64,000 nt of DNA from [Mycobacterium] nativiensis (GTDB lineage Bacteria; Actinomycetota; Actinomycetes; Mycobacteriales; Mycobacteriaceae): positions 3,805,168 to 3,869,167 of the forward strand of contig NZ_CP083986.1 of assembly GCF_020172685.1 (NCBI RefSeq), written 5' to 3'. Position 1 is the first letter of the stretch. The number at the start of each line of letters is the position of its first letter. The notes beneath the pieces are model-generated. The model was given only the letters and a program-made list of their open reading frames with translations. It was not told the origin of the DNA and ran no database searches. A program made the translations under genes and the position numbers. Below, piece by piece: positions 1 through 64,000 of this stretch.

Positions 1-1053
1 TTCTTCGATGATCTCCACGCGCTGGTCGAACGGAATGAACGCAGACTTCATCGCATTCACCGTGAATCGCTGCAGATCGGTCCAGCCGTAGCCGAATGTC
101 TCGGCGAGCACCAGCATCTCCTTGCTCATGGTGGTGTCGCTCATCAACCGGTTGTCGGTGTTGACCGTCACCCGCAGCCGGGCCCGGGCGAGCAGATCGA
201 ACGGGTGCTCGGCGATGCTGTCGACCGCACCGGTCTGCACATTGGAGCTCGGACACAATTCCAGCGGGACCCGCTTGTCGCGCAGGATCGCCGCCAGCCT
301 GCCCAGCCGCACCGTCCCGTCCTCGTCGACGGCGATGTCGTCGGTGATCCGTACCCCGTGCCCCAGCCGGTCGGCACCGCAGAACGCGATCGCCTCGTGG
401 ATGGACGGCAGCCCGAACGCCTCACCGGCGTGAATGGTGAAGCGGGCGTTGTGGTCTCGCATGTACTCGAAGGCGTCCAGGTGCCGGCTCGGCGGGTAGC
501 CCGCCTCCGCGCCGGCGATGTCGAAGCCGACCACGCCCTTGTCGCGGAACCGGATGGCCAGCTCGGCGATCTCGCGGGACAGCGCGGCGTGACGCATCGC
601 GGTGACCAGGCAGCGCACCGTGATCTCCCGGCCGGTCGCAGCGGCGGCGCGCTCCCCGTCGGCGAAACCCGCCAGCACCGCATCGGTCACCTCGTCGAAG
701 GACAGTCCACCCTCGATGTGCAGTTCCGGCGCGAAGCGCACCTCGGCGTAGACCACCGCGTCGGCGGCCAGATCCTCGACACACTCCCGGGCCACCCGGT
801 GCAGGGCCTCGGCGGTCTGCATCACCGCCACGGTATGGCTGAACGGCTCGAGGTAGCGCTCCAGCGAACCACTGTGCGAGCGGGTGCGAAACCAGGCCGC
901 CAGCTCCTCGGGGTCGGTCGCCGGCAGCCCGTCGTAGCCGACCTTCCCGGCGATGTCCACGACGGTGGCCGGACGCAGGCCGCCGTCCAGGTGGTCGTGC
1001 AACAGCGCTTTGGGGGCTTTTCGGATCGCCTGCAGATTCAGTGGTGTGCTCAT
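1..1053 (-). CDS. add: adenosine deaminase (3' end cut by window edge)
   Basis: Hydrolyses adenosine or deoxyadenosine to inosine plus ammonia in purine salvage. About 351 codons can be read before the window edge and the family is about 365 residues, so only a short C-terminus is missing. The N-terminal zinc motif HxH is at residues 19-21 (LLHDHLDGG). The catalytic segment HAGE, the LGHGVRI segment and the late zinc/substrate segment NTDNRLMS are all present. The last differs from the SLNTDDP of enterobacterial enzymes; as far as I recall mycobacterial homologues share it. The ATG overlaps the deoA stop as ATGA, so add is the last gene of a cdd-deoA-add salvage operon, the same order as in M. 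tuberculosis. Confidence 0.95.
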
Positions 1054-2372
1054 GCCTTCATTCCTGGGTCTCCGGCGATGATCAGCGGCCGCGGCACCAC
1101 CGGGGTGTCCGCGGCGCCGAGGATGCGATAGCCGCCGTCCAGCTCGGCGCACGCCGGCCCGAACCGCTCCGGTGTGTCGGTGTACAGCGTGAACAGCGCC
1201 TCTCCGGCGCGCACCGGGTCACCCGGCCGCCGATGTATCCGCACGCCGGCCCCGGCCTGCACACCCTCACCGGGGCGAGCCCGGCCCGCTCCCAGCCGCC
1301 ACGCCGTCATACCCACCGCCATCGCGTCGATTTCCCCCATTGTGCCGCCCCCAGGTGCGGTGACGGTCTCCGAACATGCCGCCACCGGCAGCGGCACCGC
1401 CAGGTCGCCGCCCTGCGCGGTGATCATCGCGGTGAACCGATCCATCGCGGTGCCGTCGGCCAGCGTGGCGGCCGGATCGCGCCGGTCCAGACCGGCCAGG
1501 GCGAGCATCTCGGCGGCCAGCGTCAGCGTCAGCTCCACCACATCGGCGGGGCCACCGCCGGCCAGCACCTCCAGCGCTTCGGCGACCTCGATGGCATTGC
1601 CGACGGTGGCCCCCAGCGGGGTGTTCATGTCGGTGAGCAGGGCACGAGTCGGCACGCCGTGCGCCGCACCGAGTTCTACCATCATGTCGGCCAATTCCCG
1701 GGCCTGCGCCGGGGATTTCATGAACGCGCCCGACCCCACCTTGACGTCCAACACCAGAGCTGCGGCGCCCTCGGCCAGCTTCTTGCTCATCACCGAGCTG
1801 GCGATCAGCGGCAGCGACTCCACGGTGGCGGTGATGTCCCGCAGCGCGTAGAGCTTGGCGTCGGCGGGCGCAAGGGCGCCGGCTGCGAAAATCGCCGCAC
1901 CGACGTCGGTCAATTGCTCACGCAGCCGTGCGGTCGACAGCGCCGCATCGAAGCCGGCGATCGACTCCAGCTTGTCCAGGGTGCCGCCGGTATGGCCGAG
2001 GCCGCGTCCAGAGGCCTGCGGCACCGCCGCGCCGCAGGCGGCGACGACGGCGACCAGCGGCAGCGTGATCTTGTCGCCCACCCCGCCGGTGGAGTGCTTG
2101 TCGACGGTGGGCACCGGGCGCCCGTCGCGACGCAGGTCGCCGAAGTCCATCCGCTCCCCCGAGGCGATCATCGCCGCGGTCCAGCGGGCGGTCTCGTGAG
2201 CGTCCATGCCGCGCAGGAAGATCGCCATCAGCAGCGCCGACATCTGCTCGTCGGCGAGGTGTCCGGCGGTATAGGACTCGATCAGCCAGTCGATGGCGCC
2301 GTCGGTCAGCCGGTGGCCGTCGCGTTTGACCGCGATCAGTGTCGGTGCGTCGAAGGTCTGGTTCACGCCCAT
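1050..2372 (-). CDS. deoA: thymidine phosphorylase
   Basis: Reversible phosphorolysis of thymidine to thymine and deoxyribose-1-phosphate in the cytosol. About 440 residues, the usual length for the family. The phosphate/pyrimidine-binding signature [10 protein letters not shown] is intact, followed by the glycine-rich [16 protein letters not shown] segment typical of the nucleoside phosphorylase/anthranilate phosphoribosyltransferase fold. Two starts are possible: ATG at 2372, inside the end of cdd, or GTG at 2366, overlapping the cdd stop. The ATG is given. Translationally coupled to cdd upstream and add downstream. Confidence 0.95.
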
Positions 2373-2764
2373 GCGTCGGGTCCGAAGGCATCCGGCAACA
2401 GTTCGCCGAGCGGCCTGGCGCCGGCCGGGTGGTCGATCAGGAGCTGCGTCCCCCCGTGTTCGAGCAGCACCTGGCGGCAACGGCCGCACGGCATCAGCAG
2501 CTTGCCGCCGGCATCGGTGCAAGACAGCGCCACCAGCCGACGGCTCTGCCCGGCCTCGGTTGCGTGCAAGACGCAGACCACCGCGCACTCGGCACAGAGG
2601 CCCAGGCCATATGAGACATTCTCCACATTGCAGCCGGTCACCACCCGACCGTCGTCGGTCAGCGCGGCGGCGCCGACCCGCAGCCCCGAATACGGCGCGT
2701 ACGCGTTGGCGGCTGCGGATATAGCCTTGCGCCGCAACGCATCCCACTCGATTTCGACGGCCAT
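2363..2764 (-). CDS. cdd: cytidine deaminase
   Basis: Zinc enzyme converting cytidine or deoxycytidine to uridine forms; 133 residues, typical of the small tetrameric class. The zinc and catalytic residues are visible in CAECA (Cys replaces the His of HAE, as in tetrameric enzymes) and PCGRC. The substrate-binding stretch CNVENVSYGLGLCAECA is intact. The ATG at 2764 gives the family-like N-terminus MAVEIEWDALRRKA; longer upstream readings have no similarity to the family. First gene of the cdd-deoA-add operon, divergent from sdhC. Confidence 0.95.
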   Translation of the reverse strand: MAVEIEWDALRRKAISAAANAYAPYSGLRVGAAALTDDGRVVTGCNVENVSYGLGLCAECAVVCVLHATEAGQSRRLVALSCTDAGGKLLMPCGRCRQVLLEHGGTQLLIDHPAGARPLGELLPDAFGPDAWA

Positions 2765-3001
2765 CTCAGCCGTCTCCGTTTCGATCTGAGCGCACCGAAT
2801 CACCCCATCAACCCGTCTGGCCGGCCGGAAATCAGGGTAACCGCAGGCCGTTGCTACTCGCCGGTAACTTCGACGTGGTCGTTTCGACCCTGTGATTGGG
2901 TTTAGAGTCCAAGCCGAGGTTATTGACAGATGGCGTTGCGTAGCGACCGTCAGCGCGGCAAATCCGGGCAAAACGGGTCACTACAGATATTGGAGGCGCT
3001 G
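2765..3001. promoter_or_regulatory. divergent promoter region between cdd and sdhC
   Basis: A 237-bp intergenic stretch that must hold promoters for the salvage operon (left) and the sdhCDAB operon (right). A TTGACA hexamer lies at 2923-2928 but has no convincing -10 at 16-18 bp. A strong GGAGG ribosome-binding site is at 2992-2996, five bases before the sdhC ATG. No operator could be identified by eye. Confidence 0.5.
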
Positions 3002-3427
3002 ATGACGGCGGATGCGACTGGTTTGCCGGGCACGCGGACAGACGCTCCGCGAAGCCGGCGGCAAAGTCTTTACAAGGGCGACCCCGGAATGTGGGCGTTC
3101 GCACTGCACCGGATCACCGGTGCGACCATCTTTTTCTTCCTGTTCGTGCATGTCCTCGACACGGCCCTGGTCCGGGTGAGCCCGCAGGCCTACACCGAGG
3201 TCATCGCGACCTACAAGACCCCGCTCGTGGGCCTGATGGAGCTGGGCCTGGTGGCCGCGGTGCTGTTCCACGGCCTCAACGGCGTCCGGCTGATCCTGAT
3301 CGACTTCTGGTGGCAGGGCTGCCGCTGGCAGCGCCAGATGCTGGTGGCGGTCGGCGCCATCTGGCTGGTCGTGATGGTCCCGGTGGTGGTTCGGATCGGA
3401 ATGCACATGGCGGAGCGATTCTTATGA
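3002..3427 (+). CDS. sdhC: succinate dehydrogenase cytochrome b556 subunit
   Basis: Membrane anchor subunit of succinate:quinone oxidoreductase. 141 residues with three hydrophobic segments (roughly 40-60, 75-95 and 110-130). The conserved N-terminal motif SLYKGDPGMWAFALHRITG carries the quinone-site Ser and Arg. The haem-ligand His candidates are in LFVHVLDT and LFHGLNGVR. The start at 3002 follows a GGAGG Shine-Dalgarno; a longer reading from 2930 is unlikely. First gene of sdhCDAB; overlaps sdhD as ATGA. Confidence 0.95.
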   Translation: MTADATGLPGTRTDAPRSRRQSLYKGDPGMWAFALHRITGATIFFFLFVHVLDTALVRVSPQAYTEVIATYKTPLVGLMELGLVAAVLFHGLNGVRLILIDFWWQGCRWQRQMLVAVGAIWLVVMVPVVVRIGMHMAERFL

Positions 3428-3897
3428 GCACACCTGACCTGCAACTTCAAGGCAGCAGAGGCCCGGTAGCCCCGGTGCGCGGCCTGGACCGTGACCGCCC
3501 GGCCAGCCTGGGCGACCCGCGTGCGCCGTTCCGGCACTCGGGGATGGCCAACTTCGAGAAGTACACCTGGCTGTTCATGCGGTTCTCCGGCGCCGTGCTC
3601 ATCTTCCTGGTGCTCGGCCACCTGTTCATCATGTTGATGTGGCAGGACGGCGTGTACCGGATCGACTTCAACTACGTGGCGGAGCGCTGGCGCTCGCCGT
3701 TCTGGCAGATCTGGGACCTGAGCCTGCTGTGGCTGGCCCAACTGCACGGCGGCAACGGCATGCGCACGATCATCGGCGACTACACCCGCAGCGGCCGTAG
3801 CCGGTTCTGGCTGATGAGCCTGCTGGCGGTGTCGATGATCTTCACGCTCGCACTGGGCAGCTACGTGCTGCTGAGCTTCGACGCGAACATTTCTTGA
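3424..3897 (+). CDS. sdhD: succinate dehydrogenase hydrophobic anchor subunit
   Basis: Second membrane anchor of complex II, 157 residues, with three predicted membrane helices and a hydrophilic N-terminus of about 40 residues. The segments GHLFIMLMWQDGVYRIDFNYVAERW and LHGGNGMRTIIGDY match actinobacterial SdhD; the first His is a likely haem ligand. The ATG overlaps the sdhC stop, so it is coupled. 32 bases separate it from the chosen sdhA start. Confidence 0.93.
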   Translation: MSTPDLQLQGSRGPVAPVRGLDRDRPASLGDPRAPFRHSGMANFEKYTWLFMRFSGAVLIFLVLGHLFIMLMWQDGVYRIDFNYVAERWRSPFWQIWDLSLLWLAQLHGGNGMRTIIGDYTRSGRSRFWLMSLLAVSMIFTLALGSYVLLSFDANIS

Positions 3898-3929
3898 CGG
3901 CAGATCTCCTACGAACGGGTGATATCGCG

Positions 3930-5684
3930 GTGATTCAGGAACATCGATACGACGTGGTGATCGTCGGCGCCGGCGGCGCCGGGATGCGCGCGGCCGTCGA
4001 GGCGGCGCCCCGGGCCCGCACGGCGGTGCTGACCAAGCTCTACCCCACACGCAGCCACACCGGCGCGGCCCAAGGCGGCATGTGCGCGGCGCTGGCCAAC
4101 GTCGAGGACGACAACTGGGAGTGGCACGCCTTCGACACCGTCAAGGGCGGCGACTACCTGGCCGACCAGGACGCGGTGGAGATCATGGCCAAAGAGGCCA
4201 TCGACGCGGTGCTGGACCTGGAGAACATGGGCATGCCGTTCTCCCGCACCCCGGAGGGCCGCATCGACCAGCGCCGGTTCGGCGGCCACACCCGCGACCA
4301 CGGCAAGGCCCCGGTGCGCCGCGCGTGCTACGCCGCCGACCGCACCGGCCACATGATCCTGCAGACGCTGTACCAGAACTGCGTCAAGCACGATGTGGAG
4401 TTCTTCAACGAGTTCTACGTGCTGGACCTGGCCCTCACCGAAACCCCATCGGGTCCGGTGGCCACCGGTGTGGTCGCCTACGAGCTGGCCACCGGCGACA
4501 TCCACGTCTTCCACGCCAAGGCGATCGTGTTGGCCACCGGCGGTTCGGGCCGGATGTACAAGACCACCTCCAACGCCCACACCCTCACCGGTGACGGCAT
4601 GGGCGTCGTCTTCCGCAAGGGACTTCCGCTGGAGGACATGGAGTTCCACCAGTTCCACCCGACCGGTCTGGCCGGGCTCGGCATTCTGATCTCGGAGGCC
4701 GTGCGTGGTGAGGGCGGCCGGCTGCTCAACGCCGACGGCGAGCGGTTCATGGAGCGCTACGCCCCGACGATCGTCGACCTGGCGCCCCGCGACATCGTGG
4801 CCCGCTCGATGGTGGTGGAGGTGCTCGAGGGCCGCGGCGCAGGGCCGAACAAGGACTACGTCTACCTCGATGTGCGCCACCTGGGCGAGAAGGTGCTCGA
4901 GGAGAAGCTGCCCGACATCACCGAGTTCGCCCGCACCTACCTGGGCGTGGACCCGGTCACCGAACTGGTGCCGGTGTACCCGACCTGCCACTACGTGATG
5001 GGCGGCATCCCGACCACGGTGACCGGACAGGTGTTGCGCGACAACACCGCTACCGTGCCGGGTCTGTATGCCGCCGGCGAGTGCGCCTGCGTGTCGGTGC
5101 ACGGCGCCAACCGGCTGGGCACCAACTCGCTGCTGGACATCAACGTGTTCGGCCGTCGGGCCGGTATCGCCGCAGCCGAGTACGCCGCCGCACATGACTT
5201 CGTCGAACTGCCGGAGAACCCGGCCGACACGGTGGTCAAGTGGGTCGCTGACATCTTGTCCGAGCACGGCAACGAGCGGGTCGCCGACATCCGCACCACC
5301 CTGCAGCAGTCGATGGACAACAACGCCGCGGTGTTCCGCACCGAGGAGACCCTCAAGCAGGCGTTGAGCGACATCCACCTGCTCAAGGAGCGTTACTCCC
5401 GGATCACCGTGCACGACAAGGGCAAACGCTTCAACTCCGACCTGCTGGAAGCCATCGAACTCGGTTTCCTGCTGGAGCTGGCCGAGGTCACCGTGCTGGG
5501 CGCGCTCAACCGCCAGGAATCCCGCGGCGGCCACGCGCGCGAGGACTACCCCAACCGCGACGACGTCAACTACATGCGCCACACCATGGCCTACAAGCAG
5601 GGCCCCGAACTGATCGCCGACATCCGGCTGGACTACAAGCCGGTGGTGCAGACCCGCTACGAACCGAAGGAACGGAAGTACTGA
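3930..5684 (+). CDS. sdhA: succinate dehydrogenase flavoprotein subunit
   Basis: Catalytic FAD subunit oxidising succinate to fumarate. 584 residues, the family length. FAD-binding VVIVGAGGAG is near the N-terminus; SHTGAAQGG carries the His for covalent flavin attachment. The active-site segments HPTG, RGEGG and the C-terminal GANRLGTNSLLD are intact. The GTG at 3930 is chosen because it gives the N-terminus VIQEHRYDVVIVGAGG expected for mycobacterial SdhA; a TTG at 3894 would add 12 residues. Overlaps sdhB by one base. Confidence 0.96.
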   Translation: MIQEHRYDVVIVGAGGAGMRAAVEAAPRARTAVLTKLYPTRSHTGAAQGGMCAALANVEDDNWEWHAFDTVKGGDYLADQDAVEIMAKEAIDAVLDLENMGMPFSRTPEGRIDQRRFGGHTRDHGKAPVRRACYAADRTGHMILQTLYQNCVKHDVEFFNEFYVLDLALTETPSGPVATGVVAYELATGDIHVFHAKAIVLATGGSGRMYKTTSNAHTLTGDGMGVVFRKGLPLEDMEFHQFHPTGLAGLGILISEAVRGEGGRLLNADGERFMERYAPTIVDLAPRDIVARSMVVEVLEGRGAGPNKDYVYLDVRHLGEKVLEEKLPDITEFARTYLGVDPVTELVPVYPTCHYVMGGIPTTVTGQVLRDNTATVPGLYAAGECACVSVHGANRLGTNSLLDINVFGRRAGIAAAEYAAAHDFVELPENPADTVVKWVADILSEHGNERVADIRTTLQQSMDNNAAVFRTEETLKQALSDIHLLKERYSRITVHDKGKRFNSDLLEAIELGFLLELAEVTVLGALNRQESRGGHAREDYPNRDDVNYMRHTMAYKQGPELIADIRLDYKPVVQTRYEPKERKY

Positions 5685-6550
5685 TGTCCGAAACTGGTTC
5701 AGCCTGCTGCTCGTCCGAGGGCGGATGCTGCTCGCCGGGTCCGTCGAGCACGGCGCCGGCCGCGCTGGTCGACGGCGCCCCTGCCGGTGACCCGCCGCTG
5801 CCCCCGGTACCCGAGGGCGCGCAGATGGTCACGCTCAAGATCGCCCGGTTCAACCCGGAGAACCCCGACCAGTACGCCGCCACCGACGGCTGGCAGAGCT
5901 TCCGGGTGCCGGCGCTGCCGAGCGACCGCCTGCTCAATCTGCTGATCTATGTCAAGAGCTACCTGGACGGCACGCTGACCTTCCGCCGGTCCTGCGCGCA
6001 CGGAGTGTGCGGCTCGGACGGGGTGCGGGTCAACGGCAACAACAAGCTGGCCTGCAAGCTGCTGATGCGCGACGTCCTGCCCAAGAAGCCGGGCAAGGAA
6101 GCGACCTTGACCATCGAGCCGATGCGCGGGCTGCCGGTGGAAAAAGATCTCGTGGTCGACATGGAACCGTTCATGGACGCCTACAAGGCGATCAAGCCGT
6201 ACCTGATCACCTCCGGCAATCACCCCACCCACGAGCACATCCAGAGCCAGCACGACCGGCACCGCTACGACGACACCACCAAGTGCATTCTGTGCGGCAT
6301 CTGCACCACCAGCTGCCCGGTGTACTGGAGCCAGGGTTCCTACTTCGGCCCGGCGGCGATCGTCAACGCCCACCGGTTCATCTTCGACTCGCGTGACGAG
6401 GGTGCGGCCGAGCGTCTGGACATCCTCAACGAGGTCGACGGGGTGTGGCGCTGCCGGACCACGTTCAACTGCACGGATGCCTGCCCTCGTGGCATCGAGA
6501 TCACCAAGGCGATTCAGGAGGTCAAGCGGGCGCTGATGTTCGCCCGCTGA
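5684..6550 (+). CDS. sdhB: succinate dehydrogenase iron-sulfur subunit
   Basis: Electron-transfer subunit with [2Fe-2S], [4Fe-4S] and [3Fe-4S] centres. Cluster motifs are visible as RRSCAHGVCGSDG, CILCGICTTSCP and CTDACPRG. It has 288 residues against about 263 in M. tuberculosis. The extra length is an N-terminal tail of about 40 residues with two Cys pairs (ACCSSEGGCCSP), not part of the conserved fold. Last gene of sdhCDAB; a long hairpin follows the stop. Confidence 0.95.
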   Translation: MSETGSACCSSEGGCCSPGPSSTAPAALVDGAPAGDPPLPPVPEGAQMVTLKIARFNPENPDQYAATDGWQSFRVPALPSDRLLNLLIYVKSYLDGTLTFRRSCAHGVCGSDGVRVNGNNKLACKLLMRDVLPKKPGKEATLTIEPMRGLPVEKDLVVDMEPFMDAYKAIKPYLITSGNHPTHEHIQSQHDRHRYDDTTKCILCGICTTSCPVYWSQGSYFGPAAIVNAHRFIFDSRDEGAAERLDILNEVDGVWRCRTTFNCTDACPRGIEITKAIQEVKRALMFAR

Positions 6551-6570
6551 TTTCCCGCCGCCATTTTGCG

Positions 6571-6628
6571 CGAGCAGTCGCGAAAGCCCCCATTTCAGCC
6601 CGGAATTGGGGGCTTTCGTGTCTGCTCG
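6571..6628 (+). terminator. long hairpin after sdhB, likely transcription end
   Basis: Inverted repeat with 22-base arms (6571-6592 and 6607-6628), 20 of 22 positions complementary, and a 14-base loop. There is no U-tract, as is common for mycobacterial terminators. The arm core (TCTGCTCG on the right arm) recurs as GTCTGCTCG at 7462-7470 downstream of the next gene, suggesting a reused intergenic motif. Confidence 0.7.
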
Positions 6629-6662
6629 CCACGTGGAGAACCGGACGTGATAGGACACAGGG

Positions 6663-7454
6663 ATGCATTGGTACACCGGCCACACCGGCTATGACACCGT
6701 CCTGACCGCTGCGTTCGCCTTCGCCGCGTTCGTGATCATCGGGGGTTTCTTCGGCCAGAGTTCCTACGGACGGTTCTCGTCGGCCAAGCTCGGCTTCAAC
6801 CTGAACCCGAAATTCGGCTGGTGGCTGATGGAGATTCCCGCCACCGTCGTATTCCTGGTCGCCTACCTGAGTGGGCCGGCACGATTCGAGCCGACGTCGC
6901 TGGTGCTGGCCGGTATCTGGGCCCTGCACTACTCCAACCGCGGCTGGTTCTTTCCGCTGGCGATCCGTCAGGTGCCCGGCAAGCGCAGCACGTTCAACAT
7001 CTCGGTGGTGGTGATGGGCATGCTCGTCACCTCGATGCACGGCTACCTCAACGGGGCGCTGTTCAGCCACGACTACTTCGGGCGCTACGGCACCGCCTGG
7101 TTGACCGACCCACGCTTCCTGGTGGGGCTGGCGATCTACCTGTGCGGATTCGCGCTGATCGTGAACTCCGAGTCGATCGTGCGCAACCTGCGTGACAAGA
7201 ACAATCCGGGCGCGACCGAGTACCGGATTCCGATCGGCGGTGGCTTCCGGTTCGTCACCAGCCCGGCCTACCTGGGCGAGATGATCGCCTGGACCGGTTT
7301 CGCCGTCTTGACCTGGGCACTGCCCGGGGTGGCGATCCTGCTGATCACCGCCGGCAACCTGATCCCCCGGGCCCTGCAGACCCACCGGTGGTACCGGGAG
7401 AAGTTCGTCGACTACCCCACCGACCGCAAGGCGCTGGTCCCCTTCGTGATCTGA
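6663..7454 (+). CDS. steroid 5-alpha-reductase-like membrane protein
   Basis: 263 residues with about six hydrophobic segments. The C-terminal half matches the 3-oxo-5-alpha-steroid 4-dehydrogenase family: HYSNRGWFFPLAIR, then IPIGGGFRFVTSPAYLGEMIAWTGFA, then the terminal RALQTHRWYREKFVDYP. In this family the conserved Arg/His/Tyr residues bind NADPH and the steroid enone. A role in steroid ring-A reduction is likely from family knowledge but the substrate is inferred. It stands alone between the sdh terminator and the SigJ-linked gene. Confidence 0.85.
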   Translation: MHWYTGHTGYDTVLTAAFAFAAFVIIGGFFGQSSYGRFSSAKLGFNLNPKFGWWLMEIPATVVFLVAYLSGPARFEPTSLVLAGIWALHYSNRGWFFPLAIRQVPGKRSTFNISVVVMGMLVTSMHGYLNGALFSHDYFGRYGTAWLTDPRFLVGLAIYLCGFALIVNSESIVRNLRDKNNPGATEYRIPIGGGFRFVTSPAYLGEMIAWTGFAVLTWALPGVAILLITAGNLIPRALQTHRWYREKFVDYPTDRKALVPFVI

Positions 7455-7468
7455 GGCCCGCGTCTGCT

Positions 7469-7495
7469 CGTCACACTTTCCCGGGCTGTCCCGTC
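7469..7495 (+). promoter_or_regulatory. predicted ECF41 (SigJ-type) promoter
   Basis: CGTCACA at 7469-7475, a 16-base spacer, then CGTC at 7492-7495, eight bases before the ATG at 7504. This differs by one base from the published ECF41 consensus TGTCACA-N16/17-CGTC. An ECF41-type sigma factor is encoded about 1 kb away and ECF41 factors typically control a neighbouring carboxymuconolactone decarboxylase, oxidoreductase or epimerase gene. Transcript would be leaderless or nearly so. Confidence 0.6.
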
Positions 7496-7503
7496 TAAGG
7501 GGT

Positions 7504-8100
7504 ATGACTACGAAACCTCGCATCGAACCGCTGCCCCCGAAGCGCACCAACATGCTGGTGCGCGCCATGTATCGCTACGCCAAGCGCCGCTTCGGTGAGG
7601 TCCCCGAGCCGTTCGCCGTCGCCGCGCATCATCCCCGGCTGCTGGTGGCCAATGCCGTGCACGAAGGCCTGCTGCAGTCCGCGTCGCGCAAACTGCCCGC
7701 CGGCCCACGGGATCTGGCGGTGTTCTGGACCGCCCGTACCGTCGGCTGCTCGTGGTGCGTGGACTTCGGGTCCATGCTGCAACGCCTGGAGGGCATCGAC
7801 ACCGACCGGCTGAAGCAGATCGACGACTACGCGACCTCCCCGCTCTACAGCGACGACGAACGGGCCGCGATCGCCTACGCCGACGCGATGACCACCAACC
7901 CGCATACCGTCACCGACGAGCAGGTCGCCGACCTGCGGGACCGATTCGGCGACGCCGGGGTGATCGAGCTGACCTACCAGATCGGCGTGGAGAACATGCG
8001 CTCCCGGATGTACGCCGCGCTCGGCATCACCGAGCAGGGCTTCAATTCCGGGGATGCCTGCCGGGTGCCCTGGCTCACCGAGGCCGATCAGCAGGGGTGA
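7504..8100 (+). CDS. carboxymuconolactone decarboxylase / AhpD-like protein
   Basis: 198 residues, all-helical CMD/AhpD superfamily. A redox-type CxxC motif is present in RTVGCSWCVDFGS, as in peroxidase-like members. The C-terminal TYQIGVENMRSRMYAALGI is also typical. Probable alkylhydroperoxidase-type antioxidant role, inferred from CxxC. It is the expected 'C' partner of an ECF41 sigma factor (the COE gene class) and has a matching promoter just upstream. Its 3' end overlaps the convergent PPOX gene by 26 bp. Confidence 0.88.
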   Translation: MTTKPRIEPLPPKRTNMLVRAMYRYAKRRFGEVPEPFAVAAHHPRLLVANAVHEGLLQSASRKLPAGPRDLAVFWTARTVGCSWCVDFGSMLQRLEGIDTDRLKQIDDYATSPLYSDDERAAIAYADAMTTNPHTVTDEQVADLRDRFGDAGVIELTYQIGVENMRSRMYAALGITEQGFNSGDACRVPWLTEADQQG

Positions 8101-8566
8101 TCTCCAGGTAGCTGATCGAGATCCCCACCGCCGCGCTGCCCTTGTCCAGGCTGCGCTCGAAGAGCCGCATCGGCAGGCTCCAGTTGCCGGCGATCACCCG
8201 CTCGGCGTGGGCGTGTTCGGACTCCGGCAGGATCCTGGCGACCCCCGCCACCGGCTGCCCCTTGGGTTTGCCACGCAGACCGCAGGGCACCACCACGACG
8301 TTCGGGTTGTTGCGGATTCGCTTGACCTTGCCGGTGGAGGGGTCGGTGCGCACATAGATCCGGCCGTCGGCGACACCGTGGTTGATCGGGCTGGGCATCG
8401 CCTCACCGGAGCGCTTGAACGTCACCAGCACGATCTGGCGGGCTGCGTCGAAGCCGGTGAAGTCTGTGCTGGTGGGGGCGCCGATGTCGAAGACAGCGCG
8501 GTCGCGCATCTTGTCCATGGCGCGAAACATCAACGCGCTCAGTCGCTCCGCGGCAGACATGCTCAT
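8075..8566 (-). CDS. PPOX-class (F420/FMN-binding) oxidoreductase
   Basis: 163 residues, split-barrel pyridoxamine-5'-phosphate-oxidase-like fold. Typical segments are VLVTFKRSGEAMPSPINHGVADGRIYVRT and GKVKRIRNNPNVVVVPCGLRGKPKG, resembling F420-binding mycobacterial members. The substrate is unknown. Coupled to the sigma factor gene (ATGA overlap), so made from the same transcript; overlaps the convergent CMD gene at its 3' end. Confidence 0.85.
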   Translation of the reverse strand: MSMSAAERLSALMFRAMDKMRDRAVFDIGAPTSTDFTGFDAARQIVLVTFKRSGEAMPSPINHGVADGRIYVRTDPSTGKVKRIRNNPNVVVVPCGLRGKPKGQPVAGVARILPESEHAHAERVIAGNWSLPMRLFERSLDKGSAAVGISISYLEITPADRPR

Positions 8567-9474
8567 CCCCCGATCGGCTCACGCAGCGGAGTGCCGCTGA
8601 ATTTCTCCGGGTTGGCGATGTCCCAGATCGCCACGACGCGGCCATCGCGCACCGTCATCGCGGTGACACGCGGCAGCAGCTCGGCGAATCCCTCTGCACC
8701 GGGCGCCCCGGGTGTGTAGGTGCCGAGTTCGCCGTTGACCAGCGCCAGCTGTTGGGCACCTGCCAGGGTCGGGCCGTAGCGTCGCGCCAGACCGAACAGG
8801 AACCGGGCCACCTTGTCCGCGCCGTGGATGACCCGCGCGGCGGTCGGAGCCCGGCGGTTGGAGTCCCCGGTGAACGTCACGTCGGGGTGCAGCAATGACA
8901 CCACCGCATCCAGATCACCGGCCGCCATGGCCGCCATCAGGATGCCGACCACCTCGGCGTGCCCCGGATCGGGTTGCGGCGGCGGATCCGCCGCGACGGC
9001 CTTACGCGCTCGCGACGCCAGCTGGCGGGCCGCGGCAGCAGTGGTGCCCAGCGTGGCGGCCACGTCGTCGAACGGCACCGCGAACCCGTCGTGCAGCACG
9101 AACGCCACCCGCTGATCCGGATTGAGCCGCTCGAGCACCACCATCGCGGCAAACCGGGCGTCCTCGCCGGCCACCACCGCAGACAGCGGATCATCGTCGC
9201 CGAACCGGGTCACCACCGGCTCCGGCAGCCATTCGCCGACGTACGACTCGCGCCGGCGCGACGCGGACCGCAGCCGGTCCAGCCCGAGCCGGCTCACCAC
9301 CGTCGTCAACCAGGCCCTGGGGTCGGCGATGTGATCACGCTCGGTGGCGGCGTAGCGCAGCCAGGCGTCCTGCACGATGTCCTCGGCGTCGGCGAACATG
9401 CCGGTAAGCCGGTAGGCCACCGCCAGCAGGTGCGGCCGCAATGCCTCGAAGTCGTCCACCTGGGCCGTCATCAC
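8563..9474 (-). CDS. sigJ: ECF41-type RNA polymerase sigma factor
   Basis: 303 residues: sigma-2 region (LAVAYRLTGMFADAEDIVQDAWLRY), sigma-4 region (LNPDQRVAFVLHDGFAVPFDDVAATLG) and a C-terminal SnoaL-like domain of about 120 residues. The C-terminal domain keeps ECF41 landmarks: NPEKF near the end (NPDKL in the group) and a HGADKV stretch at the place of DGGGKV. In ECF41 this domain modulates activity and no anti-sigma factor is needed. Position near dacB1-sugI-nagA matches M. tuberculosis sigJ (Rv3328c). Followed by a coupled PPOX gene. Confidence 0.9.
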   Translation of the reverse strand: MMTAQVDDFEALRPHLLAVAYRLTGMFADAEDIVQDAWLRYAATERDHIADPRAWLTTVVSRLGLDRLRSASRRRESYVGEWLPEPVVTRFGDDDPLSAVVAGEDARFAAMVVLERLNPDQRVAFVLHDGFAVPFDDVAATLGTTAAAARQLASRARKAVAADPPPQPDPGHAEVVGILMAAMAAGDLDAVVSLLHPDVTFTGDSNRRAPTAARVIHGADKVARFLFGLARRYGPTLAGAQQLALVNGELGTYTPGAPGAEGFAELLPRVTAMTVRDGRVVAIWDIANPEKFSGTPLREPIGG

Positions 9475-9497
9475 ACCAGACTAGGCGCGGGGATTGC

Positions 9498-9935
9498 TCA
9501 GCGCGGTGCGTCGGCTCCGGGCCGCAGGCCCACCAGCGCGATGACGCACACCGCCAGCATCGCCACGCTCAGGCTGTACAGGCCGGCGTCGACGAGGTTC
9601 TCCTGCCACGCCGCGGCGTGGTGGCCGGCGCCCGCGATCGGAGTCATGCGACCGGTGCCGAAGATCGCCGCCGCCAGGGTGCTGGCCCAGTTCACGTACG
9701 TGCCGTAGAGCGCCAGCCAGAACAGGGCGGTCAGCCAGCGCGCCGAGAGCCGCAGTCGGCCCCACACCAGACCGAGCGCCAACAGGAACAGTCCGTTCAT
9801 CACGCCTTCGAGGTGCGAGGACAGCCCCATCCGGGGATTGTTCATCAGCCCGGTGGTCAGGCCGGTGAGCAGGCCCAGCAGGAACAGGAAGATGCCGTGC
9901 CACAACAGAGCTCGGCCTTTGTCGGCACCCATCAT
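9498..9935 (-). CDS. four-helix membrane protein, hydroxylaminobenzene-mutase-like
   Basis: 145 residues with four hydrophobic segments. The first half (FLFLLGLLTGLTTGLMNNPRMGLSSHLEGVMNGLFL) resembles the (hydroxyamino)benzene mutase HabA/HabB family, which rearranges phenylhydroxylamine to aminophenol. The catalytic assignment rests on this resemblance only. 23 bases upstream of sigJ on the same strand, so probably co-transcribed with it. Confidence 0.6.
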   Translation of the reverse strand: MMGADKGRALLWHGIFLFLLGLLTGLTTGLMNNPRMGLSSHLEGVMNGLFLLALGLVWGRLRLSARWLTALFWLALYGTYVNWASTLAAAIFGTGRMTPIAGAGHHAAAWQENLVDAGLYSLSVAMLAVCVIALVGLRPGADAPR

Positions 9936-10015
9936 CGGCCGAGAGTAGACCCCGGCAACGCCGCGGGACGGCCGAACGCGGCAATCGGCGCGGCCGCGGC
10001 CTTAAAGTCGCCAAC

Positions 10016-11008
10016 ATGAGCCGCAAGCCGCGCATCGACCCTGTCCGCTGGCAGCCTCCGCCGTCGCGGCCGCTGCCGCCACCCGATCCCACCCCCGAAC
10101 TGACCGTCGTCGAGATCCCCGGCACCGCTCCAGAAGACGTCGTCGTCGACGCCGACGGCACCATCTGGACCGGAGTCGAGGACGGGCGGATCATCGCGGT
10201 CGGTGCCGACGAAGCGCCCCGAGTCATGACCGACACCGGTGGGCGCCCGCTGGGGCTGGCCTTCACCCGCGATCACCGGCTGCTGATCTGTGACAGCCAC
10301 CGCGGGCTGCTGCGCTTCGACCCGGTAACCGGGCAGCTGGAGACCCTGGTCGACGAGGTGGCCGGGCGGGCGCTGACGTTCTGCTCCAATGCTGTCGAAT
10401 CTTCCGACGGCACAATCTATTTCACCGAGTCCACCGACCGGTTCCGGTATGAGCATTACAAGGCCTCGGTGATCGAGGCCCGCGGCAGCGGGTCGCTGAT
10501 GCGGCGTGATCCCGACGGCACGGTGAGCGTGCTGGTCACCGGCCTGCACTTCGCCAACGGCGTGACGCTGACCGCCGACGAATCGGCGGTGGTGTTCGCC
10601 GAGAGCACCGGGCGCCGATTGTCCAAGTACTGGCTGACCGGGCCCCGGCGCGGCTCCATCACCCCACTGGTGACCGAACTGCCCGGCCATCCCGACAACA
10701 TCTCCACCGGGCGCGACGGCCGGATCTGGGTGGCGATGGTGTCCGATCGCAACGCGCTGTCGGACTGGCTGAGCCCGCGCGCGCCGGTGTTGCGCACGCT
10801 GCTGTGGCGACTGCTGCCGTATCGCTGGCTGCCGGACGTGAACTCGGGGGCATGGGTGGTCGCCTTCGACGCCGACGACGGGCGGGTGCTGAGCCAGTTC
10901 CGCAGCCATGATCCGAGGTTCGGCCTGGCCACCGGCGTGGTCGAGACCGGCGACCGGCTGTGGCTGGGCCGCATCGGCGGGCCCGGCCTGGCGTACTTCC
11001 CGTTGTAA
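10016..11008 (+). CDS. SMP-30/gluconolactonase/strictosidine-synthase-like beta-propeller protein
   Basis: 330 residues. A proline-rich N-terminus (about 30 residues) precedes repeated propeller blades such as PEDVVVDADGTIWTGVEDGRI. The strictosidine-synthase-type segment LHFANGVTLTADESAVVFAEST is clear. No signal peptide is evident. Members are lactonases or hydrolases with varied substrates and none can be assigned. The stop codon lies in the first copy of an 18-bp tandem duplication. Confidence 0.82.
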   Translation: MSRKPRIDPVRWQPPPSRPLPPPDPTPELTVVEIPGTAPEDVVVDADGTIWTGVEDGRIIAVGADEAPRVMTDTGGRPLGLAFTRDHRLLICDSHRGLLRFDPVTGQLETLVDEVAGRALTFCSNAVESSDGTIYFTESTDRFRYEHYKASVIEARGSGSLMRRDPDGTVSVLVTGLHFANGVTLTADESAVVFAESTGRRLSKYWLTGPRRGSITPLVTELPGHPDNISTGRDGRIWVAMVSDRNALSDWLSPRAPVLRTLLWRLLPYRWLPDVNSGAWVVAFDADDGRVLSQFRSHDPRFGLATGVVETGDRLWLGRIGGPGLAYFPL

Positions 11009-11031
11009 CCCCGCTTCCCGTTGTAACCCCG
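10996..11031 (+). repeat. perfect 18-bp tandem duplication across a stop codon
   Basis: Two identical 18-base units (10996-11013 and 11014-11031) start with CTTCCCGTTG. The first contains the last codons and TAA of the SMP-30-like gene; the second repeats them in the 3' flank. Read directly from the sequence; likely a replication-slippage product with no coding effect. Confidence 0.9.
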
Positions 11032-11115
11032 CCGAGCGGGGACGTAACTTGCGTATCACCAGCCACAGCGTGGCTCCCGGGTTTCGCGGCGCCGTTCGCC
11101 TAACCTGCACACACG

Positions 11116-12339
11116 ATGACTTTTGCGCGCTCGGTGTCAGCCCTGGTGGCGGTGGGTTTTCTCGTGGCCTCCGCTCCCCTGGCGGCCGCTGATCCCACCC
11201 CGGGGCGGGGTGCCGGGCCGGTCAACTGCCCCTACAAGGTCAGCACCCCGCCGGCGGTGGACGCCTCGGAGGTCCCGCTGGCCGGAGATCCGCCGCTGCC
11301 GCTGCCGGTCCCGGCCACTCCGGTCGGCGGTCAGGCGCTGAGCGGCTGCGGGATCGTCGCCGCACCCGACACCCCGCCGGTGCCCGGTGAGATCTCCGCC
11401 GAGGCGTGGCTGGTGGCCGACCTGGACAGCGGCGCGGTGATCGCCGCCCGCGACCCGCACGGCCGGCATCGGCCCGCCAGCGTCATCAAGGTGCTGACCG
11501 CGATGACGTCGCTGAACGAGCTGGACCCGAACAGGGTCGTCGTCGGCACCCAGGAGGACGCCAACGCCGAAGGCACCCGGGTCGGTGTCGGCCCCGGCGG
11601 CAACTTCACCGTCAACCAGCTGCTGCACGGGCTGCTGATGGGATCGGGCAACGACGCCGCCCACGCCCTGGCCGCCCAGCTGGGCGGCATGCCGGTCGCG
11701 CTGGAGAAGATCAACACGCTGGCCGCCAAACTCGGCGGCTACGACACCCGCGCCGCCACCCCGTCCGGGCTGGACGGGCCGGGTATGAGCACCTCGGCCT
11801 ACGACATCGGGCTGTTCTACCGCTACGCCTGGAACAACCCGGCCTTCGCCAATATCGTCGCCACCCGCACCTTCGACTTCCCCGGCTACGGCGACGTACC
11901 CGGTTACGCCCTGGAGAACGACAACCAGCTGCTCTACAACTACCCGGGCGCCCTGGGCGGAAAGACCGGCTACACCGATGACGCCGGGCAGACGTTCGTC
12001 GGCGCGGCCAACCGGGACGGACGGCGGCTGGTTGCGGTGCTGCTGCACGGCACCCGGCAGCCGATCGCGCCCTGGCAGCAGGCCGCCCAACTGCTCGACT
12101 ACGGCTTCGCCACCCCGCCCGGCACCCGGGTCGGCACCCTGATCGAGCCCGACCCGGCACTGGTGGCGCCCCGCGCCCCGGCCGAGGGAGCGAACCCCCA
12201 GGCCCTGGCCCTGGCCCCGGCCGACGACACGGTGCCGGTGCGCGTCGGGGTGGGCATCTTCGGCACCATCATCGTGTTCGCACTCATCATGGGCGCTCGG
12301 GCGGTGAATCGCCGGCCCGGCGTAGGGTCGGCCTGGTGA
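11116..12339 (+). CDS. dacB1: D-alanyl-D-alanine carboxypeptidase (PBP, S11 family)
   Basis: 407 residues. Signal peptide [25 protein letters not shown], then the penicilloyl-serine transferase motifs in order: SVIK (SxxK), SGN (SxN) and KTG in [13 protein letters not shown]-terminal transmembrane helix (about 376-395) is followed by a basic tail. Removes the terminal D-Ala of peptidoglycan pentapeptides at the outer face of the membrane. Position between sigJ and sugI-nagA matches Rv3330. Overlaps the next gene by four bases. Confidence 0.93.
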
Positions 12340-12722
12340 TCAACGCTCTGCGAGCATTCGGCTGGCTCACCGGCCTGCTGCTGATCGGGCTGGGGATCAG
12401 CCGGATGGCGTTCGCCCTGGACTCCATTCCGGACGGCCAAGACGTCAACGCGACCGTGGACAGCGAGACCCGGGCGGCCGGCGCCCTGTTGATCGGCTTC
12501 GGAGTCGGCTACCTCGAGGCGTTTCGTCGCTCGCCCATTCCGGCCGGGGCGGTGCGCCTGCTGGCCGGCACCATGGCGCTGCTCGGGGTGTCCCGGCTGA
12601 TCTCGATGACCAACGCCGGGATGCCACACCCGGCCTTCACCGCGGCCTGCGCCGTGGAGTTCGCCGCGGCCGGGTTGACCTATTGGTATGCGACCCTGGC
12701 CGACCGCCCGCTGCCGCAGTGA
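12336..12722 (+). CDS. DUF4345-like small membrane protein
   Basis: 128 residues with about four hydrophobic segments. The ending [11 protein letters not shown] and the arrangement [17 protein letters not shown] ... [20 protein letters not shown] fit DUF4345-type proteins of unknown function. GTG start overlaps the dacB1 stop, so it is translated from the dacB1 transcript. Its end lies only four bases from the convergent alcohol dehydrogenase gene. Confidence 0.7.
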
Positions 12723-12726
12723 ACCA

Positions 12727-13842
12727 TCACGCTCCGGCGTGCACCACGATTCCGCGAATGTTCTTGCCGTCCCGCAGATCCTGATAGCCCTGATTGACGT
12801 CCTCAAGACGGTATCGGGTGGTCACCAGCTCGTCGAGCCGAAGCTGACCGGCGTCGTAGAGCCGCAGCAGTCGCACGATGTCGTACTGCGGGTTCGCCGA
12901 GCCGAACAGCGATCCCTTGATGGTCTTCTCCATCAGCGTCAGCATCATGCCGGAGACATGCACGGTCAGCTTCTCCGGGCTGGCCAGGCCGACCACGATC
13001 ACGGTCCCGCCCTTGCCGACGATGTCGAACGCCGCCGAGATGACCTCCTCCTCGACGGTACCGACGGTGATGATCGCCTGGTCGGCGCCCTGCCCCCAGG
13101 ACAACTCGTAGACCTTCTCGGCCGCTTCGCTCGCGGATGAGAACGCTTGGGTGGCACCGAATTTCAGCGCGGTCTCGCGTTTGAACTCCACCGGGTCGAC
13201 CACAACGACGTACTTGGCGCCCGAGTGCAGCGCGCCCTGCACAGCATTGATCCCGATACCGCCGACGCCGTAGATCACCGCGATGTCCCCTGGCCGGACG
13301 TTGCCGGCGTAGGTGGCCGCACCCCAGCCGGTGGGCACTCCGCAGCCCACCAGCACCGCGGTCTCCAGTGGCATCCAGTCGTCGATTTTGACCACCGAAT
13401 GTTCGGAGATGACGGCGCGCTCGGAGAACGTGCCCAGCATGCACATGGCACCGAATTCCTTGCCGGCGCCGCGGAATCGGAAGGTTCCGTCCGGCATGCA
13501 CCCGTCCAGGATGGTGGCGCCCATGTCGCACAGGCTCTGGCGACCGGTGGCACAGTAGCGGCATGAGCCACAGCTGGGGATGAACGAGCACACCACGTGA
13601 TCCCCCGGGGCGACCTTCGTCACCCCGGGACCGACGTCCTCGATGATCCCCGCGCCCTCGTGCCCGCCGACGATCGGATACCGCGGCGGCAGATCACCAT
13701 CGGTCAGGTGCAGATCCGAATGACACAGTCCGGCAGCCACATACCGGATCAAAACCTCCCCGGGGCCGGGGCCGTCGAGATCAAGTTCCATGATCTCGAA
13801 CGGCTTGCCCGGCTCCAGCAGCACTGCCGCAGTGGTTTTCAC
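12727..13842 (-). CDS. NDMA-type zinc alcohol dehydrogenase
   Basis: 371 residues, zinc-dependent MDR family. Catalytic zinc ligands are in AAGLCHSDLH and GGHEGAGI. Structural zinc cysteines lie in CGSCRYCATGRQSLC, and the nucleotide-binding motif is YGVGGIGINAVQGA. The sequence is characteristic of mycobacterial NDMA-dependent alcohol dehydrogenases (AdhD/Rv3086 type), which hold NAD(H) tightly; the dye dependence is family knowledge. Overlaps the upstream secreted-protein gene (ATGA), with a Baeyer-Villiger monooxygenase gene further upstream. Confidence 0.9.
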   Translation of the reverse strand: MKTTAAVLLEPGKPFEIMELDLDGPGPGEVLIRYVAAGLCHSDLHLTDGDLPPRYPIVGGHEGAGIIEDVGPGVTKVAPGDHVVCSFIPSCGSCRYCATGRQSLCDMGATILDGCMPDGTFRFRGAGKEFGAMCMLGTFSERAVISEHSVVKIDDWMPLETAVLVGCGVPTGWGAATYAGNVRPGDIAVIYGVGGIGINAVQGALHSGAKYVVVVDPVEFKRETALKFGATQAFSSASEAAEKVYELSWGQGADQAIITVGTVEEEVISAAFDIVGKGGTVIVVGLASPEKLTVHVSGMMLTLMEKTIKGSLFGSANPQYDIVRLLRLYDAGQLRLDELVTTRYRLEDVNQGYQDLRDGKNIRGIVVHAGA

Positions 13843-15809
13843 AGCGCCGAACCGCCCAGCGCCTGCGCCAGCGTGTCATTGAGCTCGGACAGCTGCGCCC
13901 ACAGGGTATTGGTCAGTTCCGTGCCGTCGGTCGCGTTCAACAGCGCCACCGACAGGTCGTCGCGCGCGTTGAGGAGGCCGGCGGAGATGCTGGTGGCCGG
14001 GTCGAACAGCGCGTCGTTGAGGATCGTGCCGAACGAGTTGAAGCTGGCCAACAGGTTCGACGAGTCCGACCAGTAGTCGGAAGTCTGCATCGCCGCGAAG
14101 GTCTGCTCGGTGAAGTGCTGCAGCTGCAGCCCGGCCAGCACGCTCGGCAACTCTACGTCCTTGATCGCCAGCGGCAGGTTGTTCAGCAGTGCGTTGAAGC
14201 TGCCTTCGGGGTGGGCCAGCATGTTGTTGAACACGCCTGCCCAGTTGGGCCCGAGCTCCGCCGACGTCATCCGGTCGAGGATCGAAGGCACCGAGTCCTG
14301 GCCGCCGAACAGCTTGTCGAACGTGTCATCGCCGATGGCGGCCTTGATCTGGCCGATCTGCAGGTTGTCCCACAGCCAGTTGATGTTCGACGACTGGTGG
14401 AAGGAGTAGCCGTACTCGAGCAGCCGCTCCTGGGCCAGCGCCGCGTACTCCTGCGGGGTGACCGTCGGCATGTCTGCCGGCAGGTAGTCCTTGACGTCGG
14501 AGATCGGCACCACGGTGGTCTCGATGTTGGGGTTGGTGATCGTTCCGGTCACGTCCTGCCAGCGCAGGATGACACCGCCGTTGGTCAGGTCGCCGATGTT
14601 CACCCAGTTCGCGTAGCCCGGGTTCTCGCTGCTGAGGATGTAGTAGGTGTAGCCGTCATTGCCCTGGAAGATCTGGGTGTTGTTCAGGCTGCCGGTCGCG
14701 CTGGCGAAATCGTCGTTCTGTCCCCACTCGTTGGTGAGTTGCAGGCCGTGGTAAGCGGACTCGAGCTCGGGCACCTTGAGCACCAGTGCCTGACCGGGCT
14801 CCAGCGCGAAGTTGCCCAGGCTGGTGACCTGACCCGGCAGGGTCAGGCCCGGGACGTTGGCGGCGGTGTCGCCGAGCTTGCTGAACTCGTTCGGGTCGTT
14901 CAGCAGCGGGTACTGGATCTGGTGGTAGTAGGTGTCGGACATGTTCGCCAGCGGCAGCACCTTGCCGGTGATGCCCAGGATGGTGCCGATCTGGTCGTCG
15001 TTGAGCCACGGAACACTCATCGCCGCACCGTCTTTGACGATGTGGACGTCGTTGTGGATCTGGCCCCAGTCACCGACCGTGTCGCGAACCAGCAGCGAGG
15101 TCGCGCCGGCGCTGCTGAACCAGTTGGCCCCGTTGCCCGGGTCGGTGGCGCTGACGACGATCGTGTAGCTGCCGTCCGCATTGGGGGTCGCGTCGGCGAA
15201 GCTGAAGCTCTCCATCGGGGCGAAGTTCGAATTCACGACGCTGCCCGAGTAGGTGGCCAGCCCGCCGCCGATGGAACCGTCACCGGGGTGCACCGTGATG
15301 GTGTAACTCCCGTTCGGGTCCAGCGGCATCAGACCGTACTGGTTGTCCGGGTTCCCGTAGATCAGGTACGACTGCGGGTCGGCGGCCGAGGCGTTCCACA
15401 TGAAGGGAGCCGCCAGGTAGGCAGAGCCATTGAGGACGGGCAGGTCACCCAGACCGGGGAACTTGAGCATGCCGGTGTTGTACTGGGCCAGCAGCAGCGC
15501 CAGGGTGGTCGACGACATGTTCTGGATGTACTGCGGCAGCATGCCGTCCGATGCCCCGTGATTGATGAAGTCGAACAGCGGGTTGTTGGCGTCGAAGTCC
15601 GCGATGCTGGCCTGCGCCTGCTCCAGTGCGGCGACCGCGCCCTGCAGCGCGGCGGCCTCGGCGGCCGCGTGCGGCGCCGTCAGCGCCATGGCCAGCCCAC
15701 CGGCGGCCATACTGCCCGCCACGCCGGCGACGCGAACCAGCCGGCGGGAACGGTGACGGCGTTCCTCACGGGTGACGGTGGAACGGTTGGTGAGTGCGAC
15801 GTGTGCCAT
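13839..15809 (-). CDS. secreted DUF1214-like protein of unknown function
   Basis: 656 residues with a twin-arginine-like signal region (RSRRLVRVAGVAGSMAAGG, ending near AHAAAEA). The middle part contains IYGNPDNQYGLMPLDPNGSY, DGSYTIVVSATDPGNGANW and GATSLLVRDTVGDW, a pattern seen in DUF1214/DUF1254-type proteins. The C-terminal 200 residues are unassigned and rich in Asn, Leu and Ser. I do not know a catalytic function. It lies between a monooxygenase and an alcohol dehydrogenase, suggesting an extracytoplasmic part in the same pathway. Confidence 0.8.
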   Translation of the reverse strand: MAHVALTNRSTVTREERRHRSRRLVRVAGVAGSMAAGGLAMALTAPHAAAEAAALQGAVAALEQAQASIADFDANNPLFDFINHGASDGMLPQYIQNMSSTTLALLLAQYNTGMLKFPGLGDLPVLNGSAYLAAPFMWNASAADPQSYLIYGNPDNQYGLMPLDPNGSYTITVHPGDGSIGGGLATYSGSVVNSNFAPMESFSFADATPNADGSYTIVVSATDPGNGANWFSSAGATSLLVRDTVGDWGQIHNDVHIVKDGAAMSVPWLNDDQIGTILGITGKVLPLANMSDTYYHQIQYPLLNDPNEFSKLGDTAANVPGLTLPGQVTSLGNFALEPGQALVLKVPELESAYHGLQLTNEWGQNDDFASATGSLNNTQIFQGNDGYTYYILSSENPGYANWVNIGDLTNGGVILRWQDVTGTITNPNIETTVVPISDVKDYLPADMPTVTPQEYAALAQERLLEYGYSFHQSSNINWLWDNLQIGQIKAAIGDDTFDKLFGGQDSVPSILDRMTSAELGPNWAGVFNNMLAHPEGSFNALLNNLPLAIKDVELPSVLAGLQLQHFTEQTFAAMQTSDYWSDSSNLLASFNSFGTILNDALFDPATSISAGLLNARDDLSVALLNATDGTELTNTLWAQLSELNDTLAQALGGSAL

Positions 15810-15891
15810 GAGACTTTCTCCAGGGGGTATGAAGGGGATTTGAAAGGTTTGATCTGACTTGGCGTTTGGGGTCTGTGATGTGGCGATACGG

Positions 15892-17403
15892 CTACCCCGA
15901 CACGGATTTCTGCACGGCCGGCCTGGAAGCGCTGAATTGCAGCGCGCTGTCTTCGACCGGCCCCGTGCGTAGCCGTTCGACGTCTTTCTCGTAGGCCATG
16001 TCGGCCGTCCACGGCCCGGTTGTGCCGGCGCGCGGGAATTGCGCGACGCCCCGCCGCACGTAGCCCGAGCCCAGGTCGAGCAGCGGCACCCGCCGCATGC
16101 CCGCGTCGTCCAGAACCGGTTCGACGGCCTGGTGACCGTGGGCGTCCATGTGGTCGAGCAACCGGCAGAAGTGCTCGCAGACCAGGTCGACCTTGAGGGT
16201 CCAGGAGATATTGGTGTAGCCGAAGGCGAACACCAGGTTGGGCACCCCGGACAGCATCATCGACTTGTAGACCGTGGTCTCCGGTGGATTCACCGGCTGA
16301 CCGTCGACCGTCAGCGTGATCTTGCCGAAGGCCGACATGGCCAGCCCGGTGGCGGTCACGACGAGGTCGGCGGCCAGCTCCTGACCCGAGGCCAGCCGGA
16401 TGCCGGTCGCGGTGAACTTCTCGATCACATCGGTGACCACACTGGCCCGCCCGGTCGAGATCGCTTTGAACAGATCACCGTCGGGGACCATGCACAGTCG
16501 CTGGTCCCACGGGTCGTAGCGCGGGGTGAAGTGGGTGTCGACATCGAAGTCCTTGGGCAGCTGGCGGCGCACATTGGCGATCAGCAGCCGGCGCATCAGC
16601 TCCGGGGCGCGCTTGCAGGCCTTGAAGATTCCACGGTTGAGCAAGATGTTCTTGCGCCGGATGATCGGATTGGCGCGCTGCGGCCCGAGCACCCTGTTCA
16701 AGATGTTGGCGATCGGGTCCTCGGCCGGGATGGAGAACACATAGCTGGGCGAGCGCTGCAGCATGGTGATGTGTTCCGCGCGGTCGGCCATCGCCGGGAT
16801 CAGCGTGACCGCCGTTGCGCCGCTGCCGATCACGACCACCCGCTTGCCGGTGTAGTCCAGATCCGCCGGCCACTGCTGTGGGTGGACCAGCTGCCCGCCG
16901 AACTCTTCAAGCCCGGCGAATTCGGGCGTGAAGCCCGCGTCGTAGTCGTAGTAGCCGGTGCCCAGGAACAGGAATCGTGCGGTGAACCGCGCTGTCGCAC
17001 CGCTGCCGGCGTGCCGGGCGGTGACGATCCAGCGGCCCAGTTCCCGGGAGAAGTCCGCGGCCAGCACCCGGTAGCCGAAGCGGATGTGGTCGGCCAGTCC
17101 GTTGTCGGCCACGACCTGCCGCAGGTAGTCCATGATGATGTGCCCGTCGGCGATCGCCTTGCGGTGCGTCCAGGGCGCGAAGCCGAAGCCGAAGGTCGCC
17201 ATGTCCGAGTCGGAGCGAATCCCGGGGTAGCGGAACAGATCCCAGGTGCCACCGATGGAGTCCCGGCCGTCCAGCACCGCGAACGAGGTACCCGGCCGGC
17301 GGGTCTTGAGGTGGTAGGCCGCGCCGATCCCGGAGATGCCGGCGCCGACGACAAGGACATCGAAGTCCGCGGTCTGCGTCTGGCTGGCGGTCGTGATTGT
17401 CAC
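15892..17403 (-). CDS. EthA-like FAD monooxygenase (Baeyer-Villiger type)
   Basis: 503 residues. FAD motif VVGAGISGIGAA at the N-terminus, NADPH motif VVVIGSGATAVTL, and between them the Baeyer-Villiger fingerprint FGGQLVHPQQWP (FxGxxxHxxxWP). Converts ketones to esters or oxidises thioethers. The sequence is close in style to EthA but the divergent regulator here is PucR-type rather than the TetR-type EthR, so it is a paralogue rather than EthA itself. Probable first gene of an operon with the secreted protein (82-bp gap) and the alcohol dehydrogenase. Confidence 0.92.
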   Translation of the reverse strand: MTITTASQTQTADFDVLVVGAGISGIGAAYHLKTRRPGTSFAVLDGRDSIGGTWDLFRYPGIRSDSDMATFGFGFAPWTHRKAIADGHIIMDYLRQVVADNGLADHIRFGYRVLAADFSRELGRWIVTARHAGSGATARFTARFLFLGTGYYDYDAGFTPEFAGLEEFGGQLVHPQQWPADLDYTGKRVVVIGSGATAVTLIPAMADRAEHITMLQRSPSYVFSIPAEDPIANILNRVLGPQRANPIIRRKNILLNRGIFKACKRAPELMRRLLIANVRRQLPKDFDVDTHFTPRYDPWDQRLCMVPDGDLFKAISTGRASVVTDVIEKFTATGIRLASGQELAADLVVTATGLAMSAFGKITLTVDGQPVNPPETTVYKSMMLSGVPNLVFAFGYTNISWTLKVDLVCEHFCRLLDHMDAHGHQAVEPVLDDAGMRRVPLLDLGSGYVRRGVAQFPRAGTTGPWTADMAYEKDVERLRTGPVEDSALQFSASRPAVQKSVSG

Positions 17404-17522
17404 GCATATCTCCTCTGAGCACCGGGTGTGGCGTGGTTCACGTTAAAGTCGCAACGGCCGAGTGCGGTATGTTCGCCCGCTCAGATCTTTCGTGGATATG
17501 TGTGCGATGGCACACTCAACGC
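17404..17522. promoter_or_regulatory. divergent promoter region, monooxygenase / PucR regulator
   Basis: 119 bp between two divergent start codons, so both promoters and any PucR-type operator should lie here. A short AGGAG-type site (GAGGAGAT read towards the monooxygenase) is just upstream of its ATG. No clear palindrome was recognised. Confidence 0.4.
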
Positions 17523-18779
17523 ATGAATCCTCCGTCGCCCCAGCCGGTGCCCTCCGACGTCGTCACGCTCATGGGTGACGTGGCCGAACAGATGCTGGCC
17601 GAAGTCGACGAGCTGGTCGCCGAGATGGACGCCGCCGAGATCGAACTGTCGCCGTTCCTGGGTGCTGACGCGGCGCTGACCGCGGAGATGTCGGCGAGCA
17701 ACCGCGCCAACCTCACGCGGGTGATGACCATGTTCGCCCGCCGCGACGACCGGCCGGCGCCCTTCGACGTCCCGCTCGAGGCTCTGGATGTCGCCCGCAC
17801 CATTGCCCGCCGCGGCATCGGCATCGACGTCTTGTTCCAGTCCTACCGCCGGGGACAGAATGTCGGCTGGCAGCGCTACATGGCGCATGCCGCCCGCATC
17901 GTCCCGCCGGGCCCGCTGCTCATGCAACTGCTGGACGCCTCCTCACAGCGCATGTTCGAGTATGTCGACCACGTGGTCAGCCACGTGATCGCCGAGGCGC
18001 AGCGGGAACGCGAGGAGCTACTCGGCGGTGCGCTGGCGCGCCGCGCCGAGACGATCCGGTTGATCCTCGACGACGCCCCGATCGACAGCCGGCGGGCCAG
18101 CGAACAGCTGGGTTATGAACTGGGCCGGCACCACACCGCGCTGGTGCTGTGGGCGCCGTCGCCCGGCGAGATCCAGGGCGCGCTGGAGTCCGCCGCCGGC
18201 GTGCTGGCGCAGGCCGCCGGCGCGCGGCGGCCGCTGACGCTGCCCGCCGGAACATCCACCTTGTGGGCGTGGCTGAGCAGTGAGGCCGCCCCTGCGCTGG
18301 ACGCACTGCGGGAGGCCATCAATCGAATCCATCCCAATATCCGCGTCGCGGTGGGCCCCACCCGGGCGGGCATCGGCGGATTCCGCCGCACCCACACCGC
18401 GGCCCTGGCCGTCCAGCGGCTGCTCGCGGCGCGTCCCGCCGGGGCCCGGATCGGGCTCTACGACGAGCTGGAGGTCACCGAACTGGCCGCCCAGAACCTG
18501 GACCGGGCAGCCGAATTCGTGGCCACCACGCTCGGCCCGTTGGCCGCCGACGACCCCAGCGCCGAGCGCCTGCGCGAGACGCTGCGGGTGTTCCTCGACG
18601 AAGCCGAGAACGCGCCTCGCGCCGCGGCCCGCCTGCACGCCCACCGAAACACGGTGCTGCAGCGGGTGGCGCGGGCCACCGATCTGCTCGGTCATCCGCC
18701 CGGCACCCGGCGACTGGCGGTCGAGCTCGCACTCGAACTCGCCCACCAGATCGGCCCCCGGGTTCTCACCCGATCCTGA
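17523..18779 (+). CDS. PucR/CdaR-family transcriptional regulator
   Basis: 418 residues. The N-terminal region is helical and of unknown ligand; the middle resembles the GGDEF-like domain of CdaR regulators. The C-terminus has the PucR helix-turn-helix (ARLHAHRNTVLQRVARATDLLG). Start ATG at 17523 is chosen; longer readings run into the divergent promoter. By position it probably controls the monooxygenase operon. Such regulators in mycobacteria often sit beside catabolic genes. Confidence 0.88.
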   Translation: MNPPSPQPVPSDVVTLMGDVAEQMLAEVDELVAEMDAAEIELSPFLGADAALTAEMSASNRANLTRVMTMFARRDDRPAPFDVPLEALDVARTIARRGIGIDVLFQSYRRGQNVGWQRYMAHAARIVPPGPLLMQLLDASSQRMFEYVDHVVSHVIAEAQREREELLGGALARRAETIRLILDDAPIDSRRASEQLGYELGRHHTALVLWAPSPGEIQGALESAAGVLAQAAGARRPLTLPAGTSTLWAWLSSEAAPALDALREAINRIHPNIRVAVGPTRAGIGGFRRTHTAALAVQRLLAARPAGARIGLYDELEVTELAAQNLDRAAEFVATTLGPLAADDPSAERLRETLRVFLDEAENAPRAAARLHAHRNTVLQRVARATDLLGHPPGTRRLAVELALELAHQIGPRVLTRS

Positions 18780-18803
18780 TCAGCAGCACGGCGATCCCCT
18801 ACC

Positions 18804-20240
18804 GTGAGCCAGATGGGCCGATTCGCCGAGCTGCGCCGCTCCTCGCCGCTGGCGTTGGTGGTGGGCGTGGCCGCCGCCAGTGTCGGGGTCATCTACGGCT
18901 ACGACCTGTCCAATATCGCCGGAGCCCTGCTGTTCATCGAGGCCGACTTCGGGCTGTCGTCGGCTCAGCAGGAGATGGTGACCACCGCGACGGTGATCGG
19001 CGAGATCGGCGGCGCGATGGCCGGCGGGTGGCTGGCCAACGCGATCGGCCGGAAGCGCTCGATGGTCTCGGTGGCCCTGGGCTACGCGGTTTTCGCGTTG
19101 CTGGGGGCGGCGTCGACGTCGGTGTCGACGCTGACCGTGGCGCGGTTGCTGCTCGGTATCACCATCGGGGTGTCGGTGGTGGTCGTCCCGGTGTTCGTGG
19201 CCGAGTCGGCGCCGGCCGACGTCCGCGGTGCGCTGCTGGTCACCTACGGGGTGGCCACCGTGGTCGGGATCATCGCCGGGTACGTATTGGCGTATCTGCT
19301 GGCCGGCACGGGCAACTGGCGGGCGATGCTGGGCTTGGCCGCGATCCCTGCCGTGCTGGTGGCCCTGCTGCTGGCCCGCATCCCCGACACCGCCCGCTGG
19401 TATCTGCTCAAGGGCCGCCTCGATGACGCGGAACGCACCCTGCGGCGGATCGAGCCCGGCGCCGACGCGCAGCGCGAGCTGGCCGAGATCGCCCGGACCA
19501 TGCAAGAGGAACAGGCCGGCGGGGTCGGTGTGCTGCGCGAGATGCTGCGGCCGCCGTACCTGCGGGCGACGCTGTTCGTGGTGACGCTGGGCTTCTTCAT
19601 CCAGATCACCGGGATCAACGCGATCGTCTACTACAGCCCCCGGCTGTTCGAGAAGATGGGTTTCCACGGCGATTTCGCGTTGCTGATCCTGCCGGCGCTG
19701 GTGCAGGTCGCCGCCCTGGCGGCGATGGTCGTCTCGCTGGTGATCATCGACCGGGTCGGCCGCCGGCCCATCCTGCTGTCGGGGATCGCCACCATGGTCG
19801 CGGCCAACCTGCTGCTGGTGGCGGTGTTCGCCGCCGGGGAGGTGTTCGGCGACGCGCTGGCGGCGGTCAGTTTCGGCGGGGTGCTGCTGTTCACCGTCGG
19901 CTACACGTTCGGGTTCGGTTCGCTGGTGTGGGTGTACGCCGGGGAGAGCCTGCCGGCCCGGATGCGCTCGATGGGGGCCTCGGCGATGCTGACCTCGGAT
20001 CTGGTGGCCAACGCGATCGTCGCCGCGGTGTTTTTGACCATGCTCACCTCGCTGGGCGGCGCCGGGACCTTCGTGGTGTTCGGGGTGCTGGCGATGCTGA
20101 GCCTGGCGTTCGTGTACCGCTACGCCCCGGAGACCAAGGGCCGGCAGTTAGAAGACATCCGGCACTTCTGGGAGAACGGCGGACGCTGGCCCGCTGAGGA
20201 CGCCGGCGCCCTGGTTCCAGAAAGTGAGGCGTCGGCATGA
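18804..20240 (+). CDS. sugI: sugar-porter MFS transporter
   Basis: 478 residues with 12 predicted membrane helices. Sugar-porter signatures include GYDLSNIAGALLF near the N-terminus, GRKRSM after helix 2, QITGINAIVYYSPRLFEKMG in helix 7 and RVGRRP in the second half. The terminal APETKGRQLEDI is the PETKG motif. Starts are GTG at 18804 or ATG at 18813. Paired with nagA by a four-base overlap, the same order as sugI-nagA (Rv3331-Rv3332), which suggests uptake of an amino sugar or related sugar. Confidence 0.92.
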   Translation: MSQMGRFAELRRSSPLALVVGVAAASVGVIYGYDLSNIAGALLFIEADFGLSSAQQEMVTTATVIGEIGGAMAGGWLANAIGRKRSMVSVALGYAVFALLGAASTSVSTLTVARLLLGITIGVSVVVVPVFVAESAPADVRGALLVTYGVATVVGIIAGYVLAYLLAGTGNWRAMLGLAAIPAVLVALLLARIPDTARWYLLKGRLDDAERTLRRIEPGADAQRELAEIARTMQEEQAGGVGVLREMLRPPYLRATLFVVTLGFFIQITGINAIVYYSPRLFEKMGFHGDFALLILPALVQVAALAAMVVSLVIIDRVGRRPILLSGIATMVAANLLLVAVFAAGEVFGDALAAVSFGGVLLFTVGYTFGFGSLVWVYAGESLPARMRSMGASAMLTSDLVANAIVAAVFLTMLTSLGGAGTFVVFGVLAMLSLAFVYRYAPETKGRQLEDIRHFWENGGRWPAEDAGALVPESEASA

Positions 20241-21355
20241 GCGTCATCGCCGCCGGCGCCGTGGTGCTCGACGGCCGGGTGCACCGGCCAGGCTGGGTAT
20301 CGGTGGACGACGGGCGGATCACCGACTGCGGGTCCGGGCCGGTTCGCGCGGACACCGATTTCGGTGACGGCGTGCTGGTGCCGGGCTTCGTCGACATGCA
20401 CTGCCACGGCGGCGCCGGCGTCTCCTACGCCGACGATCCGGACCGCGCGGCGGCGCTGCACGCCGCGCACGGCACCACCGGCGGCCTGGCCAGCCTGGTG
20501 ACCGCCGACCCGGCGACACTGCTGGCCCAGGTGCGCACGCTGGCGGCCGCCACCCGGCGCGGCGTGGTGGACGGCATCCATCTGGAAGGGCCGTGGCTGA
20601 GTGGGCTGCACTGCGGTGCACACGACAGCGAACAACTGCGCGCCCCCTCCGACACAGAGGTCGATGCGCTGCTGGCCGCCGGCGAGGGCACGATCCGGAT
20701 GGTCACCCTGGCCCCCGAGTTGCCCGGCGCCATCGCGGCCATCCGACGCCTGGTGGATGCGGGAATCGTTGTTGCGGTTGGGCATACTGACGCGAGCTAC
20801 GAACTGACGCAGAAGGCGGTCGACGCCGGCGCGACGGTCGGCACGCATCTGTTCAACGCGATGCGGGCACTGCACCATCGCGAGCCGGGACCGGTTCCGG
20901 CGTTGCTGTCCGATCCCCGGGTGACCGTCGAGCTCATCGCCGACGGCGTGCACCTGCACGCGGGCGTGATCCGGCACGTCGTAACCACCGCGGGACCGGA
21001 CCGGGTCGCGCTGGTCACCGATGCGATGGCCGCCGCCGGGGCGGGCGATGGCGCTTTCACCCTCGGCGCGCTTCACGTCGACGTCACCGACGGGGTGGCC
21101 CGGCTGCACGGCACGGCGACGATCGCCGGCAGCACCGCCACCATGGACGGACTGTTCGGCTCCGTGGTGCGACTGCTCGGCGGCGACGATGCGGCCCTGG
21201 CCGACACCGTGCGCATGACCTCGTCCACCCCGGCACGCAGCCTCGGGCTGCACCGGGCCGGTGTCCTGACCCCCGGCCGCGACGCCGACCTGGTTGTGCT
21301 GGATCGGGATTGGCGGGTCTCGCGGGTAATGCGGCGCGGCGCCTGGCTCGGTTAA
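20237..21355 (+). CDS. nagA: N-acetylglucosamine-6-phosphate deacetylase
   Basis: 372 residues, amidohydrolase fold. Metal and catalytic motifs: VDMHCHGGAG (HxH), HLEGPWLSGLHCGAH, VGHTDASY, HLFNAM and the catalytic Asp in VTDAMAAAG. Releases acetate from GlcNAc-6-P on the way to fructose-6-P or peptidoglycan recycling. Coupled to sugI. Confidence 0.94.
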   Translation: MSVIAAGAVVLDGRVHRPGWVSVDDGRITDCGSGPVRADTDFGDGVLVPGFVDMHCHGGAGVSYADDPDRAAALHAAHGTTGGLASLVTADPATLLAQVRTLAAATRRGVVDGIHLEGPWLSGLHCGAHDSEQLRAPSDTEVDALLAAGEGTIRMVTLAPELPGAIAAIRRLVDAGIVVAVGHTDASYELTQKAVDAGATVGTHLFNAMRALHHREPGPVPALLSDPRVTVELIADGVHLHAGVIRHVVTTAGPDRVALVTDAMAAAGAGDGAFTLGALHVDVTDGVARLHGTATIAGSTATMDGLFGSVVRLLGGDDAALADTVRMTSSTPARSLGLHRAGVLTPGRDADLVVLDRDWRVSRVMRRGAWLG

Positions 21356-21364
21356 GCTGCGGAG

Positions 21365-21685
21365 ATGAGCGAACCGACCGTCACCCACGGCAACCGGCAG
21401 TACCAGATCACCGTCGAGGGCGAACAGGCCGGATTCGCCGACTACGTCGAAAACGGCGATCAGCGTATCTTCCACCACACCGTGATCGACAAGGCGTTCG
21501 GCGGACGCGGCCTGGCCAGCACGCTGATCGGCGCAGCCCTGGCCGACACCCGCGCGGCCGGCAAGCGCGTGGTGCCGGCCTGCTCGTTCGTGGAGGGCTA
21601 CATCACCAAACACCCGGAGTTCGCCGACCTCGCCGACCCGGTCACCGAACAGACCGAAGCGGCGATTCACGCAGAACACCACTGA
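21365..21685 (+). CDS. small GNAT-type N-acetyltransferase
   Basis: 106 residues, short GNAT family of the YjdJ type. The acetyl-CoA-binding segment is DKAFGGRGLASTLIGAALADTRAAGKRV, followed by PACSFVEGYITKHPEFADL, characteristic of this single-domain class. Substrate unknown. Nine bases after nagA and two before the frameshifted AhpD-like gene. Confidence 0.88.
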   Translation: MSEPTVTHGNRQYQITVEGEQAGFADYVENGDQRIFHHTVIDKAFGGRGLASTLIGAALADTRAAGKRVVPACSFVEGYITKHPEFADLADPVTEQTEAAIHAEHH

Positions 21686-21687
21686 TC

Positions 21688-22144
21688 GTGGCGCGGATCC
21701 CCCTCAACAAGCAGTCGGCCTCGGTCTACCGGGCCTACATCGACGCCGCGGCCGAGGTGCGGGCGCGCGCCGAAGACGCCGGGTTATCGCGGACCGTTCT
21801 CGAGCTGGTGAACCTGCGGGTGTCCCAGATCAATGGATGCCGCGTTCTGCCTGAGCGTGCACAGCACGGCGTTGCTTGAGGCCGGTGACACCGCGCAGCG
21901 GATCGCGGTGCTGCCGGCCTGGCGGGAGACAGAGCTGTTCTCCGACACCGAACGGGCCGCACTGGAGATCGCCGAGGCGGTCACGTGGATCGCCGACACC
22001 CACCTGGAGGACGAGGAGTACGCGTTGCTGCGCGAGCACCTCACCGACGATCAGCTCTCGCTGTTGACCTGGGCAGCGATCACGATCAACGCGTTCAACC
22101 GGGTATCGATCATGAGCCGTTACCCCGTCCGGGCCGAGAAGTAG
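21688..22144 (+). pseudogene. AhpD/CMD-like gene broken by a one-base frameshift
   Basis: The first 51 codons (GTG at 21688) read VARIPLNKQSASVYRAYIDA and on to VSQINGC. The frame then runs into a stop at 21879, while the +1 frame continues with AFCLSVH and ends at 22144 (IMSRYPVRAEK). Removing one C at 21840/21841 would restore SQINGCAFCLSVH, the CxxC redox motif of the family, and a protein of about 151 residues. Either a true pseudogene or a sequencing error in this draft contig. Confidence 0.85.
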
Positions 22145-22323
22145 CAAACCGCGTCACCGCTCTTGGGTTGTTGCGCGGCCAACCTTCCTCAAGTAGTTAA
22201 AATCTGCATTATTTAGTTAGTGTGGCTACAATGGTGTCAACACGGTCCGTTGGCAGGCATGACACCTCACACAGCCGTCGTTGATTCAAATATGTATGAC
22301 TTTTCCCGAGACGAGGTACCCCG
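22145..22323 (+). promoter_or_regulatory. AT-rich promoter/operator region upstream of marR
   Basis: A 179-bp gap containing the most AT-rich stretch seen nearby. TAGTTA occurs at 22194-22199 and again at 22214-22219, spaced 20 bp (two helical turns). Inverted GGTGTCA (22233-22239) and TGACACC (22260-22266) flank a 20-base spacer. These are candidate binding sites for the MarR protein encoded just downstream. Confidence 0.35.
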
Positions 22324-22791
22324 ATGTCCGCCACACTCTCCGGCCGGCAGGCGCAGGCCTGGGGCGCCTACATCGAGAGCAGCATCCATCTCGAGACCCG
22401 ACTCGACGAGGCGCTGCGCGAGCAGACCGGCCTCACCCTGATCGACTATCACCTGCTGATGCTGTTGGCCGGCGCCCCGGAACACCGGATGCGGATGAGC
22501 GAGCTCGCCGATCGGATGGTCTTCTCCCGCAGCCGGATCACCTACCAGATCAGCTCGATGACCAAACGTGGCCTGACGGTACGCGAGTCGGTGCCCGACG
22601 ACCGACGGGGCTACCGCGCCGTCCTCACCGCCACCGGACTTCAGACCCTGCATCAGGCGATGCCCCTGCATGCCGCTTCGGTTCGCGCGCTGTTCCTCGA
22701 CGACCTGGACGCCGACGAAATGGCGTATGTCGAGCGCATCTTCAGCCGGCTGCGCGACCGGCTCGGCAACGAACGAAAGGTGACATCGTGA
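22324..22791 (+). CDS. MarR-family transcriptional regulator
   Basis: 155 residues with a winged helix-turn-helix: MSELADRMVFSRSRITYQISSMTKRGLTVRESVPDDRRGYRAVLT is the recognition helix plus wing. Flanking helices form the dimer interface. The wing carries the DDRRG motif usual for the family. Overlaps the downstream PPOX gene by four bases, so it probably autoregulates that operon. Confidence 0.92.
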   Translation: MSATLSGRQAQAWGAYIESSIHLETRLDEALREQTGLTLIDYHLLMLLAGAPEHRMRMSELADRMVFSRSRITYQISSMTKRGLTVRESVPDDRRGYRAVLTATGLQTLHQAMPLHAASVRALFLDDLDADEMAYVERIFSRLRDRLGNERKVTS

Positions 22792-23186
22792 CATTCACCC
22801 CCGCAGAACTGGCTTACCTGCGCGACGAGTCCATCGGACGGCTGGCAACCATCGGGCCCGCCGGCGATCCACAGATCAGGCCCGTGGGCGTCCACCTCGG
22901 CCCGGATGACACCACCATCGACATCGTCGGCCACGCGCTGTCGCGAACCCAGAAGTGGCGCAACGTGCTCCGGGATCCGCAGCTGGCGTTCATCGTCGAC
23001 ACCGTGATCTCGGTGCGACCGCCGCAGGCCCGCGGCATCGAGATCCGTGGCGTCGGCACCCCGCTGCCGGGCGCGGGCAGCACCGAGGGCGGCCTGTCCG
23101 GCGACATCATCCGGATCACCCCGCACCGGATCGTGGCGTGGGGCCTCGACTCACCGGGCACCACCGCCCGCAACGTCAACCGATAA
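22788..23186 (+). CDS. PPOX-class F420-dependent oxidoreductase
   Basis: 132 residues, split-barrel flavin/F420-binding fold: YLRDESIGRLATIGPAGDPQIRPVGVHLGPDDTTIDIVG and RTQKWRNVLRDPQLAFIVDTV. GTG start at 22788 with a GAAAGG site seven bases upstream; overlaps the marR stop. The substrate is not predictable. MarR-controlled PPOX proteins often handle redox-active xenobiotics. Confidence 0.88.
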   Translation: MTFTPAELAYLRDESIGRLATIGPAGDPQIRPVGVHLGPDDTTIDIVGHALSRTQKWRNVLRDPQLAFIVDTVISVRPPQARGIEIRGVGTPLPGAGSTEGGLSGDIIRITPHRIVAWGLDSPGTTARNVNR

Positions 23187-23201
23187 CGAGAGGAAACCAC
23201 C

Positions 23202-23801
23202 ATGACACACAAGATCGACTGGGATGACGCCTACCGGCAACAGCAGGCACCCGCATGGAACATCGGTGCGCCGCAACCGGAATACGCGGCACTGATCGCG
23301 CGGCCGGACACGGTCCGTGACGACGTGCTCGACGCCGGGTGCGGCCACGCCGAACTGTCCCTGGCACTGGCCGCGCGCGGTCACACCGTCGTCGGCATCG
23401 ACCTGTCCCCCACCGCGGTCGCGGCCGCCACCGCCGCTGCCGCCGAACGTGGCCTGACCACCGCGACATTCGCCGCGGCCGACATCACCGCGCTGACGGG
23501 TTACGACGGCCGGTTCTCCACCATCTTCGACAGCGGGCTGCTGCACGCCCTGCCCGACGAGCTGCGGGAGAACTACCTGCGGGCCATGTACCGCGCGGCG
23601 GCACCGGATGCGACGTTCTACATCCTGGCCTTCGGCGCGGGCGCGTTCGGAGACCATGCGGGGCCCGGCCCCACCCAGTTCACCGAAGAACAGATCCGCG
23701 AGACGGTTTCGGCGGTCTGGCAGGTCGACGAAGTCCGGCCGGCACCGCTGTTCGCCACGATCGAGCAGATGCCCGGCTTCCTGGTGACCGCGCACAAGTA
23801 G
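23202..23801 (+). CDS. class I SAM-dependent methyltransferase
   Basis: 199 residues. The SAM-binding motif I is LDAGCGHAELSLALAARGH, with the acidic residue of motif II in VVGIDLS. The small, early-starting domain (IDWDDAYRQQQAPAWNIGAPQPEY) resembles thiopurine-type or small-molecule methyltransferases rather than rRNA enzymes. GAGAGGAAA ribosome-binding site before the ATG; 15 bases after the PPOX gene, so in the MarR operon. Confidence 0.88.
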   Translation: MTHKIDWDDAYRQQQAPAWNIGAPQPEYAALIARPDTVRDDVLDAGCGHAELSLALAARGHTVVGIDLSPTAVAAATAAAAERGLTTATFAAADITALTGYDGRFSTIFDSGLLHALPDELRENYLRAMYRAAAPDATFYILAFGAGAFGDHAGPGPTQFTEEQIRETVSAVWQVDEVRPAPLFATIEQMPGFLVTAHK

Positions 23802-23833
23802 CACCGCCCGGGGTGACCTATCGGCCACGCCGC

Positions 23834-24775
23834 TCAGGGACGTGATTGCGCCTGCCAGCGATCCGGGTCGGCTTCGAGGGCCGCGCGATCCCAGTCACCG
23901 CGCACCGCCGCCGCCTCATAGGTGTCCTGCAGGAAGTCCAGCAGCACCCGATCCGGGTCGGGTGCTTGCCGCACCACCTCGTAGGGCAGCACGTATTCGC
24001 CCATCTGCCTGCTGTAGAACGCGTCCGCGGGCCGCACCGGTTGATCGGCAAAGCCGTCGGGCTCGGGGTAGGCGTAGGCATAGAAGCCGCCTTCGGCGCC
24101 GCCGCCCGGCCAGAACCCGCAGCTGCTGAGTTCGTGTGAGTAGCCTTCGATCATCACCCAGTCACCGCAGTTGGGTGCGCCGCCGGGATGTGTCGGGGCG
24201 GTTCGGCCGGAGAAGCGGGTGCAGGCAAGATCCATTGCTCCCCAAAAGAAATGGACGGGGCTGACTTTGCCGATGAACCGGGATCGGAACCGGCCCAGCA
24301 CTCGGTGCGCCTGCACCAGTTGCCGCCAGAACAGGTGGGCGGCTCGGGGGTCATAGGATGCGTGCTCGACGTCTTCGGCGAACGGCACGGCGGGCTCGAC
24401 CTCGTTGGGATGGGACTGGATATGCGTTTGCAGGCCCAATTCCGCCAGCATCGACATGACCGTGGTGTAGAACTGCGCCACCGACTGCTCCCGCAGCCGA
24501 GCGGCCCGGGTCGCACCGGAGCTGGTTCGGATCACCAACTGGTGGTCGATGAAGTCGAATGCGATGTCGAAAACATCGCTCCCGTAAGGGATCGCCGACG
24601 TGCTCAGGCCCCGCGGGGTGACGTACAGCGTCACCTGCCACCAGTGGTTCAACAGGGGTTCGTGCGCCAGCCGGACCTTGCCGACGATCTGGGTCCACAT
24701 ATGCAGGGTGTCCCGAGTCGGGCTCCAGTCCTCGACACGAAGGCGAGGCCAGGCACCTGCGGAGTCGTGGGCCAT
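23834..24775 (-). CDS. DUF5996-family protein
   Basis: 313 residues. Characteristic segments are TLHMWTQIVGKVRL, NHWWQVTLYVTPRGLSTS, FDIAFDFIDHQLVI, SPVHFFWGAMDLACTRFSGR and the His/Glu/Gly-rich SHELSSCGFWPGGGAEGGFYAYAYPEP. These fit the uncharacterised DUF5996 family of soluble proteins; no catalytic assignment is available to me. Convergent with the methyltransferase gene, 32 bp away. A short gap (24776-24861) separates it from yhjD. Confidence 0.85.
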   Translation of the reverse strand: MAHDSAGAWPRLRVEDWSPTRDTLHMWTQIVGKVRLAHEPLLNHWWQVTLYVTPRGLSTSAIPYGSDVFDIAFDFIDHQLVIRTSSGATRAARLREQSVAQFYTTVMSMLAELGLQTHIQSHPNEVEPAVPFAEDVEHASYDPRAAHLFWRQLVQAHRVLGRFRSRFIGKVSPVHFFWGAMDLACTRFSGRTAPTHPGGAPNCGDWVMIEGYSHELSSCGFWPGGGAEGGFYAYAYPEPDGFADQPVRPADAFYSRQMGEYVLPYEVVRQAPDPDRVLLDFLQDTYEAAAVRGDWDRAALEADPDRWQAQSRP

Positions 24776-24861
24776 GATCGTTCTCCTCCCTCGGGTCCGG
24801 AGCGGGAGCGACGCAGTCCGCTCCCAGCCCCTATTACCCGTTTCGGGAGCCGGTCACACCG

Positions 24862-26798
<1,937 letters not shown>

Positions 26799-26839
26799 TC
26801 ACGCCCTGGGGGCGGCGGACCGTGGTGACCGGGCATTGG

Positions 26840-26861
26840 TAACAGAGCAACTGCTCTGTTA
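26840..26861. promoter_or_regulatory. perfect 22-bp palindromic operator
   Basis: TAACAGAGCA at 26840-26849, two spacer bases, then its exact reverse complement at 26852-26861. It ends three bases before the GTG at 26864 and twelve before the ATG at 26873 of the TetR gene. Size and position fit an autoregulatory TetR operator; it lies 57 bp from the divergent trpS start. Confidence 0.75.
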
Positions 26862-26872
26862 TCGTGGCCGAC

Positions 26873-27481
26873 ATGCCCCGCCCGCGCGTGCACGACCCCG
26901 ATCGGGTGCTGGACGCCGTCGAGTCGCTGGCAGCCCGGTCCGGCCCCGCCGCGGTGACGATCCGCGCGGTCAGCGAGGCGGCCGGCGTCTCCAACGGCGC
27001 GGTCTATCACAGGTTCGGGTCGCGAGCCGGGCTGGTGGGCGCGGCCTGGCTGCGGGCCGCGCGGTGTTTCCTGGCGATGCAGGGCGAGCTGGTGAGTGCC
27101 GCGCTGGAACCGGCCGACGCGGTGATCGCCGCCGCCGATGCCCCGGTGGCCTTCGCCGAACGTCACCCGGAGGCCTCGAAACTGCTGTCGGCGATCAACC
27201 GCGACGAACTGCTCGACAACGACCTTCCGGCCGAACTCTCCGACCAGCTGCGCCACGTCGACGCCGAGCTGATCGGATTGCTGATCCGGCTCGCCGACGC
27301 ATTGTGGGACCGTCGCGATGCCGCCGCGGTCGCCACCATCACCACCTGCGTCGTCGACCTGCCCACCGCTATCGTGCTCAGCCGTAGCCGGCTGGGCTGT
27401 GCCACCGCCCGAGCCCAACTGCACGCCGCCGTACGCGCCGTGCTGTCCGTCGGACCAACTGAGAGAGGATCCACCCCATGA
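26873..27481 (+). CDS. TetR-family transcriptional repressor
   Basis: 202 residues from the ATG (a GTG at 26864 would add three). The N-terminal helix-turn-helix is AAVTIRAVSEAAGVSNGAVYHRFGSRAGL; the C-terminal half is a variable ligand-binding domain. A perfect palindrome overlaps its promoter or start, so autoregulation is likely. Overlaps the enoyl-CoA hydratase gene by four bases, implying joint control and a fatty-acyl or related CoA ligand (inference). Confidence 0.9.
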   Translation: MPRPRVHDPDRVLDAVESLAARSGPAAVTIRAVSEAAGVSNGAVYHRFGSRAGLVGAAWLRAARCFLAMQGELVSAALEPADAVIAAADAPVAFAERHPEASKLLSAINRDELLDNDLPAELSDQLRHVDAELIGLLIRLADALWDRRDAAAVATITTCVVDLPTAIVLSRSRLGCATARAQLHAAVRAVLSVGPTERGSTP

Positions 27482-28128
27482 AGCTGACCTACGACGACAA
27501 GATCGCCGTGCTGGACCTCGGCGACGACGAGAACCGGTTCTCCCCCGACTTTCTCGACGAGATCAACCAGATGCTCGACGACGTGCTGGCCGCGCAGGCT
27601 CACGGCCTGGTGACCACCGCGGGCGGCAAGTTCTACACCAACGGCCTGGACCTGGACTGGCTGATGGCCAACGGCGACCGCACCGACTGGTACGTCGGCC
27701 GGGTGCACGCCCTGCTCGCACGGGTGCTGACACTGCCGATCCCCACCGCGGCGGCGGTGGTCGGCCACGCATTCGGGGCCGGCGCGATGCTGGCGATCGC
27801 CCACGACTTCCGGATCATGCGCGCCGACCGCGGCTTCTTCTGCTTCCCCGAAGTCGACATCCGGATTCCGTTCACGCCGGGCATGGCCGCGCTGATCCAG
27901 GCCAAGCTCACCCCGCAGGCTCAGGTGGCGTCGATGACGACCGGCCGCCGGTTCGGCGGGGTGGACGCCGCGGCCATCGGCATCATGGACGGCACTGCCG
28001 GCGAGGGTGCGGTGACCCCGGCCGCGACCGAGTTGCTGCGGCCGCTGGCCGGCAAGGACTCGGGCACGTTGGGCGCAATCAAGACCACCATGTTCGGGCC
28101 GGCCGTGGCCGCGCTGACGACCGGCTGA
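27478..28128 (+). CDS. enoyl-CoA hydratase/isomerase family protein
   Basis: 216 residues, crotonase fold. The oxyanion-hole segments are GLVTTAGGKFYTNGLDLDWL and GHAFGAGAMLAIAHDFRIMR. The glutamates typical of hydratases are not obvious, and the short length with FCFPEVDIRIPFTPGMAALI is nearer to delta3,delta2-enoyl-CoA isomerases. Co-transcribed with the TetR gene; its 3' end is nine bases from the convergent thiocyanate-hydrolase operon. Confidence 0.85.
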   Translation: MKLTYDDKIAVLDLGDDENRFSPDFLDEINQMLDDVLAAQAHGLVTTAGGKFYTNGLDLDWLMANGDRTDWYVGRVHALLARVLTLPIPTAAAVVGHAFGAGAMLAIAHDFRIMRADRGFFCFPEVDIRIPFTPGMAALIQAKLTPQAQVASMTTGRRFGGVDAAAIGIMDGTAGEGAVTPAATELLRPLAGKDSGTLGAIKTTMFGPAVAALTTG

Positions 28129-28137
28129 TCCCGCGGG

Positions 28138-28515
28138 CTACTCCGCCTCCAACCGGGCCCGAATCACCGCAAGGCGCTGCCGAAGCTCGGCTTCGCCGAT
28201 CACGCGCCGGGCGATCAGCGAATGAGCCAGCGATACGAGCTGGCTTTCCGGGTACGGCAGGCTCTGATAGCGCGTGGCGGACAACTCGTCTTCCTCGTCG
28301 CGGCGATCTTTGAACGTGAAGCCGAAGTCATCCATCTCGCACGACGCGATGTCGAGTGCGTCGCATAATCCGTCGAGGCTGGTTTTCCAGGGCGGCAACG
28401 GGTTCTCCACACCGTACTTGGCTGCTATGACGGGCCAGGCCTGATCGGGGTCGGCGATGTGGTCCAGGAGTTCGATGGACTGGTCCGCAACGCCGTCAGG
28501 CGATGAGGCGTTCAC
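28138..28515 (-). CDS. putative activator/accessory protein of the SCNase-type operon
   Basis: 125 residues, last gene of a three-gene operon, overlapping the gamma-subunit gene by four bases. The sequence (PPWKTSLDGLCDALDIASCEMDDFGFTFKDRR, then VSLAHSLIARRVIGEAELRQRLAVIRARL) vaguely resembles nitrile-hydratase accessory proteins and the N-terminal helices of beta subunits. Size and position match the small cobalt-insertion activator (P15K) of the Thiobacillus thiocyanate hydrolase operon. The identification is mainly contextual. Confidence 0.55.
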   Translation of the reverse strand: MNASSPDGVADQSIELLDHIADPDQAWPVIAAKYGVENPLPPWKTSLDGLCDALDIASCEMDDFGFTFKDRRDEEDELSATRYQSLPYPESQLVSLAHSLIARRVIGEAELRQRLAVIRARLEAE

Positions 28516-29225
28516 GATGGGGCACCACTGCTGCTGATCGGGTTGTTGGCCGGCCGGGCCTTGGTGATGACGTTGGTGGTCACCCCGGGTTTGGGCAGAG
28601 AGACCCCGATCAGCGAATCCCTGGTGAGGATCTCGGCCAGCTGGTCCTCGGTCCAGCCTTCGGTGCCCGCAGGCCGCATCGGCATCACCATGAAGCGGTG
28701 TTTCTGGTTGGAATCCTCCACGCGCACTTCGACACCTTCAGCCAGTTGGAGACCGAACTCGGAGAGCACCTGCCGCGGCCAGCGCACGATTCGGCGCCGG
28801 TAGTTCGGGGTGCGATACCACTCCGGTGAGTTGCCGAGGATCGGCCGCGGGTAGCAGGAGCACAGTGCGCAACAGATGACGTGGTGCACGGTCGGGGTGT
28901 CCTCAAGAATCTTGAAGGCGACAAAGTCACTGGGAGTACCGAATCCGGTGGGCTCGAGCCAGTCGACGCCGACCTGTCTGCACGCGGCGATCGGGTCGTT
29001 CAGGGCCAGCGCCTTGAACTGCGGATCGAGCCATGCCTTGGCGACCAGCCGGGCGGCCGCGGTCGGGCCGATCTGCTCAGCGAACTCGGTGAGGTGGCGG
29101 TGCTGCTCGGCGGTGAACAAGCCCTTTTCAATACACAGCTCCCGCAACGCGATTTCAAGAACTTCGAAGTCGGTGATCTCGTCGACCATCGGTTTGACCG
29201 TGCGGGCGTGATCGTGATCGTGCAT
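28512..29225 (-). CDS. scnC: thiocyanate hydrolase gamma / nitrile hydratase alpha-type subunit
   Basis: 237 residues. The metal claw motif C-A-L-C-S-C (C119, C122, C124) lies in HVICCALCSCYPRPILG, with an extra Cys at 118. Known enzymes have CTLCSC or CSLCSC with the second and third Cys oxidised. A His/Asp-rich N-terminus (MHDHDH) and segments NYRRRIVRWPRQVLSEFGL and RPAGTEGWTEDQLAEILTRD look like ScnC of thiocyanate hydrolase more than classical nitrile hydratase. Would bind Co(III) (or Fe) and hydrolyse thiocyanate or a nitrile. GGAAAGG precedes the start. Confidence 0.82.
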   Translation of the reverse strand: MHDHDHARTVKPMVDEITDFEVLEIALRELCIEKGLFTAEQHRHLTEFAEQIGPTAAARLVAKAWLDPQFKALALNDPIAACRQVGVDWLEPTGFGTPSDFVAFKILEDTPTVHHVICCALCSCYPRPILGNSPEWYRTPNYRRRIVRWPRQVLSEFGLQLAEGVEVRVEDSNQKHRFMVMPMRPAGTEGWTEDQLAEILTRDSLIGVSLPKPGVTTNVITKARPANNPISSSGAPS

Positions 29226-29252
29226 GGTCTGGCCTTTCCGTCGATGTGGTGG

Positions 29253-30089
29253 TTAGGCCGGCTCCAACCAGCGTTCGGGGATTTCGGTCTGCAGGGTGTC
29301 GTTGGCCGGCCCGGTGTAGGACTCCCACAATTCGGTTTGGTTGAACCGCACGATGTAGAACCATTCGGGTTTTGCGTCCTCGCGGTCCCAGGTCTCGTCC
29401 TCTGGGGCCGGGCTCTCGTAGGCGAGTTCGGCGATCGTTCCGCGGGCGCCCCGCACGTATTCCGGTGTGCGGGTATAGAACATCGCGGGCAGGTTCCGGA
29501 CCCGCACTCGATCGCCGAGCGCGAACCGCGCCGGATCGGCCAGCCCGGCGAATCTCTGCGGATCGCCGATGCCCACCGCCTCGATGTGGTGTCGGTTGCG
29601 AACGACTTCGGAGCCGTCGCCCTGGAACTTCGGCTGGGCATCCAAGTGGGTGCCCGCAGGGAGTCCGGCGTACCGTTCCTGCACCTGCGCCAGGCGATCG
29701 GTCAACTCGCCCCAGGTGACGTGCTTCTTTTCGATCAGCACCCGGCCCACCGACCACAACCAGCGGGCGTAGTAGGGCAGGCCGAGGTAGATCGGGCGAC
29801 CCACGTCGACGTTGCCGATGCGCCGGCGCTCCTCGGAGACCCAAATTCCGCGCCAGCCAAGGGTTTCGCAGAGCACATAGGTCATCAGCTCCCAGTGCTC
29901 CTCCTCCTTGTTCTCGTAGGTCTTCGGCGTGTCCAACTCACCGCCGACGTCGTGGCACGTCTTGAGATATGCCCAGTAATGATCCTGGGTGACCTGGTCC
30001 GGCATGGGCCATTCCGGATCCTCCGGGAAAGTGGTGTGCAGCCTCGAAATCAGCGAAAGCCGCTCTTCACGTTCGGCAGCAGTAGTCAT
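29253..30089 (-). CDS. fused beta-alpha subunit of a thiocyanate-hydrolase-type enzyme
   Basis: 278 residues. The N-terminal part (about 1-150) carries CHDVGGELDTPKTYENKEEE, GWRGIWVSEERRR and GLPYYARWLWSVGRVLI, like ScnB. The C-terminal part carries GIGDPQRFAGLADPARFALGDRVRVRNL, MFYTRTPEYVRGARGTIAELAYESPAPED and the ending NDTLQTEIPERWLEPA, like ScnA. In Thiobacillus these are separate polypeptides; here they are one, as in the beta subunit of nitrile hydratases. First intact gene of the operon; the gamma gene starts 27 bases downstream. Confidence 0.85.
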   Translation of the reverse strand: MTTAAEREERLSLISRLHTTFPEDPEWPMPDQVTQDHYWAYLKTCHDVGGELDTPKTYENKEEEHWELMTYVLCETLGWRGIWVSEERRRIGNVDVGRPIYLGLPYYARWLWSVGRVLIEKKHVTWGELTDRLAQVQERYAGLPAGTHLDAQPKFQGDGSEVVRNRHHIEAVGIGDPQRFAGLADPARFALGDRVRVRNLPAMFYTRTPEYVRGARGTIAELAYESPAPEDETWDREDAKPEWFYIVRFNQTELWESYTGPANDTLQTEIPERWLEPA

Positions 30090-30226
30090 GGGCGATCCTC
30101 GGTAACGGTCGCCGACCGCATTGACTTACGGCCTACGGCCACACTTGTCGCGCGTTAAGCCTCGATAATAACTCGCTGGGGCCGCCGTGACCCGATCGTT
30201 TTTCGACGGAATCGACCGTCTCAACC

Positions 30227-30538
30227 TCAGGTGATGCGCGTACCGGTCCGGTTCCAGCGGATCGGACCCCAGGCCGAGGAATTTCCGAGCGCAGCCGATC
30301 CCACAGCTCCAGCTGCCCCCACGCCGGTTCGGAACGGATCTGTTGATCGTTGGTGAGAAACCGGTTCGGCAGCAGCACCGTCATCAACTGTTCCTCGCGC
30401 CCGTTGAAGAGCCGCACGCCCGACGCTGTGGGGGCATCGTCGCGACCGAAGAAACGATACGGGTAGCGGCCAACCCTGTTCCCTTGCACCATCTTCCGAT
30501 TCGATGATGGCCGGTTTGACGACATCAGCCAGAGTCAT
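30227..30538 (-). pseudogene. decayed copy of the conserved gene found intact at 57021
   Basis: A good AGGTGG site and ATG (30538) open a frame whose residues 6-26 (VVKPAIIESEDG, then GWPLP) match residues 12-33 of the intact paralogue. About 85 internal residues are then missing and the match resumes in another frame (YRFFGRDD ... GVRLFNGREEQ ... NRFLTNDQQ ... WGQLELWDRLR). The last part is spread over two further frames (FLGLGSDPL, then NRTGTRIT-stop). Deletion plus several frameshifts make this a clear pseudogene. It sits immediately upstream of the cobalt-enzyme operon. Confidence 0.85.
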
Positions 30539-30648
30539 GTCGATCCACCTCTTGTGTCCGGTCGGGCCCGCCTGGCGGCTTGGCCCGGGGCCGGCGGCAG
30601 CCGGGGCGGTAAGGTTTCGGCGAGCGCGAGAGGTCATTCGGTCCCCCA

Positions 30649-31515
30649 GTGTCAACGATTCCCACTCCTAACCAGCGCACCCGCACCGACCGGTGCCCGG
30701 GCGTGCTGCGGCCCTGGGCGGCCGACGACGGGCTCCTGGTGCGGCTGCGACTGGTCGGGGGCCGGCTGCCGGCGGCGTCGCTGGCCCGGCTGCTGCAGGT
30801 CAGCGCCGAGTTCGCCGACGGCTCGATCTACGTGACCAAGCGGGCCAATCTTCAGCTGCGCGGGTTGACCGATCACGGAGGTGAGCTCGCCCCCGATGCG
30901 GTGGCGGCTCTGGAGTCGACCGGGTTGCTGCCGTCGCGCAGCCATGAGCTGGTCCGCAACATCCTGGTCTCCCCGCAGACCGGCTACGCCGGCGGCTGTA
31001 CCGACCTGCGCCCGGTGGCGGCTGGGCTGGACGCGCTGCTGTGCGCCGATCCACGCCTGACCGGACTGCCCGGCCGCTTCCTGTTCGTCCTCGACGACGG
31101 CCGCGGCGATCTGCTGGACCGCTCCGCCGATGCCGGCCTGGTGGCGCTGAGCAGTACGGCGGCGCAGCTGCGGATCGGCGAGCACTGGGGGGCCGTGATC
31201 GACATCGAGGACGCCGCCGCCCGGCTCGCCGAGCTGGCGGGTGCGTTCCAGAAAGCCCGCGGCGGGGGGCAGGACGCGCCGTGGCACATCCGTGAGCTGT
31301 CCCACCCGCTGGCGCCCGTCGTCGCTGCCGACCCGCGCGTCCCGGCCCCGTCGGGTCCGTTACCGTTTGGCAGCGTGCCCGGCGGCACCCACCTGCACGT
31401 CCCCGACGGCGTGCTTACGCCCGAGCACGGGCGATCACTGGTAGAGCACACCGAGCTCGTGGTGACGCCGTGGCAGGGTGTCTTCATCCCCCAAGCCCAG
31501 GAGGCGAATCGGTGA
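30649..31515 (+). CDS. cobG: precorrin-3B synthase-like protein, C-terminally short
   Basis: 288 residues, sulfite/nitrite-reductase-like fold. The ferredoxin-like half has TKRANLQLRGL and the core has LVRNILVSPQTGYAGGC. The protein stops right after VVTPWQGVFIP, where family members continue with the [4Fe-4S] cysteines (Cys-x5-Cys ... Cys-x3-Cys); only three Cys remain and no such motif is seen. Homologues are about 360-460 residues. CobG performs the O2-dependent step before ring contraction in aerobic B12 synthesis. GTG start; overlaps cobH by four bases. Confidence 0.82.
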   Translation: MSTIPTPNQRTRTDRCPGVLRPWAADDGLLVRLRLVGGRLPAASLARLLQVSAEFADGSIYVTKRANLQLRGLTDHGGELAPDAVAALESTGLLPSRSHELVRNILVSPQTGYAGGCTDLRPVAAGLDALLCADPRLTGLPGRFLFVLDDGRGDLLDRSADAGLVALSSTAAQLRIGEHWGAVIDIEDAAARLAELAGAFQKARGGGQDAPWHIRELSHPLAPVVAADPRVPAPSGPLPFGSVPGGTHLHVPDGVLTPEHGRSLVEHTELVVTPWQGVFIPQAQEANR

Positions 31516-32177
31516 GCAGGCCCACGCGCCCGTCTCGGCACTACGACTACATCGCCGACGGCCCGGCCATCTACGTCGAATCGTTTGCGACCATCCGCCG
31601 CGAATCCGACCTGTCGCACATCCCCGCCAGCGCAGAGCGGCTCGCCGTGCGGATGATCCACGGCGCAGGCCAGACCGACGTCGCCAAGGACTTGTTGATC
31701 CACCCCGACGCGGTGCCCGCCGGACGGGCCGCACTCGACGGCGGCGCGCCGATCCTCTGCGATGCCCGGATGGTGGCGGTCGGCGTGACGGCCGGGCGCC
31801 TGCCGGCCGGCAACGAGGTGCACTGCTACCTGCGCGACGAACGGGTTCCGGACCTGGCGAAGGAATGGGGCACCACCCGTTCGGCGGCGGCCGTCTCACT
31901 GTGGGAGCCCGAACTGGCCGGTGCCGTCGTCGCAATCGGCAACGCCCCCACCGCGCTGTTCCACCTGCTGGAGCTGATCATCGACGGCGGGCCGCGCCCG
32001 GCGGTGATCGTCGGCTGCCCGGTGGGCTTCATCGGCGCGGCCGAGTCCAAAGCCGCGTTGGCGGCGCTGCACCGCGATCACGGCATCGACATCCCGTTCG
32101 TGACGGTGCGCGGCCGGCGCGGCGGTTCGGCGATCACCTCGTCGGCCTTGAACGCCCTCGCCTCGGATGCCGAATGA
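31512..32177 (+). CDS. cobH: precorrin-8X methylmutase
   Basis: 221 residues. Moves the methyl group from C11 to C12 to give hydrogenobyrinic acid. Segments RMIHGAGQTDVAKDLLIHPDAV, GAPILCDARMVAVGV and AIGNAPTALFHLLELI are CobH/CbiC hallmarks; the His in MIHG is the catalytic residue of the family. GTG start overlapping the cobG stop; cobIJ follows with a four-base overlap. Confidence 0.95.
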   Translation: MSRPTRPSRHYDYIADGPAIYVESFATIRRESDLSHIPASAERLAVRMIHGAGQTDVAKDLLIHPDAVPAGRAALDGGAPILCDARMVAVGVTAGRLPAGNEVHCYLRDERVPDLAKEWGTTRSAAAVSLWEPELAGAVVAIGNAPTALFHLLELIIDGGPRPAVIVGCPVGFIGAAESKAALAALHRDHGIDIPFVTVRGRRGGSAITSSALNALASDAE

Positions 32178-33685
32178 CGGGCAGATTCTACGGGGTGGGC
32201 CTGGGCCCCGGTGACCCGGAGCTGATCACCCGCAAGGCGGCGCGGATCATCGCCGACGCCGACGTGGTGGCCTACCACGCCGGGGTCAACAAGGCGTCGT
32301 ACGCGCGCACCATCGCCGCCGACCTGATCCGTCCCGGCGTTTTCGAAGAGGAGCTGCGCTACCCGGTCACCACCGGGGTCACCGACCACCCCGGCGGGTA
32401 TGCCGGGGCGCTCGCCGACTTCTACGAGGCCTCCGCGTCAAGGCTGGCGGCACACCTGGATGCGGGTCGCACGGTGGCGCTGCTGACCGAGGGCGATCCG
32501 CTGTTCTACGGCTCGTTCATGTACATGCACGACCGGCTGTCGGCGCGCTTCGACACCGAGATCATCCCCGGTATTCCGGCGTTCAGCGCCGCCACGGCCG
32601 CGCTCGGGATGCCGCTGGTACGCCAGACCGACGTGCTGACGGTGCTGCCGGGCACCCTGCCCGAGCACGAGCTGGCGATGCGGCTGGCCGACACCGACGG
32701 CGCCATCATCATGAAGCTGGGCCGCACCTTCCCGGCCGTGCGCCGCGCCCTGGTCGCCGCGGGCCGGCTGGAGCACGCCTACTACGTCGAACGGGCCAGC
32801 CATCCGCAGCAGCGCTGGCTGCCGGTCGCCGAGGTGGAGGAGGCGAGCGTCCCGTATCTGTCGCTGATCGTCGTCGACGGCGACTCCCGCAACGGGCAGC
32901 GCTCCCGGACACCGGGCGACCAGACCGCCGCGGTCGCCACGCCGGTGGGTTCCGCCGGCGAGCTGCTGGTGATCGGACTGGGGCCAGGTCCCGAGGGATG
33001 GCTGACCGGCGAGGCGACCGCGGCGCTGGCCGAGGTCGAGCACGTGGTGGGTTACGGCCCCTACATCGCGCGGATTCCGCAGCGGGAAGGTTTGCAGCGG
33101 CACACCTCGGGCAACACCGTCGAGCTGGACCGGGCCCGATTCGCGCTGGATCTGGCCGCCCGCGGCGAGAAGGTGGCGGTGGTCTCCGGCGGGGACGCCG
33201 GAGTCTTCGGGATGGCGGCCGCGGTGTTCGAGGCCGCCGATAGTGAGCAATATCAGCATGTTTCGGTGCGGGTGCTGCCCGGAGTCTCCGCGGTACAGGC
33301 CGTGGCCGCCGCGGCGGGCGCCCCGATCGGTGCCGACTTCGCGGTGCTGAGCCTGTCCGATCGGCTCAAGCCGTGGGCGGTGATCGAGGCCCGCCTGCGG
33401 GCGATCGCCGACGCCGATCTGGTGTTGGCGATCTACAACCCGGCCTCTCGTGCCCGGCCCGACCAGATCGCGATGGCCCGCAAGGTGCTGCTGGAGCATC
33501 GTGACGCGGCGACCGTGGTGGTGATCGGGCGCGACATCGGCCGGGCCGGGGAGTCGTTGACCGTCACCACGCTGGGCGACCTGGACACCGACACCGTCGA
33601 CATGAAATGCCTTCTGCTGGTGGGGGCGTCGTCGACCCGGGTGAGCTCGTCGGGTCAGGTGTGGACACCTCGGTGGGTGCGGTGA
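32174..33685 (+). CDS. cobIJ: fused precorrin-2 C20- / precorrin-3B C17-methyltransferase
   Basis: 503 residues with two SAM methyltransferase domains. CobI, about 1-240, has YGVGLGPGDPELITRKA, LTEGDPLFYGSFMYMHDRL and PGIPAFSAATAALGMPL. CobJ, about 265-503, has IGLGPGPEGWLTGEAT, VVSGGDAGVFGMAAAVFE and LPGVSAVQAVAAAAGAPIGADF. A Gly/Arg/Thr-rich linker joins them. The fusion is the known mycobacterial form (M. tuberculosis CobIJ). Adds methyl groups at C20 and C17 around the CobG step. Overlaps cobM by four bases. Confidence 0.95.
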   Translation: MTGRFYGVGLGPGDPELITRKAARIIADADVVAYHAGVNKASYARTIAADLIRPGVFEEELRYPVTTGVTDHPGGYAGALADFYEASASRLAAHLDAGRTVALLTEGDPLFYGSFMYMHDRLSARFDTEIIPGIPAFSAATAALGMPLVRQTDVLTVLPGTLPEHELAMRLADTDGAIIMKLGRTFPAVRRALVAAGRLEHAYYVERASHPQQRWLPVAEVEEASVPYLSLIVVDGDSRNGQRSRTPGDQTAAVATPVGSAGELLVIGLGPGPEGWLTGEATAALAEVEHVVGYGPYIARIPQREGLQRHTSGNTVELDRARFALDLAARGEKVAVVSGGDAGVFGMAAAVFEAADSEQYQHVSVRVLPGVSAVQAVAAAAGAPIGADFAVLSLSDRLKPWAVIEARLRAIADADLVLAIYNPASRARPDQIAMARKVLLEHRDAATVVVIGRDIGRAGESLTVTTLGDLDTDTVDMKCLLLVGASSTRVSSSGQVWTPRWVR

Positions 33686-34449
33686 GCGTGCCGGTTCACT
33701 TCGTCGGCGCCGGACCGGGCGCGGCGGATCTGCTCACGGTTCGGGCCGCCCGACTGCTGGCCGACGCCGACGTGGTGCTCTACCCGGGCAGCTACCTGGA
33801 CCCGCAGGTTCTTGAACAGTGCTCTGGCACAACCGAGCTCGTCGACACCGCCGGCCTGGACCTGGATGCTATCGTGGCCCGCATCGTCGCTGCTCATCAG
33901 GCGGGCCTGGCCGTGGTGCGGTTGGTGTCGGGCGATCCGTCGGTCTACAGCGCGGTGTCCGAGCAGACCCGCCGGCTCGATACCGCCGGGGTGCCGTGGG
34001 ACGTCACACCCGGCGTGCCGGCCTATGCGGCGGCGGCCGCGGTGCTCGGCCAAGAGCTCACGGTGCCGCTGGTGGCGCAGTCGGTGGTGCTGACCCGGGT
34101 TCAGGCCTCGTCCACCGCGATGCCGGAGTCCGAATCGCTGGCGGCGTTCGCTGCGACCGGCGCCACCCTGGTGCTGCACCTGGCGATCACCCGGACTCGC
34201 GAGCTGATGGCCCAGCTGGAATCCGATTACGGCGCGGACTGCCCGGTTGCGGTGGTCTACCGTGCGTCACAGCCCGACGAGTTGGTGCTGCGCGGAACGG
34301 TCGCCGATATCGCCGATGCCGTGGAGACAGCGGGGTTGCGTTCGGCCGCAGTCATTCTGGTCGGCCGGGCGGTCGCGGATCTCCCCGATCCGTGCGCCGG
34401 GGAGAGTCATCTCTACGACGCGGCCCGAGACCGGTCACGGCAGGCTTAA
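33682..34449 (+). CDS. cobM: precorrin-4 C11-methyltransferase
   Basis: 255 residues, canonical tetrapyrrole methylase: HFVGAGPGAADLLTVRAARLLADADVVLYPGSY at the N-terminus, RLVSGDPSVYSAVSEQ and PGVPAYAAAAAVLGQELTVP in the core. GTG start overlaps the cobIJ stop. Last gene of cobG-cobH-cobIJ-cobM; its end overlaps the convergent cobL end by 15 bp. Confidence 0.94.
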   Translation: MSVPVHFVGAGPGAADLLTVRAARLLADADVVLYPGSYLDPQVLEQCSGTTELVDTAGLDLDAIVARIVAAHQAGLAVVRLVSGDPSVYSAVSEQTRRLDTAGVPWDVTPGVPAYAAAAAVLGQELTVPLVAQSVVLTRVQASSTAMPESESLAAFAATGATLVLHLAITRTRELMAQLESDYGADCPVAVVYRASQPDELVLRGTVADIADAVETAGLRSAAVILVGRAVADLPDPCAGESHLYDAARDRSRQA

Positions 34450-35643
34450 CGCCCACTGGGTGACTGTGCGGGCCGGTGTCCAGCCGGTGAAGGTGCCGAG
34501 CGGGGCGGCGTGTTCGACGTGGATGCGAGTCAGCTCGCCGCCGTGCTCGGCGTAGGCAGCCACCAGCAGTGCCTCAGATTCGAGCGTGACGCCGTGGGCG
34601 ACCAGTCTCCCACCGGGCGCCAACGCCGCCAGGCAGGCCGCCAATACCCCGGGCCGGTTCAGGCCGCCGCCGATGAAGACCGCGTTCGGCGCGGGCAGGT
34701 CCGCCAGAGCCTGCGGGGCAGCATCGCACACCACCCTCAGCGCGGGCACCCCGAGGTTGCGGGCATTGCCTGAGATGCGCTGCGCCCTAGCCTGATTCGC
34801 TTCGACAGCGACCGCCCGGCAGGTCGGATCCGAACGCATCCATTCGATGCCGACCGATCCGGCGCCGGCCCCGACGTCCCACAGCAGCTGTCCGGGCGCC
34901 GGTGACAGCCGGGCCAGCGCCGAGGCCCGCAGGTCACGTTTGGTGAGCTGCCCGTCGTGGTCGTAGGCGTCATCGGGCAGACCAGCAGCCCAGCCGGACA
35001 TCAACGGCCCGGCCAGTTCCAGCGCGACGATGTTGAGCCGCGGGGCCGGGCCTTGAAAGGCTGGGTAAGTTGCTGCGGTGGATTCCAGCCTGGATTCGGC
35101 CGCACCGCCGAGGTCACCGAGCACCACCATCCGGCTCGCCCCGTAGCCGCGGTCGACCAGCAGGGCGGCGACCTGTGCGGGGGTGGTCTCATCGGACGAC
35201 AGCACCAGCACCCGCCGGCCCGGCGCCAGTTCGCGCAACACCGCGTGTGCATCGGCAGACCTGATCACCGCGGCGGACTCCGCCGGCCAGCCCAACCGGG
35301 CGCGGGCCAGCGTGACCGAGGAGACCGCCGGGACCACGGCGACCTTGTCCGCACCGAACAGGTCGATCAGTGTGCTGCCCACTCCGTACAGCAGCGGATC
35401 GCCGGAGGCCAGCGCCACCACCTGCTGCCCGGCCAGTCCGTCGAACAGCGCGGGCAGCCCGGCGCGCAGCGGCGTCGGCCATTTGTGGCGCTGTTGGCCG
35501 TCGACCGCGGGCAGCAGATCGAGGTGGCGCGGCGCACCGATCACGACGTCGGCGGCCAGCACCGTCTCACGCGCCGGCCCGGTGAGCCCGGCCCAACCGT
35601 CGGCGCCGATCCCGACAACGGTGATGCGTTCGACGGCTGGCAC
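34435..35643 (-). CDS. cobL: precorrin-6Y C5,15-methyltransferase (decarboxylating)
   Basis: 402 residues in two domains. N-terminal CbiE-type methylase (VVGIGADGWAGLTGPARETV, ASGDPLLYGVGSTL). C-terminal CbiT-type Rossmann methyltransferase (LLWDVGAGAGSVGIEWMRSDP, FIGGGLNRPGVLAACLAAL), which methylates C15 and decarboxylates ring C. GTG start at 35643 gives the family N-terminus VPAVERITVVGIG; longer readings have no similarity. Transcribed towards cobM; a dienelactone-hydrolase-like gene is 14 bases upstream on the same strand. Confidence 0.93.
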   Translation of the reverse strand: MPAVERITVVGIGADGWAGLTGPARETVLAADVVIGAPRHLDLLPAVDGQQRHKWPTPLRAGLPALFDGLAGQQVVALASGDPLLYGVGSTLIDLFGADKVAVVPAVSSVTLARARLGWPAESAAVIRSADAHAVLRELAPGRRVLVLSSDETTPAQVAALLVDRGYGASRMVVLGDLGGAAESRLESTAATYPAFQGPAPRLNIVALELAGPLMSGWAAGLPDDAYDHDGQLTKRDLRASALARLSPAPGQLLWDVGAGAGSVGIEWMRSDPTCRAVAVEANQARAQRISGNARNLGVPALRVVCDAAPQALADLPAPNAVFIGGGLNRPGVLAACLAALAPGGRLVAHGVTLESEALLVAAYAEHGGELTRIHVEHAAPLGTFTGWTPARTVTQWALSLP

Positions 35644-35657
35644 AGCGGCGATCGTAG

Positions 35658-36455
35658 CTAGGTCAACCGTCGCGTGAGGAACTCCACTACCCGTTTGCGC
35701 GCCTCGTAGGCGGGGTGGCCGTCGACCTCGCGGACCTGATCGGTGAGCACCGAATGCGCCATCCGGGACAGACCATGCGGATTGCCCGGCGAAGAATCGA
35801 TCTCGATCACCTCGAACGCGTCCCCCAGCCGGGCCTTCAGTGTCTCGAAGCGATCGCCCGGGGCCATCTTGTCCTCGCTGAACCGCAGGCCGAGGGCGCA
35901 AAGCCCGTCGGTGGCGGCGCGGTCGGCGATCACACCCAGCTCAACCTCGGAGAGCCCGGGGTCGCGGCGCTGCTTGAGCGTCAGCGGAATCGGTACCGAC
36001 GGTTGGCTGAGCACCGGCGCCAGCACGGCGTCGTCGACCGCGGCCGCCAGCGCGAATCCGCCGGTGAAGCACTGACCGATCACCCCGACCCCCTTGCCGG
36101 GTGTCTTCTCGTTGAGGTCGCGGGCCAGCGCCCGCAGAAACTGGGTGACCGGCCGCTGCTTGTTGGTGGCGAACGCGGCGAACTCCCGGGTCACACAGGC
36201 GCGAGCGATCGTGGTCAGCGCGTAGCCGGGCGTGATCGCCTTACCGGGCTGGCCGAACAACGAGGGAATCGCCACGGTGAACCCGCTGTCCACCAGGTGA
36301 TTTCCCAACCCCAGCACGCCCGGGTGCATGCCCGGGATCTCCGGGATCAGCACCACGCCCGGGCCCTCCCCCTTGCGGTACACGTCATGGGTGAACGCGC
36401 CGCCGGTGAACGGCGCCGCGACCCATCCAGTCAGGTCTGCTTCGGGTGCACTCAT
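35658..36455 (-). CDS. dienelactone hydrolase family protein
   Basis: 265 residues, alpha/beta hydrolase with a Cys nucleophile in GVIGQCFTGGFALA (GxCxGG, the DLH motif). The late HGL stretch (SPGNPHGLSRMAHSVL) carries the likely catalytic His. Family members open cyclic lactones or esters; the substrate here is unknown. Probably co-transcribed with cobL, but nothing links it to B12 chemistry beyond position. It begins divergent from the riboswitch-led chelatase gene. Confidence 0.88.
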   Translation of the reverse strand: MSAPEADLTGWVAAPFTGGAFTHDVYRKGEGPGVVLIPEIPGMHPGVLGLGNHLVDSGFTVAIPSLFGQPGKAITPGYALTTIARACVTREFAAFATNKQRPVTQFLRALARDLNEKTPGKGVGVIGQCFTGGFALAAAVDDAVLAPVLSQPSVPIPLTLKQRRDPGLSEVELGVIADRAATDGLCALGLRFSEDKMAPGDRFETLKARLGDAFEVIEIDSSPGNPHGLSRMAHSVLTDQVREVDGHPAYEARKRVVEFLTRRLT

Positions 36456-36510
36456 CGGTGTTGTCCTTTCGGTAGCTCAACCACTCCCGGCACGGGTGTT
36501 AGGGTATCGG

Positions 36511-36622
36511 CGCGAAGTGCCAGGGAAGTCGGTGTGACTCCGACGCAGGCCCGCTACGGTGTTCCGCGACGCATTCCAGGTGATTGGGAAGCGCCTCGGT
36601 CAGTCCGATTACCGGCTTCGCG
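36511..36622 (+). promoter_or_regulatory. cobalamin riboswitch upstream of the chelatase gene
   Basis: P1 pairs CGCGAAG (36511-36517) with CTTCGCG (36616-36622). The core has GGGAAGTCGGTG followed by GACTCCGAC (hairpin 36528-36544), then GCCCGCTACGGT, a variant of the conserved CCGCNACTGT. A B12-box-like stretch, AGTCCGATTACCGGC, ends the element. The chelatase ATG follows 20 bases later with a GGAG site, so translation control by adenosylcobalamin is expected. Confidence 0.88.
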
Positions 36623-36641
36623 TGACACGAGCGGAGCCTCA

Positions 36642-38609
36642 ATGCAGCAGCTGTACCCGTTTCCTGCCGTCCTCGGCGGCGACCCGGACGCACCGGGCGG
36701 CCTCGACGACATGGCGCTGGCGCTTGTCCTGAGCGCTATCTCCCCCGGTATCGGCGGTGTGCTGATCCGCGGCGAGAAGGGCACCGCGAAATCGACGCTG
36801 GTTCGCGCGCTGGCCCAGGTGCTGCCACCCATCGACGTGGTGTCCGGCGACCGCTTCTCCTCCGATCCCGCTGAGGCGCACCCGCTCTCCCCGGACGGAC
36901 CGTTCCCCGCCGACGCCGACGTCGAGACCCGCCCGGTGCGGCTGGTGGAGCTGCCGGTCGGCGCGACCGAGGACCGTTTGCTCGGCTCGATTCACCTGGA
37001 GCGGGCCCTGGGTGACGGCGTGGTGGAATTCGAGCCCGGGCTGCTGGCCCGCGCCAACCGCGGCATTCTCTACGTTGACGAGGTCAACCTGCTCGCCGAC
37101 CACCTGGTGGACCTGCTGCTGGACGCCGCCGCGATGGGCCGGCTGACGGTGGAGCGCGACTCGGTGTCGGTCACCCACGCCGCACGCTTCGTGATCGTCG
37201 GGACGATGAATCCCGAGGAGGGCGAGCTGCGGCCGCAGTTGCTCGACCGGTTCGGGCTCACGGTCGAGGTTTCCGCGCCGCGCGATCCGGCGTTGCGTGC
37301 CGAGGCGGTGCGACGGCGGCTGGCCTTCGACGCCGACCCCGAGGGTTTCGCCGGGCGCTTTGCCGCGGCCGAGGAGAAGCTGCGGGCCCGGATCCGGCAG
37401 GCGCAGCAACTGCTGCCCCGGGTACTGCTCACCGACACCGCGCTGGTCAAGATCGGTGAGATCTGTGCGGCGTTCGACGTCGACGGTCTGCGCGGCGACA
37501 TCGTCTGTGCCCGTACCGCGGTGGCCCATGCGGCGTGGCAGGGCCGCGACGCGGTCAACGTCGAGGACCTGCGGGTGGCCGCCCGGCTGGCACTGCCGCA
37601 TCGGCGGCGACGCAAGCCGTTCGACGCGCCGGGACTCGACGAGGCCGAACTCGACGAGCTGCTGCCGCCGGAGGATTCCGGCCCCGAGCCCGATCCGGAT
37701 GGTCCCGATGGTCCGGAACCCGACGGTCCCGAGCCGGACGGCGGGAACGCCGCACCGCCTGAGCAGGGGGCACCGGCGCCATCTGGGCCCGGCTCTACCT
37801 CGACGGTGGCCGCCGACTCCCCGTACCGGGCACGGCTTTTCACCGTCGATGGGTTGGGCGCGGGCCGCGCCGGACGACGCAGCCGGGCCCGCACCAGTTC
37901 GGGCCGGCGGATGGGCGCCACCGCGGCGAACTTCGCCGGCGGGCTGCACCTGTTCGAGACGCTGCGGGCCGCCGCACCGCATCAGGGCACACGGGGGCGA
38001 ATCGGCGGCCGAATGATCCTGCGGGCGGACGATCTTCGTCGCGCCGTCCGAGAGGGCCGGGAGGCCAATCTGGTGCTGTTCGTCGTCGACACCTCCGGGT
38101 CGATGGCCGCGGCCGAGCGGATGCGGCACGTCAAGACCGCGATCGCCTCCCTGCTGCTGGACGCCTATCGCCGCCGGGATCGGGTGGCGGTGGTGACGTT
38201 CCGCGGCACGCAGGCGGAGCTGGTGCTGCCGGCGACGGGGTCGGTGGAGATCGCCGCCGTCCGCCTCGACGAGGTGTCCGCGGGCGGCCGCACCCCGCTG
38301 GCCGAGGGCCTGCTCGAAGCCGGCGAGGTGATCCGCCGGGAACGGTTACGCGACCCGGCCTGCCGACCGCTGCTGGTGGTGCTGACCGACGGCCGGGCCA
38401 CCTCCGGCGACGATCCCGTCGGCAGGTCCCACCAGGCCGCGATTCACCTTGCCGACCAGGGATTTTCGGCGGTGGTGGTGGACTGCGAGAACGGCCGGAT
38501 GCGACTCGGGCTGGCGCGCACGCTCGCCGATCGACTACGGGCCGAATACGTCCCGCTGCCGCAGGTGAGCGCCGAGGCGCTCACCGACATCGTGAAGGGA
38601 GCGGCCTGA
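36642..38609 (+). CDS. ChlI/ChlD-type chelatase subunit (putative cobaltochelatase partner of CobN)
   Basis: 655 residues. N-terminal AAA+ ATPase with Walker A GEKGTAKST, Walker B ILYVDEVNLL and the sensor stretch VGTMNPEEGELRPQLLDRF. An acidic Pro/Asp/Gly-rich linker (about 345-385) precedes a C-terminal von Willebrand A domain with the MIDAS motif DTSGSM. This is the fused BchI/BchD form annotated as magnesium chelatase in mycobacteria. With cobN nearby and a cobalamin riboswitch upstream it most likely supplies the ATPase for cobalt insertion in place of CobS/CobT. Overlaps cobO by one base. Confidence 0.9.
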   Translation: MQQLYPFPAVLGGDPDAPGGLDDMALALVLSAISPGIGGVLIRGEKGTAKSTLVRALAQVLPPIDVVSGDRFSSDPAEAHPLSPDGPFPADADVETRPVRLVELPVGATEDRLLGSIHLERALGDGVVEFEPGLLARANRGILYVDEVNLLADHLVDLLLDAAAMGRLTVERDSVSVTHAARFVIVGTMNPEEGELRPQLLDRFGLTVEVSAPRDPALRAEAVRRRLAFDADPEGFAGRFAAAEEKLRARIRQAQQLLPRVLLTDTALVKIGEICAAFDVDGLRGDIVCARTAVAHAAWQGRDAVNVEDLRVAARLALPHRRRRKPFDAPGLDEAELDELLPPEDSGPEPDPDGPDGPEPDGPEPDGGNAAPPEQGAPAPSGPGSTSTVAADSPYRARLFTVDGLGAGRAGRRSRARTSSGRRMGATAANFAGGLHLFETLRAAAPHQGTRGRIGGRMILRADDLRRAVREGREANLVLFVVDTSGSMAAAERMRHVKTAIASLLLDAYRRRDRVAVVTFRGTQAELVLPATGSVEIAAVRLDEVSAGGRTPLAEGLLEAGEVIRRERLRDPACRPLLVVLTDGRATSGDDPVGRSHQAAIHLADQGFSAVVVDCENGRMRLGLARTLADRLRAEYVPLPQVSAEALTDIVKGAA

Positions 38610-39223
38610 TGCCGCAGGGACAGCCGTTGACGGTGCCCGACGACAACCTGACCACGCGTCAGCGGCGTAACCGCCCGCTGCTGATGGTGCACACCGGCGA
38701 CGGCAAGGGGAAGTCCACCGCCGCGTTCGGGATGGCGCTGCGCGGCTGGAGCCAGGGCTTTGACATCGGTGTCTTCCAGTTCGTGAAATCCGCCAAGTGG
38801 CGGGTCGGTGAGCAGACCGTGCTGGAACGCCTTGGCGCCCTGCACGATGACACCGGTGAGGGCGGGCCGGTGCAGTGGCACAAGATGGGTTCGGGGTGGT
38901 CGTGGAGCCGCAAGGCCGGCGGCGTCGAGGATCATGCCGGCGATGCGTTGGCGGGATGGAACGAGATCAAGCGTCGCCTCGCTGAGCAGAGCCACGACCT
39001 GTACGTGCTCGACGAGTTCACCTATCCGATCAACTGGGGCTGGGTGGATGTCGACGACGTCGTTGAGACATTGCGCAACCGGCCCGGGCATCAGCACGTG
39101 GTGATCACCGGCCGTCGCGCCGACCCTCGATTGATCGAGATTGCCGACCTGGTCACCGAGATGACCAAGATCAAGCATCCGATGGACGTCGGCCAGAAGG
39201 GCCAGCGCGGCATTGAGTGGTAA
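38609..39223 (+). CDS. cobO: corrinoid adenosyltransferase
   Basis: 204 residues, CobA/BtuR/CobO family. The P-loop is MVHTGDGKGKSTAAFGMALRG; LDEFTYPINWGW and VVITGRRADPRLIEIADLVTEM are diagnostic. Transfers the 5'-deoxyadenosyl group of ATP to Co(I) of cobyrinic acid a,c-diamide. Second gene of the riboswitch-led operon. Confidence 0.96.
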   Translation: MPQGQPLTVPDDNLTTRQRRNRPLLMVHTGDGKGKSTAAFGMALRGWSQGFDIGVFQFVKSAKWRVGEQTVLERLGALHDDTGEGGPVQWHKMGSGWSWSRKAGGVEDHAGDALAGWNEIKRRLAEQSHDLYVLDEFTYPINWGWVDVDDVVETLRNRPGHQHVVITGRRADPRLIEIADLVTEMTKIKHPMDVGQKGQRGIEW

Positions 39224-39227
39224 AGGC

Positions 39228-41582
39228 ATGGTTCCTTTGCCTCCTCGTCTGGTGGTGGCCGCGCCCGCATCCGGGCACGGCAAGACCACAGTGGCGGTCG
39301 GGGTGATGGCGGCACTGACCGCGCGTGGCCTGCGAGTCAGCGGGCACAAGGTGGGCCCGGACTACATCGACCCGGGCTATCACGCGTTGGCGACCGGGCG
39401 TCCGGCCCGCAACCTGGATCCGTATCTGGTCGGCGCGGACCGGATCGTGCCGCTGCTGCTGCACGGTTCCGCCGGTGCGGATATCGCCGTGATCGAAGGC
39501 GTGATGGGACTTTTCGACGGCCGGCTCGGTTCGGGCGGTGAGGCCTCCACCGCGCACGTCGCGGCGCTTACCGCAAGCCCGGTGCTGTTGGTCGCCGACA
39601 TCTCACATGCCTCCCGGACCCACGCGGCGGTGGTGGCGGGCCTGGCCGGCTTCGACCCGGCGGTGCGGATCGCCGGTGTCGTGCTCAACCAGGCGGGCAG
39701 CGCCCGGCACGCCGACGAAGTCGTCGCAGCGTTGCGCCCCACCGGAATTCCGGTACTCGGGGTGCTACCTCGGGATGCGGATATCGAGACGCCGTCGCGG
39801 CATCTCGGGCTGGTGCCGGCCGCCGAACGCGACGAGTCCGGTGCCGTGCTGCAGCGGCTGGCCCGGCTGATCGAGCAGCACGTGGACCTCGATGCGGTAT
39901 CCGCGATGGCGCGCCAGGCACCGGATCTGGCGGGCGCGGCCTGGGATCCTGCCGTCGAGGTGCACGCCGGGTCCTCAGCGCGGCCCGTGGTGGCCGTGGC
40001 CGGCGGGCGGGCATTCACGTTCGGCTACACCGAGACATTCGAGTTGCTGCGCGCCGCGGGGTGCGAGGTGGCCTGCTTCGATCCGCTCACCGATGCGGGC
40101 CTGCCGGCCGGGACCGCCGGCATCTATCTGGGCGGTGGATTCCCGGAGGTATACGCCGCCGAACTGGCCGCCAACACCGCACTTCTCGGTGCGCTGCGGG
40201 AGGCTGTTGCGGCGGGAATGCCGACCGTCGCCGAGTGCGGCGGGCTGGCGTACCTGTGCCGCAATGTCGGTGAGGTCGCCGGAGTCGGGGCACTGGACGC
40301 CGCCGCGGCGATGTCGCCGCGCCTGACATTGGGCTACCGCACCGCCACCGCCCCGGCCGACAACCTGCTGGCGCGGGCCGGTGACCGGGTGACCGGACAC
40401 GAGTTCCACCGCACCCGTGTCGCTTTCTCCTGCCCGGTGGACCCCGCCTGGCAGCTGCCGGACGGCCCCGATGGTGTCGCCGGCCCCAGCCTGCACGCGT
40501 CCTATCTGCACACCCACTGGGCCGGGTATCCGCGGCTGGCCCAGCATTTCGCCGACGCGGTGCACGCATTCACCGGACCGGATCTGCACCATCACGGCGA
40601 CGTCGAGGCGAAGCCCGGACTGCTCGACTTCGCGGTGAACGTCTACACCGGGCCGCGTCCGGACTGGCTCGATGCCGCCCTGCACGCCTCGCTGCAGGAC
40701 GCCACCGCGTACCCGGACGCCTCCGCGGCCCGCGACGCGCTGGCCGCCCGGCACGGTCTTCCGTCCACCGAAGTGCTGCCCACCGCGGGCGCCTCCGAAG
40801 CCTTCGACCTGGTGGCGCGGCTGCGGCGGTGGCGCCGGCCGGTGGTGATCCACCCGCAGTACACCGGGCCGCATGCGGCGCTGGCTGCCGCCGGCCACCG
40901 TGTCGACACGGTGCTGTGCCGGCCCGAGGACGGTTTCGCCCTGCACCCTGCCGAAGTACCCGATGACGCCGACCTCGTCGTCGTCGGCAACCCGACCAAC
41001 CCCACCGGGGTCCTGCACCCTGCCGAGACGCTGCGCCGGCTGCTGCGACCGGGCCGGGTGGTGCTGGTCGACGAGGCGTTCCTCGACGCCATTCCGGGCG
41101 AGCCGGAAACCCTGTCCGGGGAGCGGCATCCGGGGCTGTTGGTGAGCCGCAGCCTGACCAAACACTGGTCGATCCCCGGGGTGCGGGCAGGGTATCTGCT
41201 CGGTGATCCCGGGCTGATCGCCGCCGCGGCACGGCTACAGGTTCCCTGGTCGGTGTCGGCTCCGGCGCTGGCCGCCATGGTGTCCTGCTCCGATGAGCGG
41301 GCGTTGGCTGAAAGTGAGCTTCGGGCCGGGCAATTGGCATTGTGGCGCTGCGAGTTGGACAAGGCCCTTACCGCCCGCGGAGTGCCGTTCGTCGCGGGTT
41401 CGGCACCCTATGTGCTGGCCCGGGTCGGCGACGGCGTGCATAGAGCGCTGCGGGAGAACGGGATCGCGGTTCGGCGGGCCGACACCTTCCCCGGCCTCGA
41501 CTCCACCTGGGTGCGAATCGCGGTTCGGCCGCCGGAGTTGACCGATCAGCTGCTGGCCGCCCTCGACCGGATTCCGCGGTGA
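39228..41582 (+). CDS. cobB: fused cobyrinic acid a,c-diamide synthase - threonine-phosphate decarboxylase-like
   Basis: 784 residues. CobB part (1-455): P-loop VVAAPASGHGKTTVAVGVMAAL, ligand motif HKVGPDYIDPGYH, and a class I amidotransferase domain with Cys in AECGGLAYL and His in HASYLHTHWAGYP. CobC part (about 470-784): aminotransferase fold with VVVGNPTNPTG, LVDEAFLDAIPGE and the PLP lysine in SRSLTKHWSIPGVRAGYLLGD. The first amidates side chains a and c; the second makes (R)-1-amino-2-propanol phosphate or acts on a related substrate. In M. tuberculosis these are separate genes. ATG at 39228, four bases after cobO. Confidence 0.93.
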   Translation: MVPLPPRLVVAAPASGHGKTTVAVGVMAALTARGLRVSGHKVGPDYIDPGYHALATGRPARNLDPYLVGADRIVPLLLHGSAGADIAVIEGVMGLFDGRLGSGGEASTAHVAALTASPVLLVADISHASRTHAAVVAGLAGFDPAVRIAGVVLNQAGSARHADEVVAALRPTGIPVLGVLPRDADIETPSRHLGLVPAAERDESGAVLQRLARLIEQHVDLDAVSAMARQAPDLAGAAWDPAVEVHAGSSARPVVAVAGGRAFTFGYTETFELLRAAGCEVACFDPLTDAGLPAGTAGIYLGGGFPEVYAAELAANTALLGALREAVAAGMPTVAECGGLAYLCRNVGEVAGVGALDAAAAMSPRLTLGYRTATAPADNLLARAGDRVTGHEFHRTRVAFSCPVDPAWQLPDGPDGVAGPSLHASYLHTHWAGYPRLAQHFADAVHAFTGPDLHHHGDVEAKPGLLDFAVNVYTGPRPDWLDAALHASLQDATAYPDASAARDALAARHGLPSTEVLPTAGASEAFDLVARLRRWRRPVVIHPQYTGPHAALAAAGHRVDTVLCRPEDGFALHPAEVPDDADLVVVGNPTNPTGVLHPAETLRRLLRPGRVVLVDEAFLDAIPGEPETLSGERHPGLLVSRSLTKHWSIPGVRAGYLLGDPGLIAAAARLQVPWSVSAPALAAMVSCSDERALAESELRAGQLALWRCELDKALTARGVPFVAGSAPYVLARVGDGVHRALRENGIAVRRADTFPGLDSTWVRIAVRPPELTDQLLAALDRIPR

Positions 41583-42505
41583 TGCAGGCCCGGGCTCTCG
41601 GGCTGATACTCGGCTACGCAGCCGATCAGCTCTGGGGCGATCCGCGCCGGCTGCACCCGGTCGCCGGGCTGGGGACGTGCGCGCAGTGGTTGGAGCGTCG
41701 GACTTACCGCGACAGCCGGGCCGGCGGCGTCGGGCATGTGCTGGTGCTGGCCGGAGGCGCCACTGCGCTGGCCTATCTCACCGAGCGCTTAGCTCGTGAT
41801 CCGTTGGCGCGCACCGCCTTGACCGCCGCGGTCACCTGGGCGGTGCTGGGTGGCCGCTCGCTGGAACGCGAGGCGCGGGCGGTGCAGGAGTTTCTGGACG
41901 CCGGGGACATCGAGCGGGCTCGTGTTCTGGTGCGCAATCTGGTCGGCCGCGACACCGCCACGCTGAGCCCGAATGAGATCGCCCGTGCGGTGGTCGAATC
42001 CGTCGCGGAGAACACTTCCGACGCGGTGGTGGCCTCGTTCGTCTGGGGTGCGGCGGTGGGAGTTCCAGGCCTGGTGGCACACCGCGTCGCCAACACTCTG
42101 GACGCGATGATCGGCCACCGCAACGCCCGCTACGAGCGCTTCGGCTGGGCGGCTGCCCGGTTGGACGATGCGCTGGGCCTGCCCGCCTCCCGGATGAGCG
42201 GTGTACTGACCGCTGCGGCGGGCCCGGATCCTGTCGGCGCACTGCGCGCATGGCGCCGCGATGCCCGGCACCATCCCAGCCCCAACGCCGGGGTCGCCGA
42301 GGCCACCTTCGCCGGCGCCTTGGGACTGCAGCTCGGTGGCGTCAACGTCTACTACGGGAACAGGCGCGAGGAGCGGGTCCTGATGGGCAATGGCCGGCCG
42401 CCTTCGCCGCCGGACATTCCGCGGGCGGTCCGGTTGGCTCGACGAGTGGGCCTGGGTGCGATGCTCAGTGCGGCGGCGTTCTGTCTGGCTGGGCGCAGGA
42501 GGTAA
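41582..42505 (+). CDS. cobD: adenosylcobinamide-phosphate synthase
   Basis: 307 residues, CobD/CbiB integral membrane family. Hallmarks: GYAADQLWGDPRRLHPVAGLG, ARAVVESVAENTSDAVVASFVWGAAVGVPG, RVANTLDAMIGHRN and HHPSPNAGVAEATFAGALGLQLGGVNVYYG. Attaches the aminopropanol arm to adenosylcobyric acid, using the product made by the CobC activity fused upstream. ATG overlaps the cobBC stop. Confidence 0.95.
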   Translation: MQARALGLILGYAADQLWGDPRRLHPVAGLGTCAQWLERRTYRDSRAGGVGHVLVLAGGATALAYLTERLARDPLARTALTAAVTWAVLGGRSLEREARAVQEFLDAGDIERARVLVRNLVGRDTATLSPNEIARAVVESVAENTSDAVVASFVWGAAVGVPGLVAHRVANTLDAMIGHRNARYERFGWAAARLDDALGLPASRMSGVLTAAAGPDPVGALRAWRRDARHHPSPNAGVAEATFAGALGLQLGGVNVYYGNRREERVLMGNGRPPSPPDIPRAVRLARRVGLGAMLSAAAFCLAGRRR

Positions 42506-42507
42506 CC

Positions 42508-42945
42508 GTGACGAACCCCGACGGCGTCGAGTTCTCGGCGGACGGCGCGCGGGTGGATCGCGACTGGCTCTGGAATGAGCTTGTCGAGCACACCTATTGG
42601 GCGAAGTACCGCACCCGCGCCATGTTCGACCGTCAACTCGACTGTGCCTGGCGGGTGGTGGGCGCCTACCGGGCCGACGACGGGGCGATGATCGGCTTCT
42701 GCCGGGCGTTCTCCGACGGCGCGGCCATGGCCTACCTGGCCGATGTCTACGTTTCGCGTTCGGAACGAGGTCGCGAGATCGGCAAGGGACTGTTGCGCAT
42801 GATGATCGACGAGGGCCCCGGACGCGACTTTCGGTGGATACTGCACACCGGCGACGCGCACAGCCTCTACGCGCAGTTCGATTTCGCCGCTCCCGATGCG
42901 ACGTTCATGGAACGCCGGCCGCGGCTGCCGCATGTTCGGGACTGA
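42508..42945 (+). CDS. GNAT-family N-acetyltransferase
   Basis: 145 residues. The acetyl-CoA region is MAYLADVYVSRSERGREIGKGLLRMMID (motif A, degenerate R/Q-x-x-G-x-G/A). The remainder (TYWAKYRTRAMFDRQLDCAWRVVGAY) matches the small GNAT family with the 'HTYWA' opening. A near-ideal AGGAGGT ribosome-binding site at 42497-42503 precedes the GTG. Immediately after cobD but with no evident B12 role. Confidence 0.85.
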   Translation: MTNPDGVEFSADGARVDRDWLWNELVEHTYWAKYRTRAMFDRQLDCAWRVVGAYRADDGAMIGFCRAFSDGAAMAYLADVYVSRSERGREIGKGLLRMMIDEGPGRDFRWILHTGDAHSLYAQFDFAAPDATFMERRPRLPHVRD

Positions 42946-42952
42946 CCCGCGT

Positions 42953-43354
42953 TCAGCTGTGATTGATCAGATCGGTGACGTGGCCCGTTTCGTTCGACCG
43001 GACGCGGCTGAAAGCCATGGACTTCAGCCGCCACGTCGTGACCTGCCCGTCGGGGCCGGTCAACGTTCCGGCATCAAGCGCTTCGCCGATGAGACGCCGG
43101 ACGCGTGGCTCGTCGGCGGCGTCGGCGGCGAACAACACCCGCAGCACGACTTCATCGCCGACGACCCGGTTGGCGATGTGGTGCGCCGCCAGTGGGCACG
43201 GCGGCGGGTGATTCCAGCTGCCGCACAGCGCCTTGGTGATGGCGCCGCCGGGCGCGTTCGGACTGCCACCGGGTTGCATCACCACGACCGCGTCATGGGC
43301 GTAGGCACGGCGAACCACGGGTTCGATGTTATCCACAGTTGAGGGTTCATCCAC
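42953..43354 (-). CDS. conserved hypothetical protein
   Basis: 133 residues from a GTG at 43354 (another GTG at 43336 is possible). The sequence is compositionally like a real gene, with GGAITKALCGSWNHPPPCPLAAHHIANRV, containing His/Cys-rich stretches (CGSWNHPPPCPLAAHH) that might bind metal, and RVLFAADAADEPRVRRLIGEAL. I do not recognise a family. Convergent with the acetyltransferase gene, seven bases apart. Confidence 0.65.
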   Translation of the reverse strand: MDEPSTVDNIEPVVRRAYAHDAVVVMQPGGSPNAPGGAITKALCGSWNHPPPCPLAAHHIANRVVGDEVVLRVLFAADAADEPRVRRLIGEALDAGTLTGPDGQVTTWRLKSMAFSRVRSNETGHVTDLINHS

Positions 43355-43418
43355 AGCCTGAGCGTTCCGCGGGTTCTCGGTGGCCTGAGTTGTCGGGGGC
43401 GATTTCTAGCGTCGGGGT

Positions 43419-44786
43419 ATGGCAACAGGTTTGGGTGCGCCGGCGGCGCGGGAGCAGATCTGCATAGCTCTCGGCGCCATCGATGCCGCCCATGAGGTGT
43501 TGCGCGCGACCTCTTCAGATTTGGTGGGCACTGACTTTCGGGTGGACATGGCTGACCGACTGGAAACTCAGGACCGCATCAATCGTGGGTTGATGTACCG
43601 GATCTTCGGGGAGTTGGCCGCCCCGTCGGATGGGGACGGCTCGATCATCGCGGTACGCGCCGCCCTGTGGAAGCGGCTGCGGATCACCCCACGCGAGATC
43701 ACCCGCCGCTGCCGATTGGCCGCCCGGATTCGGGGCAGGCACTCGCTGACCGGTACGCACATCGCACCGGAGTTGCCGGCCCTGGCAGAGGCGGTCGAAA
43801 CCGGGGTGGTTGGAGAGGACCACATCCGGGCGGTGTGCCAGGCCGTCGACGTGCTGCCCGCCTCGGTGGCGCCGGCCGAGGTGGCTCAGGCCGAAGCCAC
43901 CCTGGTCGAGCACGCCGCCCGCGTCGATGCCGGCGTGGTGGCCAAGCTGGGGCAGCGCATCGCCGACCACCTCAACCCCGACGGACTGTTCAGCGACGAA
44001 GACCGCGCCCGGCGCCGGGGACTGACGCTGGGCCGGCAGGGCCCCGATGGCATGTCGAAGCTCTCCGGGCTCCTGGACCCGCAGGCCCGCGCCTACTTCG
44101 AAGCGGTGGCCGCGGCGGTACGGCCCGGACACCGCCAACCCGACGGCGCGGCGGGCCCCGATGAGCGCAGTTGCGCCCAACGCAATCACGACGCCCTCAA
44201 ACTGGCCCTGGCCACCGCGCTCTCGTCGGGCGAGCTCGGCACCCACCGCGGCCATCCGGTCACCGTGGTCGTGTCCACCACCCTGGCCGAACTCAACCAG
44301 GCCGCCCACGCCGTCACCGACCCGACCATCCCGATGCCGCCGTGGGCCCACACCGGCGGCGGATCCCGGTTGCCGATGCGCGACCTGATCGCCATGGCCG
44401 CCAACGCGATCCACTACCTAGCCGTCTTCGACGACCACACTGCGCGACCGTTGTATCTGGGCCGGCAAAAACGCATCGCCACCACCGACCAGCGCCTGAT
44501 CTGCTACGCCCGCGACCGGGGTTGCACGCGGCCCAATTGCTTGGTGCCGGGCTATCACTGCGAAGTCCACCACTCACCGGACTGGACCCCCAACGGCCGC
44601 ACCGACGCCGACAAACTGCACTTCGCCTGCGGCCCCGACCACGCCGCCGCCACCGAAGGCCGCCAGCAGACCACCGTCACCGAATCCGGCCGCCTGGGCT
44701 GGACCGACGGCAGCACCCCGCCGCAGATCAATCACGCCCACCACCCCGAAGAGCTCCTCCGCGGCGACCCCGACCCACCGGAGTGA
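43419..44786 (+). CDS. 13E12-type DUF222/HNH endonuclease family protein
   Basis: 455 residues. N-terminal DUF222 domain (helical, with ITRRCRLAARIRGRHSLTGTHIAPELPALAEAVETGVVGEDHIRAV) and a C-terminal HNH module: YARDRGCTRPNCLVPGYHCEVHHSPDWTPNGRTDADKLHFACGPDH, including paired Cys and the EVHH nuclease core. This is the multicopy mycobacterial 13E12 repeat family, thought to be mobile or homing-related; function unproven. It splits the cobalamin gene region. Confidence 0.93.
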   Translation: MATGLGAPAAREQICIALGAIDAAHEVLRATSSDLVGTDFRVDMADRLETQDRINRGLMYRIFGELAAPSDGDGSIIAVRAALWKRLRITPREITRRCRLAARIRGRHSLTGTHIAPELPALAEAVETGVVGEDHIRAVCQAVDVLPASVAPAEVAQAEATLVEHAARVDAGVVAKLGQRIADHLNPDGLFSDEDRARRRGLTLGRQGPDGMSKLSGLLDPQARAYFEAVAAAVRPGHRQPDGAAGPDERSCAQRNHDALKLALATALSSGELGTHRGHPVTVVVSTTLAELNQAAHAVTDPTIPMPPWAHTGGGSRLPMRDLIAMAANAIHYLAVFDDHTARPLYLGRQKRIATTDQRLICYARDRGCTRPNCLVPGYHCEVHHSPDWTPNGRTDADKLHFACGPDHAAATEGRQQTTVTESGRLGWTDGSTPPQINHAHHPEELLRGDPDPPE

Positions 44787-44802
44787 CGGACAGCGGGTTG
44801 GC

Positions 44803-45228
44803 TTACGGCTCGGTTCTGCTCAGCTCGATGACGGGGATGATCCGATCGGTGCGTTCCCGATATGTGGCGAAGCCGGGATAGCGCTCGGCCTGGATCGCAT
44901 ACAGGCGATCGTGTTCGGCGCCGGTGATCTCGGTGGCGGTGACGGGATAGGTTTCGGTGCCGACCTCGACGGTGGCCGACGGGTTCGCCCGCAGGTTGTG
45001 ATACCAGCTCGGATGATTGTCCTTGCCCTCGTTGGAGGCGAACACGATGATCCGGTCGCCCTCGGGCAGGTACATCATCGGGCTGGTGCGGGGCTGTCCG
45101 GACTTGGCCCCGACAGTGGTCAGCAGCAGGACCGGGGCCCCATCGAATGCGCCGCCCAGCGTGCCGCCGCTGGCACGGAACTCGGCGATGTTACGCGCGT
45201 TGAACTCCAGCGTCCGCTTCGCGTCCAC
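44803..45228 (-). CDS. Ddn-type F420-dependent nitroreductase family protein
   Basis: 141 residues, deazaflavin-dependent split-barrel fold. Diagnostic segments are NIAEFRASGGTLGGAFDGAPVLLLTTVGAKSGQPRTSPMMYL, VFASNEGKDNHPSWYHNLRANPSATVEVG and the terminal RYPGFATYRERTDRIIPVIEL. Uses F420H2; these enzymes protect quinones and can reduce nitroimidazoles. GTG start with a GGGAG site; 11 bases downstream of the ABM gene, so co-transcribed. Confidence 0.92.
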   Translation of the reverse strand: MDAKRTLEFNARNIAEFRASGGTLGGAFDGAPVLLLTTVGAKSGQPRTSPMMYLPEGDRIIVFASNEGKDNHPSWYHNLRANPSATVEVGTETYPVTATEITGAEHDRLYAIQAERYPGFATYRERTDRIIPVIELSRTEP

Positions 45229-45239
45229 GGCTGTTCTCC

Positions 45240-45530
45240 CTAGTCGATGCCGACGAAGTGCTCGATGGTCGGCGCGGATTCGTAAAACCCGTGCAACAAC
45301 TCGCGCCACTGCCCGAACTCCGGCGACTTCCGGAATCCCTCGGTGTGGGCCTCCACGCTCTCCCACTGGACCAGCAGTAGGTACAGGTTCGGCGACTCGA
45401 CCGAACGGGACATCGAGATCCCCAGAAATCCGGGCTGGGCCGCGATCAGCGGCCGCGCCTTGGCGAACGCTGCTTCGAACTCGGCTTCGGCGCCAGGACG
45501 GATGGGCAGGACACCATGCTCCACAATCAC
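45240..45530 (-). CDS. antibiotic biosynthesis monooxygenase (ABM) domain protein
   Basis: 96 residues, dimeric alpha+beta-barrel ABM fold: MIVEHGVLPIRPGAEAEFEAAFAKARPLIAAQPGFLG, then YLLLVQWESVEAHTEGFRKSPEF and the terminal HFYE-type helix. Start GTG at 45530 gives VIVEHG; longer readings are unlikely. Substrate unknown. First gene of an ABM-Ddn pair. Confidence 0.85.
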   Translation of the reverse strand: MIVEHGVLPIRPGAEAEFEAAFAKARPLIAAQPGFLGISMSRSVESPNLYLLLVQWESVEAHTEGFRKSPEFGQWRELLHGFYESAPTIEHFVGID

Positions 45531-45580
45531 GCCTGCCAGTCTGCCGCACCGGATGTGGCGAGGATTACCGCCCTCCCGAC

Positions 45581-45636
45581 TTGTCTGTAACTCAAGTACA
45601 CAGATATGTTGTCTGCAACCGACCGACACAGATATC
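45581..45636. repeat. two diverged 28-bp direct repeats in a divergent promoter region
   Basis: Units 45581-45608 and 45609-45636 match at about 21 of 28 positions. Each starts TTGTCTG-T/C-AAC and ends ACACAGATAT. They sit between the ABM gene and the membrane protein and overlap the ATG at 45606, which is why a later start is preferred for that gene. Spacing and symmetry suggest paired binding sites. Confidence 0.6.
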
Positions 45637-45650
45637 TGGAAGGCGGCGGT

Positions 45651-46097
45651 ATGGGTGCTATCGCGGCGGCAGTCGTCTTCTCCTGGTTGGGCATGGTGCT
45701 GGCGATCTCGTTTCTCGAGGCGCCGCTGAAGTTCCGCGCGCCCGGCATCACCATCCCCCTGGGCCTGGGCATCGGCCGGCTGGTGTTCCGGGCCCTCAAT
45801 GGGGTTGAGATCGGACTGGCGACGCTGGTGGTGGCGGCCGTCGCCGTCGATCCGCCGGGCCCGGCTTCGCTGACGGCGCTCGGCGTCGCAGTCGCGGTGC
45901 TGACCGTTCAGTCGCTGCTGGTCCGGCCCCGGCTGCGCCGCCGCTCCGACGCGGTACTGGCCGCAACGGTCGCCCCGCCCGGCGGGATGATCGATCGCTC
46001 TCATGCGCATTACGTCTACGCCGGGCTGGAAGTCGTCAAAGTCGCCGCGCTGCTCGCCGCGGGGATTGCCCTGCAGATCGGCTCAGTCGTCGGCTAA
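45651..46097 (+). CDS. small membrane protein of unknown function
   Basis: 148 residues from ATG 45651, preceded by GGAAGG at 45638-45643. About four hydrophobic segments, with the N-terminal [40 protein letters not shown] and the ending [19 protein letters not shown]. No family recognised with confidence. An in-frame ATG at 45606 exists but lies in the repeat region. Its 3' end overlaps the convergent cobK end by 15 bp. Confidence 0.75.
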
Positions 46098-46817
46098 CAC
46101 CCAGGCCAGGGCCTGATCGACGTCGTAAACGATGTCTACACCGGCCGACCGCGCTGGCCGGCGCACGATCACGACCGGCAACCCGAGTTCCCGGGCGGCC
46201 AGCATCTTCGGCCAGGTGTACTCGCCCCCGGAGTCCTTGGTGACGACGACGTCGGCGCGGTGGTCGCGCAGCAGCGCAAGTTCGCCCGGCAGCGCATAGG
46301 GCCCGCGATCTGAGACCACGGTCCAGTGGGGCGGCACCTCGATCGACGGCGGGTCGACGACGCGCGCCAGCACCGCCGCGTCGGCCAACGCCGGCAGGTA
46401 CGCCGCCAACTGTTGACGCCCGATGGTCAGCACCGGCCGCCGGCCAAGCCGGGCCGCAAGCTCCGCGGCCTGTTCATGTGAGTCGGCCCAGCGCCAGGAC
46501 GGCGTGGCCCGCTCCGCCCAACCGGGCCGCTCCAGTCGCAGCAGGGGGCGCCCGGCAGCGGCGCAGGCTGCGGCGGCGTTGGCCGACATCGTCGTCGCAA
46601 ACGGGTGGGTGGCGTCTACGACCACGTCGTAGTCGGCCAAAGCTGCACGCAGGCCGTCGATTCCACCGAATCCACCGATCCGCACCGCACCGGCCGGCAG
46701 CCGCGGATTGGCGACCCGGCCGGCCAGTGACGTCGTGACGTCGACGCCGGCGCTCACCAGGCGGTCGGCCAATGCCCGGGCTTCGGCGGTGCCACCGAGT
46801 AACAGCAGGCGGGTCAT
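46083..46817 (-). CDS. cobK: precorrin-6A reductase
   Basis: 244 residues, CobK/CbiJ family. [22 protein letters not shown] is the NADPH site; [21 protein letters not shown] and [29 protein letters not shown] are diagnostic. Reduces precorrin-6A to 6B using NADPH. Overlaps the cobQ stop (ATGA); last gene of cobN-cobF-cobQ-cobK. Confidence 0.94.
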
Positions 46818-48265
46818 GGGGCCCCCGGCGCCAGGAACGGCAGTCCGTTCGGCGGCCCGCCGTGCGCCAGCGTCGCCAGCGCCGCCACGTCCACGTGCTC
46901 CTCGATCAGGTCGGCCAGCAGCTCGAGTCGGCGCTCCCGCGCGGCCGGGAAGGACACGCCGGACGCCTCCAGGCCCAGGGCTTCGGCCAGGAACGCGGCG
47001 CGCAGCGCGTCGCCCTCGAAGCTTCCGTGCCGCATGGTGCCGAACACCTGACCGGCGCGGGCCCCGCCGGGATACTCCTCGGCACTGTCCCCGCGGATGA
47101 TGCGGCCGTGGTGTATCTCGTATCCACCGTCCGACAGGCGCAGCACTTTGTCTGCGCCGAAACATGTTTCGACATCCAGCAGGCCCAACCCGGCGACCTC
47201 GCCCGGCGGGCCCTCGATCCCCTCCGGGTCACGAATCACCCGGCCCAGCATCTGGAAACCCCCGCAGATGCCCACCACCGGCTTGCCGGCCGCGGCGTGC
47301 GCCGCAACCGCGACATCCAGCCCGCGCGAACGCAGCCAGGCCAGATCGCTGATCGTCGCGCGGGTTCCCGGCAGCACCACCAGATCCGCATCGGACAGCC
47401 CGCGCGGATCGGCGGCGAACACCACGTCCAGGTCCGGTTCCAAGCCGAGCGCATCCAGGTCGGTGAAGTTGCTGATCCGCGGCAGCCGGATCACCGCGAC
47501 ACGGCGCGCACCGGTCCTCGTCGAGCGCCTGCCGTCCAAGTCGAGGGCATCCTCGGAGTCCAGCCACAACCCCGGATGCCATGGCAGGGTGCCGAAGATC
47601 CGCCTACCGGTGACGCGTGCCAGGTCGGCCAGGCCGGGCTCCAACAACCGCAGCTGTCCGCGGAATTTGTTGACGATGAAGCCCGCCACCAGCTCCTGAT
47701 CCTCCGGTGAGAGCAGCGCGACGGTGCCGAAGAACGCCGCGAAAACCCCGCCCCGGTCCACGTCGCCGACGACCACCACCGGCAGGCCAGCGTGTCGGGC
47801 CAGGCCCATGTTCACGTAATCGCCGGCGCGCAGGTTGATCTCGGTCGGGCTGCCGGCGCCCTCGGCGACGACCACGTCGTACCTTGTGGCGAGATCGTCG
47901 TAGGCACTGTGCGCCGCGGCAGCCAACTCCGCGCGGCCGTGCATCCAGTTCGACGAGGACAACGTGCCCCATGGCCGTCCCATCAGCACCACGTGGCTGC
48001 GCTGGTCACTGCCGGGTTTGAGCAGCACCGGGTTCATCGCCGGCTCGGGGACGGCTCGCGCCGCCAGGGCCTGAATCCATTGCGCCCGGCCGATTTCGGT
48101 GCTGACGCCATCGGCCCCGACGCACACCATCGAGTTGTTGGACATGTTCTGCGCCTTGTACGGCGCCACCCGCACGCCGCGCCTCGCCAGCGCCCGGCAC
48201 AACCCGGTGGTCACCACGGTCTTACCCGCGTCGCTGGTGGTTCCGGCGATCAGCAGCCCGGCCAT
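46814..48265 (-). CDS. cobQ: cobyric acid synthase (glutamine-hydrolysing)
   Basis: 483 residues. N-terminal dethiobiotin-synthetase-like ATPase ([35 protein letters not shown]) and C-terminal class I amidotransferase with the nucleophile in [12 protein letters not shown] and His in GYEIHHGR. Amidates side chains b, d, e and g of adenosylcobyrinic a,c-diamide. ATG overlaps the cobF stop by two bases. Confidence 0.95.
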
Positions 48266-49008
48266 CAGGGTCGCCGCACCAGCAGAACGTCCATCACCCA
48301 GCCTGCGTCGGCCTTCGCGGCGCGACGGGCAACCGTGATCTCGTCGAGGACATCGGCGACCCGGCCACTGACCAGCCGCTCCCCCGCCGCACCGAGATTG
48401 GCACCCCACCAGATGGTCCACTCGCCCAGCTCGGCTAGGTCGAGCCCCTCCGGGTTGAGCATCGCGACAATGTTGTCCTGGCCGGCGGCAACGGCCTCGC
48501 CCAGCCGGCGCCCGGTGGTGATGTGCACCGGCCGGCCCACCTCGTGCAGCACGATCCGGTGCCGGGCCGCCAGCAGCTGCGGAGCGCTGATGCCGGGCAA
48601 CACGTGGTAATCCAGTTCCACACCAAGGGCTTTCACCTGCTTGACGATGCGGATCGTCGAGTCGTACAGCGCCGGATCACCCCAGACCAGGAATGCGGCG
48701 CTGCCGCCACGGGTCCGCAGCACGTCGGCGTAGCGCTGCGCCCGGGCCGCATGCCAGTCGCCCACCGCCCGCGCATAGTCAGGTCCGGTCAGAGCCGGTG
48801 ACCGGTCGCGGGGTGGATCGGCGATCGTGACGATCGGAGTCGAGGCGGCATAGGTGTCGACGATGGATCGCCGCAACGCCAAAAGGCTGTCGCCGGAAGA
48901 CTTCTCTGATGCCACCACGTAGTCGACCGACCGCAGCGCCTCGGCGACCTCGGGCGTGACGTGCTGCGGCCCCATCCCGACGCCGAGAATCCAAATCTGC
49001 ACACCCAT
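48265..49008 (-). CDS. cobF: precorrin-6A synthase (deacetylating)
   Basis: 247 residues, tetrapyrrole methylase: IWILGVGMGPQHVTPEVAEAL at the N-terminus, AFLVWGDPALYDSTIRIV and PGISAPQLLAARHRIVLHEVG in the core. Adds the C1 methyl with loss of the C2 unit, the aerobic-pathway enzyme. cobF is reported absent from M. tuberculosis but present in M. canettii and environmental mycobacteria. Coupled to both cobN and cobQ by two-base overlaps. Confidence 0.93.
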   Translation of the reverse strand: MGVQIWILGVGMGPQHVTPEVAEALRSVDYVVASEKSSGDSLLALRRSIVDTYAASTPIVTIADPPRDRSPALTGPDYARAVGDWHAARAQRYADVLRTRGGSAAFLVWGDPALYDSTIRIVKQVKALGVELDYHVLPGISAPQLLAARHRIVLHEVGRPVHITTGRRLGEAVAAGQDNIVAMLNPEGLDLAELGEWTIWWGANLGAAGERLVSGRVADVLDEITVARRAAKADAGWVMDVLLVRRP

Positions 49009-52000
49009 CAGCGGTCCTCCAGATCGCCTTCCACGTCCAGGTAGGCCTGCTGCAGCGCCGCCATCGTCTGCGGATCCGGCTGCGCCCACAGGCCCCGGTC
49101 GGCGGCCTCCTTGAGTCGCTCCACGATGCCCTGCAACGCCCACGGGTTGGACTTGTCCAGGAACTCGCGGGTTTCGGGGTCGAGCACGTACTCGGCGGCG
49201 AGCTTCTCGTACATCCAGTCGTGCACCACCCCGGCGGTCGCGTCGAACCCGAACAGGTAGTCGACGGTCGCGGCCAGCTCGAACGCGCCCTTGTAGCCGT
49301 GCCGGCGCATCGCGGAGATCCATCGCGGGTTGACCACCCGGGCCCGGAACACCCGGGCGGTCTCCTCGGCCAGCGTGCGGGTGCGCACAGCGTCCGGCGA
49401 CGTCGAGTCCCCCACGTAGGCCTTCGGATCTGCTCCGGTGAGCGCACGCACGGTCGCGATCATGCCACCGTGGTAGACGAAGTAGTCGTCGGAATCGGCG
49501 ATGTCGTGCTCGCGGGTGTCGATGTTCTTGGCGGCCACCTTGATCCGGCGGTAGTTCGTGCGCATGTCATCGGCTGCGGCGCAACCGTCGAGCCCTCGGC
49601 CGTAGGCGAACCCGCCCCAGGTGGTGTAGACCTCGGCCAGATCCTTGTCGTCGCGCCAGGTGCCGGACTCGATCACCTGCAGGATGCCCGCCCCGTAGGA
49701 GCCGGGCGCCGACCCGAAGACCCGGGTGGTGGCCCGGCGCAGGTCGCCGTGGGCGGCCAGGTCGGCGCGGGCGTGGGCCGCCACGAAGTTCGCCTCGTCG
49801 GGTTCGTCGAGGGTGGCCACCATCTGCACCGCGTCGTCCAGCATCGTCACGACGTGCGGGAAGGCGTCCCGGAAAAACCCCGAGATCCGCACCGTCACAT
49901 CGATTCTCGGGCGGCCGAGTTCCTCAGGTGAGATGACTGCCAGCCCAGACACCCGGCGGGACGCCTCATCCCACTCGGGGCGCACGCCGAGCAGGGCCAG
50001 CACCTCGGCGACGTCATCGCCGGAGGTGCGCATCGCCGAGGTGCCCCACACCGACAACCCCACCGACTCCGGGTAGCCGCCGGTGTCGTCGAGGTAACGC
50101 CGCACCAGGGAGTCCGCCATCGCCTGTCCGGTCTGCCAGGCCAGCCGGGACGGCACCGCGCGCGGGTCGACGGTATAGAAGTTGCGGCCGGTGGGCAGCA
50201 CGTTGACCAGGCCGCGCAGCGGCGATCCGCTCGGCCCCGGCCGCACGAAGCCGCCGGCCAGCGCGTGCAGCACCGAGTCCAGCTCGGCCGTGGTGCCGGC
50301 CAGCCGCGGAACCACCTCGGTGGCAGCGAATCTCAAGACCCGACGCACCTCGGGGTCGGGGTGCAGCGAGTCGGAAACAGCGGCATCCCAGCCCGTCGCC
50401 TCCATGGCTTCGACCAACTCGCGGGCACGGTCCTCGATCTCGTCCACGGCGGCCGCCGGAGCGTCTTCCCTGAGCCCCAACGCGGCCCGCAGCCCGGGCA
50501 CCGCGTGGTCCACCCCGCCCCACACCTGCGGGGCCCGCAGGATCGCCAGCACCAGGTTCACCCGCTCCGGGCCGGCCGGGGCACCGCCGAGCACGTGTAG
50601 GCCGTCGCGGATCTGGGCGTCCTTGATCTCGCAGAGCCAGCCGTCGACGTGCAGCAGAAAGTCGTCGAACTCCTCGTCCTCGGGCCGCTCGTCCAGGCCC
50701 AGATCGCGGTGCATCTCCGCGGCCCGCATCAGGTTCCAGATCTCGCCGCGGATCGCCGGCAGCTTGGCCGGGTCCATCGTCGCGATGTTGCCGTACTCGT
50801 CGAGGAGCTGCTCCAACCGGGCGATGTCGCCGTAGGACTCCGCGCGTGCCATCGGCGGGATCAGGTGATCGACGATGGTGGCGTGCGCCCGTCGTTTCGC
50901 CTGGGCACCCTCGCCGGGATCGTTGACCAGGAACGGGTAGATCAGCGGCAGATCGGCGATCATGGCGTCGGTGGCGCATCCCGCCGACAGCGCCGCGGTC
51001 TTTCCGGGCAGCCATTCCAGCGAGCCGTGCTTACCCAGGTGGATCACCGCGTGCGCACCGAAACCATATGCCAGCCAACGGTATGCGGCCAGATAGTGGT
51101 GGCTCGGCGGCAGCTCCGGGTCATGGTAGATCGCCACCGGGTTCTCCCCGAACCCCCTCGGCGGCTGGATCATCAGCACCACATTGCCGGATCGCAGTGC
51201 GGCCAGCACGATCTCGCCGGCATCGTTGACGAACAGCTTGCCGGGCGCCGGGCCCCACGCCTGCGCCATCGCGTCGCGCAGGTCGTCGGGCAGTTCGGCG
51301 GTCCACTCGGCGTACTGCGGCGCGGTCACCCGCACCTGGGCGCCGGCCAGCTGCGCCGCACTGAGCCAGTCCTCGTCCTGGCCGCCGGCCTCGATCAGGG
51401 TGTGGATCAGCCGATCCCCGGCCTGCGTCTCATCGGCGATGTCCAGCACCCCGAAGCCGTCCCCGACGTCGTAGCCCTCGGCGGCCAGCCGGTGCAGCAG
51501 TCGCACCGCCGAGGCCGGGGTGTCCAGTCCGACGGCATTGCCGACGCGGGAGTGCTTGGTGGGATAGGCCGACAGCACCAGCGCCAGCTTCTTGTCGGCA
51601 TTCGGGATGTGGCGCAGCACCGCGTGATTCACCACCACACCGGCCACCCGGGCGCAGCGTTCCGCGTCGGCGGCGTAGTGCGGCAGCCCGTCGTCGTCGA
51701 TCTCCTTGAAGGAGAACGGCACCGTGATGATCCGGCCGTCGAACTCCGGGATGGCGATCTGGGTGGCCGAGTCCAGCGGGGTCACGCCGTCGTCGTTGGC
51801 CTCCCAGTCCGCCCGTGACGACGCCAGGCACAGCCCCTGAAACACCGGGATGTCCAGCGCGGCAATCCGTTCGATATCCCACGCGCCGTCGTCGTCGCCG
51901 GCGCTGACGGTCGCGGTGGCGTTCATCGCTCCGCCGGCCGCCAGCATGCAGACCACCACCGCGTCCAGCGTGCCCAGCGCGTCGTAGAGCTCGTCGGGGG

Positions 52001-52604
52001 CGTTGCGCAGCGAGGCGGCGAAGATCGGCACCCCGACCGCCCGGCCGGTGGCATCGATCGCATCGGCCAGCACGTGGGCGAATCCCGCGTTGCCACTGAC
52101 CTCGTGGGCCCGGTAGTACAGCACCCCGATTCGCACCGCGCCGGAGGCCTCGACGGGCTCGCTCCGCCTCCCCCGCCGACCCTCCCGCTGGGCGTATCCC
52201 CACTCCGGGATCACCGCCGGTTCCTCGAAACCCTCCCCGGTCAGCAGCACCGTGTCGCACAGGAACGCGTGCAGTTGGGCCAGGTTGGCCGGTCCGCCCT
52301 CGGCGAGATAGGCGTGCGCCTGCGCCGCCAGCCCGATCGGGACCGTCGAGCACTCCATCAACTCGGCGTTGGGTGATCGCTCGCCACCGAGCACCACCAA
52401 CGGCCGGCCGGTCGCACGCAGCAGCGTCAGCTCGTCGGCGATCTCCGCCGACGAGCCCAGGATCCGCAGCACCACCACGTCGGCCCCGTCGAGCAGCGGC
52501 TCGATGTCGTGGCGTGCCGGGTTGCCGAGCCGGTAGGCGGCCCCGCTGGCCCGCGCCGACAGCAGGTCGGTGTCAGAGGTGGAGAGTAAGGCGATACGCC
52601 GCAT
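49008..52604 (-). CDS. cobN: cobaltochelatase subunit CobN
   Basis: 1198 residues, large CobN/ChlH chelatase subunit that binds hydrogenobyrinic a,c-diamide for ATP-driven cobalt insertion. Hallmarks: VLYYRAHEVSGNAGFAHVLADAI, LSAYPTKHSRVGNAVGLDTPASAVRLL, AVIHLGKHGSLEWLPGKTAALS and PTGRNFYTVDPRAVPSRLAW. An Arg-rich stretch (about residues 138-150) lies before the conserved LYYRAH segment and looks like a linker. AGGAGG eight bases upstream of the ATG. First gene of a riboswitch-led cobN-cobF-cobQ-cobK operon. Confidence 0.96.
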   Translation of the reverse strand: MRRIALLSTSDTDLLSARASGAAYRLGNPARHDIEPLLDGADVVVLRILGSSAEIADELTLLRATGRPLVVLGGERSPNAELMECSTVPIGLAAQAHAYLAEGGPANLAQLHAFLCDTVLLTGEGFEEPAVIPEWGYAQREGRRGRRSEPVEASGAVRIGVLYYRAHEVSGNAGFAHVLADAIDATGRAVGVPIFAASLRNAPDELYDALGTLDAVVVCMLAAGGAMNATATVSAGDDDGAWDIERIAALDIPVFQGLCLASSRADWEANDDGVTPLDSATQIAIPEFDGRIITVPFSFKEIDDDGLPHYAADAERCARVAGVVVNHAVLRHIPNADKKLALVLSAYPTKHSRVGNAVGLDTPASAVRLLHRLAAEGYDVGDGFGVLDIADETQAGDRLIHTLIEAGGQDEDWLSAAQLAGAQVRVTAPQYAEWTAELPDDLRDAMAQAWGPAPGKLFVNDAGEIVLAALRSGNVVLMIQPPRGFGENPVAIYHDPELPPSHHYLAAYRWLAYGFGAHAVIHLGKHGSLEWLPGKTAALSAGCATDAMIADLPLIYPFLVNDPGEGAQAKRRAHATIVDHLIPPMARAESYGDIARLEQLLDEYGNIATMDPAKLPAIRGEIWNLMRAAEMHRDLGLDERPEDEEFDDFLLHVDGWLCEIKDAQIRDGLHVLGGAPAGPERVNLVLAILRAPQVWGGVDHAVPGLRAALGLREDAPAAAVDEIEDRARELVEAMEATGWDAAVSDSLHPDPEVRRVLRFAATEVVPRLAGTTAELDSVLHALAGGFVRPGPSGSPLRGLVNVLPTGRNFYTVDPRAVPSRLAWQTGQAMADSLVRRYLDDTGGYPESVGLSVWGTSAMRTSGDDVAEVLALLGVRPEWDEASRRVSGLAVISPEELGRPRIDVTVRISGFFRDAFPHVVTMLDDAVQMVATLDEPDEANFVAAHARADLAAHGDLRRATTRVFGSAPGSYGAGILQVIESGTWRDDKDLAEVYTTWGGFAYGRGLDGCAAADDMRTNYRRIKVAAKNIDTREHDIADSDDYFVYHGGMIATVRALTGADPKAYVGDSTSPDAVRTRTLAEETARVFRARVVNPRWISAMRRHGYKGAFELAATVDYLFGFDATAGVVHDWMYEKLAAEYVLDPETREFLDKSNPWALQGIVERLKEAADRGLWAQPDPQTMAALQQAYLDVEGDLEDR

Positions 52605-52612
52605 AGATCAGA

Positions 52613-52738
52613 CCTCCTGAGGGGTTCGCGCCCCTCGTCGTCGGATGTCCCGTGGCCGTATCTGGCTGACGGGCCGGTGAGGCCCTCACAGTGGCGGAAC
52701 CGCCCCGGATTTCCACCGGGTTCCTGACGCCACGAGAC
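52613..52738 (-). promoter_or_regulatory. cobalamin riboswitch controlling cobN
   Basis: Reads leftwards. P1 pairs bases 52729-52738 with 52647-52656 (10 bp). The core has GGTGGAAATCCGG followed by CCGCCACTGTG, and the B12 box GTCAGCCAGATACGG is at about 52657-52674. Downstream, a GAGGGG/CCCCTC hairpin (52619-52636) abuts the cobN AGGAGG site (52613-52618), a plausible expression platform controlling ribosome access. Confidence 0.93.
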
Positions 52739-52785
52739 GGCGGCCAGCCTAACCCAGTGGGCCGTGCAAGAATGGCGCCGGTAAG

Positions 52786-52937
52786 GCGATGACGACACAG
52801 TGAGGAAGCCGGTGAGAGTCCGGCGCGGTCCCGCCACTGTCATCGGGGAGTGACCCTCATCAGCCACGGCCCGCAACCTGTGGGGCTGGAAGGCGAGGCG
52901 AGCAGTGATCCGAAAGCCAGGAGACTCACGTCATCGC
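52786..52937 (+). promoter_or_regulatory. cobalamin riboswitch controlling the B12 importer operon
   Basis: P1 pairs GCGATGACG (52786-52794) with CGTCATCGC (52929-52937), a perfect 9-bp stem. The core has GAGGAAGCCGGTG followed by AGAGTCCGGC, then CCCGCCACTGTC, and the B12 box AGCCAGGAGACTCACG at 52915-52930. A CGGGG/CCCCG hairpin (52949-52965) follows, then GAGGAAG and the ATG at 52985. It is divergent from the cobN riboswitch, 47 bases between their 5' ends. Confidence 0.95.
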
Positions 52938-52984
52938 GTCCTGCGAACCGGGGCGGTGTACCCCGAGGAAGCTGATGCACGCCC

Positions 52985-54151
52985 ATGTCCCGTGCGCCGC
53001 GGGTAGTTCTCGCGCTGGTGATTGCGCTGGCCACATCGCTGGCCGGCTGCTCAGCCGAGCGCGCCCCCCGCTCCCCCGACGCGCGGCCCGGCTGCATCAC
53101 CGACTTCGATGCGGCCGCCGACTACTTCCCGGACAAATCGACACTGTCCGAGGCCACCAACTTCCGTCTCTCCTACCACCGCAGCTACCAGGTCCTGACG
53201 GTTGAGCGGCCCTATCTCGGCGGCAAGCCGGTGTCGTATGTGTTGGTGCGCTGCGGTGCGCCGGCCCCGGAGCTGCCCGGCGAGTTGGCCCACGCCCAGC
53301 AGATCACGGTCCCGGTGCGCAGCCTGTATTCGGGCTCGACGACACATCTGGCGATGATCACCGAACTCGAGGCGGCCGACGTGGTCACCGGTGTGGCCAG
53401 CCCGGCCGCGGTCGCCGACCCGCAGATCCGCCACCGCATCGACAGCGGTGCGATCGTCGGCTATGCGCCGGGCGGGCAGCTCAACATCGAGACCGTGCTG
53501 CGCGCCGGCCCCGACGTGCTGATCACCCAGGGGATGGACGACCCGGGCTACCCCAAGCTGCGCGACGCCGGAATCCCGGTGGTCGCCGACGCCGAATGGC
53601 TGGAGCCCACCCCGCTGGGCCGCGCCGAATGGATCAAAGCGTTTGCGGCGCTGACCGGGACCGAACGCCAAGCCGCGCAGGCGTACCGGGCCATCCGCGA
53701 CCGCTACCGGGAACTGGCCGCTCGGGCCGCGTCGGCCAAGCCCGTCGACGTGCTGGTCGGCACCATGTATTCGGGCAGCTGGTCCATGCCCACCAGCACC
53801 AGTTATGCCGGCCGGCTGATCGCTGACGCCGGCGGCGCCTACCCCTGGCTGACCGACGGCGGCGCCGAGAACCGGCAGCTGAACTTCGAGTCGGTCTACG
53901 CCCGCGCCGGAAGCGCACCGCTGTGGCTGGTCACCGACGACTGGAAAACCGTGGGCGACGCCGTATCCCAGGACAGCCGGTACGGCGAGCTCACCGCCGT
54001 CCGCAACGGCCAGGTGTGGTCGGCGGGCAACACCTACTGGGAGCGCGGCACGGCACGACCGGATCTGCTGCTCGGCGACCTGGTCGCGATCCTGCATCCC
54101 GAGCTGGCCCCGGGACACGAATTCGAGTTCTACCGTCAGGTGCCGCGATGA
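52985..54151 (+). CDS. btuF: cobalamin/corrinoid ABC transporter substrate-binding lipoprotein
   Basis: 388 residues with a lipoprotein signal peptide and lipobox LAGC (Cys about residue 22). Class III periplasmic-binding fold: SLYSGSTTHLAMITELEAADVVTGV, LNIETVLRAGPDVLITQGM, GIPVVADAEWLEPTPLGRAEWIKAFAALTG. The family covers Fe(III)-siderophore and B12 binders; the cobalamin riboswitch just upstream argues for corrinoid. First of a four-gene operon; overlaps the permease gene by four bases. Confidence 0.85.
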   Translation: MSRAPRVVLALVIALATSLAGCSAERAPRSPDARPGCITDFDAAADYFPDKSTLSEATNFRLSYHRSYQVLTVERPYLGGKPVSYVLVRCGAPAPELPGELAHAQQITVPVRSLYSGSTTHLAMITELEAADVVTGVASPAAVADPQIRHRIDSGAIVGYAPGGQLNIETVLRAGPDVLITQGMDDPGYPKLRDAGIPVVADAEWLEPTPLGRAEWIKAFAALTGTERQAAQAYRAIRDRYRELAARAASAKPVDVLVGTMYSGSWSMPTSTSYAGRLIADAGGAYPWLTDGGAENRQLNFESVYARAGSAPLWLVTDDWKTVGDAVSQDSRYGELTAVRNGQVWSAGNTYWERGTARPDLLLGDLVAILHPELAPGHEFEFYRQVPR

Positions 54152-55188
54152 AGGCGCGCACCACGCTGGTGCTGGCCGGGCTGGCCGTCACGGTCCTGGT
54201 GCTGGCCGTGCTGGGTCTGGCGCTCGGCCCGGTGCGGGTCCCGCTGGCCGACACCGTGCGGGTGCTGTTCGGCGCCGAGGCCTCCGATCCGCGCTGGCAG
54301 GTGATCGTGACGAACATGCGGTTGCCGCGGGTGCTCACCGCGCTGGCAGCCGGGGCCGCGCTCGGGGTCGCCGGTCTGCAGCTGCAGACGTTGTTCCGCA
54401 ACACCCTGGCCGACCCGTACATCCTCGGGGTCAGTTCCGGCGCCAGCCTCGGCGTGGCGCTGGTGGTGCTGCTCGGCGGTGCGGCGGGCGCCGGATTCAG
54501 CACCGGCATGGCCGGAGCCGGCCGCGCCGGCGCGGTCGTCGCGGCGGCGCTGGGCGCCGCGGCGATGCTGACGCTGGTTCTGACGCTGTCCCGCTGGACC
54601 CGTTCGGCGGCGACGCTGCTGCTGATCGGGGTGATGATCGGCGCGGCCAGCACCGCCCTGGTGAGCCTGGCGATGGTCTACGCAGACCCGCAGCGGGTGC
54701 AGCAGTTCCTGCTGTGGGGGCTGGGCAGCTTCGCCGGAACCGGCTGGGGCGATCTGCGGTTGCTGCTGCCGCTGGTGGCAGTCGGGCTGGCTGCCGCGGC
54801 ATTGACGATCCGGCCGCTCAACGCCCTGCTGCTCGGCGAGAGTTACGCGGCCACAATGGGTATCAACGTCCGGCGGGCCCGGGTGATCACGGTCGGCTCG
54901 GCATCGCTGCTGGCGGGTGTGACGACCGCGTTCTGCGGGCCGATCGCCTTCATCGGGCTGGTGGTGCCGCACGTGGCCCGCATCGCCGTGGGCACCTCCG
55001 ATCACCGGGTGGTGGTGCCCGCGGTGACATTGCTGGGCGCCCTCGCCGCGCTGGCGTGCGGCATCGTCAGCCAGGTACCGGGCAGCGACCTGGTCATTCC
55101 GATCAACGCCGTCACCGCGCTGGTGGGAGCCCCGGTCGTGATCACGGTGCTGCTGCGGGCCCGTCGCGGATCGGGGATCCCGTCATGA
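54148..55188 (+). CDS. btuC: FecCD/BtuC-type ABC permease
   Basis: 346 residues, about ten membrane helices. FecCD signatures: RLPRVLTALAAGAALGVAGLQLQTLFRNTLADPYILGVSSGASLG, MGINVRRARV (the ATPase-contacting loop) and FCGPIAFIGLVVPHVARIAVG. Forms the translocation pore with the fused ATPase encoded next. The stop overlaps the ATPase ATG (ATGA). Confidence 0.9.
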   Translation: MKARTTLVLAGLAVTVLVLAVLGLALGPVRVPLADTVRVLFGAEASDPRWQVIVTNMRLPRVLTALAAGAALGVAGLQLQTLFRNTLADPYILGVSSGASLGVALVVLLGGAAGAGFSTGMAGAGRAGAVVAAALGAAAMLTLVLTLSRWTRSAATLLLIGVMIGAASTALVSLAMVYADPQRVQQFLLWGLGSFAGTGWGDLRLLLPLVAVGLAAAALTIRPLNALLLGESYAATMGINVRRARVITVGSASLLAGVTTAFCGPIAFIGLVVPHVARIAVGTSDHRVVVPAVTLLGALAALACGIVSQVPGSDLVIPINAVTALVGAPVVITVLLRARRGSGIPS

Positions 55189-55274
55189 CCCCGGCGGTTC
55201 AGCGAGACGCGACGAAGGAGAGGCGAAGCTGGGTCCGCCGCATGGATCCGGCAGTCATGACGCCGGCGGTTCAG
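55182..55274 (+). repeat. 72-bp in-frame insertion/duplication at the start of the ATPase gene
   Basis: A 21-base direct repeat with one mismatch occurs at 55182-55202 and 55254-55274, each containing the ATG of MTPAVQ. Between them lies 51 bp, most of which resembles the hairpin element at 57601-57649 (55192-55241 aligns to it at roughly 44 of 51 positions). The insertion is in frame and adds 24 residues to the N-terminus. Confidence 0.8.
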
Positions 55275-57008
55275 CTGGCCGGCCTGGCGATCGGCTACCG
55301 CCACCGGCGGCGCGCCACCACCGTGGCCACCGGGCTCAATGCGCAGGCCCGCCGCGGCGAGCTGACCGTGCTGATCGGCCCCAACGGCGCCGGCAAGTCC
55401 ACCCTGATCCGCACCCTGGCCGGGCTGCAGCCGTCGCTCGGCGGCCAGGTGCTGCTGGACGGCACCGACCTGACCGGGCTGCCCCGCGACGAACTGGCCC
55501 GCCGGGTGGCGGTGGTGCTGACCGAGCGGATCGACCCGGGCCTGCTGTCGGCACGGGAACTGGTGGGGTTGGGCCGCATTCCGCACCTGGGCCTGGGCGC
55601 CCGGTTGCGCCCCGCCGACGAGGAGATCGTGGACTGGGCGCTGGCTGCCACCGGCGCGCAGCACCTGGCGTCGCGGCCGGCCGCGGAGCTCTCCGACGGT
55701 GAATGTCAGCGGGTCCTGACCGCACGCGCCCTGGCCCAGCGGCCGGGCCTGCTGGTGCTCGACGAGCCGACCGCGTTCCTCGACGTGTCCTCGCGGGCCG
55801 GGCTGTTCGGGCTGCTGCGCAAGCTGGCCCGCGACCAGCAGCTGGCGGTGGTGCTCAGCACCCACGATCTGGAATTGGCGTTGCGGGTGGCCGACCGGGT
55901 GTGGCTGCTGGATCCGGCGGGCACGCTCGTCGACACCGTCGGTGAGGAGCTGATGCTCTCGGGACGCATCGGTGCGATGTTCGACACCGACACCCTGCGC
56001 TTCGACCCGGCCAGCGGCATGTTCGCATTCGGCACCGAGGACGGCGGGGGCCGGTGTGCCCGCATCGAGGCCCCCGAACCGTTGCGTGCCGCGCTGATCC
56101 GGGTGCTGTCGCGGGAGGGCTGGGACACCGGCGGGCTCCCAGAACGCCCCGAAATCGTGGTCACCGCAACCGACCTCAACGCGATCACGGTGCGCTCCGC
56201 CACGTCCACCACGATCAGCGCGTTGCGGGACCTGCCGCAGCTGCTGCGCACCCTGCCCGCCGAACCGCGCCGCCGCGCGCCCCAGGATCAGGTGCTCTCC
56301 GCGCTGGCCGAGTTGTCCGATGTCAGTGCGTATTTCGCGGTGTCCACCGGGCCACTGCCGGACGGCGACTGGCGTCCGGTGGCGCAGCTCTACACCGACC
56401 AGACGCTGCTCGCCGGCGCGATCGCAGGCGTGGGCGAGCGCATCGGGACCCCGGATCGCCGGGTTGCGGCGTCCACGTTCCACCTCGGGTTCGCCGCCCG
56501 GCTGTGGTCGATCGGGCTGGGCGGGCTCGCCGAGCACGGGCTGCTGATGGACCTGTCGCCCGATCAGCTCTGGTACTGCGAATCCGGTGGCACCGTCCGG
56601 CTGCACCTGCCGAACCCGGTGGCCTGGCACCGCTCATCGACCGACAATCCGGAATCCCTGCTCGCCGACGAGATCCTGGACGGCCACCTGACCCCGTTGA
56701 CCGCTGCCGTCCGGCGGCTCGGACCGATCTCGGAGAGGCTGCTGCACGGCAATGCTGCCTCCGCCGTTCTCGGTGCCGCCCGCGCACTGAGTCGGCATCG
56801 CGGTGAACAACTGGCCACCGCACCGGGCTGGGACCTGGCCCGCACCTTATGCGCAGACGAACGCCTCACCGACACAATATGTTTCAACGACGTCGGCACC
56901 GATTACCGCCGGAACAGCTGCTGCCTGTTCTACCGCACCCCCGGCGCCGGGTTGTGCGGTGACTGCGCACTGACCCACCAGCCCCAGGTCCGTCAGGACC
57001 GAAACTAG
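55185..57008 (+). CDS. ABC transporter ATPase fused to a FhuF-like [2Fe-2S] reductase domain
   Basis: 607 residues. ABC domain (about 28-265): Walker A GPNGAGKST (65-73), signature LSDGECQR in place of LSGGQ, Walker B LLVLDEPTAF, H-loop STHD. The C-terminal half (about 290-607) ends in a Cys pair (579, 580), ten residues, then C591 and C594 (CC-x10-C-x2-C), the [2Fe-2S] signature of FhuF-type ferric-siderophore reductases. The operon's cobalamin riboswitch suggests it couples corrinoid import to reduction. ATG 55185 overlaps the permease stop; ATG 55257 is the likely ancestral start copy. Confidence 0.87.
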   Translation: MTPAVQRDATKERRSWVRRMDPAVMTPAVQLAGLAIGYRHRRRATTVATGLNAQARRGELTVLIGPNGAGKSTLIRTLAGLQPSLGGQVLLDGTDLTGLPRDELARRVAVVLTERIDPGLLSARELVGLGRIPHLGLGARLRPADEEIVDWALAATGAQHLASRPAAELSDGECQRVLTARALAQRPGLLVLDEPTAFLDVSSRAGLFGLLRKLARDQQLAVVLSTHDLELALRVADRVWLLDPAGTLVDTVGEELMLSGRIGAMFDTDTLRFDPASGMFAFGTEDGGGRCARIEAPEPLRAALIRVLSREGWDTGGLPERPEIVVTATDLNAITVRSATSTTISALRDLPQLLRTLPAEPRRRAPQDQVLSALAELSDVSAYFAVSTGPLPDGDWRPVAQLYTDQTLLAGAIAGVGERIGTPDRRVAASTFHLGFAARLWSIGLGGLAEHGLLMDLSPDQLWYCESGGTVRLHLPNPVAWHRSSTDNPESLLADEILDGHLTPLTAAVRRLGPISERLLHGNAASAVLGAARALSRHRGEQLATAPGWDLARTLCADERLTDTICFNDVGTDYRRNSCCLFYRTPGAGLCGDCALTHQPQVRQDRN

Positions 57009-57020
57009 GAAGGGATCAAC

Positions 57021-57611
57021 ATGACCGAGAACACCATCGCTGAGACTGGAACCGTTGTCGCCGATCCCCCGATCGTCGACACCGAAGACCGTGGCCGTGA
57101 ACAACTGTGGCCGTTGCCCACCGATCAGCAGAGCCTGCTGGACCTGCTGCACCTGTGCTTCGACGAGTACTGGGACGAGATCTGGTTCGGCATCATCATG
57201 CAGGGTGCCGCCTGGGAGGTGGCAGCGCCCAACGCCCCGCGCAAGATCTCGATGCTCGACGGCTATGCCACGGTCGACTTCGGCCGCTGGCACTTCCACC
57301 TGTGCATCGGCAAGCACCGCGCCAGCGGCTCCGAGCTGGGCCGGATCCGCCGCTGCACCCGCGCCGAGCTGTACCGCCGGATCGGCAAGGACGGCAACGC
57401 GCAGTCCTGGGGCGTGCGGCTCTACAACGGGCGCGACGAGCAGATGATGACGGTGATGCTGCCGAACCCGTTCCTCACCAACGACCAGCAGATGCGCGAG
57501 GAGCCCGAGTGGGGCCAGCTCGAGTTGTGGGACAAGCTCCGCGACAAGTACCTGGGACTGGGACCGGACCCGGTGGACCGCAACGGGAATCGGATTCGCT
57601 GCGGCGGTTAG
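57021..57611 (+). CDS. conserved protein of unknown function, last gene of the B12 importer operon
   Basis: 196 residues, soluble, no signal peptide or membrane segment. Conserved-looking stretches are REQLWPLPTDQQ, FDEYWDEIWFGIIMQGAAWEV, DFGRWHFHLCIGKHR, WGVRLYNGRDEQMMTVMLPNPFLTNDQQ and WGQLELWDKLRDKYLGLGPDP. It carries His and Cys residues that could bind metal (HFHLC). I do not recognise the family. Twelve bases after the ATPase-FhuF gene with an AAGGGA site. A decayed paralogue lies beside the cobalt-type SCNase operon (30227-30538), hinting at a cobalt-linked role. Confidence 0.9.
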   Translation: MTENTIAETGTVVADPPIVDTEDRGREQLWPLPTDQQSLLDLLHLCFDEYWDEIWFGIIMQGAAWEVAAPNAPRKISMLDGYATVDFGRWHFHLCIGKHRASGSELGRIRRCTRAELYRRIGKDGNAQSWGVRLYNGRDEQMMTVMLPNPFLTNDQQMREEPEWGQLELWDKLRDKYLGLGPDPVDRNGNRIRCGG

Positions 57612-57649
57612 CGAGGCTCGACGAAGGAGAGCCGAAGCTGGACCGCCGC
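57601..57649 (+). repeat. hairpin repeat element, second copy, over the stop codon
   Basis: Imperfect palindrome: left arm 57601-57619 (GCGGCGGTTAGC then GAGGCTC), nine-base loop GACGAAGGA, right arm 57629-57649 (GAGCCGAAGC then ACCGCCGC). It begins eight bases before the stop TAG of the preceding gene. The related copy is inside the ATPase gene at 55192-55241. May also serve as a terminator for the importer operon. Confidence 0.65.
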
Positions 57650-57685
57650 ATCAGCCCCGGCGGCTGACTCGGGCCCCGCCCGGGC

Positions 57686-58333
57686 CTAGGACTGGCCAGT
57701 GCGGTCGACCGCGATTCCTGCGAGCAGGCGCTCCAGCGCCGCCAGCGCATCCCGGCTTTCGCGGCGCGGGTCGGCGGACCGGGCGACGGTCATCGCGGCT
57801 TCACACATCGCTCCGTGAATAAGGTGCGCGAGCGGTTCCACCCGCTGCGGCGCGAGGCGACCCTCGCCGATCGCCGTGGACAGCCCCTGGCGCAACAGGG
57901 ACGTGACGTGTTCGTCTTCGAGGTCACGCATCGCCTCCCAGCCCAGCACCGCCGGAGCATCGATCAAGGTGATGCGCTGCACGCCCGGATCCAGCACGGC
58001 GTCGAAGAATCCCCGGCAGCCGCGCACGAAGTTCTGCCAGCTGTCACCGCCACCGCGGGCGGTCCGCAACACCGCGTGGCCGATGGCGCGCTGCTCGTCC
58101 TCGTAGACCGCGGCGAACAGTGCGCGCTTGCTGGAGAAATGGTGGTACAGCGCGCCCTTGGTCATCCCGGCGCGCTCAACGACGACATCGAGGGAGGTGG
58201 CGTCGAAGCCGTCAGCGGCAAAAGCCTTCCGCGCCACCGCCAGGATCTGTTCGGTGGTGAGGCGGGTGCGTTCTGCTTGGGTACGCGGGCCGGGCACGTA
58301 GACCAGCATACGCGATCCATACTTGTGGTACAT
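57686..58333 (-). CDS. TetR-family transcriptional regulator
   Basis: 215 residues from ATG 58333, or 207 from ATG 58309. Helix-turn-helix FDATSLDVVVERAGMTKGALYHHFSSKRALFAAVYEDE is typical; the C-terminal domain resembles the TetR_C class with HLIHGAMCEAAM. Divergent from the molybdopterin oxidoreductase; a near-perfect palindrome lies exactly between the two genes, so it is the probable repressor of that operon and of itself. Confidence 0.9.
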   Translation of the reverse strand: MYHKYGSRMLVYVPGPRTQAERTRLTTEQILAVARKAFAADGFDATSLDVVVERAGMTKGALYHHFSSKRALFAAVYEDEQRAIGHAVLRTARGGGDSWQNFVRGCRGFFDAVLDPGVQRITLIDAPAVLGWEAMRDLEDEHVTSLLRQGLSTAIGEGRLAPQRVEPLAHLIHGAMCEAAMTVARSADPRRESRDALAALERLLAGIAVDRTGQS

Positions 58334-58362
58334 ACCCTCAGTATGTTAGTACTGGGGGTATG
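58331..58362. promoter_or_regulatory. palindromic operator spanning both divergent start codons
   Basis: Arms CATACCCTCAGTA (58331-58343) and TACTGGGGGTATG (58350-58362) are inverted repeats with one mismatch, six bases apart. The right-hand ATG is the start codon of the oxidoreductase and the left arm begins with the reverse complement of the first regulator ATG. A TetR dimer here would block both genes; mRNAs would be leaderless. Confidence 0.78.
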
Positions 58363-60537
58363 CAAGTTCGTCGTCACGTCTGCACGCTCTGCGAGGCCGG
58401 CTGCGGATTGCTGAGCGAGGTGGACGGTGACGAAGTCGTCTCCACTCGCGGCAACCCGGACCACGTGTCTAGTCGCGGACACATCTGCCCAAAAGCCCTC
58501 GCGCTCAGGGAATTACACGCCGATCCCGATCGGGTGCGCACGCCGCTGATCCGCTCCGCCGACGGAGAGTTGCGGCCCGCCTCCTGGGACCAGGCGTTCG
58601 AGGAGATCGACGCGCGACTGACCGCGGTCCTGGATCGACACGGGCCCGATGCGGTGGCGTTGTATCTCGGCAACCCGGTGGCGCACGACTTCGCCACGAC
58701 GCTGTACAGCAGTGCGACGATGCGAGCGTTGGGATCCCACAACATCTACACCGCCAACACCGTCGACGCGATGCCGAAGTTCGCGGCCTGCCAACTCATG
58801 TTCGGTGGCATGTACACGGTGCCCCTGCCCGACCTCGACCGCTGCTCACATGTGCTGATCCTGGGCGCTAACCCGCTGGTATCGAACGGCAGCCTGCTCA
58901 CCGCACCGGGGATGCGGGCACGACTGCGGGCGCTACGGCGCCGCGGGGGGCGGCTGATCGTCGTCGACCCCAACCGAAGCCAGACCGCCCGCGAGGCCGA
59001 TGAGCATCACGCCATCCGCCCGGGCGCCGACGCCCTGCTGCTGCTCGCGTTGGTGCATGCACTGTTCAGCGAGAACAACGTCAACCTTGGCCGGCTGGGC
59101 CCACACGTCCGCGGCGTCGAGACCATCGAGGGGCTGGCCGGCGACTTCTCCCCCGAAGCCGTTGCGCCCCACTGCGACATCGCTGCGGCTGACATTCGCC
59201 GGTTGGCCCGCGAGCTGGCTGCCGCACCAACCGCGGCCGTGTACGGCCGCACCGGCACCTGCACCCAGCGGTTCGGGACCGTGACCAGCTGGCTGATCGA
59301 GGTGCTCAACGTACTCACCGGAAACCTGGACCGGCCGGGCGGCGCCATGTTCGCCCGGCCAGCGGCCGATCTGCGGGCGATGACCGCGCAACGCGCCGTC
59401 GCGTTCGGGCGCTGGCACAGCCGGGTTCGCGGCGCACCGGAAACCCTGGGCGAACTGCCGCTGGCCTGCCTGGCCGAGGAGATCGACACCCCCGGGGACG
59501 GGCAGGTGAAGGCGCTGATCACCGTAGCCGGCAATCCCGCGCGCTCGGCGCCCAACAGCGCTCGGCTCACGGCGGCATTCGACCAGCTCGAGCTGATGGT
59601 CGGCATGGACCTGTACCGCAATGAAACGACACGCCACGCCCATGTGCTGTTACCGGCTCCCTCACCGCTGACCAAGCCGCACTACGACCTGTTCTTCCAC
59701 CATTTCGCGATCCGCAACACTGCCACCTACGCACCGCCGGTGCTGCCCCCTGCCCCCGACGTCACACCGGAATGGCAGATCCTGCTTCGGTTGATCGGAA
59801 TCGTCACGCGGCAGGGCGCCACCGCCGACCTGGCCGCCATCGACGACATGGTCGCCGAATCGCTGGCACGAACGCTGGGCGGCGACAGGCAAGCAGGGGG
59901 CCTGCGCGGCCCCAAGCGTCTTCTCGACTTGCTGTTGCGGGCCGGGCCGTACGGCGACACCGAGCCCCTGACGCTGGCCCGGGTGCGTGCGCACCCCGAT
60001 GGGGTCGATTTCGGCCCGCTGCACCCGCAGCTGCCAGGCCTGCTCAACACACCGTCGGGCCAGATCGAACTCGCCCCGCAACCGCTGGTCGACGACGTCG
60101 CCGAACTACGCATCCGTCTGCTGACGCCGCCGAAGGACACCATGGTGCTGATCGGGCGACGCCACCTGCGGTCCAACAACTCCTGGATGCACAACCTGCC
60201 CACGCTGGCCAAGGGGCCCGAGCGCTGCACGCTGTTGGTCAATCCCGCCGATGCCGCACGCCTGCGGCTGGGGACTCGCGCCCGGGTGACCTCACGCGCC
60301 GGCGTGGTCGACGCGTCGGTGGAGGTGACCGACGCGGTCCGTCCCGGGGTGGTGTCACTGCCGCATGGCTGGGGCCATGACGAACCCGACACGGCGCTCG
60401 GTGTCGCTGCGCGACGGCCCGGCGTCAACAGCAACGTCCTGGCCGACGGTGTCGAGCTGGATCCGCTGTCGGGCACCGCGGTGCTCAACGGCATACCGGT
60501 GCAGGTCACCGCCAGTCCCGAGGAGAGTTCGCTATGA
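58360..60537 (+). CDS. molybdopterin-dependent oxidoreductase with N-terminal [4Fe-4S] site
   Basis: 725 residues, DMSO-reductase/formate-dehydrogenase superfamily. [4Fe-4S] cysteines at C8, C11, C15 and C43 (Cys-x2-Cys-x3-Cys-x27-Cys). The dinucleotide-binding segments are visible in CSHVLILGANPLVSNGSLLTAPG and DPNRSQTAREADEHHAIRPGADALLLLALVHALF. The predicted Mo-site region reads YTANTVDAMPKFAACQLMFGG, with no Sec. C-terminal GRRHLRSNNSWMHNLP and DAVRPGVVSLPHGWGHDEPD match the aldehyde/formate-type tail. No partner subunit is encoded, so the electron acceptor is unknown. Overlaps the next gene by four bases. Confidence 0.87.
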   Translation: MQVRRHVCTLCEAGCGLLSEVDGDEVVSTRGNPDHVSSRGHICPKALALRELHADPDRVRTPLIRSADGELRPASWDQAFEEIDARLTAVLDRHGPDAVALYLGNPVAHDFATTLYSSATMRALGSHNIYTANTVDAMPKFAACQLMFGGMYTVPLPDLDRCSHVLILGANPLVSNGSLLTAPGMRARLRALRRRGGRLIVVDPNRSQTAREADEHHAIRPGADALLLLALVHALFSENNVNLGRLGPHVRGVETIEGLAGDFSPEAVAPHCDIAAADIRRLARELAAAPTAAVYGRTGTCTQRFGTVTSWLIEVLNVLTGNLDRPGGAMFARPAADLRAMTAQRAVAFGRWHSRVRGAPETLGELPLACLAEEIDTPGDGQVKALITVAGNPARSAPNSARLTAAFDQLELMVGMDLYRNETTRHAHVLLPAPSPLTKPHYDLFFHHFAIRNTATYAPPVLPPAPDVTPEWQILLRLIGIVTRQGATADLAAIDDMVAESLARTLGGDRQAGGLRGPKRLLDLLLRAGPYGDTEPLTLARVRAHPDGVDFGPLHPQLPGLLNTPSGQIELAPQPLVDDVAELRIRLLTPPKDTMVLIGRRHLRSNNSWMHNLPTLAKGPERCTLLVNPADAARLRLGTRARVTSRAGVVDASVEVTDAVRPGVVSLPHGWGHDEPDTALGVAARRPGVNSNVLADGVELDPLSGTAVLNGIPVQVTASPEESSL

Positions 60538-60956
60538 CCACCACCACCGCGCTGCGCGCAGCACTGCGCAACTACGCCGAAGCCAAGAACCGACATGACG
60601 TCGAGGCGATCCTGGCGGCCTATGCCCCCGACGGCCGCTACCAGGATTCCGGTGTCCGCCAACCGATCACCGGCCGCACACAGTTGCGCACGTTCTACAC
60701 CGCGTTCTTCGAATCCGTTCCCGACTACCGGGGCGCGTTCGACGGGACGGCGTTCGGCCAGGACACCGCCGTGGTGTGGGGCCGCATGACCGGAACGACA
60801 AAGACCGATCTGCTCGGCCTGCCCGTCCGGCCCGGCAGCCGCTTCGACGTACCCGTCACGTTCGTCTGCACCTTCCGCGGCGGGCAGCTGATCAGCGACG
60901 TCGGGTACTTCGACACCAGGATCCTGCACCGTCAAGTCGGCCGCCGGAACCGCTGA
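60534..60956 (+). CDS. SnoaL/NTF2-like fold protein
   Basis: 140 residues, SnoaL-type domain: ALRNYAEAKNRHDVEAILAAYAPDGRYQDSGVRQPITGRTQLRTFYTAFFESVPDYRGAFDG, then VTFVCTFRGGQLISDVGYFDTRIL. Such proteins are often small hydrolases, isomerases or cyclases. Substrate unknown; it sits between oxidoreductases of a putative catabolic operon. Its ATG overlaps the upstream stop. Confidence 0.85.
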   Translation: MTTTTALRAALRNYAEAKNRHDVEAILAAYAPDGRYQDSGVRQPITGRTQLRTFYTAFFESVPDYRGAFDGTAFGQDTAVVWGRMTGTTKTDLLGLPVRPGSRFDVPVTFVCTFRGGQLISDVGYFDTRILHRQVGRRNR

Positions 60957-60980
60957 CGGCCAAAACCACCCAAGGAGGCG

Positions 60981-61934
60981 ATGTTCGTGCTCGCGATCAC
61001 CCAACATGCTTGGGACGGCCCCGATTCCGCGCGCCCCGAGGAAGTCCCTGAACCGCACCCCGCGCCCACCGAGGTGAAAGTTCGAGTCCACGCCGCCGGG
61101 GTGAACCCGGTGGACTACTACACCAGCGGCGGCTTGGCATACAACCGGGTGCTTGCCCTGCCCTTCATTCACGGTTGGGACGTGGCCGGCGTCGTTGAAG
61201 AGGTCGGCTACGGCGTCAACCGCTTCAACGTCGGCGATCGAGTCTTCGGCATGCCGTGGTTCCCGCGGCAGGCGGGCGCCTACGCCGAATTCGTCGCTGC
61301 GCCGTCACGGCATTTCGCCGCCATTCCCACTGGACTGAACTACGCCGAAGCGGCGGCACTGCCCCTGGCGGGGCTGACCGCGTGGCAGATGCTCGTCGAC
61401 GTGGCCCGAGTGACGCCCGGACAGCGTGTATTGGTCTCGGCGGCGGCCGGTGGAGTCGGGCATCTGGCAGTCCAGATCGCCAAAGCGCGCGGCGCGTACG
61501 TGATCGGCACCGCCCGGGCCGCCAAGCACCGGTTCGTGTCCGAGCTCGGCGCGGACGAAGTGGTTGACTACACCACGACTCCGGTTCATCAGGTGGTCCG
61601 GGACGTCGACGTGGTGATCCAGATGTTCGGCGGCGACGCCGGCCTCGCCGCGCTTGAGTGCCTTCGGCCCGGCGGAACTCTGGTCAGCGCCCAGGCCGCC
61701 TGGACACCGGGCCTGCGCGAGCGTGCCGAGCAGCTGGGGGTTCATGCCTACGGCTATCTGGTCGAGCCCGACGCGTCCGGACTGGACGCCCTCGGCGAAC
61801 TGGCAGCCAGCGGAGAACTGCGGGTACATATCGCCGAACAGCTTCCCCTGATGGAGGCCGCGCGTGCCCTGCAGACCATAGGCAATGGCCGTACCACCGG
61901 CAAGATCGTGCTCACCGCGGCGGTGAGCACATGA
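60981..61934 (+). CDS. zinc-less MDR NADPH:quinone oxidoreductase / enoyl reductase-like protein
   Basis: 317 residues, medium-chain dehydrogenase/reductase. GroES-like N-terminus (VKVRVHAAGVNPVDYYTSGG) without the structural zinc cysteines. Nucleotide motif VLVSAAAGGVGHLAVQIAKARGAYVIGTA is the quinone-oxidoreductase type. The ending NGRTTGKIVLT is typical. Reduces an alpha,beta-unsaturated or quinone substrate with NADPH. A GGAGGCG site precedes the ATG; overlaps the LLM gene (ATGA). Confidence 0.9.
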   Translation: MFVLAITQHAWDGPDSARPEEVPEPHPAPTEVKVRVHAAGVNPVDYYTSGGLAYNRVLALPFIHGWDVAGVVEEVGYGVNRFNVGDRVFGMPWFPRQAGAYAEFVAAPSRHFAAIPTGLNYAEAAALPLAGLTAWQMLVDVARVTPGQRVLVSAAAGGVGHLAVQIAKARGAYVIGTARAAKHRFVSELGADEVVDYTTTPVHQVVRDVDVVIQMFGGDAGLAALECLRPGGTLVSAQAAWTPGLRERAEQLGVHAYGYLVEPDASGLDALGELAASGELRVHIAEQLPLMEAARALQTIGNGRTTGKIVLTAAVST

Positions 61935-62881
61935 CGCGCGACGTTGACCTCGGGGTTGTGGCATTGCTGACCGGTGATCAGTGGAAGGGGGCCGAGCCTC
62001 AAGAACTCGTTCGCCTTGTGCGCACCGTTGAGGATCTCGGCTTCGATTCACTGTGGGCAAACGATTCACTCTTCGGACCACGACTTGAGGCGTTGACATT
62101 TCTCACCGCCGCCGCGACGGTCACTGAGCGCATCACGCTCGGTACCGCGGCATTGCTGCCCGCGTTGCGTCGACCGGTACAGACCGCACAAGCGCTGGCC
62201 TCATTGGATCTGGTGTCACACGGACGGTTGATCGTCGGTGTGGGCGCAGGCTTTCCGGGGGCCTCCGAGCGTGAATACGCACTGTCGCAAGTACCTTGGC
62301 GGCGACGTTTCGACCGGCTGGACGACACCGTGGCCCTGTGGCGACAGCTGTGGGCGGGCGAGGGACCGGGCGAGTTTCACAGCGCAACAATTTCCCTTGC
62401 GGGGCTTCCCGATAGCATCGCGCCGGCGACTCCCGGTGGCCCGCCGGTGTGGCTCGCCGGAGACACCCCGAAAGCCCGAACCCGCGCCGGCACACGCTAT
62501 GACGGATGGCTCCCATATCCGCCCACACCGAAGCAGTACGAGGCGGGCCTCGACGAAGTGCTGGCAGCCGCCCAAGGCACGGGCCGCGCGAAAGGCGCTG
62601 TGATACCGGGGTTGTTCGTCACCGTACTGATCACCGATGCCCCAGATTGTGGCCGCGAAGCGCTGGAGCGGTTCACGAAGGCAACGTACGGATATCCGCT
62701 ACGAATCATTGAACAGATCCAGACGTTCGCGACGGGATCGGCCGAACAGGTCGCTACGGCACTGGCCGGCTACATCGACGCCGGAGCCCGGCACCTGGTA
62801 TGCCGCATCGCCGCACTGACACTCGGCGACTATCACGATCAACTCAATCAGCTGCGACAGGTCCGGGAGGCAATCGCATGA
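61931..62881 (+). CDS. LLM-class flavin-dependent oxidoreductase
   Basis: 316 residues, luciferase-like TIM barrel: GVVALLTGDQWKGAEPQELVRLVRTVEDLGFDSLWANDSLFG, ITLGTAALLPALRRPVQTAQALASLDLVSHGRLIVGVGAGF. F420- or FMN-dependent. ATG overlaps the preceding stop and its own stop overlaps the next ATG. Substrate unknown; probably the oxygenase or F420-dependent step of this operon. Confidence 0.92.
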   Translation: MTRDVDLGVVALLTGDQWKGAEPQELVRLVRTVEDLGFDSLWANDSLFGPRLEALTFLTAAATVTERITLGTAALLPALRRPVQTAQALASLDLVSHGRLIVGVGAGFPGASEREYALSQVPWRRRFDRLDDTVALWRQLWAGEGPGEFHSATISLAGLPDSIAPATPGGPPVWLAGDTPKARTRAGTRYDGWLPYPPTPKQYEAGLDEVLAAAQGTGRAKGAVIPGLFVTVLITDAPDCGREALERFTKATYGYPLRIIEQIQTFATGSAEQVATALAGYIDAGARHLVCRIAALTLGDYHDQLNQLRQVREAIA

Positions 62882-63537
62882 CGCGTCCCACACCCCAGCG
62901 AGCTCAGACGATCTCCCAACTTCTCGACGAGTACCAGCATTTCGCCGACCTTTTGAGTTCGATAGAGGTCGCGGCGTGGAACCGGGCGACACGGTGTTCG
63001 AAGTGGCAGGTCTGCGACGTCGCAGGCCATGTCGTCGGCCAGGCCGTCGAGACCGTCAACGGGACGATCGGCACTCGGACCCCCGACCAGCAGGCCGCCT
63101 CACTGCGGCACCTGCCGCCTTCAACCCTGGCCCTTCAGTTGCTGGACGCGAGAAGCAAGACGGCAGTTCTCGCCGCCACCTTCGACGACTCCGACTGGGA
63201 AAAATCCAGCCCGCTACCGTATTTCACGATCGGCCAGGGGATGCATTCGCTTCTCGCCGACACATTCATCCACGCCGACGACATTCGGGCGGCCCTGGGC
63301 CGCCCCTCCGCAACGGGCCCAGCCCTGTACACGAGCATTGGTTTCATTCTGGGCCTGCACAGCCGAGACAAGGCCGCGCTGGCCGACCAGGATGTGGCAC
63401 CGCTTCTGCATCTGCCGCCGGAAAGCATCGCCGAAGCCACCGGATTGGATCCGCACGAATTCCTGCTCGCCGCTACCGGACGCCGCGACGCCACATCGTT
63501 GGGCCTTCCGCCCTGTATCAACGTATTCCGGTCCTGA
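62878..63537 (+). CDS. DinB-like maleylpyruvate isomerase N-terminal-domain protein
   Basis: 219 residues. Helical MDMPI/DinB fold: CSKWQVCDVAGHVVGQAVE carries the first metal His, and MHSLLADTFIHADDIRAALGRP carries the later HxxxD. In actinobacteria such proteins are often mycothiol-dependent isomerases or transferases. Its presence suggests a thiol-dependent ring-opening or conjugation step. Last gene of the five-gene operon. Confidence 0.85.
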   Translation: MTRPTPQRAQTISQLLDEYQHFADLLSSIEVAAWNRATRCSKWQVCDVAGHVVGQAVETVNGTIGTRTPDQQAASLRHLPPSTLALQLLDARSKTAVLAATFDDSDWEKSSPLPYFTIGQGMHSLLADTFIHADDIRAALGRPSATGPALYTSIGFILGLHSRDKAALADQDVAPLLHLPPESIAEATGLDPHEFLLAATGRRDATSLGLPPCINVFRS

Positions 63538-63545
63538 CGACAGGA

Positions 63546-63981
63546 CTACGCCTCCGAATCAGCCGGCCAGGTGTTCGGCATCATCGGGCTGACCGTGCCA
63601 CCGCCGAACCCGTCGTCGGCGAGTGCGGTCAGCCCGGCCGGACGCACGTCGCTGACCCGGTGTGCGGCGCCGGCGAACCCGTGCGTCCCGGCACCACGGC
63701 CCGAGGCGGATACCCCGACCGGCTCCGGCGCCAAATCCTGGTCCAGATCCATGTACTCGTGCCCGCGCCCCAGCATGCCGACCTTCGCACGACGCCGGCG
63801 CCGCTGCGGCGCAGCCTCTTCGGCCGATTCGTCCGCGGGAACATCGGCGCTGTCCGGCTTCTTCGCAGCCTTCCTACGGGCACTGGTACCCGAGGCCCGC
63901 CGAGCGCCCATGTCCAGCCCGCCGACCATGTACATGTAGGCCGGCATGGTCACCGACGGTGGTCCCGCCGGGGTGGGCGGC
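63546..63981 (-). CDS. PPE-family protein, PPW subfamily, C-terminus only
   Basis: Only the last about 145 codons are here; the N-terminal PPE domain is beyond the contig end. The C-terminus has the PPW-subfamily marks: THGFAGAAH (GFxGT-like) and PMMPNTW (PxxPxxW). Between them is a charged, Arg/Lys-rich region (QRRRRRAKVGMLGRGHEYMDLD). The frame runs into the adapter at 63982, so the first residues read there (ending before PPTPAGP) are not natural. Convergent with the MDMPI gene. Confidence 0.85.
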
Positions 63982-64000
63982 CTGTCTCTTATACACATCT
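63982..64000. other. Tn5/Nextera mosaic-end adapter at the contig end
   Basis: CTGTCTCTTATACACATCT is exactly the 19-base reverse complement of the hyperactive Tn5 mosaic end used in Nextera libraries. It is the last 19 bases of the window. Untrimmed sequencing adapter, not genomic sequence; translated in the minus frame it gives the known artefact peptide MCIRDR. Confidence 0.97.

Follow-up and report, generated by a model that had tools for sequence, protein, structure and literature searches.

An operon in the window, i.e. the whole stretch of 64,000 nucleotides of [Mycobacterium] nativiensis DNA that was analysed, is interpreted, with slightly better than even confidence, as encoding an ABC importer for a corrinoid (B12 or a precursor), provided with a cytoplasmic module that would receive and reduce the imported molecule. 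The interpretation draws on the observed anatomy of the operon, its cobalamin riboswitch, a [2Fe-2S] motif, a predicted fold, and conservation and association across phyla. Together these argue strongly for a corrinoid as the substrate, and with moderate force both for the companion protein DUF7676 as its carrier and for reduction and ligand removal.

Organization of the operon

The features of the operon and of the related B12 genes are reported in Table 1. A cobalamin riboswitch is located directly upstream of position 52985, with a covariance-model score above the RF00174 gathering score, in agreement with the first-pass annotation, which had placed such an element at the head of the importer. 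The architecture claimed there was also recovered: Peripla_BP_2, FecCD and ABC_tran, the last together with FhuF_C, were all detected, and a BtuFCD-type set of subunits is thus present in one operon. That earlier reading is supported in part: its B12 side gains strong comparative support, corrinoid reduction is still an inference, and the most telling gene of the operon, encoding DUF7676 (57021-57611), had been overlooked. A lipobox, LAGC, was recognized by eye in the binding protein, and the open frame of the ATPase extends back to 55185, so that the gene spans 55185/55257-57008.

Comparison with the NCBIfam equivalog models placed the binding protein below the BtuF cut-off (10.9 vs 234 bits) and the ATPase below that of BtuD (105 vs 281 bits); for the permease, BtuC is the best model, at 189 bits, under the cut-off of 334. 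The importer would work like BtuFCD, but its subunits are not assigned to the E. coli families. The window organism also encodes a de novo B12 cluster.

Table 1. Features of the import operon and related genes in the window
Feature	Position	Strand	Evidence
cobO, corrinoid adenosyltransferase	38609..39223	+	PF02572, 199.6 bits
cobN, adjoining biosynthesis gene	49008..52604	-	PF02514, 1285 bits
Second cobalamin riboswitch (RF00174), divergent, fronting cobN	52637..52749	-	39.8 bits
Cobalamin riboswitch (RF00174), head of import operon	52776..52946	+	89.4 bits vs gathering score 31.5
BtuF/FecB-type substrate-binding lipoprotein	52985..54151	+	Peripla_BP_2 PF01497, 90.2 bits
FecCD/BtuC-type permease	54148..55188	+	PF01032, 251.5 bits
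ABC ATPase domain, residues 1-245	55257..55991	+	ABC_tran PF00005, 95.3 bits
ATPase C-terminal accessory region, residues ~246-335	55992..56261	+	blastp and structure model; boundaries approximate
FhuF-type [2Fe-2S] domain, residues ~336-583	56262..57008	+	FhuF_C PF11575, 33.8 bits (cut-off 20.5)
Cysteine motif C-C-x10-C-x2-C, CCLFYRTPGAGLCGDC (C555, C556, C567, C570)	56919..56966	+	exact in sequence
DUF7676, predicted fold as in HemS/ChuX; putative carrier of corrinoids in the cytoplasm	57021..57611	+	PF24724, 237.5 bits

The ATPase-FhuF fusion

The ATPase had been described as carrying a FhuF signature, CC-x10-C-x2-C, at its C-terminus, and this is confirmed by the exact motif and by a PF11575 match above the cut-off. 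The match to PF06276, the larger FhuF core model, is no more than suggestive (21.9 bits, under its cut-off of 25.2); this model is listed for some relatives. Comparison by hhalign with FhuF of E. coli K-12 gave a probability of 94.6 (E 7e-8), and the FhuF domain matches the sequence of the FhuF structure 7qp5 weakly (E 0.0055). The E. coli protein has a potential of -0.36 V at pH 7.4 (PMC8068687). In a fold search with the whole fused chain the matches were filled by ABC ATPases, and the FhuF part therefore lay beyond the reach of that search.

Walker A, LSDGE, Walker B and H-loop residues are invariant in a 25-row alignment of the ATPase. In a 95-row alignment, hand-picked from 120 listed homologues and including the protein of the window itself, the spacing within the cysteine motif is 10 in 94 rows, the sole exception being a truncated protein. 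Since Walker A and the cysteine motif are both present in 109 of the 120 homologues, the fusion is not an assembly accident; the search admitted only proteins 0.55-1.75 times as long as the query, and therefore favours fusions and is silent on the fused share of all FhuF proteins. The accessory region, for which the structure model predicts strands and helices, is partly common to the ATPase of a cyanobacterial locus (L019) without FhuF (blastp, 47% identity, up to residue 283 of the window protein).

DUF7676 has a predicted haem-carrier fold

The structure model of DUF7676 (pLDDT 90.2) has the HemS/ChuX/HutX fold: haem-carrier folds occupy ranks 1-26 in Foldseek and 1-15 in VIA, far above all others. 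Families PF05171 and PF06228, which cover HemS, ChuX and HutX, gave no match to the DUF7676 of the window at E up to 1, and profile comparisons with HemS-type proteins gave no convincing signal, one of them being uninformative as its HemS half-to-half positive control failed too. Fourteen residues, H91, H93, C95, R110, R119, W130, N136 and seven more, are identical in all 39 aligned rows, from three phyla.

The family is uncommon. It was found in 23 of 401 genomes of the same bacterial family, 16 of 194 Cyanobacteria and 12 of 289 Alphaproteobacteria, and in two of 296 Actinomycetota genomes, a figure too sparse to use.

Riboswitches and [2Fe-2S] partners across phyla

Across three phyla, 48 of the 55 DUF7676 loci tested have a cobalamin riboswitch at the head of the operon. 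The tally combines the window, 8/8 loci (L007-L011, L013, L014, L019), 8/9 plasmid loci, a further set of 9/9, where L149 repeats L009 and was counted once, 13/16 cyanobacterial and 10/13 alphaproteobacterial loci; the seven loci with no riboswitch above the cut-off include some at contig ends. Homologues lacking riboswitches, which according to the first-pass annotation would have spoken against a B12 role, were not encountered where FhuF is linked to DUF7676, as the riboswitch is present in nine of nine and in seven of seven loci in two sets. Scanning genome contigs by ATPase words mostly retrieved ordinary ATPases, the FhuF type sought being present in only 7 of 80 loci.

The presence of FhuF alone does not mark a B12 system, and its use as a general marker was rejected: of 23 tested loci with FhuF and without DUF7676, in the same bacterial family, only 8 are preceded by a same-strand riboswitch at a distance of up to 5 kb. 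Several of these DUF7676-less genes have neighbours unconnected with B12, e.g. recA or a peroxidase, and the classes are intermingled in the FhuF tree, where branches are long, that of E. coli FhuF included. One riboswitch-led operon (L126) pairs FhuF with the cobalt transporter CbtA.

FhuF adjoins DUF7676 in 22 of 23 genomes of the same family, fused to the ATPase in 14 and as a separate gene in eight; it is also separate in Streptomyces (L011, L013, L014). In all 16 cyanobacterial loci a thioredoxin-like ferredoxin is fused to DUF7676; AVA_RS26805 of Trichormus variabilis ATCC 29413 exemplifies the cyanobacterial fusion. DUF7676 has thus gained a [2Fe-2S] partner by two independent routes. 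Such a partner is not present everywhere: the DUF7676 proteins of the 13 alphaproteobacterial loci carry no fused [2Fe-2S] domain, and an adjacent candidate (DUF1636, in Azospirillum) was found in only one of four proteobacterial plasmid loci. The notion that an adjacent partner always accompanies DUF7676 was accordingly rejected, the alphaproteobacterial loci being the exception. A TonB receptor lies upstream of DUF7676 in 16/16 cyanobacterial and 10/13 alphaproteobacterial loci.

Proposed mechanism and alternative explanations

In the proposed mechanism, the lipoprotein would capture the corrinoid, and permease and ATPase would move it over the inner membrane. DUF7676 would receive the emerging Co(III) corrinoid in the cytoplasm, and the [2Fe-2S] domain of FhuF type that is joined to the ATPase would donate one electron, converting Co(III) to Co(II) with loss of the upper ligand (cyanide or water). 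The potential of E. coli FhuF would be low enough for the Co(III)/Co(II) step. The product would then be passed by DUF7676 to an adenosyltransferase, e.g. CobO, the putative next user. In cyanobacteria the thioredoxin-like domain fused to DUF7676 may do the job of FhuF. Expression of the operon would be expected to drop, via the riboswitch, when B12 is plentiful. In its most specific form, put forward tentatively and at somewhat less than even confidence, the proposal makes DUF7676 the corrinoid counterpart of HemS: a cytoplasmic B12 carrier docked to the importer, where either FhuF or a thioredoxin-like ferredoxin, as [2Fe-2S] donor, would strip the upper ligand and reduce cobalt on entry. 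Bacteria would then possess a corrinoid reductase and trafficking chaperone coupled to import, with a role like that of CblC/MMACHC in humans.

It is unlikely that the [2Fe-2S] domain is instead a redox or iron sensor, gating the transporter ATPase with no chemistry on the cargo. Such a role would suit the 14 genomes, out of 22, in which the domain is tethered to the ATPase, and also the accessory region lying between the two domains; the separate genes in the other eight, and in Streptomyces, argue against it, as do two genomes where a cobalamin riboswitch precedes FhuF on its own (L159, 57.4 bits; L129, of a divergent subtype, 53.6 bits). Moreover, FhuF of E. coli is regarded as the reductase of the siderophore that it binds as substrate (PMC8068687). 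The latter activity, the known substrate being a ferric siderophore (PMC8068687), leads to a different explanation, namely an importer of ferric siderophores or haem with a co-opted B12 riboswitch, where FhuF would reduce iron and DUF7676 bind haem. The haem-carrier fold fits this scheme, as do FhuF operons of another subtype with modest riboswitches (L130 and L133, 34.3 and 40.2 bits); in Foldseek, moreover, the ATPase matches the haem importer ATPase 4g1u best, with an E-value equal to that of the cobalt transporter ATPase CbiO. We consider it quite improbable, as DUF7676 operons from three phyla share this class of riboswitch at their head, cobN adjoins the operon of the window, and the Brasilonema operon lies next to a second riboswitch, to DUF1636 and to a gene read as metE. 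Among five TonB receptors tested, four have TonB-B12 as best NCBIfam model, below the equivalog cut-off, and for the remaining one TonB-hemin scores 0.5 bits higher; in addition, two of five DUF7676 genomes (G642, G639; 96 genomes searched) also hold ChuX_HutX.

Lastly, the module might dismantle corrinoids, or reduce cobalt chelates, for cobalt recovery, resembling the haem-degrading proteins of the HemS family. ChuS, which degrades haem, is among the structures with a DUF7676-like fold, according to entry titles, and the pairing of CbtA with FhuF in L126 points in the same direction. This is very improbable: the window organism has a de novo B12 cluster, an intact corrin ring is costlier than its cobalt, and in nine annotated regions the genes listed between receptor and transporter include neither a radical-SAM nor an oxygenase gene.

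Significance and comparison with known systems

How corrinoids are reduced, decyanated and handed on after import is poorly known in bacteria; in a 2025 review of M. tuberculosis cobamides, decyanation and outer-membrane passage are both labelled as not determined (PMC12713380). The present data suggest that bacteria with these operons reduce and pass on B12 during entry. They also put a name, DUF7676, to an uncharacterised and uncommon family, spread over three phyla, whose fold is predicted to be that of a tetrapyrrole carrier and which has two kinds of [2Fe-2S] partner and a location mostly in B12-controlled import operons; the question of corrinoid handling is therefore reducible to a few protein assays. 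The scheme would parallel haem import, with its receptor, ABC importer and cytoplasmic carrier, and, if true, would extend FhuF-type chemistry beyond iron. Within the open-access literature, subscription papers and preprints being outside the scope, we found no link of FhuF to corrinoids, no report on riboswitch, FhuF and transporter together, and no mention of DUF7676.

The system resembles B12 import by BtuB-BtuFCD in its binding protein, FecCD permease, ABC ATPase and cobalamin riboswitch, and also in the TonB receptor of its Gram-negative versions. It differs in the cytoplasmic DUF7676 and [2Fe-2S] module, and in that all three subunits are under the BtuFCD equivalog cut-offs. A BtuFCD-like mycobacterial operon is known in M. 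smegmatis, where MSMEG_4558-4560 are btuFCD homologues of unproven function (PMC8088520); the word FhuF is absent from the main text of that paper. In another mycobacterial locus (L164), riboswitch, binding protein, permease, ATPase and FhuF follow in a row. With E. coli FhuF the system shares a domain with C-C-x10-C-x2-C, homologous by hhalign, but here the domain is fused to a transporter ATPase, under a B12 riboswitch, and its activity is predicted. BtuM, an import protein which alters B12 chemically by decyanation (PMC6072759), provides a precedent for the change proposed here; it is, however, a membrane protein with a cysteine ligand, whereas a soluble carrier and a [2Fe-2S] donor are proposed for the present system. 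Finally, DUF7676 shares the predicted fold of HemS, ChuX, HutX and PhuS, but has no sequence-family match to them, is controlled by a B12 riboswitch, carries an invariant HxHxC motif of its own, and is located beside, or fused to, [2Fe-2S] proteins.

Operon structure and genomic surroundings

The host genome is 5.28 Mb long and the window lies within a single contig. Four genes, whose ends overlap or almost touch, are placed under a cobalamin riboswitch and encode a binding lipoprotein, a FecCD permease, an ABC ATPase fused to FhuF, and DUF7676. The first-pass annotation, which proposed a riboswitch-led importer with such a fusion, is thus borne out, the riboswitch lying just beyond the interval it had delimited. 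Genes for cobK, a tetrapyrrole methylase, cobD, a CobB-like protein and cobO are close to the operon; cobN is found on the opposite strand, led by a second riboswitch. The coordinates of individual features are reported in the table.

Features of the window, its genome (G000) and comparison loci
Feature	Position	Strand	Remark
Cobalamin riboswitch of the operon	52776-52946	+	89.4 bits
Short similar sequence, at ATPase gene start	55188-55260		
Short similar sequence, past DUF7676	57611-57665		
TetR regulator and molybdopterin oxidoreductase (PF00384)	57686-60537		
Second DUF7676 copy, broken fragment	30286-30459	-	62.6 bits; model positions 107-164
Cobalamin-type riboswitch	G000:C1:3872035-3872228	-	3-6 kb past window end
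Cobalamin-type riboswitch	G000:C1:3874995-3875134	-	3-6 kb past window end
Third cobalamin riboswitch outside the window	G000:C1:1342610-1342811	-	precedes metE
Divergent FhuF, Dietzia locus L009	8036-9109		immediately after DUF7676
Consecutive riboswitch, CbtA cobalt transporter gene and FhuF, locus L126	6001-8152	-	riboswitch 33.0 bits

The similar short sequences (cgacgaaggagag...gaagctgg...ccgccgcat) were spotted by eye; because one of them sits at the ATPase gene start, the start codon of this gene is uncertain (55185, 55242 or 55257). The DUF7676 fragment, in which the frames disagree, lies some 27 kb away from the intact copy.

PPE-family genes led by cobalamin-type riboswitches are located beside the operon in all four Mycolicibacter-type loci examined (own genome, L150, L007 and L008), as tandem pairs of riboswitch-PPE units in three of them; one L007 riboswitch corresponds to RF01482, and those of the own genome are the two tabulated past the window end. 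A PPE gene directly follows DUF7676 in L150, L007 and L008; in the window the TetR and oxidoreductase genes separate the operon from the PPE genes. PPE proteins could provide an outer-membrane corrinoid channel in place of BtuB.

The FhuF domain and its association with riboswitches

FhuF_C is matched in the window ATPase above cut-off (33.8 vs 20.5 bits) and PF06276 slightly below it (21.9 vs 25.2 bits). The FhuF domain aligns to E. coli K-12 FhuF with 94.6% probability, the CGDC ending being common to both; judged by its sequence, the domain is real and conserved. The homologue search of the fused ATPase admits only proteins of similar length: among the 120 of 121 homologues listed, 118 carry the cysteine motif, 110 Walker A and 109 both, 11 being without one of the pair. 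Named proteins closely related to the fused ATPase are from Mycolicibacter, and a FhuF-domain profile search of the window's own genome matched the fused protein only. The fused protein was modelled with confidence (pLDDT 91.4), the arrangement of its domains being uncertain (pTM 0.72). A cyanobacterial ATPase (Brasilonema L019, 47% identity) has part of the accessory region in common with the window ATPase, but no FhuF.

On genome contigs, a riboswitch directly precedes the binding-protein gene in 7/7 loci with window-type FhuF, fused in two Mycolicibacter, Dietzia and Microtetraspora and present as its own gene in three Streptomyces. Within the mycobacterial family, 48 FhuF-domain matches were detected in 42 of 121 genomes; leaving aside the window's own, two secondary and seven of the weakest, 38 stretches were taken, and 32 of them (all except L134-L139) were submitted to RNA search. 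A riboswitch was found upstream on the same strand in 9/9 loci containing DUF7676, and within 5 kb upstream in 8 of the 23 devoid of it (L126-L130, L133, L159, L164); in L131 it is 5.2 kb off, and the remaining 14 have none there, though three of these (L125, L132, L166) carry one downstream or on the opposite strand. By our own estimate, given a maximum of nine riboswitch matches in any genome, on the order of 0.1 riboswitch-preceded loci would be expected by chance among 32, the observed counts not being independent because the loci are kin. The FhuF tree contains several changes of class.

A divergent FhuF subfamily, with CCHWYAAPDGR(Y/F)CSWC, occurs under cobalamin riboswitches in L127-L129 and, in Dietzia L009, immediately behind DUF7676. 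The row of genes in L126 hints at a FhuF role in cobalt handling.

Distribution of DUF7676

Riboswitches were found at 48 of 55 DUF7676 loci, some overlap between plasmid records and genomes being possible. The set comprises the window, L007-L011, L013, L014, L019, nine plasmid loci, nine family loci less L149 (same contig as L009), 16 cyanobacterial and 13 alphaproteobacterial loci; L020 and L027, both riboswitch-positive in longer upstream DNA, were entered once, as L211 and L210.

DUF7676 is present in 23 of 401 mycobacterial-family genomes, two of which (G977, G911) have partial or split matches. FhuF is immediately upstream in 22 of the 23, ATPase-fused in 14 and separate in 8, the exception being L247.

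Sixteen of 194 cyanobacterial genomes contain DUF7676, always with an upstream TonB receptor and a C-terminal extension matching that of Brasilonema, and with a riboswitch in 13 loci. NCBI names one such protein (2Fe-2S) ferredoxin domain-containing; the Pfam match is slightly under the cut-off of 24.8 in both proteins tested (22.8 and 20.3). The Brasilonema L019 locus opens with a riboswitch and a TonB receptor, after which come DUF7676-ferredoxin, binding protein, permease and ATPase; beyond the ATPase are another riboswitch, DUF1636 and a methionine-synthase-like gene, the identity of this last gene being taken from its translation.

Thirteen alphaproteobacterial loci were found in 12 of 289 genomes. 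Ten have an upstream TonB receptor and, within the stretch, a match to the binding protein (this match precedes the receptor in L225). A riboswitch is present in 10, in one case as a partial match where the contig ends, and none of the 13 has a [2Fe-2S] extension on DUF7676.

Nine of 14 plasmid records with a DUF7676 match were examined. A riboswitch heads the operon in eight, the exception being a Streptomyces plasmid (L148) with FhuF and DUF7676 only. In all seven proteobacterial or cyanobacterial plasmid loci a TonB receptor is followed by DUF7676, with transporter genes next in six and none seen in Methylocella; the Acaryochloris locus has no ATPase gene among those listed, and in Paracoccus a hypothetical protein occupies the binding-protein position. 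DUF7676 is the constant part of these loci.

Proposed mechanism and relation to known systems

Haem ABC importers are served by cytoplasmic haem carriers; DUF7676 is encoded in importer operons under B12 control. The [2Fe-2S] domain is joined to DUF7676 in cyanobacteria, and joined to or beside the importer ATPase in actinobacteria. That a one-electron donor has been recruited by two unrelated routes suggests that electrons are passed to the cargo of DUF7676, whatever this may be. In the proposed mechanism, the [2Fe-2S] domain would pass an electron to the DUF7676-held cargo. A corrinoid is strongly inferred as the substrate, and Co(III) to Co(II) reduction with ligand loss is inferred with moderate strength as the chemistry. 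A potential of -0.36 V is sufficient for this reaction and insufficient to take free Co(II) down to Co(I), a step made accessible by adenosyltransferases. This is the potential given for E. coli FhuF at pH 7.4 in PMC8068687.

A DUF found across phyla acquires in this way a testable role, which gives the system high interest. Our literature searches revealed nothing linking FhuF or DUF7676 to corrinoid import. The M. smegmatis btuFCD homologues are described in PMC8088520 as untested in function, and a 2025 review of M. tuberculosis cobamides (PMC12713380) lists decyanation and transit across the outer membrane as yet to be determined. An import protein able to alter B12 chemically, BtuM, is described in PMC6072759. 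The window system combines a BtuFCD-like importer with what looks like an undescribed receive-and-reduce module.
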